This document shows positions 1 to 39,667 of a DNA stretch of 39,667 bases, in pieces (position 1 is the stretch's first letter; each line of letters begins with the position of its first letter). The stretch comes from Lachnospiraceae bacterium (GTDB lineage: Bacteria; Bacillota; Clostridia; Lachnospirales; Lachnospiraceae), in contig JAFTVH010000067.1 of the NCBI GenBank assembly GCA_017465845.1, positions 1 to 39,667 on the forward strand, in the 5' to 3' direction. Under the pieces are notes generated by a model that saw only the letters and a list, made by a program, of their open reading frames with translations, was not told the origin of the DNA and ran no database searches. The translations under genes and the position numbers were made by a program.

Positions 1-38
1 CTGGTTTTTGACTATATATAATTGTAAATTTGATTAAA

Positions 39-125
39 CCCTCACGAAGTCCCCTCAAACCAGCCCCTCATAAACGCCCCTCACGAAGAACCCTCACGAA
101 AGACCCTCACGAATGTAGCCCCTCA
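39..125. repeat. 13-bp tandem direct repeat, core CCCTCA
   Basis: The core CCCTCA begins at 39, 52, 65, 78, 91 and 104, an exact 13-bp period, and once more at 120 (16 bp on). Units 1, 4, 5 and 6 read CCCTCACGAA and the others diverge after the core. The period is not a multiple of 3, so a decayed coding repeat is unlikely. The array ends about 54 bp upstream of the -35 of the next promoter. Its function is unknown: operator array, variable-number repeat or part of a mobile element are all possible. Confidence 0.85.
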
Positions 126-178
126 AAAAGTTTGATTACCCGAAAGATTTAAGAAATTCTGAAGAACTACATTTTTGC

Positions 179-207
179 TTGAAGAGAACGGTTAGAGATG
201 ATATAAT
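179..207 (+). promoter_or_regulatory. Sigma-A-type promoter of the GH25 gene
   Basis: The -35 TTGAAG (179-184) and the perfect -10 TATAAT (202-207) are separated by 17 bp. The predicted transcript start is near 214, leaving a leader of about 40 nt with GGAAGG at 241-246. Confidence 0.8.
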
Positions 208-255
208 GTTACAGAATTGTTAAGCAATAGTAATAATTTTGGAAGGAAAAATGTT

Positions 256-3200
256 ATGAAAAAGCTGTTTAATCATAGAAAGAGACCTTATGATGATAAG
301 ATTGATTATGATGAATGGAATGACATTGAGCAGTCTGGGGAGGAAGAATACGCTGGGGAGGATGAATACGATTCCGCTGAGGAGTATGATTTTGCAGAGA
401 CTGAGAGTGAATATATAGAAGAGGATGCTGAACAGGACGGAGAGTTCTATGCGGAGGACGAGTACCTGGAAAGTGAACCGGAAAGAGAAGAAGCTGGCTA
501 TGACGAAGTTGACTACGCCGAAGGTGGCTTCGAATCAGAAGATGAGTATTATGCAGAAGATGCTGAGTACGCAGATGATGCCGAAGGTGATCTCGAGTCA
601 GAAGACGAGTATTATACCGGGGAAATTGAATATACGGATGATATAGAAGGCGACCTTGAATCAGATGATGAATATTATGCAGACGAATATTCTGATGATG
701 AAGAGTACGATGATGAGTATGATGAGGAATACGATGATGAGGATGAAATATTGTCCCTTTTCAGGCATAAGGATTCTCAACCGCGTAAGAAGGCAAGGAG
801 TGGACCTGTCCTGGGCTTCCTGAACATGGGAACGATGGACAAGATCATTACCTGCACCGGTGTCATTGTATTGATTGTGGCTCTCATAACAGGCGGAATT
901 TATGCCAGTTCCAGAATTTTAGACAATCAGATTGAAAGTTTTGTCACTGTTGGGACTCAGCTTGCCGATATTGATCTCCCCGGAAAAGCAGGTCTTCTTG
1001 CGGTAGCGGATGCAGAAGCAGCCAGGAAAGCAGCTGCGGATGCCCTGAAAGCTCAGGAAGAAGAACAGAAGAGACTGGAAGAGGAAGCGAAAGAGAAAGA
1101 CAAGGAATATGAAGAACAGGAGTATGCCAATGCGATTACGGTCGTAATGAATATGACCTCCATTCAAAAGGATTTAAAAATTAAATTTGTTAATAAGAAG
1201 ACTGATAAGCTGATTTCCAATGTTCCTTTCAAGGTGACAGTCACCAGGCCGGACGGCAGTACAGAGACCTGGTCCGATGATGATATGGACGGTATCATTT
1301 ATAAGACAAAGCTGGATGGCGGTATCTATAAGGTGCAGGCAGCGGAATTGTCAGGAGATAAATATAGGAATTATTCCCTCCCTGCTTCTGCGCAAAAGGT
1401 GGAAGTCAAGAAGGAAATCGAGTATAAGAAGGTTGACGTCAAAGATGAAATTAAGACAGAAGCCGAGGTAGATGTCAAAAAAGAGGATACCAAGAAAAAC
1501 GAGACCCAGGTAGAGATAAAGCTGGAGGACACAGTAGGCTGGGTAGATAGTACTACAACACTTGTAAATTACAAGGAAGTGGAAAAGAGTACCATCTCGG
1601 ATCCTGCTACGCTTGTATACAGTGGAAGCTTCCGGAGACTGGCACAGGTCACAACGGAATCAACCTCTCAAACAACAACTGTGACGACACCTGCGACAAC
1701 ACCTGTCTCCTACACCGGCACTATAAGTGATAGCAGCAAGACTCTCAAGGTGGGAGAGACCTTTACCCTGACTGCTTCTGTGGAAGGTGTGAAGCTGACA
1801 GAGGTGAAATGGACCAGCAGCAATGAAAGTATTGCTAAGATTACAGGAAGCGGAGCGCAGATTACGGTAGAAGCAGTAGGTGAAGGAACGGCATTCATCT
1901 CCTATACTGCAAGCGGAACTACAATAGGCAGTGATGAAGTCAGCAGCGGAAATGCTGTGACGGATTTGCAGGGTGCGACCTGTACAGTTAAGGTAGAAAA
2001 AGCAGTTGCGCTTACAAAAGGCACGCTGAGCGCAGATGTAACTGCACCTGCTATGGCTGTGGGCGGCAAAGTGTCTGTGAAGACCGCTGCATCAGGTTTT
2101 ACAGAAGGAAAAGCACTTGCTTATACGATCAGTAACAGCAAGGCGGATATTGCAGATGCAACGGTGGATGAGCAGGGTAATGTTACGATTACCGGTAAGG
2201 CGACCGGAGAGACTACGGTGACCGTTGGTGTTAATTATAAAGAAGGCGGCAGCGATGCTACCAAGGCAACTCTGGATCTTAATGTAAAAGTGACGGGAGC
2301 ATTGGCAATCACGCTGGATAAGACCACTGCAACTGCATACATCGGAACACCGCTTGCTATCACCGCTGCCCTGACGAATGCTGTTAATGGTACTGCTGTT
2401 ACAGCCGAGTCAGCCAATGCCGGAATTGCAACCGTAAGTGTGGACAAAAATGTTGTAACCGTAACAGGCGTGGCGACAGGAAGTGTTGACATTACCGTAA
2501 AATACACGGAAAACGGTCAGGAAGTGAAAGCAGTCTGTACAGTGACCGTAAAGAACGATCCCAAGAATGACAGAACTAATAAGCTGAAGGATGTAAACGG
2601 CAATCAGATTTATGTACAGGAAGCCGGCAATTACAGGGAAGCTTATTACGCCGATTATTATACTGCTTCCAAGTTCTACGTGAAAGGCGAAGCCAAGTAT
2701 ACAGGCTGGCAGACCATAGACGGAAGTGTGTACTATTTTGATGCAAATGGTAATAAAGTGACCGGTGAACAGGTTATTCAGGGAGCAAAATATAATTTCG
2801 GACCTAATGGTGTGTTGAATACAGGTTCCGGAACGAGAGGAATTGATGTATCCAAGTGGAATGGTAATATTGACTGGAATGCTGTGAAGAATTCCGGTAT
2901 TGAGTACGTCATCATCCGCTGTGGTTACAGAGGTTCATCCCAGGGTGCATTGATTGAGGATCCTAAATATAAGACAAATATCCAGGGAGCAATCAATGCA
3001 GGTCTGAAAGTAGGCGTTTACTTCTTCACGCAGGCGATTTCTGAAGCGGAGGCAGTAGAAGAAGCTTCCATGGTTCTGGAGCTTGTGAAGAATTATAAGA
3101 TTTCTTATCCTGTTTTCCTGGATGTGGAAGCCAGCGGCGGACGTGCCGACAGTATTGATAAGGCGACCAGAACGGCAGTCTGCAAAGCATTCTGCCAGAC

Positions 3201-3423
3201 GATTCAGTCCGGCGGTTATAAAGCAGGTGTGTACGCTAACAGGAACTGGTTGACAGAAAAGATTGATGCAAGTGCACTGGGCTCTTATAAGATCTGGCTT
3301 GCTCAGTACGCAGACAAGCCTACTTATTCCGGAAGATACGATATCTGGCAGTATCAGTCTACCGGTAAAGTCAGCGGAATCAACGGAGATGTGGATATGA
3401 ACTGGAGTTATCTGGGATATTAA
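256..3423 (+). CDS. Membrane-anchored GH25 lysozyme with acidic N-terminus and Big_2-like domains
   Basis: Predicted peptidoglycan hydrolase (N-acetylmuramidase) of 1055 aa. Order: cytoplasmic region of about 180 residues very rich in Asp, Glu and Tyr, with repeated LES(E/D)DEYY-like units; one membrane segment (about 197-219); an Ala/Glu/Lys-rich coiled coil (about 260-290); a Lys/Glu-rich stalk; three Big_2-like beta domains; a choline/wall-binding-like repeat (YTGWQTIDGSVYYFDANG); and a C-terminal GH25 domain from about 859. The GH25 signature GIDVSKWNG and the catalytic-type pair D956/E958 in FLDVEAS are present. The start is ATG 256, because GGAAGG (241-246) lies 9 nt before it; an in-frame TTG at 217 has no such site. 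It has its own promoter. The type II topology puts the hydrolase outside the cell and the acidic tail inside. The domain calls are strong; the role of the tail is unknown. Confidence 0.9.
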   Translation: MKKLFNHRKRPYDDKIDYDEWNDIEQSGEEEYAGEDEYDSAEEYDFAETESEYIEEDAEQDGEFYAEDEYLESEPEREEAGYDEVDYAEGGFESEDEYYAEDAEYADDAEGDLESEDEYYTGEIEYTDDIEGDLESDDEYYADEYSDDEEYDDEYDEEYDDEDEILSLFRHKDSQPRKKARSGPVLGFLNMGTMDKIITCTGVIVLIVALITGGIYASSRILDNQIESFVTVGTQLADIDLPGKAGLLAVADAEAARKAAADALKAQEEEQKRLEEEAKEKDKEYEEQEYANAITVVMNMTSIQKDLKIKFVNKKTDKLISNVPFKVTVTRPDGSTETWSDDDMDGIIYKTKLDGGIYKVQAAELSGDKYRNYSLPASAQKVEVKKEIEYKKVDVKDEIKTEAEVDVKKEDTKKNETQVEIKLEDTVGWVDSTTTLVNYKEVEKSTISDPATLVYSGSFRRLAQVTTESTSQTTTVTTPATTPVSYTGTISDSSKTLKVGETFTLTASVEGVKLTEVKWTSSNESIAKITGSGAQITVEAVGEGTAFISYTASGTTIGSDEVSSGNAVTDLQGATCTVKVEKAVALTKGTLSADVTAPAMAVGGKVSVKTAASGFTEGKALAYTISNSKADIADATVDEQGNVTITGKATGETTVTVGVNYKEGGSDATKATLDLNVKVTGALAITLDKTTATAYIGTPLAITAALTNAVNGTAVTAESANAGIATVSVDKNVVTVTGVATGSVDITVKYTENGQEVKAVCTVTVKNDPKNDRTNKLKDVNGNQIYVQEAGNYREAYYADYYTASKFYVKGEAKYTGWQTIDGSVYYFDANGNKVTGEQVIQGAKYNFGPNGVLNTGSGTRGIDVSKWNGNIDWNAVKNSGIEYVIIRCGYRGSSQGALIEDPKYKTNIQGAINAGLKVGVYFFTQAISEAEAVEEASMVLELVKNYKISYPVFLDVEASGGRADSIDKATRTAVCKAFCQTIQSGGYKAGVYANRNWLTEKIDASALGSYKIWLAQYADKPTYSGRYDIWQYQSTGKVSGINGDVDMNWSYLGY

Positions 3424-3449
3424 AAACGTATCAGGAGGTGTTGAATGAT

Positions 3450-5033
3450 ATGGGGAATTATCTGAATCCCGGAAACAGCGGGTTTGAGGGGATAAGAAAT
3501 GATGTATATGTAGATAAAACAGGTTTAATCAGTTTGATCAACCGATCAATAGATACGCCGCGACGACTGACGTGTATCAGCAGACCACGCCGTTTTGGAA
3601 AGTCCTTTGCGGCACAGATGTTGTGTGCTTATTACGACAAGACTTGTGATTCATCAAAGCTTTTTGATGATCTGATTATCGCTAAGGACGAGAAGTATTC
3701 AGTGTATTTGAACAAGTATGATATTATTTATCTGGATATGACGAATGTCATGAGCGAGGCGGGAAAAAGTGGGATCGTTCCTTATATTAAGAGGAAGATT
3801 ACAGAAGAACTCGTGGATGCCTATCCGGCTTTGAAGGCAGATTCAGAATCCTTTACATCAACATTGGTCAATGCTGTAGAATTGACCGGTAATAAGTTTG
3901 TTGCAATTATTGATGAATGGGATGTGCCGATTCGAGAGACAGTTGATCATCCGGGCGTGCAGCGAGAGTATTTTGAGTTTCTGCGTGCTTTATTCAAGAA
4001 TAGTGGTGCAACGAACAAAATATTTGCGGCAGCGTATATGACAGGTATTCTTCCGATTAAGAAAGATGGTTCACAGTCAGCTATATCGGATTTTGAAGAA
4101 TTTACAATGATAAAGCCGAGAAAGTTTGGAGCTTATGTCGGATTTACGGAGGAGGAAGTAAAAAAACTCTGCCATGATCATAGTACAGACTTTGAAAAGA
4201 TGAAGCAGTGGTATGATGGTTATGCTTTTCGTGGGGTGGATTCTGTTTATAATCCGAATTCTGTCATGAAAGCTATTCACAATGAGGATTTTGACTCTTA
4301 TTGGACACAGACATCAGCAGCTGAGAGTTTAATGGGATATATCAGTCTTGATTTCGATGGACTTGCGAAGACGGTGGCAGAGCTCATAGGGGGAATTGCA
4401 GTTGAAGTAGATACCAAGGGATTTGCAAATGATTTAGTAACCTTCCGGAATCGGGATGATGTATTGACGTTGCTGATTCATCTTGGATATCTGGCATATG
4501 ATGAGGAAACTCAGATGGTTTATATCCCGAATGAAGAAATACGAAGGGAATTTGCAAAAACGATACGTGAAGTCAAACGGGATGAGACAATTCGACGCGT
4601 GAAGGAAAGCAATCAGTTGATTTATGATACGGTGCACAGAAATGCAGAGGCTGTGGCGGAGCAAATTGAGAAGATACATGCAGAAGAGACAGCAGTGATT
4701 TTTTATAATGACGAGCAGGCACTGCGCAGTGTGATAAAGCTGGCATATTTTAGTTATAAAGATTATTATATAAAGTTTGAAGAATTACCGGCCGGTGACG
4801 GTTATGCAGATATTGCATATCTTCCCAAGAAGAATTCTACGCTGCCGGCATTGGTAATTGAACTGAAGTGGAATAAATCTGTGGAAGGAGCGATTGCTCA
4901 GATTAAGAATAAACATTATCCGGATGCGGTCAAAGGACTTGGCTGTGATGTTCTGCTTGTAGGCATTAATTATGATAAGGACGCACCGGCAGGCAAGCGA
5001 AAGCATGAGTGTGTGATTGAATTGCTTCAATGA
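3450..5033 (+). CDS. AAA-ATPase-like / PD-(D/E)XK nuclease-like protein (DUF1703 type)
   Basis: This 527-aa protein has the two-part architecture of the AAA-ATPase_like plus PDDEXK_9 (DUF1703) families. The N-terminus carries YVDKTGLI followed by a P-loop-like RPRRFGKS and a Walker B-like FVAIIDEWD. The C-terminus carries the nuclease-fold motif GYADIAYLP...ALVIELKWNK, that is D, then E-x-K. The start is ATG 3450, 11 nt after AGGAGG (3433-3438); the GTG at 3438 overlaps that site. Only 26 bp separate it from the lysozyme gene and no terminator lies between them, so they may be co-transcribed. Such proteins are numerous in Bacteroidetes and Clostridia and have no settled function. A role in defence or mobile-element biology is conjecture. 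Confidence 0.85.
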   Translation: MGNYLNPGNSGFEGIRNDVYVDKTGLISLINRSIDTPRRLTCISRPRRFGKSFAAQMLCAYYDKTCDSSKLFDDLIIAKDEKYSVYLNKYDIIYLDMTNVMSEAGKSGIVPYIKRKITEELVDAYPALKADSESFTSTLVNAVELTGNKFVAIIDEWDVPIRETVDHPGVQREYFEFLRALFKNSGATNKIFAAAYMTGILPIKKDGSQSAISDFEEFTMIKPRKFGAYVGFTEEEVKKLCHDHSTDFEKMKQWYDGYAFRGVDSVYNPNSVMKAIHNEDFDSYWTQTSAAESLMGYISLDFDGLAKTVAELIGGIAVEVDTKGFANDLVTFRNRDDVLTLLIHLGYLAYDEETQMVYIPNEEIRREFAKTIREVKRDETIRRVKESNQLIYDTVHRNAEAVAEQIEKIHAEETAVIFYNDEQALRSVIKLAYFSYKDYYIKFEELPAGDGYADIAYLPKKNSTLPALVIELKWNKSVEGAIAQIKNKHYPDAVKGLGCDVLLVGINYDKDAPAGKRKHECVIELLQ

Positions 5034-5057
5034 AAAAAGGTAGATGGCTGTTTTAAG

Positions 5058-5102
5058 GGTCTCCAAACTTCTTGAGGGGTTGCCAAACTTGTTGAGACCG
5101 AA
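5058..5102. repeat. 20-bp direct repeat within an imperfect hairpin
   Basis: CCAAACTT(C/G)TTGAG occurs at 5063 and again at 5083, exactly 20 bp apart. The block is bounded by the inverted arms GGTCTC (5058-5063) and GAGACC (5094-5099). It lies between the stop of the AAA/nuclease gene and its terminator. No function is recognised. Confidence 0.6.
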
Positions 5103-5120
5103 AAGACATAAATCAGAAAG

Positions 5121-5176
5121 CAAAAGCAGGCATAGATGGTAGGATAAGAAATCACACCACCCATGCCTGCTTTTTA
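5121..5176 (+). terminator. Rho-independent terminator after the AAA/nuclease gene
   Basis: GCAGGCAT (5126-5133) pairs with ATGCCTGC (5163-5170) and a run of five T follows. The enclosed segment can extend the stem (ATGGT with ACCAC). It separates the lysozyme/nuclease unit from the polysaccharide operon. Confidence 0.7.
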
Positions 5177-5203
5177 AGTATTGTCTCTCTTGGCAAATTG
5201 GGC

Positions 5204-5239
5204 TAGCCATAAGTACAATTCTTTGATATAATATCAAAG
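5204..5239 (+). promoter_or_regulatory. Promoter of the polysaccharide operon with a palindrome over the -10
   Basis: A -35-like TAGCCA (5204-5209) lies 17 bp before a perfect TATAAT (5227-5232). The -10 is inside a perfect 19-bp palindrome, CTTTGATATAATATCAAAG (5221-5239). The palindrome could be an operator that blocks RNA polymerase when bound. The -35 matches the consensus at only 4 of 6 positions. Confidence 0.6.
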
Positions 5240-5298
5240 AAAAGACAGATTTTGTAAAAGGTAAAGAGAATAGAAAAGTAGGAAAGGATAAAAAGAAA

Positions 5299-5865
5299 AT
5301 GGGTAAAATAACGGTAGAAACATGTGAAATTGAAGGATTAAAAGTCATCACCCCCACTGTATTCGGAGATGCAAGGGGTTATTTTATGGAGACGTATCAT
5401 TATAATGATTATAAGGCTGCGGGAATTGATGTGGAATTTGTACAGGACAATCAGTCTGCTTCCAGGAAGGGCGTGTTGCGAGGACTGCATTTCCAAAAAG
5501 AATTTCCCCAGGATAAGCTGGTCCGTGTCATCAGGGGAGAGGTATTCGATGTGGCAGTGGATTTAAGAGAAGGTTCTCCTACTTTCGGACAGTGGCACGG
5601 TGTGCTTCTCAGCGAAGAGAATAAGAAACAGTTCTTTATTCCCAAGAATTTTGCACATGGCTTCCTGGTATTATCCGATTATGCGGAATTCACCTATAAA
5701 TGTACAGATTTCTATCATCCCAATGATGAGGGCGGTCTGATTTACAATGACCCTGAAATCGGTGTGGAATGGCCGATTCCTGAAGGTATGGAACTTGTAA
5801 TGTCCGAAAAGGATACCAAGTGGGGCGGACTGTCAGCTTATAAGGCAGAAAGAGGACTGAAATAA
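5299..5865 (+). CDS. rfbC: dTDP-4-dehydrorhamnose 3,5-epimerase
   Basis: RfbC/RmlC epimerises dTDP-4-keto-6-deoxyglucose on the way to dTDP-L-rhamnose. The 188 aa match the usual family length. Family features are GDARGYFMETY, the catalytic His in RGLHFQ (H64), FAHGFLVLSD, TYKCTDFYHP and a late NDPEIGVEWPI. AGGAAAGG (5280-5287) precedes ATG 5299. It is the first gene of a run that reaches 15873, and the permease gene starts 3 nt after its stop. The partner genes rfbA, rfbB and rfbD are not in this window, so they must lie elsewhere if the pathway is complete. Confidence 0.96.
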   Translation: MGKITVETCEIEGLKVITPTVFGDARGYFMETYHYNDYKAAGIDVEFVQDNQSASRKGVLRGLHFQKEFPQDKLVRVIRGEVFDVAVDLREGSPTFGQWHGVLLSEENKKQFFIPKNFAHGFLVLSDYAEFTYKCTDFYHPNDEGGLIYNDPEIGVEWPIPEGMELVMSEKDTKWGGLSAYKAERGLK

Positions 5866-5868
5866 CAC

Positions 5869-6855
5869 ATGAATATAACGAAGAAGCATGGAATTGCCCT
5901 GGCGCTGACTCTCGGCGCAGTAGTGGCGGCTATCATCATATTTCATAACAATCCGGGAGCGGATCCTACAGAGGAGCTGATCAAGAAAATCATCTCCTGC
6001 GTTGTGATTCTCTTTTCCTGTATTATTTTTATAAAATTGTATGATAAAATTACGGTCCTTCCTGTGGAGTTATATCAGAACAGGCATCTTATCTGGAAAT
6101 TGGCGAAGAACGATTTCAAGAAACGGTATGCCGGTTCTTATCTGGGGGCAGTCTGGGCGATGGCGCAGCCTGTGGTAACGGTTGCCATGTATTATGTGGT
6201 ATTCGATGTGATTATGGACAGCAGCGCTAATGTGCTTAGAAGCGGTGTGGAGATTCCCTTTGTACTGTACCTGACAGCGGGACTGGTGCCCTGGTTCTTT
6301 TTCACGGAAGCGCTGACCAATGGTACCAACGCTCTGTTAGAGTACAATTATCTGGTGAAAAAGGTGGTTTTTAAGATCAGTATCCTGCCTATTATCAAGG
6401 TAATTGCAGCTACCTTCATTCACGTATTTTTTGTGTGTTTGCTTTTGATCATTGCGGCCGTATATGGATATTATCCAAGTATTTATACGATACAGCTTGT
6501 ATATTACAGCTTCTGCCTGTTCATCTTTGTGCTGGCACTGAGCTATACTACATGTGCGGTTGTCGTATTTTTCAGGGATTTGTCTCAGATCATCAACATC
6601 GCGCTGCAGATCGGTATGTGGGCAACGCCGATTCTCTGGAACATGGATGCGCTGAACGGAAAGTGGATTGCTGTCCTGAAACTGAACCCATTGGTATATA
6701 TCGTAAATGGTTACCGCAGTGCCATATATGAAAAAGAATGGTTCTTCCGGGACTTCTTTTCAACTATGTATTTCTGGATTGTGACAGTTGTACTGTTTGG
6801 CATCGGCGCGCTGGTGTTTAAGCGTCTGAAGGTTCATTTTGCGGATGTGCTGTAA
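5869..6855 (+). CDS. ABC-2 type polysaccharide export permease (Wzm/TagG-like)
   Basis: Membrane permease of 328 aa for ATP-driven export of a lipid-linked polysaccharide across the cytoplasmic membrane. The typical start of the ABC-2 fold, LIWKLAKNDFKKRYAGSYLG, follows two extra N-terminal hydrophobic segments (about 8-25 and 40-57). About six more membrane spans follow, with the usual NPLVYIVNGYRS near the end. The matching ATPase is two genes downstream (8490). The two N-terminal helices are an addition to the common family core of about 260 residues. The family is clear, but the exact cargo (rhamnan-type polymer versus teichoic acid) is an inference from the neighbours. Confidence 0.92.
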   Translation: MNITKKHGIALALTLGAVVAAIIIFHNNPGADPTEELIKKIISCVVILFSCIIFIKLYDKITVLPVELYQNRHLIWKLAKNDFKKRYAGSYLGAVWAMAQPVVTVAMYYVVFDVIMDSSANVLRSGVEIPFVLYLTAGLVPWFFFTEALTNGTNALLEYNYLVKKVVFKISILPIIKVIAATFIHVFFVCLLLIIAAVYGYYPSIYTIQLVYYSFCLFIFVLALSYTTCAVVVFFRDLSQIINIALQIGMWATPILWNMDALNGKWIAVLKLNPLVYIVNGYRSAIYEKEWFFRDFFSTMYFWIVTVVLFGIGALVFKRLKVHFADVL

Positions 6856-6876
6856 TGGCAGTACACATTTTGCATT

Positions 6877-6933
6877 GCAAGCGTAAGATGATACTGCAAG
6901 TGTAAGATGATACCGCAAGTGTAAGATGATAAG
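6877..6933. repeat. Three tandem 19-bp repeats
   Basis: Units begin at 6877, 6896 and 6915, each close to GCAAGTGTAAGATGATACC. Every unit contains ATGATA, so three ATGs fall in three different frames just before the next gene. The last unit ends in AAGG, which forms part of the ribosome binding site for ATG 6944. Confidence 0.85.
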
Positions 6934-6943
6934 GAAAATAGTT

Positions 6944-8458
6944 ATGAAAGAGAAAGGCAAAACAGCAGGATGGGTGCGCACTGTCCTGACTTTTAGGCTT
7001 GACAGACGATTGGCAGCAGCAGGCTCATTTCTGGTATTGCTTGTGATGCTGGTACCGATAATAAGGATCATGGAATACACAATTCCCTGGTATGACGATT
7101 ATAATTATGCGCTGGTGGGGCATCGTTACTGGGAGGAGACACATTCTCTCATGGACGTGCTCAAAGGGGCAATCTATACTGTAAAGACCAACTGGCATGT
7201 GTGGCAGGGAACGTTTTCTTCTATTTTCTTCATGTCGATGATGCCGGGGATCTGGGGAGAAAGCCAGTATTTCTGGGGGCCTCTTCTGCTGGTGATACTC
7301 TTAGTGGCAGGGTGTTTTGCCATAGCAGGTGTACTGTCAAGAGATGTCCTGAAGCTGGACCGTTTTGATACACTGCTTTTACAGTCAGTGACAGCAGGTG
7401 TGGCTGTAGCTTTGATTCATTCTTCGCAGGCAGGGTTTTATTGGTATAATGCCGGTGTCCACTATGTAGGAATGCATAGCTTTATGCTGCTTTTGACTGC
7501 TGCGGGAATCCATCTTTATTTTGTAAAAAAAAGAATGGCTGCAGTATTTTTGATCCTCTGGACTTTGATTGGTGCTGTGATTGCCGGAGGCAGTAATTAT
7601 GTGACTTCTTTGCAGGGAAGCCTGATTTGGTGTCTGCTGATTTTGTTGGGTATCCTTCTGCGCCGCAAGCGTGTGTGGATGTCGATTCCGGCGTTTTGTG
7701 TATATGCGTTTAGCTTTTATAAGAATGTATCGGCACCCGGGAATAGTGTGCGTCAGGCGCAGCTTGAAGGTGTAGGACTGGGGATGGATGCCTTGCCGGC
7801 AATCGGTCATTCTTTTGGGGCGGCAGCAGAGTATCTGTTCCGATTCGGTGGATGGATGACGCTGGCAGTCCTGGTGCTGATGATACCGATCTTCTGGAAT
7901 ATGGCAGGACGGACCGGGTTTAGATTTGCCTGGCCGGGATTGGTGTCACTGGCTTCCTTTTGTCTGTTCGCGACAGGCTTTACGCCCAGTTTCTATTCTC
8001 TGGGACATGAGGGGCTGAGCAGGACTCTGAATGCAGTGAAAATTACGTATCAGATATTATTGTTATTAAATGAAATGTACTGGATCGGATGGCTGGTAAG
8101 AAAGCGTGAGACAGCAGGAAAATCCGGAAAAGTGCCCATGTACTGGTGGTTCTTCCCGGCGATGGGAGCAGTTATGTTGTTCATTATGTTGACGTCCTCT
8201 AATATTGCCGGCACCTATTCTTTTTATGGGGCATACTATTATGTACATACCGGAGAAGCTTTCAACTTTTATCAGGAGTATCTGAACCGCGTACAGACTA
8301 TCAAGGAGGGCGAAAGCAGTGTTACGGTAGAGCCTTATCATTTCAGACCATGGATTCTGTGTGTGGATGATTTGTCAGAGGATGGCAGTGCGGAACCTAA
8401 CAGGGCAATAGCCGAGTGGTATGGAAAGGAAGATATTTCCTGTAAAATACAGCAGTAA
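6944..8458 (+). CDS. Polytopic membrane protein, DUF6056/GT-C-like
   Basis: Integral membrane protein of 504 aa with about ten hydrophobic segments. After the first span it has an extracellular acidic motif, WYDDYNYA, placed like the catalytic acidic motif of GT-C glycosyltransferases. Overall it resembles the DUF6056-type proteins of surface-polysaccharide loci, but I cannot confirm this without a profile search. The start ATG 6944 is chosen because AAGGAAA ends about 8 nt upstream; ATG 6926 lies inside the third 19-bp repeat and has no site of its own. It sits between the exporter permease and ATPase, so a role in decorating the exported glycan outside the membrane is plausible but unproven. 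Confidence 0.7.
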   Translation: MKEKGKTAGWVRTVLTFRLDRRLAAAGSFLVLLVMLVPIIRIMEYTIPWYDDYNYALVGHRYWEETHSLMDVLKGAIYTVKTNWHVWQGTFSSIFFMSMMPGIWGESQYFWGPLLLVILLVAGCFAIAGVLSRDVLKLDRFDTLLLQSVTAGVAVALIHSSQAGFYWYNAGVHYVGMHSFMLLLTAAGIHLYFVKKRMAAVFLILWTLIGAVIAGGSNYVTSLQGSLIWCLLILLGILLRRKRVWMSIPAFCVYAFSFYKNVSAPGNSVRQAQLEGVGLGMDALPAIGHSFGAAAEYLFRFGGWMTLAVLVLMIPIFWNMAGRTGFRFAWPGLVSLASFCLFATGFTPSFYSLGHEGLSRTLNAVKITYQILLLLNEMYWIGWLVRKRETAGKSGKVPMYWWFFPAMGAVMLFIMLTSSNIAGTYSFYGAYYYVHTGEAFNFYQEYLNRVQTIKEGESSVTVEPYHFRPWILCVDDLSEDGSAEPNRAIAEWYGKEDISCKIQQ

Positions 8459-8489
8459 TGACGTGTGAACTGTGAGTAAAGGTGAAAAC

Positions 8490-9800
8490 ATGGAAGAAAA
8501 AAACATTGCAATAGAAGTCAAAGATGTAAGAAAAATATATAAGCTGTATGACAAGCCTTCCGACCGGATGAAAGAAGCTTTTGGCCTTGGTAAAAAGAAG
8601 AACCACAAGCTGCATTATGCTTTAAATGGTGTGAGCTTGAATATTCACCAGGGGGAGACGGTGGGAATTATCGGAACCAACGGTTCCGGTAAATCTACTT
8701 TGTTAAAGATCATCACCGGTGTATTGAATCCAACGGAAGGTAATGTGCAGGTGAACGGCAGGATTTCCGCTCTTTTGGAGTTGGGAGCCGGCTTTAATAT
8801 GGAATATAACGGCATCGAGAATGTGTATTTAAACGGCACCATGATGGGTTTTTCTGAGAAAGAAATTGATGCCAAGCTTCCGGATATCCTGGAATTTGCG
8901 GATATCGGAGATTATGTCAATCAGCCGGTAAAGACATATTCCAGCGGTATGTTCGTTCGTCTGGCGTTTGCGGTAGCCATTAATATCGAGCCGGAAATTT
9001 TAATCGTAGACGAGGCACTGAGCGTAGGAGATGTATTTTTCCAGGCAAAGTGTTATCACAAATTTGAAGAGTTCAAGAAGATGGGCAAGACCATCGTATT
9101 CGTCAGTCATGATTTGAGCAGCATCAGCAAGTATTGCGACAGGGTATTCCTTCTAAATAAAGGCGTGCTGCTTGGAGAAGGCAGTCCCAAGGAAATGATT
9201 GATGCCTATAAGCGCGTGCTGGTGGGGCAGTATGAGGTGCCTGATAAGGAAGAGCATCAGAACTTGCTTCATGATCAGGCATTGATAGAAGCAGCAGGCA
9301 AGAGCAGCAAGGTGAGCAGTGCAGCCGGAACGGGTGCTGAGAATCCCAATGCCCTGGAGTACGGTGATAAAAAGGCGCAGATTGAGGAATTCTATCTGAC
9401 GGATGATAATAATGTGCGGACAACAGCAGTAATCAAGGGCAGCGAATTTACGATTCACGTGCGGGTTCGGATCCTGGAGCATATACCGGCACCAATTTTT
9501 GCTTTTTCTTTGAAGAATGCCATTGGTACGGAGATTACCGGTACCAATACCATGATAGAAAAGGCTTTTCTGGAAAGTGCAGAGCCGGGACAGGTGAAGG
9601 ATGTGACCTTTACCCAGAAAATGACCCTGCAGGGCGGAGAGTATCTGTTATCGTTGGGTGTGACAGGATATAACAAGGATACCTTTGAGGTATATCATCG
9701 TCTGTACGATGTACTCAATATTACTGTGGTTTCAGATAAGAATACAGTAGGTTATTATGATATGGAATCCCGGGTAAAAGTTGTGGAAGCCGGGAAATAG
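8490..9800 (+). CDS. ABC exporter ATPase with C-terminal glycan-binding-type domain (Wzt-like)
   Basis: Nucleotide-binding subunit (436 aa) of the polysaccharide exporter whose permease is at 5869. Walker A GTNGSGKST is at 62-70, the signature SSGM at 151-154 and Walker B ILIVDEAL has D174/E175. After about residue 240 comes a low-complexity linker, then a beta-rich domain (about 295-436) like the C-terminal domain of Wzt, which in E. coli O8/O9a recognises the modified end of the finished glycan. TagH-type ATPases lack this domain. The start is ATG 8490 after AAAGGTG; a GTG 18 nt upstream is poorly placed. The following gene encodes a candidate end-modifying enzyme, which fits a terminus-recognising exporter. 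Confidence 0.9.
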   Translation: MEEKNIAIEVKDVRKIYKLYDKPSDRMKEAFGLGKKKNHKLHYALNGVSLNIHQGETVGIIGTNGSGKSTLLKIITGVLNPTEGNVQVNGRISALLELGAGFNMEYNGIENVYLNGTMMGFSEKEIDAKLPDILEFADIGDYVNQPVKTYSSGMFVRLAFAVAINIEPEILIVDEALSVGDVFFQAKCYHKFEEFKKMGKTIVFVSHDLSSISKYCDRVFLLNKGVLLGEGSPKEMIDAYKRVLVGQYEVPDKEEHQNLLHDQALIEAAGKSSKVSSAAGTGAENPNALEYGDKKAQIEEFYLTDDNNVRTTAVIKGSEFTIHVRVRILEHIPAPIFAFSLKNAIGTEITGTNTMIEKAFLESAEPGQVKDVTFTQKMTLQGGEYLLSLGVTGYNKDTFEVYHRLYDVLNITVVSDKNTVGYYDMESRVKVVEAGK

Positions 9801-9815
9801 GGATGTAGGTAGCGT

Positions 9816-11894
9816 ATGGCAGAAACATTTGGAACAGAAAAGGTTGGTAAAGTAAGCCTGGATTACAGCAAGTATCCGGGGCAGGACTTTTATTGTGACG
9901 GCAGTGTGGAGGACGAACTTCTGGAAATCGTCAAGACTTATCCTGCCGGTGATTATGCAAAGGTGATTCAGGAGCGGAAGAAGTGGCCCATATTGTATCA
10001 TCTCTCGCCTCAGCGTGAAAATATCGTAGAGTGGATTCCCATGAAGAAATCTGATAAAGTGCTGGAAGTGGGAAGCGGCTGCGGTGCCATTACAGGGGCC
10101 CTGGCGAAAAAGGCGGGGACTGTGACCTGCGTGGACTTATCCCGCAAAAGAAGTCTCATCAATGCCCACAGACACAGTGACTGCGGCAACGTCACCATTC
10201 ACGTAGGCAATTTTAAGGATATCGAACCTACTTTGGAGGCGGATTATGATTATATCTGCCTGATTGGTGTGTTTGAATACGGTCAGAGTTATATCGGCGG
10301 CAAGACTCCGTATGAAGATTTTCTGCGAATTCTGATGCGCCACCTTACTCCCGGGGGCAGGATCATCATTGCCATTGAAAATAAGTACGGGCTGAAATAT
10401 TTTGCAGGATGTAAAGAGGACCATCTGGGTACTTACTTCAGCGGTATTGAGAATTATGCGGATGGCGGCGGTGTGCGGACATTCGGACGTAAGGGGCTGG
10501 AAAAGATTTTTACAGCCTGCGGTGTCGGGGAAAGCCACTTTTACTATCCTTATCCGGATTATAAGTTTATGACTACACTTTACAGCGATAAGCATCTGCC
10601 GGGAAAAGGGGAGCTGGTCAACAACCTGCGCAACTTTGACAGGGACAGAATGCTTCTTTTCCATGAAAAAGAAGCATTTGACGGTTTGCTTGAGGAAGAA
10701 TTGTTCCCTGTATTTTCCAATTCTTATATTGCAGTATTGGGAGCCGATTTCTCTGTGGAATATGCAAGGTATTCCAATGATCGTGCACCTCAGTACCGGA
10801 TCAGAACACAGATAGACCGTGACAGCAGCGGAAACCGGCTGGTACGCAAAAGCCCGCTGAGTGACCACGCACTTGCACATGTACAGGGGATGGAAGCATC
10901 CTACAAAGCATTGCTTGAGCGTTATCAGGATTCTGATCTGAAGATCAATCATTGTCATCTGGAAGAGAAGGATGCCTGCTTTGCATATGTGGAGGGAGTG
11001 CCGCTGTCCCAGCTGATGGATCGATGCCTGGAGCAGGGAGATGAAGAAGGGTTCCTGGCATATTTCCGGGACTTTGTAAAGCGTATCGGTTATCATCAGG
11101 ACAGCAACGTAACGGACATGGATCCCGTATTTTCCAATATAATGGTGTCCGGAGAGGAATGGACATTGATTGATTATGAGTGGACGTTCCAAAAGCATGT
11201 GGAATGTAAAGAACTTGCATATCGGGTGATCTACTGTTATCTTCTGGAAGATGAGAAGAGAGGGAAGCTTCCGATGGAGCGTATCCTTGAGGAACTGGGC
11301 ATCTCTCAGGAAGAGGCGGCACTGTACAGAGAGCGGGAAATGGAATTCCAGCAGTTTGTAACGGAAAATAACCGTTCCATGGCTCAGATCAGAGAGGATA
11401 TCGGCTATCAGATCACGCAGCCGGTGAAATGGGTTGACAGATATCAGAATGCAGCCGGTGTGAACCGGGTGCAGATTTACGAGGATAAGGGAGCAGGATA
11501 TCAGGAGGAAAGCTCCTATTTTGTACAGGATGCTTATCAGGGAGAGAATCTCATAGAGTTTTCGGTTACAGTGGGAGGAGATGTGAAGAATCTTCGTATC
11601 GATCCTGCTATGGACAGTTGTATTGTGAAAATTCAGGAGATGACCTGGAATGGTTTGAGTATTGATATGGGCAACCGGCGCATTGTGGTGGCCAACGGAC
11701 GCGTGGCAGCAGCCGGAGAAGCTGTGCTTCCCAGTATTGTATTCCCTACCACAGACCCTAACATCAATATCAGACTGGAACGGCTGAATCGCCTGGAGAG
11801 CAACAGGCTGAATGTGAAGATGGAAATTGTCAGGATCCCCATGGCAATGGCAGCCGATATGGCGCAGAAGACGGGCGGTATCCTAAGGAGGTAA
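9816..11894 (+). CDS. SAM methyltransferase-kinase fusion, candidate chain terminator (WbdD-like)
   Basis: This 692-aa protein joins two catalytic-type domains. Residues about 60-250 form a class I SAM methyltransferase: motif I VLEVGSGCGAIT (E84, G86, G88), then TCVDLS. Residues about 300-500 look like a protein/aminoglycoside-kinase fold: a beta-3-type lysine in LVRKSP (K345), hinge-like AYVEGVPLSQL, catalytic-loop-like DPVFSN (D436 and N441), and metal-binding-like LIDYEW (D453). A beta-rich C-terminal region follows. WbdD of E. coli O9a has the same methyltransferase-then-kinase order and caps the O-antigen end that Wzt reads. No long coiled coil is seen here, unlike WbdD. The gene begins 15 nt after the Wzt-like gene, which supports a joint role. 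The fold calls are fairly sure; the substrate is inferred. Confidence 0.78.
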   Translation: MAETFGTEKVGKVSLDYSKYPGQDFYCDGSVEDELLEIVKTYPAGDYAKVIQERKKWPILYHLSPQRENIVEWIPMKKSDKVLEVGSGCGAITGALAKKAGTVTCVDLSRKRSLINAHRHSDCGNVTIHVGNFKDIEPTLEADYDYICLIGVFEYGQSYIGGKTPYEDFLRILMRHLTPGGRIIIAIENKYGLKYFAGCKEDHLGTYFSGIENYADGGGVRTFGRKGLEKIFTACGVGESHFYYPYPDYKFMTTLYSDKHLPGKGELVNNLRNFDRDRMLLFHEKEAFDGLLEEELFPVFSNSYIAVLGADFSVEYARYSNDRAPQYRIRTQIDRDSSGNRLVRKSPLSDHALAHVQGMEASYKALLERYQDSDLKINHCHLEEKDACFAYVEGVPLSQLMDRCLEQGDEEGFLAYFRDFVKRIGYHQDSNVTDMDPVFSNIMVSGEEWTLIDYEWTFQKHVECKELAYRVIYCYLLEDEKRGKLPMERILEELGISQEEAALYREREMEFQQFVTENNRSMAQIREDIGYQITQPVKWVDRYQNAAGVNRVQIYEDKGAGYQEESSYFVQDAYQGENLIEFSVTVGGDVKNLRIDPAMDSCIVKIQEMTWNGLSIDMGNRRIVVANGRVAAAGEAVLPSIVFPTTDPNINIRLERLNRLESNRLNVKMEIVRIPMAMAADMAQKTGGILRR

Positions 11895-11947
11895 GCTCAA
11901 GACTTAAGTACAGAATTGTATATTCATACAGGCCGGAGGTGAGAAGG

Positions 11948-13912
11948 GTGGGAATCCGCGAGCGGATCAAAGAAGAATTAACAAAGCGCTGTGAGCAGCA
12001 ATATGAAAAAGATTTGGCGGCTAAAAAAGTGACTTATAAAGAGTGGCTGGCCGGACACGGAGATGCGTTGTTTGCCGGTGGGCAGGAAGCACGGCAGCAG
12101 AGTGGTTCCGTCCTTCTTCTTCAGGCAAGTGACGGAGTGCTTGCTTCGGGAGCGGAAGACAGGATCAGGAGTTATTTTCACCAGCATCCGGAGGTGATGA
12201 TCGCTTACGGTGACGAGGATGTTCAGGATCCTGCTACGGACGAGTTTGTGGCACCATGGTTCAAGCCGGACTGGTCTCCCGATACGTTCCTGAGTGAAAT
12301 GTACTGGGGCAATGTGGTGGCCATTCGCAGGGATTGGCTGGAAAAGCTGCAGGATTTAAAGGCGAAAGACCTGACAGCAGAAGCATTATCCGAGGATGCC
12401 TTAAAAGAGTCGCTGGCCAAGCTGGCTGTGGAGGCAGGCGGTTTTGAGCCGGGCTGTCAGACAATCGGCCATATTCCATATGTTTTGTTTCATGCAGACA
12501 GTGCAGAGCAGCAGACAAGGTGCAGGGCGCTTTGTATGAAAGATGCTGTGGAACGGCTGCTTGGAAAGGAAAGCAAGGCTACGCCAATGGTCTCTGTAAT
12601 CATCCCCTCGAAAGATCACCCTGAAATCCTGAAGCAGGGATTGCTGGCTGTTTATGATACTTTGGGAGAAGATAAATGTGAGATTCTGGTGGTGGACAAT
12701 GGAAGCAGCCGGGAGAACCGACAGCAGATTGAGGAGTTTTTGAAAGAAGCTCCGGTGCCCATATCTTATTTGTATGAGCCCATGGAATTTCATTTTTCCA
12801 GAATGTGCAATCTTGGGGCGCAGCATGCAAAGGGAGAGTTTCTGTTATTTTTAAATGATGATGTAGAAATGCGCTGTCAGGGCTGGATGGAACGTATGGT
12901 AGAGAAAGCATCCCAGCCTCACGCAGGAGCCGTGGGAATGAAGCTGTATTATCCGGACAGTGTGCGGATGCAGCATGACGGTATCGTAAACCTTCCTATG
13001 GGGCCGGTGCACAAACTGCAGTTTCTGGAGGATGATCAGGAGTATTATTACGGCTTCAATACTGTTGACCGGAATGTGCTTGCAGTGACAGGTGCCTGTC
13101 TCATGGTACGGCGGGAGAAATATATACAGGCAGGTGGGATGAGCGAAGAACTGCCTGTTGCTTTTAATGATGTAGACTTGTGTTTTAGGCTGTGGGAACT
13201 GGGATATCACAATATCATTTTGAACAGTGTCTACGGATGGCATCATGAGTCATTGTCGAGAGGCGATGATGAATCGCCTCAGAAGCTTAAGCGACTGCTT
13301 GGAGAGAAGGAAAAGTTGTACCGGAAGCATCCGCAGCTTAAGGAGGGCAGGGATCCGTATTATTCAGAATCGTTAAATCGTGACGGTTTGGATACCGGGA
13401 TCAGGCCGGCATATGTAACCGCAGGCAACCACATTCAGATATCGGCACCTGTAAAGAAGAAGCTTGACCTTGGAAAATATCGCAGAGACAATTGCCTGCT
13501 ATATCGTGTGGAACGTTGTGAGGAAGAATGTATACAGGGTTATGGTGTGGTGCTGGGGGACAACAATGCCTGTTACGACAGGACTCTGGTATTGTGGAAT
13601 CCGGAGGAAGCTTGTCCGGAGCAATATGCCCTTTTTCCTGAGCAAGATGCCCTTTTTCCTGAGGCGGGAGGGAAAATTACCTGCTACTGTATTCCGCTTA
13701 CCGGTCAGTATCGACCGGAACTTGCGGAAAACATGATGGACCAGAGCAATGTAGCATTGTGCGGCTTTTGGTGGAAGCCTGAGCCCGGCAGTCTGCCGGA
13801 GGGCAGGTATCGTCTTGGAATGACCGCCCGCAGCAAAACAGGAGGAACCAGACTGATTAACTGGAGCAGCCATGAACTGCAGACCGGATGGAAAGGTTGG
13901 AACGAAAAATGA
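11948..13912 (+). CDS. GT2 glycosyltransferase with degenerate N-terminal GT domain
   Basis: Cytoplasmic glycosyltransferase of 654 aa. Residues about 214-450 form a complete GT-A domain: MVSVIIPSKDH, VVDNGSS, FLNDDVE (N303-D305 as the metal-binding motif), VTGACLMVRRE and AFNDVDLCFRL. The N-terminal 200 residues look like the second half of another GT2 domain (YGDEDVQDP, PWFKPDWSPDT). Where the DxD motif should be, they read QASDGVL (59-65), and the nucleotide-binding first half is missing. A beta-rich C-terminal part follows. The start is GTG 11948, 8 nt after GGAGG (11935-11939); GTG 11939 overlaps that site. The next gene overlaps its stop by four bases (ATGA), so the two are translationally coupled. 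Donor and acceptor sugars cannot be read from sequence; rhamnose is a reasonable guess beside rfbC. Confidence 0.88.
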   Translation: MGIRERIKEELTKRCEQQYEKDLAAKKVTYKEWLAGHGDALFAGGQEARQQSGSVLLLQASDGVLASGAEDRIRSYFHQHPEVMIAYGDEDVQDPATDEFVAPWFKPDWSPDTFLSEMYWGNVVAIRRDWLEKLQDLKAKDLTAEALSEDALKESLAKLAVEAGGFEPGCQTIGHIPYVLFHADSAEQQTRCRALCMKDAVERLLGKESKATPMVSVIIPSKDHPEILKQGLLAVYDTLGEDKCEILVVDNGSSRENRQQIEEFLKEAPVPISYLYEPMEFHFSRMCNLGAQHAKGEFLLFLNDDVEMRCQGWMERMVEKASQPHAGAVGMKLYYPDSVRMQHDGIVNLPMGPVHKLQFLEDDQEYYYGFNTVDRNVLAVTGACLMVRREKYIQAGGMSEELPVAFNDVDLCFRLWELGYHNIILNSVYGWHHESLSRGDDESPQKLKRLLGEKEKLYRKHPQLKEGRDPYYSESLNRDGLDTGIRPAYVTAGNHIQISAPVKKKLDLGKYRRDNCLLYRVERCEEECIQGYGVVLGDNNACYDRTLVLWNPEEACPEQYALFPEQDALFPEAGGKITCYCIPLTGQYRPELAENMMDQSNVALCGFWWKPEPGSLPEGRYRLGMTARSKTGGTRLINWSSHELQTGWKGWNEK

Positions 13913-15873
13913 CGGAATTAGAATACAAAGAGGCGTATGAGAGCGAGCACATCAAAAATGCGGATTTGGCAGCCAGAATTGCAGAGCTGGAGGCAAAGAA
14001 CGAGGAATTGGAGTGGAAGCTTGGCAGAATCAAGAACAATCCCCTCTGGAAAGCCAGCAAGCCGGCAAGAGACTGGATCCACTGGGCCATCAGACAGAAG
14101 GACCGCATTGCCAACTGCGGCGGGCCTAAAGGTGTGATTCGGAAGCTGGAATATAAAAAGAGGGAGAGGGAGGCTATGACCCGGTTCGGTACAGCCAGCT
14201 TTCCTTCTGAGGAAGAAGCTGCCAGACAGCGTGCAGAACGTTTTCCGAGAATGGTGAAGATCAGTATCCTGGTACCGCTTTGGAATAATAAGAGAGAGTT
14301 CCAGATTGAGATGCTGGAATCAATTATGAACCAGACTTATGAAAACTGGGAGCTTTGCCTGGCTGACGGTTCCGATGGGGAGCATGACTATATCGGGGAG
14401 ATCTGCCGGGAATATGCAGCCAAAGCCAATGGCCGTATCGTCTATAAGCATCTGGAAAAGAACGGCGGTATCGCAGGTAATACCAATGAATGTCTGAAGC
14501 TGGCAACCGGTGAATATATCGGTCTTTTTGACCAGGATGATGTACTGCATCCGTCTACGTTATATGAATATGTGAAGGTGATCAATGAGCAGGGGGCAGA
14601 CTATATCTACTGTGATGAGACCACTTTCCATAACGGTGATATCAATAATATGCTGACCATGCACTTTAAGCCGGATTATGCGCCGGACAATTTGCGTGCC
14701 AACAATTACATCTGCCATTTCAGTGTATTTTCCAGAGAACTTCTGGACGGAACAGAGCTGTTTCGACCGAAGTTCGACGGCAGCCAGGATCACGATATGA
14801 TTCTGCGCCTCACCGACAATGCCAGGAAAGTAGTCCATGTGCCCAGGCTTTTGTATTATTGGAGAAGCCACTCGGGAAGCGTTGCCTCCGGAATCGAGGC
14901 GAAGCCTTATGCCATCCAGGCCGCCAAGGGAGCAGTGGCTGAGCACCTGAAGAAGCATGGCTATACTCATTTTAAAATTACCAGTACCAGAGCTTTTGAA
15001 ACCATTTTCCGGATTCAATATCAGATTATCGGTAACCCGAAGATTTCCATTGTGATTGCCAACAAGGATCATGAACAGGACTTAAGAAGATGTATCACTT
15101 CGATTCTCGAAAAGTCCACCTATGATAATTATGAGATCATTGTGGTGGAAAATAACAGTACTACACCTGAGATTCAGGCCTATTATCAGGAGCTGGCTGA
15201 CAATGAGCGGGTAAAAGTGGTAAGGTTTCAGGGAGCATTCAACTATTCTGCCGTCAATAATCTGGGCGTGTCTCAGGCGGAGGGTGAATATATTCTTTTG
15301 CTGAACAATGATACGGAAGTCATTACCGTCAACTGGATGGAAGAACTGCTGATGTATGCCCAGAGAGAAGATGTGGGAGCCGTGGGAGCTAAGCTTTATT
15401 ATGCTGATAAGACGATTCAGCATGCCGGAGTGGTCATCGGACTGGGAGCTCACAGAACAGCAGGACATACTCATTATAAGCAGTCCCGCCAGAACCTGGG
15501 CTATATGGGAAGACTTTGTTATGCTCAGAATGTATCTGCGGTGACGGGAGCCTGTCTTATGGTGAAGAAGAGCCTTTACGATGCTGTAGGTGGATTAGAT
15601 ACCGGTTTTGCTGTGTCCTTAAATGATGTGGACTTTTGTCTGAAGCTGCGTAAGCTGGGTTATCTCAATGTGTGGACGCCGTTTGCGGAGCTGTACCATT
15701 ATGAGTCCATTTCAAGAGGTCTGGATGACCGGGGAGACAAGGCAGAACGTTACAATAAGGAATCAGAAATGTTCCGCAGCAGATGGAAAGAAGAGCTGGA
15801 GAAGGGAGATCCTTACTACAATCCTAATTTTTCACTGGACAGAAGTGATTTTTCACTGAAGATACAGAACTAA
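13909..15873 (+). CDS. Tandem-domain GT2 glycosyltransferase with N-terminal coiled coil
   Basis: 654 aa. A heptad-patterned coiled coil (about 14-45) precedes two complete GT-A domains. The first starts at about 115 (MVKISILVPLWNN), has FDQDDVL (D208-D211) and ends with VPRLLYYWRSH. The second starts at about 378 (KISIVIANKDH), has LNNDTEV (N466-D468) and ends with SLNDVDFCLKLRKLGY. Both look catalytically intact, so the enzyme may form two linkages. The ATG at 13909 overlaps the previous stop as ATGA; an in-frame ATG at 13888 is an alternative. It is the last gene before the terminator at 15887. The coiled coil could serve in oligomerisation or in partner binding within an assembly complex; this is inference. 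Confidence 0.9.
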   Translation: MTELEYKEAYESEHIKNADLAARIAELEAKNEELEWKLGRIKNNPLWKASKPARDWIHWAIRQKDRIANCGGPKGVIRKLEYKKREREAMTRFGTASFPSEEEAARQRAERFPRMVKISILVPLWNNKREFQIEMLESIMNQTYENWELCLADGSDGEHDYIGEICREYAAKANGRIVYKHLEKNGGIAGNTNECLKLATGEYIGLFDQDDVLHPSTLYEYVKVINEQGADYIYCDETTFHNGDINNMLTMHFKPDYAPDNLRANNYICHFSVFSRELLDGTELFRPKFDGSQDHDMILRLTDNARKVVHVPRLLYYWRSHSGSVASGIEAKPYAIQAAKGAVAEHLKKHGYTHFKITSTRAFETIFRIQYQIIGNPKISIVIANKDHEQDLRRCITSILEKSTYDNYEIIVVENNSTTPEIQAYYQELADNERVKVVRFQGAFNYSAVNNLGVSQAEGEYILLLNNDTEVITVNWMEELLMYAQREDVGAVGAKLYYADKTIQHAGVVIGLGAHRTAGHTHYKQSRQNLGYMGRLCYAQNVSAVTGACLMVKKSLYDAVGGLDTGFAVSLNDVDFCLKLRKLGYLNVWTPFAELYHYESISRGLDDRGDKAERYNKESEMFRSRWKEELEKGDPYYNPNFSLDRSDFSLKIQN

Positions 15874-15886
15874 ACAATTATAAAAG

Positions 15887-15931
15887 AGCGGATGCCGCTG
15901 CCTGTCCGGGCAAAGCGGCATCCGCTTTTTT
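15887..15931. terminator. Strong bidirectional terminator
   Basis: A perfect 13-bp stem, AGCGGATGCCGCT (15887-15899) with AGCGGCATCCGCT (15914-15926), is followed by six T on the plus strand. A-rich sequence precedes it, so it can also serve the convergent minus-strand gene that ends at 15931. Confidence 0.92.
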
Positions 15932-17523
15932 CAATCGGATAATGGTACGGCCACATACCAGTAAGTTCCGAATTGTGTCAGCTCATAATTTTCTTCAAAC
16001 AGTCCGATATCTGTATAATAAATAATGTATACACTGTCCGGCCTGATATCATCATAATTGATTCTTGTGTGGAAAGTAATATCGCCTTTGGTAAAGCCTG
16101 CCGGGGCAGGATACACATCGTACACTACATTTTCCAGATATTCAGATGCTGTGGTGCCTGAGAACAGCAGAATTCTTGGCCACTGCGCCCCTTTCTCGAT
16201 GACGATATCATTTCCGTTTGCCATAGCAAACTCTACAGCTTCCTTCACACCTTTTGCAAAGTAAGCATCTACGGTGTCTCTGTAACTTGTGTAGTAGGTA
16301 TACTGGAAAGCTGCCAGGTAAATGATATAGATACCGGTAAGTGCTGCGGCTGCCGTGCTGCGAAGACGCGGAAGCCTGGCTGCCAGGAAAGAAAGGGTAC
16401 TCCATACCCCGTATGCTTCACACAGAACAAGAGGGATGAACAGGCAGTTGATCTGATGGAGCATGGCGGTGACCAGCAGACATACGATTCCGGCGCCAAT
16501 CAGTTGAATAAAGATAAAAACTTCATAAGAGAAATTTTTATTTCGCAGTGTTTTTACCATACGGCAGACCAGACTGATAAATCCGATAATAATAAAGAAC
16601 CTGCCGATATCATAGAAGAGACCGTAAGGCAGCAAGATATCATAAGGGCTTCCCAGATCCTGACGTACCAGGAGAATAGCCACGCGGCGCAGATTTTCCA
16701 ACATACCGGACAGAGAAAGGGCCAATTCCCCGCCCCGATAACCGGGCATAGCAGGAATGGTCATAAAGGGAAGTTCAATCTGGGGCAGAATGGAACTGTT
16801 TACCAGGACGAACAATATCAGCGGAAGTGCCATGATAAATAAAATCGCAGCCGACAAAATCCCCCAGATATTGATGCGCAGCTTTTTCATGAACAGGCAA
16901 TAGAAAATCTGCAGAGCCAGCATGATAGGGACAATCGGCCAGATGATGGCATAGGAGTACAGGCTTAAACCATACAGGAAAGCAGACAGCAGAAGAAAGC
17001 GATTATCCTCCAGTCCGCAGATAAAAAAGCATAGTCCGAATATTAAGAAGCCCGGAGCAAGATTAGCATCCAGACCCCAGCGGGACATGGTGATATGCCA
17101 GGGACACACGGCCAGAAGAAACATAGCCCAGAGCCCCATTTGGCGGGAAAACATTTTTTTCATCAGGACATAAACTGCAGCAAGGGTTAAAGTTGCTATG
17201 ACGGCCTGAGGCAGTCTGCTGATAAAAGAATTCACGTTTCCGCCGTTTAACGCGATCAAAGGAAGCAGGAGGTAGCTGTACAGCGCACTGTGACCATCTC
17301 CCCAGTCTGCCATATACACAGGATAGTGATGACCTGCAGAATCCATGCCGTCGTGATAGAGTGCGTAAGCATTCCAGGCAACAAAAGTCTCGTCCTGATG
17401 CATACCGCCCGGCATGGAACCAAGGTAAATCAGTCGCAGCAGAGCCCCCACTGCCAGAATAAAAAGGGGCAGCAGGAGATCCCGTTTTTGCCGAAATGTA
17501 TGATGATTGCTTTGTCTGGGCAT
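15931..17523 (-). CDS. GT-C fold membrane glycosyltransferase (PMT/ArnT-like)
   Basis: Integral membrane protein of 530 aa with about eleven hydrophobic segments. The first external loop carries MHQDETFVAWNAY, whose acidic pair matches the catalytic position of GT39/GT83-type enzymes. These transfer sugars from polyprenyl-phosphate donors on the outer face of the membrane. GAGGT lies 8 nt before the start on the minus strand. It is transcribed against the flanking polysaccharide genes and shares the bidirectional terminator with them. It may decorate the exported polymer, a teichoic acid or a protein; the sequence does not decide which. Confidence 0.85.
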   Translation of the reverse strand: MPRQSNHHTFRQKRDLLLPLFILAVGALLRLIYLGSMPGGMHQDETFVAWNAYALYHDGMDSAGHHYPVYMADWGDGHSALYSYLLLPLIALNGGNVNSFISRLPQAVIATLTLAAVYVLMKKMFSRQMGLWAMFLLAVCPWHITMSRWGLDANLAPGFLIFGLCFFICGLEDNRFLLLSAFLYGLSLYSYAIIWPIVPIMLALQIFYCLFMKKLRINIWGILSAAILFIMALPLILFVLVNSSILPQIELPFMTIPAMPGYRGGELALSLSGMLENLRRVAILLVRQDLGSPYDILLPYGLFYDIGRFFIIIGFISLVCRMVKTLRNKNFSYEVFIFIQLIGAGIVCLLVTAMLHQINCLFIPLVLCEAYGVWSTLSFLAARLPRLRSTAAAALTGIYIIYLAAFQYTYYTSYRDTVDAYFAKGVKEAVEFAMANGNDIVIEKGAQWPRILLFSGTTASEYLENVVYDVYPAPAGFTKGDITFHTRINYDDIRPDSVYIIYYTDIGLFEENYELTQFGTYWYVAVPLSD

Positions 17524-17617
17524 ATTGTTTTACCTCACATATTATCTGTAACTATTTTGACCTAAGTATATCAAATGTTCAGTTGAGCGTCAATAAAGAG
17601 CCGCAGAAAAACAGAAC

Positions 17618-17646
17618 TTCTCAGATAGTTCTCTTTGTGGTAAAAT
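17618..17646 (+). promoter_or_regulatory. Promoter of the phosphohexomutase gene
   Basis: A weak -35 TTCTCA (17618-17623), 17-bp spacer and -10 TAAAAT (17641-17646) with an extended TGG just before it. The predicted leader is about 60 nt. AGGAG at 17698-17702 serves ATG 17713. Confidence 0.6.
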
Positions 17647-17712
17647 AAAAAATAGTGTATCCCCGTACATGCAGTAATATGCACAACCAAAGAAAACAGG
17701 AGAATATGCAAA

Positions 17713-19434
17713 ATGAGTTACATGGATGAATTCAGATTCTGGCTGGAGGACGATTACTTCGACCAGGACACAAAGAACGAACTTCTTGCGATACGCAATA
17801 ATAAAAGTGAAGTGGAAGACAGATTTTACAGAGAACTGGAATTCGGCACCGGCGGTCTGCGCGGTGTGATCGGTGCAGGTACGAATCGTATGAATATTTA
17901 TACCGTTCGTAAGGCAACCCAGGGACTGGCTAATTATATTTTAAAACAGGGTACTCAGGAGAAAGGAGTAGCTATCGCATATGATTCCAGGAGAATGTCT
18001 CCGGAGTTTGCAGATGAGGCAGGCCTGTGTCTGGCTGCCAATGGAATCAGGGCTTATGTATTTGATTCCCTGAGACCTACACCGGAGCTGTCCTTTGCTC
18101 TGAGAATGCTGGGATGTACGGCAGGTATCGTGATCACTGCAAGCCACAATCCGCCGGAATATAACGGTTATAAAGTGTACTGGGAGGATGGTGCGCAGAT
18201 TACGGCTCCCAGGGACAAGCAGATTATCGGGGAGGTTCAGGCCATCAAAGATTACCATAGTGTGAAGACCATGGACAAGGAAGAAGCTGTGTTTGCCGGC
18301 CTGTATCGGGGAATCGGCAGAGAAATCGACAATGCTTATATGGCGGAGTTGAAGAAGCAGATCATTCATCCCGATATCATCAAAGAAATGGCAGAAGATA
18401 TAAAAATCGTATACACGCCTCTGTGCGGCACCGGTAATCTGCCCGTAAGGCGAGTGTTGTCCGAGCTTGGCTTCAAGCACGTCTACGTGGTACCGGAACA
18501 GGAGAATCCGGATCCTTATTTTACAACCCTGGATTATCCTAATCCCGAGGACCCTAAGGCATTTACCTATGCTCTTCGTCTGGCGAAAGAAAAGGATGCC
18601 GATATTGTTCTGGCCACAGACCCGGATGCAGACCGCCTGGGCGTATATTGCAAGGATGCTAAAACAGGAGAATATGTATCCTTTACCGGAAATATGTCCG
18701 GCATGTTGATCGCGGAATATATTCTGCGGGAAAGAACAGCCACCGGTACCATGCCGGAGAACCCGGCACTGGTGACTACTATCGTTACCACTAATATGAC
18801 CGCACCCATCAGCAGATTTTATGATGTTAAGCTGATTGAAGTGTTGACCGGTTTCAAATATATCGGGGAACAGATCAAATTCTTCGAGCAGTCCGGTTCC
18901 AATAATTATGTCTTTGGTCTGGAAGAAAGCTACGGCTGCCTGGCCGGTACCCACTCCAGAGATAAGGATGCCTGCGTGGCAGTTATGTGTCTGTGCGAGG
19001 TTGCAGCTTACTGCAAGAAGCATAATATGACACTTTGGGATATGATGTTGTCCCTGTACGAAAAATACGGTTTTTATAAAGAAAGCCAGTATACCATTAC
19101 CTTAAAGGGAATTGACGGCTCCAGGCAGATTGCTGAGATCATGGACAGATTGCGTCAGAATCCTCCCAAATCATTTGGCGATTGGAAAGTACTCAGATTC
19201 CGCGATTATCAGGCGGATCGCATTGTTGATATGGAAAGCGGCGAAGAGACTGCGACTGGTCTACCCAAATCCAATGTTCTGTACTTTGAACTGCCGGACG
19301 ATGGGTGGTGCTGTGCGCGGCCTTCCGGGACAGAGCCGAAAATCAAGTTCTACATGGGTGTACGCGGCAATAGCCTGGACGATGCACAGCAACGCTTGAC
19401 GCAGTTGACGGAGGAGTTGAAATCCGTGCTGTAA
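17713..19434 (+). CDS. pgcA: Alpha-D-phosphohexomutase (phosphoglucomutase/phosphomannomutase)
   Basis: Interconverts hexose 6-phosphate and hexose 1-phosphate through a phosphoserine, and so supplies glucose 1-phosphate for dTDP-rhamnose and other nucleotide sugars. All three hallmark motifs are present: active-site TASHNPPEYNGYK (S144), metal-binding DPDADR (D303, D305, D307) and the phosphate-binding RPSGTEPKIKFY near the end. At 573 aa it is the size of the long PgcA-type enzymes of Firmicutes. It has its own promoter and no clear terminator before the GT gene downstream. Whether it prefers glucose or mannose phosphates cannot be told from these motifs. Confidence 0.95.
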   Translation: MSYMDEFRFWLEDDYFDQDTKNELLAIRNNKSEVEDRFYRELEFGTGGLRGVIGAGTNRMNIYTVRKATQGLANYILKQGTQEKGVAIAYDSRRMSPEFADEAGLCLAANGIRAYVFDSLRPTPELSFALRMLGCTAGIVITASHNPPEYNGYKVYWEDGAQITAPRDKQIIGEVQAIKDYHSVKTMDKEEAVFAGLYRGIGREIDNAYMAELKKQIIHPDIIKEMAEDIKIVYTPLCGTGNLPVRRVLSELGFKHVYVVPEQENPDPYFTTLDYPNPEDPKAFTYALRLAKEKDADIVLATDPDADRLGVYCKDAKTGEYVSFTGNMSGMLIAEYILRERTATGTMPENPALVTTIVTTNMTAPISRFYDVKLIEVLTGFKYIGEQIKFFEQSGSNNYVFGLEESYGCLAGTHSRDKDACVAVMCLCEVAAYCKKHNMTLWDMMLSLYEKYGFYKESQYTITLKGIDGSRQIAEIMDRLRQNPPKSFGDWKVLRFRDYQADRIVDMESGEETATGLPKSNVLYFELPDDGWCCARPSGTEPKIKFYMGVRGNSLDDAQQRLTQLTEELKSVL

Positions 19435-19487
19435 AGAAATAACCTGGCGAAAGGGCCGCCCGGAAGAGACAGGGGAGGAGCCCCAAC

Positions 19488-19520
19488 GGACACGCTCTCG
19501 CTCGGTTAAGCACGTAGCGG
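19488..19520 (-). repeat. Partial copy of the palindromic intergenic element
   Basis: Read on the minus strand, this 33-bp segment matches 22083-22115 of the large palindromic element at 27 of 33 positions. It shares the blocks CCGCT, TTAAC and GAGCGA. The GC-rich gap around it (about 19440-19530) codes for nothing recognisable. Confidence 0.7.
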
Positions 19521-19562
19521 CACAAGTGTGGGATGTGTAAGGTAAAGGAAGAGAAAGTTGTT

Positions 19563-20924
19563 ATGAATGTTGGTGCGAGTTGGAAGAAGACGGTTTTTTA
19601 TCTTAAGAGGAATGGGCTGAAGAATACGGGATATGCGGTGCTTGAGAGGTTGGTACAGCAGAAGGAAGAGGCTTACAAGTATGCGGAGCCGTCTGAAAAG
19701 GTGCTGGCTGAGCAGAGGGAGTATGATTTCAGCGGAAAGCCGGTGTTTAGTATTTTGGTGCCGCTCTATCGGACGCCGGAGGGGTATCTGATAGAGATGG
19801 TGGAGTCGGTGCTTAAGCAGACTTATCCGGAACTGGAACTGATTCTGGCGGACGCTACGGAAGATGACAGCGTGGAGAAAATTGTGCGAAAGTGCATGGA
19901 TAGTGAAACGGAGCGTTATGGAAGGCAGCGGATCGTCTATCAGAAGCTGGAGCGCAATGGCGGGATTTCGGAGAACAGTAATGAGGCTTTGAAGCTGGCG
20001 AAAGGCGATTATGTGGGACTTTTGGACCATGATGATGTGCTGACGCCGGATGCGCTTTATTGGATGGTCAGGCAGATAGAGGAAAGTACGGGGGCTGGCA
20101 GGGCACCTTTGCTGTTATATTCTGATGAAGATAAATGTAATCAGGACAGATCGCTTTATTTTGAGCCTCATTATAAGACGGATTTCAATCTGGATCTTTT
20201 GGTGTCTAATAATTACATCTGTCATTTTCTGGTGATGAAAAGAGAACTGATTCAGAAGCTGGGCTTTCGGAAAGAATATGACGGCGCGCAGGACTTTGAT
20301 CTGGTGCTTCGGGCAGTTTCTGAGATTTTGCCTGAAGAAGAGCGGATCGTGCATATCCCAAAGATACTGTATCACTGGCGGTGTCACACCGGTTCCACTG
20401 CGGAGAATCCGCAGAGTAAGCAGTATGCTTACGAAGCCGGCTTGAGAGCTGTGCAGGATATGGCTTGTCGTATGGGATGGGAAGCGCAGGCAGTGCATTT
20501 AAAGCATCTGGGATTTTATGGACTTGTATATGAGCCGGAGCTGCTTTCCGCGAGAGAAGATGTGGGAGCAGTAGGTGGTAAGCTGATAGCCGGGAGACGT
20601 CTGGCATCGGGTGCATATGATGAAGACGGTAATATCTTATATCAGAATCTGCCGGAAGGTTTTAGCGGCTATCTGCACAGAGGGGTACTGCTTCAGGATG
20701 CGGCAGCAGTGGATATCAGGCTCATCAGTGTCAGACCGCAGTGCCACTCTCTTTTTGAGCGTGTGGTAGGAGTACCGTATGTAACGAAGGGAGAATACTT
20801 CGACTGGACGGTGCTTCCAAAGGACACCGATTATGCAGAAGTAAGCTGCAGACTGGGAGAAGCGCTCAGAGCAGAGGGCTACCGGGTGTGCTGGGATCCA
20901 AACCGAAGCAGAAAGCTTAAATAG
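19563..20924 (+). CDS. GT2 glycosyltransferase with internally deleted second domain
   Basis: 453 aa. The first GT-A domain is complete: PVFSILVPLYRTPEGY, LADATEDDS, LLDHDDVL (D155-D158), YSDEDK and ILYHWRCHTGS. From R331 the protein jumps to REDVGAVGGKL, which matches REDVGAVGAKL in the middle of the second GT domain of the 13909 gene. The nucleotide-binding half and DxD motif of domain two are therefore absent, and the rest is divergent. The start is ATG 19563, about 12 nt after AAGGAAG; ATG 19533 is possible but has no good site. One active domain is expected. It probably adds a sugar to the same wall polysaccharide. Confidence 0.85.
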   Translation: MNVGASWKKTVFYLKRNGLKNTGYAVLERLVQQKEEAYKYAEPSEKVLAEQREYDFSGKPVFSILVPLYRTPEGYLIEMVESVLKQTYPELELILADATEDDSVEKIVRKCMDSETERYGRQRIVYQKLERNGGISENSNEALKLAKGDYVGLLDHDDVLTPDALYWMVRQIEESTGAGRAPLLLYSDEDKCNQDRSLYFEPHYKTDFNLDLLVSNNYICHFLVMKRELIQKLGFRKEYDGAQDFDLVLRAVSEILPEEERIVHIPKILYHWRCHTGSTAENPQSKQYAYEAGLRAVQDMACRMGWEAQAVHLKHLGFYGLVYEPELLSAREDVGAVGGKLIAGRRLASGAYDEDGNILYQNLPEGFSGYLHRGVLLQDAAAVDIRLISVRPQCHSLFERVVGVPYVTKGEYFDWTVLPKDTDYAEVSCRLGEALRAEGYRVCWDPNRSRKLK

Positions 20925-20960
20925 ACCGTAAGTTTATCGGATACATTAAAGGAATAGAAC

Positions 20961-21935
20961 ATGAGGAAAGCAACAGTAGTAATACCTAATTACAACGGCA
21001 TCAAATATATGGCGAATTGCCTGGAGAGTCTGTATCGTCTGAAAGAGCAGGCTCTGTTTCGCGTACTGGTAGTGGACAACGGCTCAACAGACGGCAGTAT
21101 GGAGCTCATTCGTGATAATTATCCTCAGGCCCAATTGGTATCTCTCCCTGAAAATACCGGTTTCTGCCATGCCGTTAATGTAGGAATTGAGAAAGCAGAC
21201 ACCCCCTATGTGATCTTATTAAATAACGACACAGAAGTGCTTCCCGGATTTGTGGAAGCCCTTATCCATGCCATAGAACGTGATGAAAAGTGCTTCGCTG
21301 TCAGCTCACAAATGCTTCAGTGGCAGGACCATTCCCTGATTGATGATGCCGGCGACCAATACTGCGTCCTCGGCTGGGCTTATTCCCGCGGCAAAGGAAA
21401 ACCCGCCGCCCGATACAATCGCCCTACAGAAGTCTTCGCAGCCTGCGGCGGGGCCTCCATCTACCGCAAAAGCATCCTGAACGAAATCGGCTGCTTTGAC
21501 GAGGCCCATTTTGCCTACCTGGAAGACATCGACATCAGCTACCGCGCCCGCATCTACGGCTACCACTGTACCTACGAGCCCGCAGCCAAAGTCCTCCACG
21601 CCGGCAGTGCCACCAGCGGCTCCCGCTACAACAACTTCAAAACCACCCTGTCCTCCGCCAACAGCACCTACATGATTTGCAAAAACATGCCCCTCCTTCA
21701 ATTAGTGTGGAACCTCCCCTTCCTTATCTTCGGTTTCCTGATAAAAACCATCTTTTTTACAATGAAAGGAATGGGCACAACCTATCTAAAAGGCCTCTGC
21801 AAAGGTCTCCAAAAAGCCCACACCCAAGAGGGCAAGACCCACAAAGTCCCCTTTCAGTGGCCCCACCTTGGCAATTATATCCACATCCAATCCCTCCTCT
21901 ACATGAATACCTTCCGCCTCTTCCTGAAAAAATAA
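20961..21935 (+). CDS. GT2 glycosyltransferase, rhamnosyltransferase-like
   Basis: Single-domain GT2 enzyme of 324 aa: ATVVIPNYNGIKYM, VVDNGSTDGS, LLNNDTEVLPGF (metal-binding region), AACGGASIYRKS and YLEDIDISYRARIYG, with the acceptor-side ED. A hydrophobic segment (about 250-270) near the C-terminus probably attaches it to the membrane. The layout is that of rhamnosyltransferase-type GT2 enzymes, but the sugar is not proved. The 3' half has very C-rich third codon positions, unlike the G-rich gene just upstream. The palindromic element follows directly and may end transcription. Confidence 0.88.
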   Translation: MRKATVVIPNYNGIKYMANCLESLYRLKEQALFRVLVVDNGSTDGSMELIRDNYPQAQLVSLPENTGFCHAVNVGIEKADTPYVILLNNDTEVLPGFVEALIHAIERDEKCFAVSSQMLQWQDHSLIDDAGDQYCVLGWAYSRGKGKPAARYNRPTEVFAACGGASIYRKSILNEIGCFDEAHFAYLEDIDISYRARIYGYHCTYEPAAKVLHAGSATSGSRYNNFKTTLSSANSTYMICKNMPLLQLVWNLPFLIFGFLIKTIFFTMKGMGTTYLKGLCKGLQKAHTQEGKTHKVPFQWPHLGNYIHIQSLLYMNTFRLFLKK

Positions 21936-21978
21936 GCCTACGGGAAATTATTATTTTATAACGGATTTTTATTATATC

Positions 21979-22172
21979 TTAAAATTTGTTCCGCTGAAAG
22001 AGTAGTCCCCAAGGAGCAGGTATGCAAATTTGGACCCTATAAAAACGCCGGTCCTTGGGCTGCGTTCTTTGCAGCCCTAGTACCGCTGCGTTTTTAACGG
22101 AGCGAAAGCGCGTCCAAATTTGCATGCCTGCTCCTTGGGGACGACCCTTCCTCGCCTCGAACAAATTCTTAA
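21979..22172. repeat. Nested palindromic intergenic element (MITE-like)
   Basis: A 31-bp arm (22005-22035) and its inverted copy (22112-22142) agree at 30 of 31 positions. Inside are a second stem, TAAAAACGC (22040-22048) with GCGTTTTTA (22088-22096), and a third, GGGCTGC (22057-22063) with GCAGCCC (22071-22077). Outside, TTAAAATTTGTTC (21979-21991) mirrors GAACAAATTCTTAA (22159-22172) with one indel. The whole could fold as a long cruciform or RNA hairpin. No transposase is present; a related fragment lies at 19488. Confidence 0.88.
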
Positions 22173-22185
22173 GAAATCTTAAGAA
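22166..22185. promoter_or_regulatory. Palindrome TTCTTAAG-N4-CTTAAGAA, possible operator
   Basis: Perfect 8-bp arms with a 4-bp spacer, overlapping the end of the palindromic element and 22 bp upstream of the -35 of the next promoter. It could be a regulator site or just the outer remnant of the element. Confidence 0.45.
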
Positions 22186-22206
22186 TCCGCTTCATAAATT
22201 ATTAAG

Positions 22207-22235
22207 TTGCTCTTTTAGGTGGATTATTGTAAAAT
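22207..22235 (+). promoter_or_regulatory. Promoter of the sugar-phosphate transferase gene
   Basis: The -35 TTGCTC (22207-22212), a 17-bp spacer and the -10 TAAAAT (22230-22235). It would drive the transferase and the LCP gene after it, giving a short leader. Confidence 0.65.
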
Positions 22236-22265
22236 AATCGCAGATATTAAGACTGGGTGACGCTT

Positions 22266-23672
22266 ATGATCAAAGACAACCAAAAGGTGTTCAACAGGCT
22301 GCATCTGATAATGGATGCAATCATCACAGCAGCCTCCTATGCACTGGCATATTATATTAAATTTTATATTATGAAGCCCGGTCCGCAACTGGGAGATCTT
22401 CCGACCGCTAACTATTTTGCGGCGCTTTTTGTACTGGTGCCTCTGTACATGATACTGTATTATTACTGTAATGTATATACGCCGAAGCGTACTGTAAAAA
22501 GGCGGCATGAAATTCTTGGTATCATCAAGGCAAATGTTCTTGGTATCGTGATTTTTATCCTCTCACTGTATGTGGTCATGAGAGAAATCAACTTTTCACG
22601 AATGATGATGGGTATGTTCGTTTGCCTGAATATATTCTTTACTTCCTGTTCACGTATTGTTCTACGTAAAAGTTTGCAGACCATGCGGAGCAAAGGATAT
22701 AATCTGAAGCACATCCTGCTGGTAGGGTATTCCAGATCGGCAGAAGAATATGTCAACAGGATAATGGACAATCCTCAGTGGGGATATGTAGTATGCGGTA
22801 TATTGGACAACCATGTACCGAGAGGAACTCTTTATAAGGGAGTAAAAGTTCTGGGTTCTATCGGAAATCTGGAGTATATCCTGCCGGAAAATAAGCTGGA
22901 CGAAATTGCCATTACACTTTCCCTCAAAGACTATGAGCATCTGGAACATATTGTTGATATCTGTGAGAAGTCGGGTGTGCATACTAAGTTCATACCTGAC
23001 TATAACAGTCTGATTCCGTCTCATCCTTATACAGAGGATTTAATGGGACTTCCGGTAATCAATATCAGATATGTGCCGTTGAGTAATACGATGAATATGT
23101 TGGTCAAGCGTGCCGTGGATATTGTGGGTTCTTTCGTTGGAATCATAGTGACTTCGCCCATTATGCTTGTAGCAGCCGTACTGGTCAAGCTTTCCAGTCC
23201 GGGACCGATTATTTTTAAACAGGAGAGAGTAGGGCTTCACAACAAGCCTTTTTATATGTATAAATTTCGGAGTATGGAGCAGCAGGCTCCCAGTGAGGAG
23301 AAGAAAGCCTGGACGGTCAAGAATGATCCCAGAGTGACTCCTGTGGGAAGAATTTTGCGAAAGACCAGTCTCGATGAGCTGCCGCAGCTGTTCAATATTT
23401 TGAAAGGTGATATGAGTCTTGTAGGTCCCAGGCCGGAACGACCTCTTTTTGTAGAAAAGTTCAAAGAGGAAATTCCACGCTATATGGTGAAGCATCAGGT
23501 CAGACCGGGGCTGACCGGATGGGCGCAGGTAAACGGTTACAGAGGAGATACCTCTATCCGCAAGCGTATTGATCACGATATTTATTATATTGAGAACTGG
23601 ACATTAGGACTTGATATAAAAATTATATTTATGACATTTTTTACTGGCTTTATTAACAAAAATGCATATTGA
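22266..23672 (+). CDS. Undecaprenyl-phosphate sugar-phosphate transferase (priming enzyme)
   Basis: Starts polymer synthesis by moving a sugar 1-phosphate onto undecaprenyl phosphate. In 468 aa it has four N-terminal membrane segments, a nucleotide-binding-like middle domain (HILLVGYSRSAEEYV) and the C-terminal bacterial sugar transferase domain from about 281 (KRAVDIVGS). That domain carries FKQERVGLHNKPFYMYKFRSM, LDELPQLFNIL, MSLVGPRPERP and RPGLTGWAQVNG, all typical of the WcaJ/CpsE class. The start is ATG 22266, 5 nt after GGGTGA; GTG 22257 lies within that site. The downstream LCP gene begins 27 nt after its stop, giving a primer-plus-ligase pair. The sugar (glucose, galactose or other) cannot be fixed from sequence. 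Confidence 0.93.
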   Translation: MIKDNQKVFNRLHLIMDAIITAASYALAYYIKFYIMKPGPQLGDLPTANYFAALFVLVPLYMILYYYCNVYTPKRTVKRRHEILGIIKANVLGIVIFILSLYVVMREINFSRMMMGMFVCLNIFFTSCSRIVLRKSLQTMRSKGYNLKHILLVGYSRSAEEYVNRIMDNPQWGYVVCGILDNHVPRGTLYKGVKVLGSIGNLEYILPENKLDEIAITLSLKDYEHLEHIVDICEKSGVHTKFIPDYNSLIPSHPYTEDLMGLPVINIRYVPLSNTMNMLVKRAVDIVGSFVGIIVTSPIMLVAAVLVKLSSPGPIIFKQERVGLHNKPFYMYKFRSMEQQAPSEEKKAWTVKNDPRVTPVGRILRKTSLDELPQLFNILKGDMSLVGPRPERPLFVEKFKEEIPRYMVKHQVRPGLTGWAQVNGYRGDTSIRKRIDHDIYYIENWTLGLDIKIIFMTFFTGFINKNAY

Positions 23673-23699
23673 TGAATATGCAAAAAGGGAGATTTGATT

Positions 23700-24839
23700 A
23701 TGGCAACGAATTCCAATCAGACAAGAGGTGCGGGACAGCACGCAGGTAACGGACAGGTTTCTAAAAGTAAGATGGCAGCAAAGCAGAAAGCAGCCAGAAA
23801 AAGAAGGAAGATTATTGTATTTGCAGCAGAGATCATAATATTGGTAGCGATGCTGGCTGTATTATTTGTGTTATTCGATAAGACAGAAGAGGCTCCTATC
23901 GTAGTAGAATTGCCTACTGAGGCTGAAAGCATCGGAATTGCATCTCAGGTAGAAGAAAGTCCTGTCATGAAAGGTTATTGGAATATTGCGTTGTTCGGTA
24001 TCGATGCTGAGAATGAGAAGCAGCTTGTAAAAGGTGCAAGAAGTGACAGTATTATGATAGCCAGCATCAATCTGGATACCGGTGACATTAAGCTGGTAAG
24101 TGTATATCGTGACACCTATCTGAATATTGGTGACGACTATTACATAAAATGTAATACGGCGTATTCCAATGGCGGCGGTGAACAGGCAGTTACCATGCTG
24201 AATGCTAACCTGGATTTGGACATTCAGGACTTCATTGCAATCGGTTATGAAGGTCTGAAAGGTGTTGTAGACGGTTTGGGTGGTGTATATCTGGATGTAG
24301 ATGAACAGGAACTCAAGCATATCAACAATTACCAGTACAGTATCGATAAGATTCTGAAATGTGGATATACAGAAGTGACCAAAACCGGTTATCAGAAGCT
24401 TGATGGTATGCAGGCTGCAGCTTACTGCCGTATCCGTTACAGGACAGGTGATGACTTTGCCCGTGCTGCAAGCCAGCGTGAGTTGATTCAAGCCATTGAA
24501 GAACGGATCAAAGAGGTGGATCTGGCCACCTTAACCAAGGTATTTGAAGAGGTTATGGGTCATGTTGTTACCAGCCTGACGACAGATGATATTCTTCCTT
24601 ATCTGTCCCAGGTATCCAATTATAAAATTGTAGATGAAGGCGGTTTCCCGGAATCATCCATGCGTACCACCGGTAATATCGGAAGCAAAGGAAGCAGTGT
24701 TATCCCTGTAGATCTGGAATCTAATGTAGTATGGCTCCATGAATTCCTGTTTGGAGTGGAGGATTACAAGGTATCCGACAAGGTTAAGGAGTACAGTGGT
24801 GAGATTAAAGCGGAGACATCACCTTATCTGAACAAGTAA
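23700..24839 (+). CDS. LytR-CpsA-Psr (LCP) family glycopolymer ligase
   Basis: LCP proteins attach undecaprenyl-linked wall polymers to peptidoglycan outside the cell. This 379-aa protein has a short basic cytoplasmic tail, one membrane segment (about 38-60) and an extracellular LCP domain: GARSDSIMIASINLDTGDIKLVSVYRDTYLNI in two adjacent motif blocks, later YCRIRYRTGDDFARAASQRE. The Arg and Asp residues known to bind the pyrophosphate in this family are present in those blocks. The start is ATG 23700 after AGGGAG; the in-frame TTG 23694 is too close. It follows the priming transferase in one transcript, which fits attachment of the polymer made by this locus. Confidence 0.93.
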   Translation: MATNSNQTRGAGQHAGNGQVSKSKMAAKQKAARKRRKIIVFAAEIIILVAMLAVLFVLFDKTEEAPIVVELPTEAESIGIASQVEESPVMKGYWNIALFGIDAENEKQLVKGARSDSIMIASINLDTGDIKLVSVYRDTYLNIGDDYYIKCNTAYSNGGGEQAVTMLNANLDLDIQDFIAIGYEGLKGVVDGLGGVYLDVDEQELKHINNYQYSIDKILKCGYTEVTKTGYQKLDGMQAAAYCRIRYRTGDDFARAASQRELIQAIEERIKEVDLATLTKVFEEVMGHVVTSLTTDDILPYLSQVSNYKIVDEGGFPESSMRTTGNIGSKGSSVIPVDLESNVVWLHEFLFGVEDYKVSDKVKEYSGEIKAETSPYLNK

Positions 24840-24856
24840 AGAGAAAACAGATTTCC

Positions 24857-24885
24857 GAAGGAGGGAGCTTCCAGGCTCCCTTCTT
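24857..24885 (+). terminator. Hairpin after the LCP gene, weak terminator
   Basis: An 11-bp stem with one G-T pair joins AAGGAGGGAGC (ending 24868) to GCTCCCTTCTT (24875-24885), with loop TTCCAG. There is no real T-run after it, so read-through into the next GT gene is likely. Confidence 0.45.
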
Positions 24886-24950
24886 GCAGTATGTGTGTTA
24901 CAAAGAATGCACATCTTCGCAGAAATGGAATATCTTGTGGGAGAATAGGA

Positions 24951-25871
24951 ATGGATATTGATGTGATTATCCCGGTGTACAAACCGGGAAAAGAACTGTT
25001 CACTTTGATCGAACGGCTGGAGAAGCAGACTGTGGCGGTCAGGCAGATCATCCTTATGAATACAGAGGAAAAATATTTTGAACAACTGGTATATGGGACT
25101 CGCTTCCCGGAACAGCATAAGAAAGTAAAAGTATATCATCTCTCTAAGAGGGAATTTGACCATGGAGGAACCAGAAGGCGAGGCGTGAAAAAATCAGATG
25201 CATCAATCTTTGTCATGATGACTCAGGATGCCATGCCGGCAGATGAGTACCTGATTGAGAATCTGACAGCACCCTTACAGGGCAAAGTGGCTGCAGCTTA
25301 TGCAAGACAGTTGCCTAATGAGAGCTGCAATCTTACAGAAAGGTATGTGAGGAGTTTTAATTATCCGGAACAGTCATGTATCAAATCACTTGAGGATTTA
25401 CCGAAACTGGGAATCAAGACTTATTTCTGCTCTAATGTATGCGCAGCTTACCGGAGAGAGGTTTATGAGGAACTGGGTGGTTTCGTGCACCATACTATTT
25501 TTAACGAAGATATGATTTATGCGGCAGGAGCGATTAAAGCAGGATGGAAAATCGCCTATGCAGCGGATGCCCGTGTAATTCATTCCCACAATTATACCAA
25601 TAAGCAGCAGTTTCATCGAAATTTTGATTTGGGAGTATCTCAGTCACAGCATCCGGAAGTGTTTGCCGGGGTGCCATCGGAATCGGAAGGAAAGAGGATG
25701 GTGCTGCAGACTGCCAAATATTTGTGGTCCAATAAAATGGTATATAAGATTCCGTCATTGCTTATGCAGAGCGCAAGCAAATATGCAGGGTATCTGCTGG
25801 GAAAACGATATGCATCCTTACCTCGTTCCTGGGTAGTGGCTTTTTCTGATAATAAGGAATACTGGAAATAG
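24951..25871 (+). CDS. GT2 glycosyltransferase, rhamnosyltransferase-like
   Basis: 306 aa: DVIIPVYKPGKEL at the start, FDHGGTRRRG (the HGGTR block common in rhamnosyltransferase-type GT2), MMTQDAMP at the metal-binding position, CSNVCAAYRREVYEELGGF and the acceptor-side FNEDMIYAAGAIKAGW, then IHSHNYTNKQQFHRNFDLG. The start is ATG 24951 with GGGAG (24939-24943) 7 nt upstream; an in-frame ATG at 24891 has no site and would add a non-homologous-looking tail. It is the last polysaccharide gene before glmS. Rhamnosyl transfer is an informed guess that agrees with rfbC in the same locus. Confidence 0.87.
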   Translation: MDIDVIIPVYKPGKELFTLIERLEKQTVAVRQIILMNTEEKYFEQLVYGTRFPEQHKKVKVYHLSKREFDHGGTRRRGVKKSDASIFVMMTQDAMPADEYLIENLTAPLQGKVAAAYARQLPNESCNLTERYVRSFNYPEQSCIKSLEDLPKLGIKTYFCSNVCAAYRREVYEELGGFVHHTIFNEDMIYAAGAIKAGWKIAYAADARVIHSHNYTNKQQFHRNFDLGVSQSQHPEVFAGVPSESEGKRMVLQTAKYLWSNKMVYKIPSLLMQSASKYAGYLLGKRYASLPRSWVVAFSDNKEYWK

Positions 25872-25986
25872 GAACGAATATGATACTTTACTCTTGAAAA
25901 AATGTTTAAAATGTTGCATTATTGTATTGTCAGAAATTTAGAGTTTATGATAAAAATAGCGCATAAGGCGCGGAAAAGAGGCTAAT

Positions 25987-27813
25987 ATGTGTGGAATTGT
26001 TGGATATATAGGAAGTAATCAGGCAGCCCCCATCATACTGGATGGTCTGTCCAAGCTGGAATACAGAGGCTATGATTCAGCAGGTATGGCTGTTTTTGAC
26101 GGAGAGAAGATCAATGCAAAGAAGGCTGTGGGAAGGCTGAAAATTCTGGAGAATCTGACCCATGGCGGAGAGACGATGAAAGGAACTGCCGGCGTTGGGC
26201 ACACAAGATGGGCTACCCATGGTGCCCCCAGCGATGCCAATTCCCATCCCCATCTTAACGCCAAAGGTACCATTGCTGTAGTGCATAACGGTATTATTGA
26301 GAACTATATTCCTTTGAAGAAAAAAATGATCAGCAAGGGATATGAATTCGTGTCCGAGACAGATACCGAGGTACTGGCACACCTTTTAGACTACTATTAT
26401 AAAGGAAATCCGCTGGAAGCTATCAGTAAGGTGCTTCATCGTGTGGAAGGTTCCTATGCGCTGGGCATTATGTTCTCCGAATATCCGGATGAGATTTATG
26501 CAGCGAGAAAAGACAGCCCGTTAATCGTAGGGCAGAATGAAGAAGGATGCTTTATTGCTTCTGATGTACCTGCCATTTTGAAATATACCAGAAGTGTTTA
26601 TTATGTTGATAATCAGGAAATCGTTCAGTTAAAGCGTGAAGGGATGAAGTTCTTTTCCGTAGATGAAGAGGAACTGACGAAAGAAGCCGTGACCATAGAC
26701 TGGGATGCAGATGCAGCAGAGAAGGCCGGTTATGAGCATTTCATGCTGAAGGAAATGTACGAGCAGCCCAAGACTGTTACAGATACCATTTCTCCCAGAA
26801 TCAAGGATAATGATATCGTAATCGATGAACTCAAGATGACAGATGAAGAGCTGAAGGCTATCAAGAGAATCCACATTGTTGCCTGTGGTTCTGCTTACCA
26901 TGCCGGAGTTACCGGTAAATATGTCATCGAATCTCTGGCCAGAATTCCGGTTGAGGTGGACTTTGCCAGCGAATTCCGTTACCGTGACCCGATCCTCGGA
27001 GATGACTGTATGGTCATCGTTATCAGCCAGTCCGGAGAAACTGCAGACTCTTTGGCTGCTTTAAGAGATTCCAAAGCAAAAGGCTATAAGGTGCTGGGCA
27101 TCGTCAACGTAGTGGGCAGTTCCATTGCCAGAGAGGCCGACAGTGTCATGTATACCTGGGCAGGTCCTGAAATTGCGGTTGCCACCACCAAGGCTTACAG
27201 TGCCCAGCTGGCTGCCCTTTACCTGCTGGCTATGAAACTGGCGAAAGCAAACAACAGGGTTTCAGAAGATCGCTTCCAGCAGCTGCTTGTAGATCTGCGT
27301 AAGCTTCCGGAACAGATTGAACTTCTTCTGGGTCAGAAAGAAAAAATTCAGCATTTTGCCAACCGCTATGTAGGCGCAAAAGATATCTTCTTCATCGGAA
27401 GAGGAATTGACTATGCGATCTCTTTGGAGGGCTCCTTGAAGCTGAAGGAAATCTCCTATGTACATTCTGAGGCATATGCTGCAGGGGAACTGAAACACGG
27501 AACCATCTCTCTGATTGAAGACGGTACTCTGGTTGTAGCAGTATCCACCCAGCCTAACCTCTACCAGAAGACCATAAGCAATATTGTTGAAGTAAAAGCA
27601 CGCGGTGCTTTTATCATGGCAGTAACAAGTGTAGAAAATCAGGCGATTGAAAAGGCTTCGGACTATGTGGTATATATCCCCCAGACCGATCCGCTCTTTA
27701 CCAACTCACTGGCTATTATACCTCTTCAGCTTTTCGGCTATTATGTAGCAGTGGGCAAAGGCTGTGATGTCGACAAGCCACGTAACCTGGCTAAGTCGGT
27801 GACAGTAGAATAA
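25987..27813 (+). CDS. glmS: Glutamine-fructose-6-phosphate aminotransferase (isomerising)
   Basis: Makes glucosamine 6-phosphate from fructose 6-phosphate and glutamine, the first step to UDP-GlcNAc for the wall. The 608 aa are full length. The N-terminal nucleophile Cys2 is in MCGIVGYIG, followed by LEYRGYDSAG, GVGHTRWATHG and HNGIIENY. Two SIS sugar-isomerase domains follow (ACGSAYHAG, SQSGETADS, SLEGSLKLKEISY), with the C-terminal DKPRNLAKSVTVE. The 115-bp upstream gap contains no glmS ribozyme that I can recognise. A terminator follows at 27843. It is functionally linked to the wall genes upstream but looks like its own unit. Confidence 0.98.
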   Translation: MCGIVGYIGSNQAAPIILDGLSKLEYRGYDSAGMAVFDGEKINAKKAVGRLKILENLTHGGETMKGTAGVGHTRWATHGAPSDANSHPHLNAKGTIAVVHNGIIENYIPLKKKMISKGYEFVSETDTEVLAHLLDYYYKGNPLEAISKVLHRVEGSYALGIMFSEYPDEIYAARKDSPLIVGQNEEGCFIASDVPAILKYTRSVYYVDNQEIVQLKREGMKFFSVDEEELTKEAVTIDWDADAAEKAGYEHFMLKEMYEQPKTVTDTISPRIKDNDIVIDELKMTDEELKAIKRIHIVACGSAYHAGVTGKYVIESLARIPVEVDFASEFRYRDPILGDDCMVIVISQSGETADSLAALRDSKAKGYKVLGIVNVVGSSIAREADSVMYTWAGPEIAVATTKAYSAQLAALYLLAMKLAKANNRVSEDRFQQLLVDLRKLPEQIELLLGQKEKIQHFANRYVGAKDIFFIGRGIDYAISLEGSLKLKEISYVHSEAYAAGELKHGTISLIEDGTLVVAVSTQPNLYQKTISNIVEVKARGAFIMAVTSVENQAIEKASDYVVYIPQTDPLFTNSLAIIPLQLFGYYVAVGKGCDVDKPRNLAKSVTVE

Positions 27814-27842
27814 ATTATGTGATCAACAGAGAAGAGATTACA

Positions 27843-27876
27843 AGGCAGGAACGCTCATCTTGTTCCTGCCTTTGCT
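27843..27876 (+). terminator. Terminator after glmS
   Basis: A perfect 10-bp stem, AGGCAGGAAC (27843-27852) with GTTCCTGCCT (27862-27871), followed by a short T stretch (TTTGCTAT). Confidence 0.7.
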
Positions 27877-27889
27877 ATAAATTTAAATT

Positions 27890-27943
27890 TTCACAAATGT
27901 ATTATATTTTAATCACAGTTTGGTCACAAATGCAGGGTATACT
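27890..27943 (+). promoter_or_regulatory. htrA promoter with phased TCACA direct repeats
   Basis: The -10 TATACT (27938-27943) has no good -35. Instead TCACA occurs at 27891, 27913 and 27924, offsets of 22 and 11 bp, so all lie on one face of the helix. TCACAAATG at 27891 and 27924 is identical over 9 bp. This looks like a binding array for an OmpR/PhoB-family response regulator (B. subtilis PhoP boxes are TTAACA-like repeats spaced about 11 bp) and implies activated expression. Confidence 0.5.
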
Positions 27944-28012
27944 GTGTTCATAAAGATAAGGAAAGGCAATGAACATAGGGTTCATCCTTTAGAAAGGAAA
28001 GAGGGAACAGAT

Positions 28013-29563
28013 ATGTACAATAATGATCTTTATTCCGGTGAAGGCGCCGGTACCAATACATCAGGCGCTAATAGCCAACAGAATCAGAACAACACAGAGA
28101 ACAATTCTTACAATGCCGGAGCATCCGGTGAAAGCAGCCAGACCAACGGCTATTCCACCAGCTATGGCAGTGACAGCTATAGCAATTACAATTTCGGCAG
28201 CAGCAACAACGGCAGCAGCAACCATTACGGAAGTCAGAACAGCAGCTATGGAAGTGGTTACAGCAATAGCTACGCAAACAGCAACAGCAGTTCCGGTAAT
28301 TCCGGTAAGAAACATAAGGAGAAAAAATCCGGCGGTTTCTTTAAAAAAGCACTCGTTAGTGTCTGCATGGGACTGTTCTTCGGCCTGTTTGCAGGAGTAG
28401 GCTTCTATGGGGTACAGTATGTGACAGGAAGCATGATATCTCAGGGAGAGCAGAATGCACCTGTTATCAGCAATGATGTGGAGAATCAGTCGGAGGATCT
28501 TGCAACAGACGAAAGTAAATCCGGCATTAAGCTGACCGATACCACAGAAGTAAGAGTCGTATCTTCCGATGTGTCCGATGTAGTGGACGAAGTAATGCCT
28601 GCAATGGTATCCATCGTCAATAATTATACTGAAACAAGTACCACTTTCTTTGGACAGAGCTACACTCAGGAGAAAGCTGCAAGCGGTTCCGGAATCATCG
28701 TTGGGGAAAGCGAAACCGAACTGCTGATTGTAACCAACCATCATGTTGTAGCGGATGCTACCAAGCTGGAAGTAAGCTTTATCGATGGTTCCGTTGCGGA
28801 AGCCCAAATCAAGGGTATGGATTCCGATATGGACCTGGCAGTAATTGCGATTCCTCTGGAATCACTTACTGAGGAAACCAAGAATACTATCGCTATTGCA
28901 ACAATGGGTGACAGTGATGCCCTGAAACTTGGTGAGCCGGTCATTGCTATCGGTAATGCTCTGGGCTACGGACAGTCAGTAACCAATGGTATCATCAGTG
29001 CGCTGGATAGGGAGATTACTATAGAAGATGGGTCTGCCAATAGCTTTATCCAGACCAATGCAGCAATCAACCCCGGCAACTCCGGTGGTGCACTGTTGAA
29101 CATCAACGGTGAGGTCATCGGTATCAACTCCAACAAGATCGGTGCTACAGCAGTAGAAGGCATGGGCTATGCAATACCGATTTCTGCAGCGGAGCCTATC
29201 ATTGGCGAACTGATGCTGAAAGAGACCAGAAATAAAGTGGAAGATGGACAGGTAGGTTACATTGGTATTACCCCGCAGACTATTACCAGTAATTACTCTC
29301 AGACGTTAAGAATTCCGCAGGGTGTATATGTTGTCGAAGTACAGGAAGGCTCACCTGCCAGTGAAGCAGGACTGCTTACCGGAGATATCATCGTGAAGTT
29401 CGAGGGAGAGAAGATTTCCACACATGAAGACCTGCAGAATATCCTGCAGTACTACGGCGCAGGTTCTACTGTAACTGTAACGGTTAAGAGACCTCAGAAC
29501 GGAGAATATCAGTCTGTAGACATACAGATTACCCTGGGTACCAGACCGAGTGATCTGCAGTGA
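28013..29563 (+). CDS. htrA: HtrA/DegP-type membrane-anchored serine protease
   Basis: Surface quality-control protease of 516 aa. The cytoplasmic N-terminus (about 100 residues) is low complexity, rich in Ser, Asn, Gly, Gln and Tyr. One membrane segment follows (about 118-140), then a trypsin-like domain with the triad H244 (VTNHHVVADA), D274 (MDLAVIAIP) and S357 (NPGNSGGALLNI), and a C-terminal PDZ domain (IPQGVYVVEVQEGSPASEAGLLTGD). The start is ATG 28013 after GAGGGA; in-frame codons upstream reach TTG 27920 but overlap the promoter. Phased repeats upstream suggest two-component control, as is known for htrA in Bacillus (CssRS). A strong terminator follows. Confidence 0.93.
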   Translation: MYNNDLYSGEGAGTNTSGANSQQNQNNTENNSYNAGASGESSQTNGYSTSYGSDSYSNYNFGSSNNGSSNHYGSQNSSYGSGYSNSYANSNSSSGNSGKKHKEKKSGGFFKKALVSVCMGLFFGLFAGVGFYGVQYVTGSMISQGEQNAPVISNDVENQSEDLATDESKSGIKLTDTTEVRVVSSDVSDVVDEVMPAMVSIVNNYTETSTTFFGQSYTQEKAASGSGIIVGESETELLIVTNHHVVADATKLEVSFIDGSVAEAQIKGMDSDMDLAVIAIPLESLTEETKNTIAIATMGDSDALKLGEPVIAIGNALGYGQSVTNGIISALDREITIEDGSANSFIQTNAAINPGNSGGALLNINGEVIGINSNKIGATAVEGMGYAIPISAAEPIIGELMLKETRNKVEDGQVGYIGITPQTITSNYSQTLRIPQGVYVVEVQEGSPASEAGLLTGDIIVKFEGEKISTHEDLQNILQYYGAGSTVTVTVKRPQNGEYQSVDIQITLGTRPSDLQ

Positions 29564-29606
29564 TAAATAAGCATAGACAATAAAGTATAGATACCTGAGA
29601 AGTATG

Positions 29607-29640
29607 ACCGGGCAAAAGAACAATTTTTGCCCGGTTTTTG
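29607..29640 (+). terminator. Strong terminator after htrA
   Basis: An 11-bp stem, ACCGGGCAAAA (29607-29617) with TTTTGCCCGGT (29624-29634), followed by six T. The T-run directly abuts the -35 of the next promoter. Confidence 0.92.
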
Positions 29641-29669
29641 TTGTATTCTGTTTACAAGGATGGTAAAAT
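29641..29669 (+). promoter_or_regulatory. Promoter of the Dabb-domain gene
   Basis: The -35 TTGTAT (29641-29646), a 17-bp spacer and the -10 TAAAAT (29664-29669) with an extended TGG just before it. Confidence 0.7.
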
Positions 29670-29719
29670 CATAATTATCGGTGAAGAAAGGTATCCTTAG
29701 CGGATAAAAGGAAAGAACA

Positions 29720-30022
29720 ATGGTAAAACATATTATTTTATGGCAGTTAAAAGATGAATATTCTGAAGAAGAAAAAACAGTGATAAAAGCAGAAATCAAA
29801 ACGGGCCTGGAAGCGCTGCAGGGCAAAATCCCGGGACTTCTGGACATTAAAGTGCAGACCATCGGTCTTGCATCATCCAATGCTGACCTGATGCTGGATT
29901 CTTCTTTTGAGGACGAAGCAGCGCTCAAGGGGTATGCTGTTCATCCCGAGCATGTAAAAGTAGCGGACGAGAAGGTAAGACCTTTTACCAAGAGCAGAAG
30001 CTGTCTTGATTTTGAGGCATAA
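29720..30022 (+). CDS. Stress-responsive alpha/beta-barrel (Dabb) protein
   Basis: A 100-aa ferredoxin-like barrel protein of the Dabb family: MVKHIILWQLKDEYS at the start, a middle region IPGLLDIKV, and the closing block AALKGYAVHPEHVKVAD, which is typical of the family. AAAGGAAAG precedes ATG 29720. It has its own promoter and stands alone. Members are small dimeric proteins with varied or unknown roles; no substrate can be named here. Confidence 0.88.
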   Translation: MVKHIILWQLKDEYSEEEKTVIKAEIKTGLEALQGKIPGLLDIKVQTIGLASSNADLMLDSSFEDEAALKGYAVHPEHVKVADEKVRPFTKSRSCLDFEA

Positions 30023-30059
30023 TACCTGTTTAGAAAAAGTTTACTTCTATTAACAAAAG

Positions 30060-30093
30060 TTCTCTTGTATGAGAAGAAAGAATCCTTTATAAT
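30060..30093 (+). promoter_or_regulatory. Promoter of the ClpX-like gene with a palindrome over the -35
   Basis: The -35 TTGTAT (30065-30070), a 17-bp spacer and a perfect -10 TATAAT (30088-30093). The -35 sits in the centre of TTCTC (30060-30064) and GAGAA (30071-30075), a perfect inverted repeat that could be an operator. The leader is about 100 nt. Confidence 0.7.
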
Positions 30094-30199
30094 GAGTACA
30101 GCAAGAAATTGCAGAACAATGTTGCAGCTGCTGTGGAAATCAGACGGCAACGAATGAAATGATACAATTTATGGATTGTTAAGAGAGGGTAAAGGATTT

Positions 30200-31768
30200 A
30201 TGTCAGATTTATTTGATAAAAATGATGAAGAATTAAAAGAAATAAACAGCGATGCAGAAATCATTGCGCAGGAAGATTCGAAAGAAGGTTCCGAGAAGGA
30301 GACTATTTCCCGGAAGAAAGATGCCTCCGACACTTCCAAAGCCGGTAAGAGCGACAACAGTGAGTATGAGGATGTCTGCTTTGTCTGCCGCAGACCGGAG
30401 AGCAAGGCCGGCAAGATGTTCAAGATGCCAAACAACATCTGTGTCTGTGATGACTGTATGCACAAGACCATGGATGCAGTAAGCCAGTTTGATTACCAGG
30501 GGATGTTCAACAACCCCAATTTCCAGAAGGAAATGGATGACATGGCTAAGAAGGGCGGCTTCCCCAACATCAGCTTCGTGAACCTGGCTGACTTAAGAGG
30601 CGACGGCGGCATTCCCAACAAACAGAAGTTGAAGAAGAAAAAAGAGAAAAAGGAAGAAGAACCGGTTCTGGATATCAAGAATATCCCTCCGCCACACAAG
30701 ATCAAAGCCAGTCTGGATGAGTACGTGGTAGGACAGGAGCATGCCAAGAAAGTCATCTCAGTAGCAGTTTACAACCACTATAAGAGAGTCGCTACTAATA
30801 CTATGGATGAAATCGAAATCGAGAAGTCCAACATGCTCATGATCGGACCTACCGGCTGCGGTAAGACCTATCTGGTAAAGACTTTGGCGCGACTTTTGGA
30901 CGTGCCCCTTGCCATTGCAGATGCTACTTCTCTGACAGAAGCCGGCTATATCGGTGACGATATCGAAAGCGTAGTGTCCAAGCTTCTGGCAGCAGCCGAT
31001 AATGACGTAGAGAAAGCAGAGCGCGGCATCATTTTCATTGACGAAATCGATAAGATCGCCAAGAAGAAGAACACCACTTCCCGTGATGTCAGCGGTGAAA
31101 GTGTACAGCAGGGTATGCTGAAACTCTTAGAAGGTGCCGAAGTAGAAGTACCTGTAGGTGCCAACAGCAAGAATGCCATGGTACCCCTTGCCACTGTAAA
31201 CACCAGAAATATCCTGTTTATCTGCGGCGGCGCGTTTCCTGATCTGGAAGCCATCATCAAGGAGCGCCTGACCAAGACTGCTTCCATCGGTTTCGGCTCT
31301 GAATTGAAAGATAAATATGATAAAGATAAAAATATCCTTTCCAAGGTGACAGTGGAAGATATCCGTAAATTCGGTATGATACCTGAATTTATCGGCCGTC
31401 TGCCCATTATCTACACACTGGAAGGCTTGAACCGTGATATGATGGTGAAGATTCTGAAAGAGCCCAAGAATGCTATCTTAAAGCAGTACCAGAAGCTCTT
31501 AGAACTGGATGAGGTCAAGCTGGAATTTACAGACGGAGCGCTGGAAGCCATTGCCGATAAGGCTATGGAAAGAGACACCGGTGCCAGAGCACTTCGCTCT
31601 ATTATCGAAGATTTCATGCTGGATATTATGTATGAGATCCCGAAGGATGATAATATCGGCAAAGTTACCATTACCAGAGAGTATATCGAAGGAACCGGCG
31701 GACCGGTGATCGATATCAGAAGTAATCAGGTGATGGGGAGAATTGAAGAATTGAAGGAGTACTCATAA
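30200..31768 (+). CDS. ClpX-like AAA+ unfoldase
   Basis: ATP-driven protein unfoldase of the ClpX family, 522 aa against about 420 for standard ClpX. It has an acidic N-terminal extension (about 1-55), a zinc finger with C60, C63, C83 and C86 (extra C81), a basic linker (KKKKEKKEEEP) and the AAA+ module: Walker A GPTGCGKT (216-223), pore-loop GYIGDD, Walker B IIFIDEID (D281/E282) and the second-loop GRLP. The IGF motif used to dock ClpP is present at 363-365. The start is ATG 30200 after GAGGG and AAGGA. No clpP or tig lies next to it, so this may be a second, paralogous ClpX. It has its own promoter; the MBL reading frame starts 1 nt after its stop. Confidence 0.92.
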   Translation: MSDLFDKNDEELKEINSDAEIIAQEDSKEGSEKETISRKKDASDTSKAGKSDNSEYEDVCFVCRRPESKAGKMFKMPNNICVCDDCMHKTMDAVSQFDYQGMFNNPNFQKEMDDMAKKGGFPNISFVNLADLRGDGGIPNKQKLKKKKEKKEEEPVLDIKNIPPPHKIKASLDEYVVGQEHAKKVISVAVYNHYKRVATNTMDEIEIEKSNMLMIGPTGCGKTYLVKTLARLLDVPLAIADATSLTEAGYIGDDIESVVSKLLAAADNDVEKAERGIIFIDEIDKIAKKKNTTSRDVSGESVQQGMLKLLEGAEVEVPVGANSKNAMVPLATVNTRNILFICGGAFPDLEAIIKERLTKTASIGFGSELKDKYDKDKNILSKVTVEDIRKFGMIPEFIGRLPIIYTLEGLNRDMMVKILKEPKNAILKQYQKLLELDEVKLEFTDGALEAIADKAMERDTGARALRSIIEDFMLDIMYEIPKDDNIGKVTITREYIEGTGGPVIDIRSNQVMGRIEELKEYS

Positions 31769-31808
31769 TATGTAACTGTTATTTCTTGGAACCGGAGCAG
31801 CCGGGACA

Positions 31809-32552
31809 ATGAATATACCGGAGAATGAAATGAAAGAGGGAAAGCGTCGCTGTACATCGCTGATGATCGACGATAATGTGGTGGTAGATCTGGCACTCCA
31901 GTCATTTGACTATGCCACCAAACTGGATGCCGGGACAGAGAAAATCACCGATATTTTCCTGTCCCATACACATGCTGATCATTATAAAAAGGAAGTGCTT
32001 TTGGCTTATGCGGCAGCGGCGGATACGAAAATCAATTTTTGGTGCCACAAGGGTGCTGTGCCGCAGCTACAGCTTTCAGAGGAGGAAGCAGAACGTATTA
32101 ACATTTGCCCTGTTGAAATTCTGGAGAAATGGGACACAGCAGGAATGAAGGTAACGGCCTTGCCTGCCAATCATCTTGTAGAAGCCAATTTGGATGAACA
32201 GCCCTTACATTTTATTTTTGAAAAAGACGGGAAAACACTCTTCTACGGATGTGACGGTGGATGGTTCCAGTCAAAAACCTGGGAGTACATGCGTAAGAAT
32301 GCAGTGTTTGATGCTATGATTCTGGAAGCTACGGTAGGTGAATGTCCCGGCAACTTCCGAATCGGTACCCACAATACGTTCCCCATGCTTCGGCTTCTGA
32401 TTGCGGCACTTTCGGAAAATGGGATGCTGAAAGAAAATACGATTCTGATCGGCAGTCATATCAGCGGTATAGGATTTGATGGAAATGATGATAAGGTGCG
32501 CGAGGAATTGGGGATGATTCTTGCACATGACGGGTTTTCAATAACCTTTTGA
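31809..32552 (+). CDS. MBL-fold metal-dependent hydrolase, N-terminus broken by a stop at codon 2
   Basis: 247 aa from the first usable ATG. The metallo-beta-lactamase fold shows HTHADHYKKE (HxHxDH), a later His in LPANHLVEA, CDGGWF and a closing SHIS. Related hydrolases start with MKLLFLGTGAAGT. Here that block is present in frame upstream (31776-31808) but the preceding codons read ATG TAA at 31770-31775, a stop where a lysine codon is expected. AGGAG at 31755-31759 is well placed for the ATG at 31770. The protein may be made by re-initiation at CTG 31776 or ATG 31809, or not at all. The substrate is unknown. Confidence 0.8.
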   Translation: MNIPENEMKEGKRRCTSLMIDDNVVVDLALQSFDYATKLDAGTEKITDIFLSHTHADHYKKEVLLAYAAAADTKINFWCHKGAVPQLQLSEEEAERINICPVEILEKWDTAGMKVTALPANHLVEANLDEQPLHFIFEKDGKTLFYGCDGGWFQSKTWEYMRKNAVFDAMILEATVGECPGNFRIGTHNTFPMLRLLIAALSENGMLKENTILIGSHISGIGFDGNDDKVREELGMILAHDGFSITF

Positions 32553-32674
32553 CACCACTAAAATGCGATCTTGCTCAATTCAGTAGTTATAGCCAGGAAA
32601 TGCAGAATATGATGCGTTTCCTGACTAAAATAATGGCTTTTCCGGAGGGTTTGTGCAAAATGAACAAAAGCAAT

Positions 32675-32698
32675 AAAGCCTTTAAAAAGGGCGCTTTT
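32675..32698 (+). terminator. Imperfect terminator-like hairpin after the MBL gene
   Basis: AAAGC (32675-32679) pairs with GCTTT (32693-32697), with an inner CTTT/AAGG extension and a four-T run overlapping the 3' arm. One bulge makes it weak. Confidence 0.3.
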
Positions 32699-32778
32699 GG
32701 GTTATAAATATGTCTCTTATGACTTGTTTTCCGTGAATTTTCCCGAAAATTTTCTACATCAATGTATCAGAAAAAATA

Positions 32779-32808
32779 TTGCAACCTTTGGTGCAAGTAT
32801 GCTATGAT
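32779..32808 (+). promoter_or_regulatory. Extended -10 promoter in the gap
   Basis: The -35 TTGCAA (32779-32784), an 18-bp spacer and the -10 TATGAT (32803-32808) with TGC just before it. Transcription would start near 32815, about 235 nt before the next gene. Confidence 0.6.
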
Positions 32809-33007
32809 ACCACTATCAATTTATGCGCATAACTGAATGATCTGAGTGGAAATCTGTTGATCGTGCTTTTTCTACCTGCATTGGTCAATCTTGGCATATC
32901 GCCCACATTTTCACTTGAGTTTAACGAAATACGGGCAGGCTAAGAGAAGTCTATCTTTTATTTTGATGCCCGTTTGTTGAATAGATGTAAAACAGATAAA
33001 ATATATG

Positions 33008-33036
33008 TTTACATCCGTGCAAAAATGAGCTACAAT
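33008..33036 (+). promoter_or_regulatory. Promoter very close to the Rpn gene
   Basis: TTTACA (33008-33013), a 17-bp spacer and TACAAT (33031-33036). The start point would fall near 33042, at or inside AGGAGG (33037-33042), so its transcript would be nearly leaderless. Confidence 0.4.
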
Positions 33037-33048
33037 AGGAGGTAGTGG

Positions 33049-33987
33049 ATGGCAGAAAAGGATAAAGCAAAGAAGTCATTGCAGGAATATCCGGACGTAT
33101 TTGCTGATATATTTAATGCAATGGTGTATAAAGGAAATAAAATACTGATCCCGGAGAAACTGAGGCAAATCGAAGGAGAGAGTATTTCGGCTCCCGGTGA
33201 ATTGGAATTAAAACAGTTGTTTCGCGATGTAACCATGGAATATGAAGATGACGGTGTTCGTTACCTGCTTTTAGGTATTGAGAATCAGGATGGTGTCGAT
33301 AATACCATGCCCTTACGTGGAATGGGAATGGACTATGCCGCATATGAGAAACAAGTAAGGCAGATAATGGCAGCTAATAAAGTAGCTGAGAAAGATGCCG
33401 GAAGCAGGAAGATTTACAGAAATCAGCAGCTGATTCCTGTTGTGACACTTATTCTCTATTTTGGGGAGTCCAACTGGTATGGCCCCAAGAGACTCAGAGA
33501 TATGTTAAAAATGCCTGATGAAAATATATTTCCGGGAGTAAGCGATTACATACATGATTATGGAATGAATCTGGTAGTGCTTAAGAATCTGACTAAAGAA
33601 GAAGAGGAACGCTTTCAGTCGGATTTTAAGTATTTAGTGAAATATTTGCGGAATTGTAAAGATCCGGAGAAAGTGGTGAAATTGTATCGTGAGGAATTTG
33701 GTGATATGCTTCATCAGAAAGAGACTATGAGGGCGATGGCGGCGTTAACTAAGGATGAGAGGTATCTCACTGTGGAAGAAGGGCAAAAGGAGGAGAAGAA
33801 AATGTCGTGTGCGGTGTTGAATTATGTGGAAGCGAAAGCGGAAAAGAGAGGCGAAGTGAAATCTCAGATTGAGACGTGTCAGGAATTTGGAGTGACTAGA
33901 GAAGAAACATTGGTAAGAGTGATGCAAAAGTATGAGTTGAACGAAAATACTGCCAGAGATTATATGAATCAGTATTGGGTGGAATAA
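33049..33987 (+). CDS. Rpn/YhgA-like PD-(D/E)XK nuclease family protein
   Basis: 312 aa resembling recombination-promoting nuclease (Rpn, once called transposase_31) proteins: LKQLFRDVTMEYEDDG..YLLLGIENQD (D, then E-x-Q), DNTMPLRGMGMDYAAYEKQV and PVVTLILYFGESNWYGPKRL. The C-terminal third is charged and helical, with the closing ENTARDYMNQYW typical of Clostridial members. The start has a textbook AGGAGG (33037-33042) 6 nt before ATG. E. coli RpnA is a DNA endonuclease, but the role of these proteins in Clostridia is unclear. It is flanked by a long gap and by the metal-efflux promoter, so it stands alone. Confidence 0.85.
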   Translation: MAEKDKAKKSLQEYPDVFADIFNAMVYKGNKILIPEKLRQIEGESISAPGELELKQLFRDVTMEYEDDGVRYLLLGIENQDGVDNTMPLRGMGMDYAAYEKQVRQIMAANKVAEKDAGSRKIYRNQQLIPVVTLILYFGESNWYGPKRLRDMLKMPDENIFPGVSDYIHDYGMNLVVLKNLTKEEEERFQSDFKYLVKYLRNCKDPEKVVKLYREEFGDMLHQKETMRAMAALTKDERYLTVEEGQKEEKKMSCAVLNYVEAKAEKRGEVKSQIETCQEFGVTREETLVRVMQKYELNENTARDYMNQYWVE

Positions 33988-34010
33988 TTCAGAATCAATG
34001 TAAATCCCTA

Positions 34011-34063
34011 TTGACAAATCCTACATTTATGATAATATAAACATATGAACAATAATTCATATG
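34011..34063 (+). promoter_or_regulatory. Metal-efflux promoter with ArsR/SmtB-type operator
   Basis: A perfect -35 TTGACA (34011-34016) and an AT-rich -10 (TAATAT, 34033-34038, 16-bp spacer). Just downstream are perfect 8-bp arms CATATGAA (34042-34049) and TTCATATG (34056-34063) around CAATAA. This matches the 12-2-12 operator style of ArsR/SmtB metal repressors. No repressor gene is in this window. Confidence 0.75.
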
Positions 34064-34088
34064 AAATATCTGATTGGAGGAATTGTAT

Positions 34089-34307
34089 ATGAAAAAGACT
34101 TATAAAATCGAAGTAGATTGTGCTAACTGTGCCAGAAAGATGGAAGAAGCAACTAAGAAAGTGGAAGGCGTTGCCGATGCAACCGTCAGCTTCATGACAC
34201 AGAAGATGAACGTAGAGTTTGCTGAGGATGCAGATATTAAAGCTGTTATGAGCAATGTGGTAAAGGCTTGTAAAAAAGTAGAATCTGATTGCGAGATTTA
34301 TCTGTAA
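34089..34307 (+). CDS. HMA-domain metal-binding protein
   Basis: A 72-aa ferredoxin-like heavy-metal-associated domain. The metal site is CANC (C11, C14), without the usual Gly-Met before it, which points to Zn/Cd rather than Cu(I). The start is ATG 34089, 8 nt after GGAGG (34076-34080). It precedes the P-type ATPase by 49 bp under the same operator-bearing promoter, and that ATPase lacks an N-terminal HMA domain. The chaperone or sensor domain thus appears split off as a separate gene. Confidence 0.9.
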   Translation: MKKTYKIEVDCANCARKMEEATKKVEGVADATVSFMTQKMNVEFAEDADIKAVMSNVVKACKKVESDCEIYL

Positions 34308-34356
34308 GAAATATATCAGAAACAGACAGTAATAGAAAATAAGCAGGTAAAAGACT

Positions 34357-36228
34357 ATGACAAGAAAACAGAAAAAAGTATTATACCGCATCATTGCGGC
34401 ACTGGTACTGCTTATTATTTTAGAATTGATTCCTGCTGAAGGCTGGCTGAAACTGCTTCTCTATCTGATTCCATACCTGGTAATCGGTTACGATATCCTG
34501 AAAAAAGCTGTGCTGGGTATCCTTCACGGAGAGGTATTTGATGAGAATTTCCTGATGGCAGTAGCTACTGTAGGCGCAATGCTTCTGGGGGATTACAAAG
34601 AAGGTGCGGCAGTTATGCTGTTCTACCAGATTGGTGAATTGTTCCAGAGTGTGGCAGTAGGAAAGAGCCGCAGGAACATCAGTGCGCTGATGGATATCCG
34701 CCCGGACTATGCCAATATAGAAGCGGAAGACGGCAGCCTTCAGCAGGTAGATCCTGATGAGGTGGAGATTGGAACAGTGATCATCGTACAGCCCGGAGAA
34801 AAAGTGCCTATCGACGGTGTGGTAGTAGAAGGCAGTTCTGCACTGAACACCAGTGCGCTGACGGGAGAGAGCATTCCACGTGAGGTGGAGACCGGAGATG
34901 AGGTCATCAGCGGATGTGTCAACCTTTCAGGCCTTTTAAGGATCCGTACCACGAAGCCTTTTGGCGAGTCCACAGTATCTAAGATACTGGAGCTGGTGGA
35001 AAATTCCAGCATGAAGAAGGCGAAAGCAGAGAATTTCATTACAAGGTTTGCCCACTATTATACACCTGCAGTCTGTTACAGTGCATTGGCACTGGCGATT
35101 TTGCCGCCGTTAGTCAATCTCCTCATGGGAAATCCGGCTGCATGGGCCGAGTGGGTGACAAGAGCGTTGACTTTCCTGGTTATCAGCTGCCCATGTGCTT
35201 TGGTAATTTCCATACCGCTAAGCTTCTTCGGAGGAATCGGCGGTGCATCCGCCTGCGGAATTCTTGTGAAAGGCTCTAACTATCTGGAAGCACTTGCTTC
35301 CACGAAATATGTGGTGTTTGACAAAACAGGTACCTTGACGGAAGGTGTCTTTAAAGTGACGCAGGTGTGCCCGGTGCAAAAAGCAGAAGACGAAGAATTA
35401 CTTCGCTATGCAGCCTACGCAGAAAGCTATTCCACCCATCCTATCAGCAAGAGCCTGAAAGAGGCTTACGGTCGGGAAATAGACAGAAGCCTTATCGGCA
35501 ATGTAGAAGAAATCAGCGGTCATGGTGTCATTGCTGTAGTAGAAGGTAAGAGCGTTGCTGCAGGTAATGCCAGACTGATGGAGAAACTGGGACTGAAGGC
35601 GGAAACTCCGGACCAGCCCGGTACAGTGGTACATATAGCAGTGGATGATGTGTACTATGGTTACATTTTAATTGCAGATGTTGTCAAAGCACACTCGGCC
35701 GAAGCCATTAAAGCCTTGAAAAATGCAGGTGTCCGTAAGACGGTCATGCTGACAGGAGATACCGCCCGGACAGCCAATGCTGTGGCCGCGCAGCTTGGGC
35801 TTGATGAGGTACGCAGTGAACTGTTGCCTGCTGATAAAGTACTTGAGGTTGAGAAGCTGCTTGAACAAAAGGGAAAGAGAGAAATCCTTGCCTTTGTGGG
35901 AGACGGTATCAATGATGCCCCTGTTCTTTCCAGAGCCGACATCGGAATCGCCATGGGCGCTCTTGGCTCAGATGCTGCCATTGAGGCTGCTGATGTGGTA
36001 TTGATGGATGACAATCCACAGAAGATCGCTCTGGCCATCAGGATATCCGGAAAGTGCCTTCGCATTGTATATGAAAATATCGTCTTTGCTTTAGGTGTAA
36101 AAGGTATTTGCCTGATATTGGGTGCGATAGGTATTGCCAATATGTGGCTGGCGATTTTTGCAGATGTAGGTGTTATGGTAATTGCAGTACTGAACGCCGT
36201 CAGATGTTTAAAGGTTGATGAAAAATAG
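34357..36228 (+). CDS. P1B-type heavy-metal-translocating ATPase (Zn/Cd/Pb type)
   Basis: ATP-driven exporter of 623 aa. It has actuator TGES, membrane motif SCPCAL (C278-P-C280), phosphorylation site DKTGTLT (D322), nucleotide-binding THPIS, and hinge GDGINDAP (D516, D520). The last membrane helix carries FADVGVMVIAVLNAVR (D603), the Asp that marks the Zn/Cd/Pb class (ZntA-like). No N-terminal HMA domain is present; the preceding small gene supplies one. Expression should rise with metal if the ArsR-type operator upstream is used. A terminator follows at 36272. Confidence 0.94.
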   Translation: MTRKQKKVLYRIIAALVLLIILELIPAEGWLKLLLYLIPYLVIGYDILKKAVLGILHGEVFDENFLMAVATVGAMLLGDYKEGAAVMLFYQIGELFQSVAVGKSRRNISALMDIRPDYANIEAEDGSLQQVDPDEVEIGTVIIVQPGEKVPIDGVVVEGSSALNTSALTGESIPREVETGDEVISGCVNLSGLLRIRTTKPFGESTVSKILELVENSSMKKAKAENFITRFAHYYTPAVCYSALALAILPPLVNLLMGNPAAWAEWVTRALTFLVISCPCALVISIPLSFFGGIGGASACGILVKGSNYLEALASTKYVVFDKTGTLTEGVFKVTQVCPVQKAEDEELLRYAAYAESYSTHPISKSLKEAYGREIDRSLIGNVEEISGHGVIAVVEGKSVAAGNARLMEKLGLKAETPDQPGTVVHIAVDDVYYGYILIADVVKAHSAEAIKALKNAGVRKTVMLTGDTARTANAVAAQLGLDEVRSELLPADKVLEVEKLLEQKGKREILAFVGDGINDAPVLSRADIGIAMGALGSDAAIEAADVVLMDDNPQKIALAIRISGKCLRIVYENIVFALGVKGICLILGAIGIANMWLAIFADVGVMVIAVLNAVRCLKVDEK

Positions 36229-36271
36229 CTGATAAGAAAATACAAGTAAACAAATATAAGCAAATAATAAG

Positions 36272-36300
36272 ACCCGCAGGCAATTGTCTGTGGGTTCTTT
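36272..36300 (+). terminator. Terminator after the metal ATPase
   Basis: ACCCGCAGGCAA (36272-36283) pairs with TTGTCTGTGGGT (36284-36295) using G-T pairs, followed by TCTTT. The closed stem without spacer means the loop forms from the inner bases. Confidence 0.65.
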
Positions 36301-36343
36301 ATCTATGGAAGATTCTTTGGTCGTATTTTGTGTTCATCATGTT

Positions 36344-36369
36344 ACTGTCAGCAGCAAAGCTGAAACAGT
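36344..36369. promoter_or_regulatory. Interrupted inverted repeat upstream of the GH88 promoter
   Basis: ACTGT (36344-36348) mirrors ACAGT (36365-36369) and CAGC (36352-36355) mirrors GCTG (36359-36362). It lies about 40 bp upstream of the -35 and could be a regulator site. Confidence 0.35.
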
Positions 36370-36407
36370 AATTAGCTAAAAATGTTAGTAAATAGCATAA
36401 TCGGAAA

Positions 36408-36436
36408 TTGTATGAAAAGAGCGGGTTTATTATAAT
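36408..36436 (+). promoter_or_regulatory. Promoter of the GH88 gene
   Basis: The -35 TTGTAT (36408-36413), a 17-bp spacer and a perfect -10 TATAAT (36431-36436). The transcript would start near 36443. Confidence 0.78.
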
Positions 36437-36490
36437 ATAGTTAATAAGTTTGAACACTTGTAAGAATCAGAGAAAGGGTTAGGTAAGTAA

Positions 36491-37636
36491 ATGAATACTG
36501 TAATTGAGCAGAACAAAGAGTGGATTGACGCTACCTGGGAAAAAATCGACAAGAAGCTGAGCCGTACAGCGGTAAAGAGTCGGAATAAAATTCCCTACAC
36601 AACAACCGATGGCGTCCATGATAATAAAACAGGAGAGAAAATTACATGGTGGACTAACGGTTTCTGGGGCGGTATGATGTGGCTGATGTACAAGGCTACC
36701 GGCAACGAAGAATATAGAAAGACGGCAGAACGTTCTGAAGAATTATTGGACGATGCGTTGAAGCAGTATAAAGCTCTGCATCATGATGTGGGTTTCATGT
36801 GGCATCTTGTCAGCGGAGCAAACTATCGTATCACAGGTAATGAAGCTTCCTGCACCAGAAATCTTTTTGCGGCAGCTTCCCTGTTTTCCAGATACAATAT
36901 CGATGGCGATTATATCCGTGCATGGAATGGAGATGCTCAGGCTGGATATTCTATCATCGACTGTCTGATGAACCTGTCTTTATTATATTGGGCATCCGAT
37001 GAAATCGGTGACGACCGCTTCAAGAAGATAGCCATGAGACATATGGAAATGGCTATGCGTGACCATATCCGTCCGGATGGAAGCGTAAATCATATCGTAG
37101 ACCACGAACAGAACAAAGTAGGCGTCAATAAAGTTTATGCAGGACAGGGCTACAGTGAGACTTCCTGCTGGTCCAGAGGCCTTGCATGGGCTGTGTATGG
37201 CTCTGTGATTTCTTATATCCATGCAGGAAAAGAAGAATATCTGGAAGCTGCCAAAAAGACTGCTGATTATTTCATTGATCACTGCAAGAAGACAGATTAC
37301 CTCCCGGTAATCGATTTCTGTGCACCTGAAACACCTGTATACTATGACAGCACAGCCGGTGTCTGCGCAGCCTGCGGTATGCTGGAAATTGCAAAATATG
37401 TTTCTGAAGAGGAAGGCAGGAGATATACCCGGGAAGCCATCAATATCTTAAAGGCTTGCGATGAGCACTTCTGTAATTATGAAGAAAATGAAGATGCACT
37501 GGTGCTGATGGGCAGTGAGAGATATCCCAGCCAGGAATCTTTCTTCAAGGGAGTACATATTCCTATCGTATACGGAGATTTCTTCTTTGTAGAAGCGTTG
37601 TTTAAATTAAAAGGAAATGACTTCCTTATCTGGTAA
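36491..37636 (+). CDS. GH88 unsaturated glucuronyl hydrolase
   Basis: Cytoplasmic (no signal peptide) (alpha/alpha)6-barrel hydrolase of 381 aa. GH88 enzymes remove the unsaturated uronic acid left at the end of oligosaccharides by polysaccharide lyases (from glycosaminoglycans or similar). Two conserved acidic positions are visible: D99 in HHDVGFMW and D157 in YSIIDCLMN. Also typical are WWTNGFWGGMMWLMY and the late QGYSETSCWSRGLAWAVYG. It stands alone with a good promoter and terminator; no lyase, transporter or kduI/kduD genes are near, so its substrate would come from elsewhere. Confidence 0.92.
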   Translation: MNTVIEQNKEWIDATWEKIDKKLSRTAVKSRNKIPYTTTDGVHDNKTGEKITWWTNGFWGGMMWLMYKATGNEEYRKTAERSEELLDDALKQYKALHHDVGFMWHLVSGANYRITGNEASCTRNLFAAASLFSRYNIDGDYIRAWNGDAQAGYSIIDCLMNLSLLYWASDEIGDDRFKKIAMRHMEMAMRDHIRPDGSVNHIVDHEQNKVGVNKVYAGQGYSETSCWSRGLAWAVYGSVISYIHAGKEEYLEAAKKTADYFIDHCKKTDYLPVIDFCAPETPVYYDSTAGVCAACGMLEIAKYVSEEEGRRYTREAINILKACDEHFCNYEENEDALVLMGSERYPSQESFFKGVHIPIVYGDFFFVEALFKLKGNDFLIW

Positions 37637-37659
37637 GAACGGCATATGTGTGAACCGTT

Positions 37660-37687
37660 ACCCGCAGACAATAGTCTGCGGGTTTTT
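37660..37687 (+). terminator. Terminator after the GH88 gene
   Basis: A perfect 10-bp stem, ACCCGCAGAC (37660-37669) with GTCTGCGGGT (37674-37683), loop AATA, then five T. Its ACCCGCAG core is the same as in the terminator at 36272. Confidence 0.92.
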
Positions 37688-37733
37688 GCATATATTTAGA
37701 AATAAGAGAATGAAAAAGATAATGTAAAAAGAT

Positions 37734-39470
37734 ATGGATTGTAAAGAAAGAATTCTGTCAAATGATTATCGAGACCTGATTGTAGATTATTCTGTCAGAG
37801 TAGGTAACGAGTCCGGTCAGGACCTGTGTTACACGGAAATCGATAACCTGTTCCGATTGGTATATGTAAATAAAATGAATGTTCCTCCCATCATGGATAC
37901 CCCGGGAGAATACCAGATGATTCCCAAGCTGTTCGGTCTGATGCCTATCAGCGGCGGCAGCAGTGGCGGTCAGTTTGACCCGGCAGCTCTGACAGCCAGC
38001 GGAATTACCCAGGTACAGCGCCAGCCTTTAAATCTCACCGGAAGAGGCGTCATCCTTGCATGTATCGGTTCCGGCATCGATTACCGCAGTGAAGCATTTC
38101 GCGATGAAGAAGGCAATACCAGAATCATGTCCATTTGGGATCAGACCATACAGGACGGCAATCCGCCGGCAGGCTTCTTATTCGGAACGGAATATACGGG
38201 GGAAGAGATCAACAGAGCCTTGCAGGCAGAGAATCCTTACAGCATCGTACCCTCCAGAGACGAAGCAGGCCATGGTACTACCATGATGGAGGTGGCAGTA
38301 GGAAGCAGGTTAGTAGGCAGAGGCGGATTTACCGGGGCAGCTCCGGAGGCTGATATCGTGGTAATAAAGGTAAAGCAGTGCAAGCAATATCTGCGTGATT
38401 ATTACATGCTTCCTGAGAACGTGCCTGCCTATGCGGAACAGGACATTATGCTGGCAGTAGAATATGCAGATTCCCTGTATGAAAAATACGACAGGCCTGT
38501 AGTAATCCTGATGGGCCTTGGAACCAACCGTGGATCGCACAGCGGAACTTCTCCCCTGGCACTGTATCTGAACAGCGTGGCAATCAAAAGAAGCCGAGCT
38601 GTGGTTGTTGCAGGCGGTGATGAAGGCAATTCTGCCCATCATTTTCAGGGAATGTTAAAAAGAGGTACCGATTCAGCATACCTGGGTACAATGGAAAATT
38701 ACAGAGACGTAGAAGTGCGCGTGGGAGCAAATAATAGAGGTTTCCTCATGGAATTGTGGGGAAGCACCCCTGATATTTATAACGTTACCATCAGAACGCC
38801 GGGCGGCGAGAGTGTTCCCATGCAGCAATTGGGAATCGGCAAGAGCATCACCTACAATTTTATCTATGAACGTTCTGAGGTAACTGTCTCCAGCATTCTG
38901 GTAGAGCCGATATCAGGAGATGAACTGATTATTTTCCGGGTCGAGAACCCGACAGAAGGAATCTGGAATTTCCGGGTATCTGCATCAGGAATGGTTCATA
39001 ATGGTGTCTTTCATATGTGGCTTCCTATTACACAGTTCCTTACCTCAGAGGCTTATTTTCTGGAACCGGATCCTTACACTACGCTGACGGAACCTGCTAT
39101 GGCCATTAATACCATAGGTGTCTCCACTTATAACGACCAGAATAACAGCTTTTATATTGAATCGGGCAGAGGCTTTTCGCGAACAGGTCAGATCAGACCC
39201 GACTTTGCGGCACCGGGAGTAAACATCTCAGCTTTGAATGGCAGGAAGACGGGCAGCAGTATCGCGGCCGCAATCACCGCAGGAGGCATAGCACAGTTTC
39301 TGCAGTGGTCGGCGGTGGAACGCAATAATCAATATCTGGAGAGTAAGGAAGTGAAGAACTTTTTTATTCGGGGGGCATCGCGGAGTCCGGATTTGGTGTA
39401 TCCCAATAAAGAATGGGGGTATGGGCGGCTGAATGTTGCCGGGACGTTTGATGTGCTGGCAGGGCTTTAG
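37734..39470 (+). CDS. Subtilisin-like (S8) protein with degenerate catalytic site, Csp-like
   Basis: 578 aa of the S8 family in the layout of the clostridial Csp-type proteins, with a jelly-roll-like insert between the His and Ser regions. The His (GHGT, H180) and Ser (GSSIAAA, S509) are present. The catalytic Asp position reads CIGSGID, with G112 (GGT) where the family has D in D-(T/S)-G. The oxyanion Asn position reads AGGDEGN, with D296 where AGNEG is normal. It is thus probably a pseudoprotease or severely weakened. No signal peptide is seen. The ribosome binding site is weak. C. difficile CspC and CspA are known pseudoproteases of this kind in spore germination, but no germination genes are near. 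A terminator follows. Confidence 0.88.
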   Translation: MDCKERILSNDYRDLIVDYSVRVGNESGQDLCYTEIDNLFRLVYVNKMNVPPIMDTPGEYQMIPKLFGLMPISGGSSGGQFDPAALTASGITQVQRQPLNLTGRGVILACIGSGIDYRSEAFRDEEGNTRIMSIWDQTIQDGNPPAGFLFGTEYTGEEINRALQAENPYSIVPSRDEAGHGTTMMEVAVGSRLVGRGGFTGAAPEADIVVIKVKQCKQYLRDYYMLPENVPAYAEQDIMLAVEYADSLYEKYDRPVVILMGLGTNRGSHSGTSPLALYLNSVAIKRSRAVVVAGGDEGNSAHHFQGMLKRGTDSAYLGTMENYRDVEVRVGANNRGFLMELWGSTPDIYNVTIRTPGGESVPMQQLGIGKSITYNFIYERSEVTVSSILVEPISGDELIIFRVENPTEGIWNFRVSASGMVHNGVFHMWLPITQFLTSEAYFLEPDPYTTLTEPAMAINTIGVSTYNDQNNSFYIESGRGFSRTGQIRPDFAAPGVNISALNGRKTGSSIAAAITAGGIAQFLQWSAVERNNQYLESKEVKNFFIRGASRSPDLVYPNKEWGYGRLNVAGTFDVLAGL

Positions 39471-39493
39471 AAAGTAAGATTGTTTGTAAGTCA

Positions 39494-39530
39494 CAGCATC
39501 TAAGCCAATGGTTTAGGTGCTGATTTTTTT
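39494..39530 (+). terminator. Terminator after the S8 gene
   Basis: CAGCATCTAAGCC (39494-39506) pairs with GGTTTAGGTGCTG (39510-39522) with two G-T pairs, followed by seven T. Confidence 0.85.
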
Positions 39531-39559
39531 GCCCGTAAGGCAGGTGAGAGAAGCCAAAC

Positions 39560-39667
39560 ATGAAAAAAAATGCAAAGCTCCAGGCTATCATATGCAATTT
39601 CGGAAAAGAGTATCCAAAACTGTTATTGTCATTGCTTTCAATCAATCGACAGTCCATAATTTATGTA
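39560..39667 (+). CDS. Possible start of an ORF cut by the window end
   Basis: Begins with ATG AAA AAA and stays open for 36 codons to the last base. AGGTGAGAG (39542-39550) lies upstream at an acceptable distance. No domain can be recognised in so short a piece, and it may not be a gene. Confidence 0.35.
   Translation, partial: MKKNAKLQAIICNFGKEYPKLLLSLLSINRQSIIYV

What the first reader, a model, noticed from the sequence alone, without database searches (positions are those of the whole stretch)
8490..11894. WbdD-like methyltransferase-kinase chain terminator beside a terminus-reading Wzt in a Gram-positive
The ATPase carries a Wzt-type C-terminal domain, and the next gene, 15 nt on, fuses a SAM methyltransferase (motif I at 83-90) with a kinase-like domain (K345, D436, N441, D453). 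Known: in E. coli O9a, WbdD has this domain order and caps the glycan end, and the Wzt C-terminal domain reads the cap before export. Inference: this Firmicute locus uses capping-coupled export for a rhamnose-containing wall polysaccharide. WbdD's coiled-coil ruler is not seen in this protein, but the glycosyltransferase at 13909 has an N-terminal coiled coil that could do that job in trans.
Basis: partly seen in the sequence, partly recalled or inferred. Interest (0 to 1): 0.75.

Follow-up and report, generated by a model that had tools for sequence, protein, structure and literature searches.

The report
End-capping enzyme for wall sugar chains
A common family of gut bacteria carries a two-part enzyme that probably caps the growing end of a cell-wall sugar chain, next to an export pump with a domain built to read such caps, a scheme so far worked out mainly in Gram-negative bacteria.

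Summary
In detail: at 8472-9800 lies a Wzt with a curated Wzt C-terminal domain, and 15 nt on a 692-residue protein (9816-11894) with a methyltransferase domain and a kinase-like domain; K345, D436, N441 and D453 are invariant in 58 aligned sequences. The protein is not a WbdD relative: against a true WbdD (matched to 4azs) only the generic SAM motif aligns. It aligns over some 620 columns with gammaproteobacterial proteins of the Klebsiella pneumoniae O7 ORF6 type, an experimentally proven methyl-phosphate chain terminator. ORF6 is one chain: methyltransferase, kinase, Ig-like domain, coiled coil, two rhamnosyl GT2 modules. The window holds these modules split over two genes, coil plus DXDD/NXD GT2 pair being 13888-15873; a Lachnospiraceae relative (L059) has all in one 1366-residue frame. 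In 150 genomes of the family, 69 of 71 high-scoring Wzt C-domains have the terminator within 12 kb (60 directly downstream), against 0 of 27 low-scoring ones. Best reading: capping-coupled export of a rhamnose-containing wall glycan. Gram-positive precedents exist (WsaE). No chemistry and no structure prediction support it yet. New variant of a known kind.

The parts
5299..5865 (+). RmlC, dTDP-4-dehydrorhamnose 3,5-epimerase
   Evidence: PF00908 E 4e-73; rmlB and rmlD over their curated cut-offs elsewhere in the same genome; rmlA not searched
5869..6855 (+). Wzm-type ABC-2 permease
   Evidence: PF01061 E 2.9e-16
8472..9800 (+). Wzt, ATPase of the glycan exporter (inner ATG at 8490 equally possible)
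   Evidence: ABC_tran 8e-24 and Wzt_C 1.9e-39; best PDB matches 8dku and 7k2t, listed only as 'ABC transporter', which I recall as the Aquifex aeolicus Wzm-Wzt
9351..9764 (+). Wzt C-terminal (carbohydrate-binding type) domain, residues 294-431
   Evidence: PF14524; best PDB match 2r5o, E 0.0032, a 'putative ATP binding component of ABC-transporter' that I recall as the E. coli O9a Wzt C-domain
9816..11894 (+). methyltransferase-kinase, proposed chain terminator (692 aa)
9816..10739 (+). methyltransferase part, about residues 1-308; SAM motif I at 83-90
   Evidence: Pfam; 34% over 291 aa to the P. asturiensis protein
10740..11420 (+). kinase-like part, about residues 309-535; D436-x4-N441 and D453 as the catalytic-loop and metal-binding residues (assignment by analogy)
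   Evidence: invariant residues; clostridial kinase HMM scores P. asturiensis 29.2 bits against at most 1.7 for shuffles
11421..11891 (+). C-terminal domain of unknown fold, about residues 536-692, in the place of the Ig-like/CBM domain of ORF6-O7
   Evidence: order and end-to-end alignment; as a separate domain the match is not significant
11939..13912 (+). GT2a, glycosyltransferase family 2
   Evidence: PF00535 E 5.8e-19
13888..15873 (+). GT2b: coiled coil plus two GT2 modules (DQDD at residue 215, NND at 473), the proposed polymerase and ruler half
   Evidence: two PF00535 stretches; 38% over 541 aa to the C-terminal half of the P. asturiensis protein; motifs
13951..14037 (+). predicted coiled coil, about residues 22-50, followed by a helix-like stretch with tryptophans (LWKASKPARDWIHWAI)
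   Evidence: heptad score and relatives; homologous segment sits between terminator and GT modules in L059
17713..19434 (+). phosphoglucomutase/phosphomannomutase-type enzyme of the cluster
   Evidence: PF02878 E 7.6e-43
22257..23672 (+). initiating sugar-phosphate transferase (Bac_transf)
   Evidence: PF02397 E 4.2e-74
23694..24839 (+). LytR-CpsA-Psr (LCP) enzyme, the likely ligase to peptidoglycan
   Evidence: PF03816 E 6.4e-29; function by family knowledge

Best explanation
The cluster makes a rhamnose-containing glycan on undecaprenyl phosphate inside the cell. GT2b (with GT2a) extends the non-reducing end. The 692-residue protein phosphorylates the terminal sugar (kinase part, D436) and methylates that phosphate (methyltransferase part), which stops growth. 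The C-terminal domain of the neighbouring Wzt binds the capped end and lets Wzm-Wzt export only finished chains; an LCP enzyme then joins them to peptidoglycan. The protein is a split version of the K. pneumoniae O7 ORF6 terminator-polymerase, not a WbdD: ORF6 carries terminator, coiled-coil ruler and two rhamnosyl GT2 modules in one chain, here the coil and the GT2 pair sit on GT2b, so the two proteins probably form a complex in which the ruler acts in trans. Shown by sequence: domains, motifs, homology, gene order, fusion in a relative. Inferred: activity, cap chemistry, cap reading, ruler, wall attachment.
For: Homology to O7-ORF6-type proteins: tblastn of the window protein against 72,556 plasmid records finds two, P. 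asturiensis 7e-34 and C. braakii 6e-26; pairwise blastp 9.2e-43 over residues 26-612 and hhalign 100% over 619 columns to the 1457-aa P. asturiensis protein; C. braakii 1.5e-32 and 99.9%. The P. asturiensis protein bears Y28, Y66, G91, G93, E112 and Y158 at exactly the numbers published for ORF6-O7 (6 of 6); its catalytic-loop Asp is 443 where ORF6 has D441 (PMC11231755 section 11). Window equivalents: Y26, Y61, G86, G88, D107, Y155, D436. ORF6-O7 phosphorylates and methylates a terminal Rha in vitro; D441A abolishes this and leaves non-exported polymer in vivo. GT2b has the DXDD and NXD motifs described for the two dTDP-Rha modules of ORF6 and 38% identity over 541 aa to the matching half. 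L059 encodes MT, kinase, C-domain, coil, GT2, GT2 in one frame. Wzt with C-domain upstream in 75 of 75 loci with room. In 150 genomes 69 of 71 high-scoring Wzt_C places have the terminator within 12 kb, 0 of 27 low-scoring ones. rmlB, rmlC and rmlD are in the genome.
Against: No chemical data. The ORF6-O7 sequence itself was not in reach; P. asturiensis and C. braakii stand in for it. PDB searches with the kinase part are not significant (best E 0.096; 0.027 for GCN2 with the whole profile). Taken alone, the kinase part aligns to P. asturiensis with hhalign 77% over 91 columns and to C. braakii with 1.8%, and the C-terminal domain with 1.3% and 0.4%. The terminator has no coiled coil of its own, which the O7 paper reports for all the ORF6 orthologues it aligned. 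GT2b follows on the same strand in 47 of 54 loci with room. Two of 71 high-scoring Wzt_C places have no terminator by my cut, and 4 of 73 terminator-like places have no Wzt_C on the contig. The window coil is weak by itself.
Confidence: 0.72

Rival explanations
1. True WbdD-family terminator: same mechanism, but by descent from or close kinship with E. coli O9a WbdD.
For: Same order of methyltransferase then kinase; same neighbour Wzt with C-domain; WbdD makes methyl-phosphate ends (PMC3482155, passages).
Against: Against an O9 WbdD (708 aa, matched to 4azs) blastp up to E 10 finds nothing in the methyltransferase part and one 13-residue match (E 6.0) in the kinase part; hhalign aligns 76 columns round the SAM motif (58%) and gives the kinase part 0.1%. 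The clostridial kinase HMM gives the WbdD kinase -2.7 bits, below its best shuffle (1.1), against 29.2 for P. asturiensis.
Confidence: 0.04
2. The enzyme decorates the glycan along its length or modifies a side group (phosphate or methyl-phosphate substituent) and does not end the chain; the Wzt C-domain reads something else.
For: Homology and gene order alone do not show that the modified sugar is terminal; 7 of 54 loci lack GT2b on the same strand downstream.
Against: Strong link with one class of Wzt C-domain (69 of 71 against 0 of 27); fusion to a polymerase in L059; in the characterised relative a dead kinase leaves polymer unexported.
Confidence: 0.15
3. The kinase-like part is catalytically dead or has another substrate, and the protein caps with a plain O-methyl group, as WsaE and O8 WbdD do.
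For: Plain methyl caps suffice in E. coli O8 and Geobacillus; in C. braakii the D453 equivalent is Glu (alignment).
Against: D436, N441 and K345 are invariant in 58 sequences, D436 and N441 in all 20 of a divergent set; D441A of ORF6-O7 kills the kinase.
Confidence: 0.09

Closest known systems
Klebsiella pneumoniae O7 ORF6 (PMC11231755)
   Same: Methyltransferase, kinase unrelated in sequence to WbdD, further domain, then coil and two GT2 modules with DXDD and NXD motifs; export by a Wzm-Wzt ABC transporter; rhamnose polymer.
   Different: One 1414-residue chain there, two genes here with the coil on the GT half; Gram-negative LPS there, Gram-positive cluster with an LCP enzyme here; one SAM-pocket Glu is Asp here (D107).
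WbdD of E. coli O9a / K. pneumoniae O3 (PMC3482155)
   Same: Functional idea: kinase plus methyltransferase cap, export coupled to capping.
   Different: No detectable kinase homology; WbdD carries its own coil; polymannose substrate; partner WbdA.
WsaE with Wzm-Wzt of Geobacillus stearothermophilus (PMC2943079)
   Same: Gram-positive rhamnan, terminal cap predicted to be read by Wzt.
   Different: 2-O-methyl cap, no kinase mentioned, two GT domains in the same protein; S-layer glycoprotein rather than a cluster with an LCP enzyme.
Clostridium difficile SLCT-11 S-layer glycan (PMC6254364)
   Same: Clostridial rhamnose-rich glycan with a phosphate on the terminal rhamnose and an ABC transporter in the locus.
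   Different: 2,3-cyclic phosphate; capping enzyme not named in the passages I saw; 'methyltransferase' occurs 0 times in that text.

Membership tests
O7 ORF6-type terminator | N-terminal methyltransferase with the ORF6 SAM-pocket residues | tested here: met
   5 of 6 identical (Y26, Y61, G86, G88, Y155), E112 replaced by D107; aligned through P. asturiensis, which has 6 of 6
O7 ORF6-type terminator | following kinase domain of the non-WbdD kind with the catalytic Asp (D441) | tested here: met
   D436 aligned to D443 of P. asturiensis; HMM 29.2 bits against at most 1.7 for shuffles
O7 ORF6-type terminator | Ig-like/CBM domain after the kinase | tested here: inconclusive
O7 ORF6-type terminator | coiled coil in the same polypeptide | tested here: not met
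   no heptad signal in the last 52 residues of the 692-aa protein and none clearly beyond shuffles in the whole (23 of 200 reach it); the coil is on GT2b; of 80 loci only L059 has a terminator frame over 800 aa, and it holds coil and GT2 pair. Filed therefore as a split variant, not a standard member
O7 ORF6-type terminator | two GT2 modules with DXDD and NXD (in the same chain in O7; some orthologues lack them) | tested here: met
   on the separate GT2b, DQDD 215 and NND 473, 38% to the homologous half
O7 ORF6-type terminator | phosphorylates then methylates the terminal rhamnose | not testable with these tools
   needs enzyme assay or NMR
WbdD | kinase domain homologous to WbdD's eukaryotic-like kinase | tested here: not met
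   hhalign 0.1%, HMM -2.7 bits
WbdD | C-terminal coiled coil in cis recruiting the polymerase | tested here: not met
   no coil found in the C-terminal part of the protein
WsaE | methyltransferase plus two GT domains in one chain | tested here: not met
   no GT domain in the protein
capping-coupled Wzm-Wzt exporter | Wzt with C-terminal carbohydrate-binding domain beside a terminator gene | tested here: met
capping-coupled Wzm-Wzt exporter | the C-domain binds the cap and export depends on it | not testable with these tools
   needs binding and export assays

The most novel reading that the evidence does not exclude
Phosphate- or methyl-phosphate-capped, length-controlled rhamnose wall polysaccharides are a family-wide trait of Lachnospiraceae, made by a split terminator-polymerase pair whose ruler sits on the polymerase, with export gated by cap reading and LCP attachment to peptidoglycan: an O-antigen-style quality control used for a Gram-positive wall glycan.
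Probability: 0.4. Interest if true: 0.75.

Novelty: new variant of a known kind. Interest (0 to 1): 0.58.

Why it matters
About half of the sampled genomes of the family (71 of 150 with a match at E 1e-10 or better) carry a relative of the proposed terminator, so the surface glycans of a major gut family may end in a defined phosphate-type cap that has not been looked for. It would carry the O-antigen logic (cap, measure, read, export) over to a Gram-positive wall, it says where to look for the cap and the length control, and natural split and fused versions of one machine let the trans-ruler idea be tested. Seven paper searches of an open-licence library listed no report of this in Lachnospiraceae; most subscription papers are not in that library.

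Tried and rejected
Kinase identification by PDB sequence search: only sub-significant kinase matches; not used as proof. WbdD kinship: rejected on direct comparison. A plasmid search for more O7-type proteins found only the two already known.
Full report
What is there. One strand carries RmlC (5299-5865), Wzm (5869-6855), a DUF6056-like membrane protein (6926-8458), Wzt (8472-9800), the methyltransferase-kinase (9816-11894), two GT2 proteins (11939-13912, 13888-15873), then after a minus-strand PMT_2-like gene a phosphoglucomutase-type gene, two more GT2 genes, a Bac_transf initiating enzyme, an LCP enzyme and another GT2. rmlB and rmlD lie elsewhere in the genome, over their curated cut-offs; rmlA was not searched.

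Is the observation more than chance? Wzt_C matches at 1.9e-39 and the methyltransferase at 9.5e-10. Motif I is LEVGSGCG at 83-90. In 58 aligned sequences (window plus 57 of 80 fetched relatives) G86, G88, G90, K345, D436, N441 and D453 never vary. In a 20-sequence alignment that reaches down to 19% identity, D436, N441, E455 and W456 are invariant and K345 and D453 at 90% or more. The kinase part has no significant match to a curated model or a PDB sequence, so its fold rests on these residues and on homology to a characterised kinase, below.

What family it is. An O9-type WbdD was taken from an E. coli record (L114) and matched to PDB 4azs over residues 2-556. Against it the window protein shows only the SAM motif region: hhalign 58% over 76 columns for the methyltransferase part, 0.1% for the kinase part; blastp up to E 10 gives nothing for the methyltransferase part and E 6.0 over 13 residues for the kinase part. 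Two plasmid-borne gammaproteobacterial proteins behave differently: P. asturiensis (1457 aa, directly after Wzm and Wzt) aligns over residues 26-612 with pairwise E 9.2e-43 and hhalign 100% over 619 columns; C. braakii (649 aa, with rmlB, A, C, D, Wzm and Wzt) with E 1.5e-32. In the search of 72,556 plasmid records the two were the only matches, at 7e-34 and 6e-26. The paper on K. pneumoniae O7 (PMC11231755; abstract, passages, sections 10 and 11 whole, first part of section 13) describes ORF6: methyltransferase, 223-aa kinase unlike WbdD's, Ig-like domain, coiled coil, two dTDP-Rha GT2 modules (DXDD and NXD), 1414 residues. It shows phosphorylation and methylation of the terminal rhamnose in vitro and unexported polymer in the D441A strain. 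Its numbered residues Y28, Y66, G91, G93, E112, Y158 occur at exactly those positions in the P. asturiensis protein (6 of 6), which I therefore use as its stand-in. The window has Y26, Y61, G86, G88, D107, Y155, and D436 for the catalytic D441. A kinase HMM from 18 clostridial rows gives P. asturiensis 29.2 bits (300 shuffles, 183 scored, best 1.7), C. braakii 5.3 (190 scored, best 2.7) and the WbdD kinase -2.7 (167 scored, best 1.1). Taken alone by hhalign the kinase part is weaker: 77% over 91 columns to P. asturiensis, 1.8% to C. braakii; the C-terminal domain alone does not match. The link is to the O7 type, not to WbdD.

Where the ruler went. GT2b has DQDD at 215 and NND at 473, and 38% identity over 541 residues to the C-terminal half of the P. 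asturiensis protein. Its N-terminus holds a short coil followed by a tryptophan-bearing stretch. WbdD's coil ends in a similar-looking stretch (SRSWRMTKGYRYL; read by eye from the translation, no test made). The heptad score is weak in the window alone (16 of 200 shuffles reach it) and good in L059 (2 of 200); of 52 GT2b relatives my script could place 15, and 11 of these lie at or below 0.05 of 60 shuffles. L059 (a Lachnospiraceae MAG) has methyltransferase, kinase, C-domain, coil, GT2, GT2 in one 1366-residue frame, the only terminator frame over 800 aa among the 80 loci. Of 24 further loci examined by domain (L082-L105, 20 of them picked by me for variety in frame length), 9 have the kinase part in one frame with a GT2 match (L088-L094, L100, L102; the match in L092 is weak), and several have the methyltransferase as a separate gene. 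The pieces are thus shuffled between cis and trans, as the O7 paper describes for Gram-negative systems.

Genomic coupling. Of the 80 nearest loci (of 397 stretches, so not a random sample), 80 of 80 have methyltransferase and kinase parts in one frame (in L079 a stop cuts the kinase part); 75 have at least 1.4 kb upstream and 75 of these 75 have a Wzt with C-domain there, 73 within 600 nt; GT2b with both modules follows on the same strand in 47 of 54 loci with 6.5 kb downstream. Of the other 7, four have a minus-strand frame that matches both modules and three go straight to the phosphomutase and an LCP gene. In 150 genomes of the window's family, of 149 genera, terminator matches at E 1e-10 or better occur in 71; I used 73 places. 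The 98 Wzt_C places over the curated cut-off fall into 71 high-scoring (134-151 bits) and 27 low-scoring (32-120 bits). High class: 60 have the terminator within 0.6 kb downstream, 9 more within 12 kb (one of them upstream), 2 none (one of these, G066, has weak matches next to its Wzt that my cut dropped). Low class: 0 of 27 within 12 kb. I examined 11 of the 27 low-class loci, the window genome's own second Wzt_C included; no frame of 120 aa or more matches the methyltransferase, kinase or C-domain of this family. The window genome's second Wzt is followed by a 1159-aa methyltransferase-GT2-GT4 protein, an order like that of WsaE. Against the link: 4 of 73 terminator-like places have no Wzt_C on their contig. 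Outside the family the system is rare: 12 of 196 genomes of the class match (5 of them outside the family) and 7 of 199 of the phylum (5 outside the family, one of them, G486, a weak partial match).

How it most likely works. By analogy with ORF6-O7 (shown there, inferred here) the kinase phosphorylates the non-reducing terminal rhamnose and the methyltransferase methylates the phosphate; capped chains no longer grow. The Wzt C-domain, nearer to those of the two O7-type partners (blastp 1e-14 and 7e-10) than to O8 and O9 Wzt (1e-7 and 2e-6), would read the cap. GT2b would polymerise and hold the ruler, pairing with the terminator in trans. Bac_transf and LCP suggest a polyprenyl-linked glycan that ends on peptidoglycan (family knowledge).

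What is new. Cap-coupled export in a Gram-positive was proposed for WsaE of Geobacillus (PMC2943079, passages), and a C. difficile S-layer glycan ends in 2,3-cyclic phospho-rhamnose (PMC6254364, passages). The O7 paper names alpha- and gammaproteobacteria, cyanobacteria and the archaeon Methanoculleus marisnigri as holders of ORF6 relatives; its main text holds 'gram-positive' 0 times. New here are a kinase-type terminator of that kind in Gram-positives, its spread in one gut family, and the split form with the coil on the polymerase. I file it as a new variant of a known kind.

Noticed in passing
L132 (G000:C71:44000-60000), 3702-9344 minus: The same genome has a second Wzm-Wzt with a low-scoring Wzt_C, followed by a 1159-aa methyltransferase-GT2-GT4 protein (WsaE-like order): two different candidate terminator types in one cell.
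   Followed up: partly
L059:7989-12086: Single 1366-aa frame joining the terminator and the coil-GT2-GT2 polymerase, the only such fusion among the 80 nearest loci.
   Followed up: yes
window 6926-8458: DUF6056-like membrane protein between Wzm and Wzt; in L069 it lies between Wzt and the terminator and in L040 before Wzm; found in 37 of 80 relatives, some cut short. A related frame lies beside the second Wzt locus (L132 13059-14531).
   Followed up: no
window 217-3423: GH25 hydrolase with Big_2 and choline-binding repeats upstream of the cluster; frames matching this protein occur in 68 of 80 relatives, some of which are cut short.
   Followed up: no
window 15931-17523 minus: PMT_2-like membrane protein on the opposite strand inside the cluster.
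   Followed up: no
L048, L050, L058: Here the terminator is followed directly by the phosphomutase and an LCP gene, with no GT2b-type polymerase within 6.5 kb downstream.
   Followed up: no
window 30176-31768: ClpX-type zinc-finger AAA protein of 530 aa near a trypsin-like/PDZ protease gene (27920-29563), downstream of the glycan cluster.
   Followed up: no
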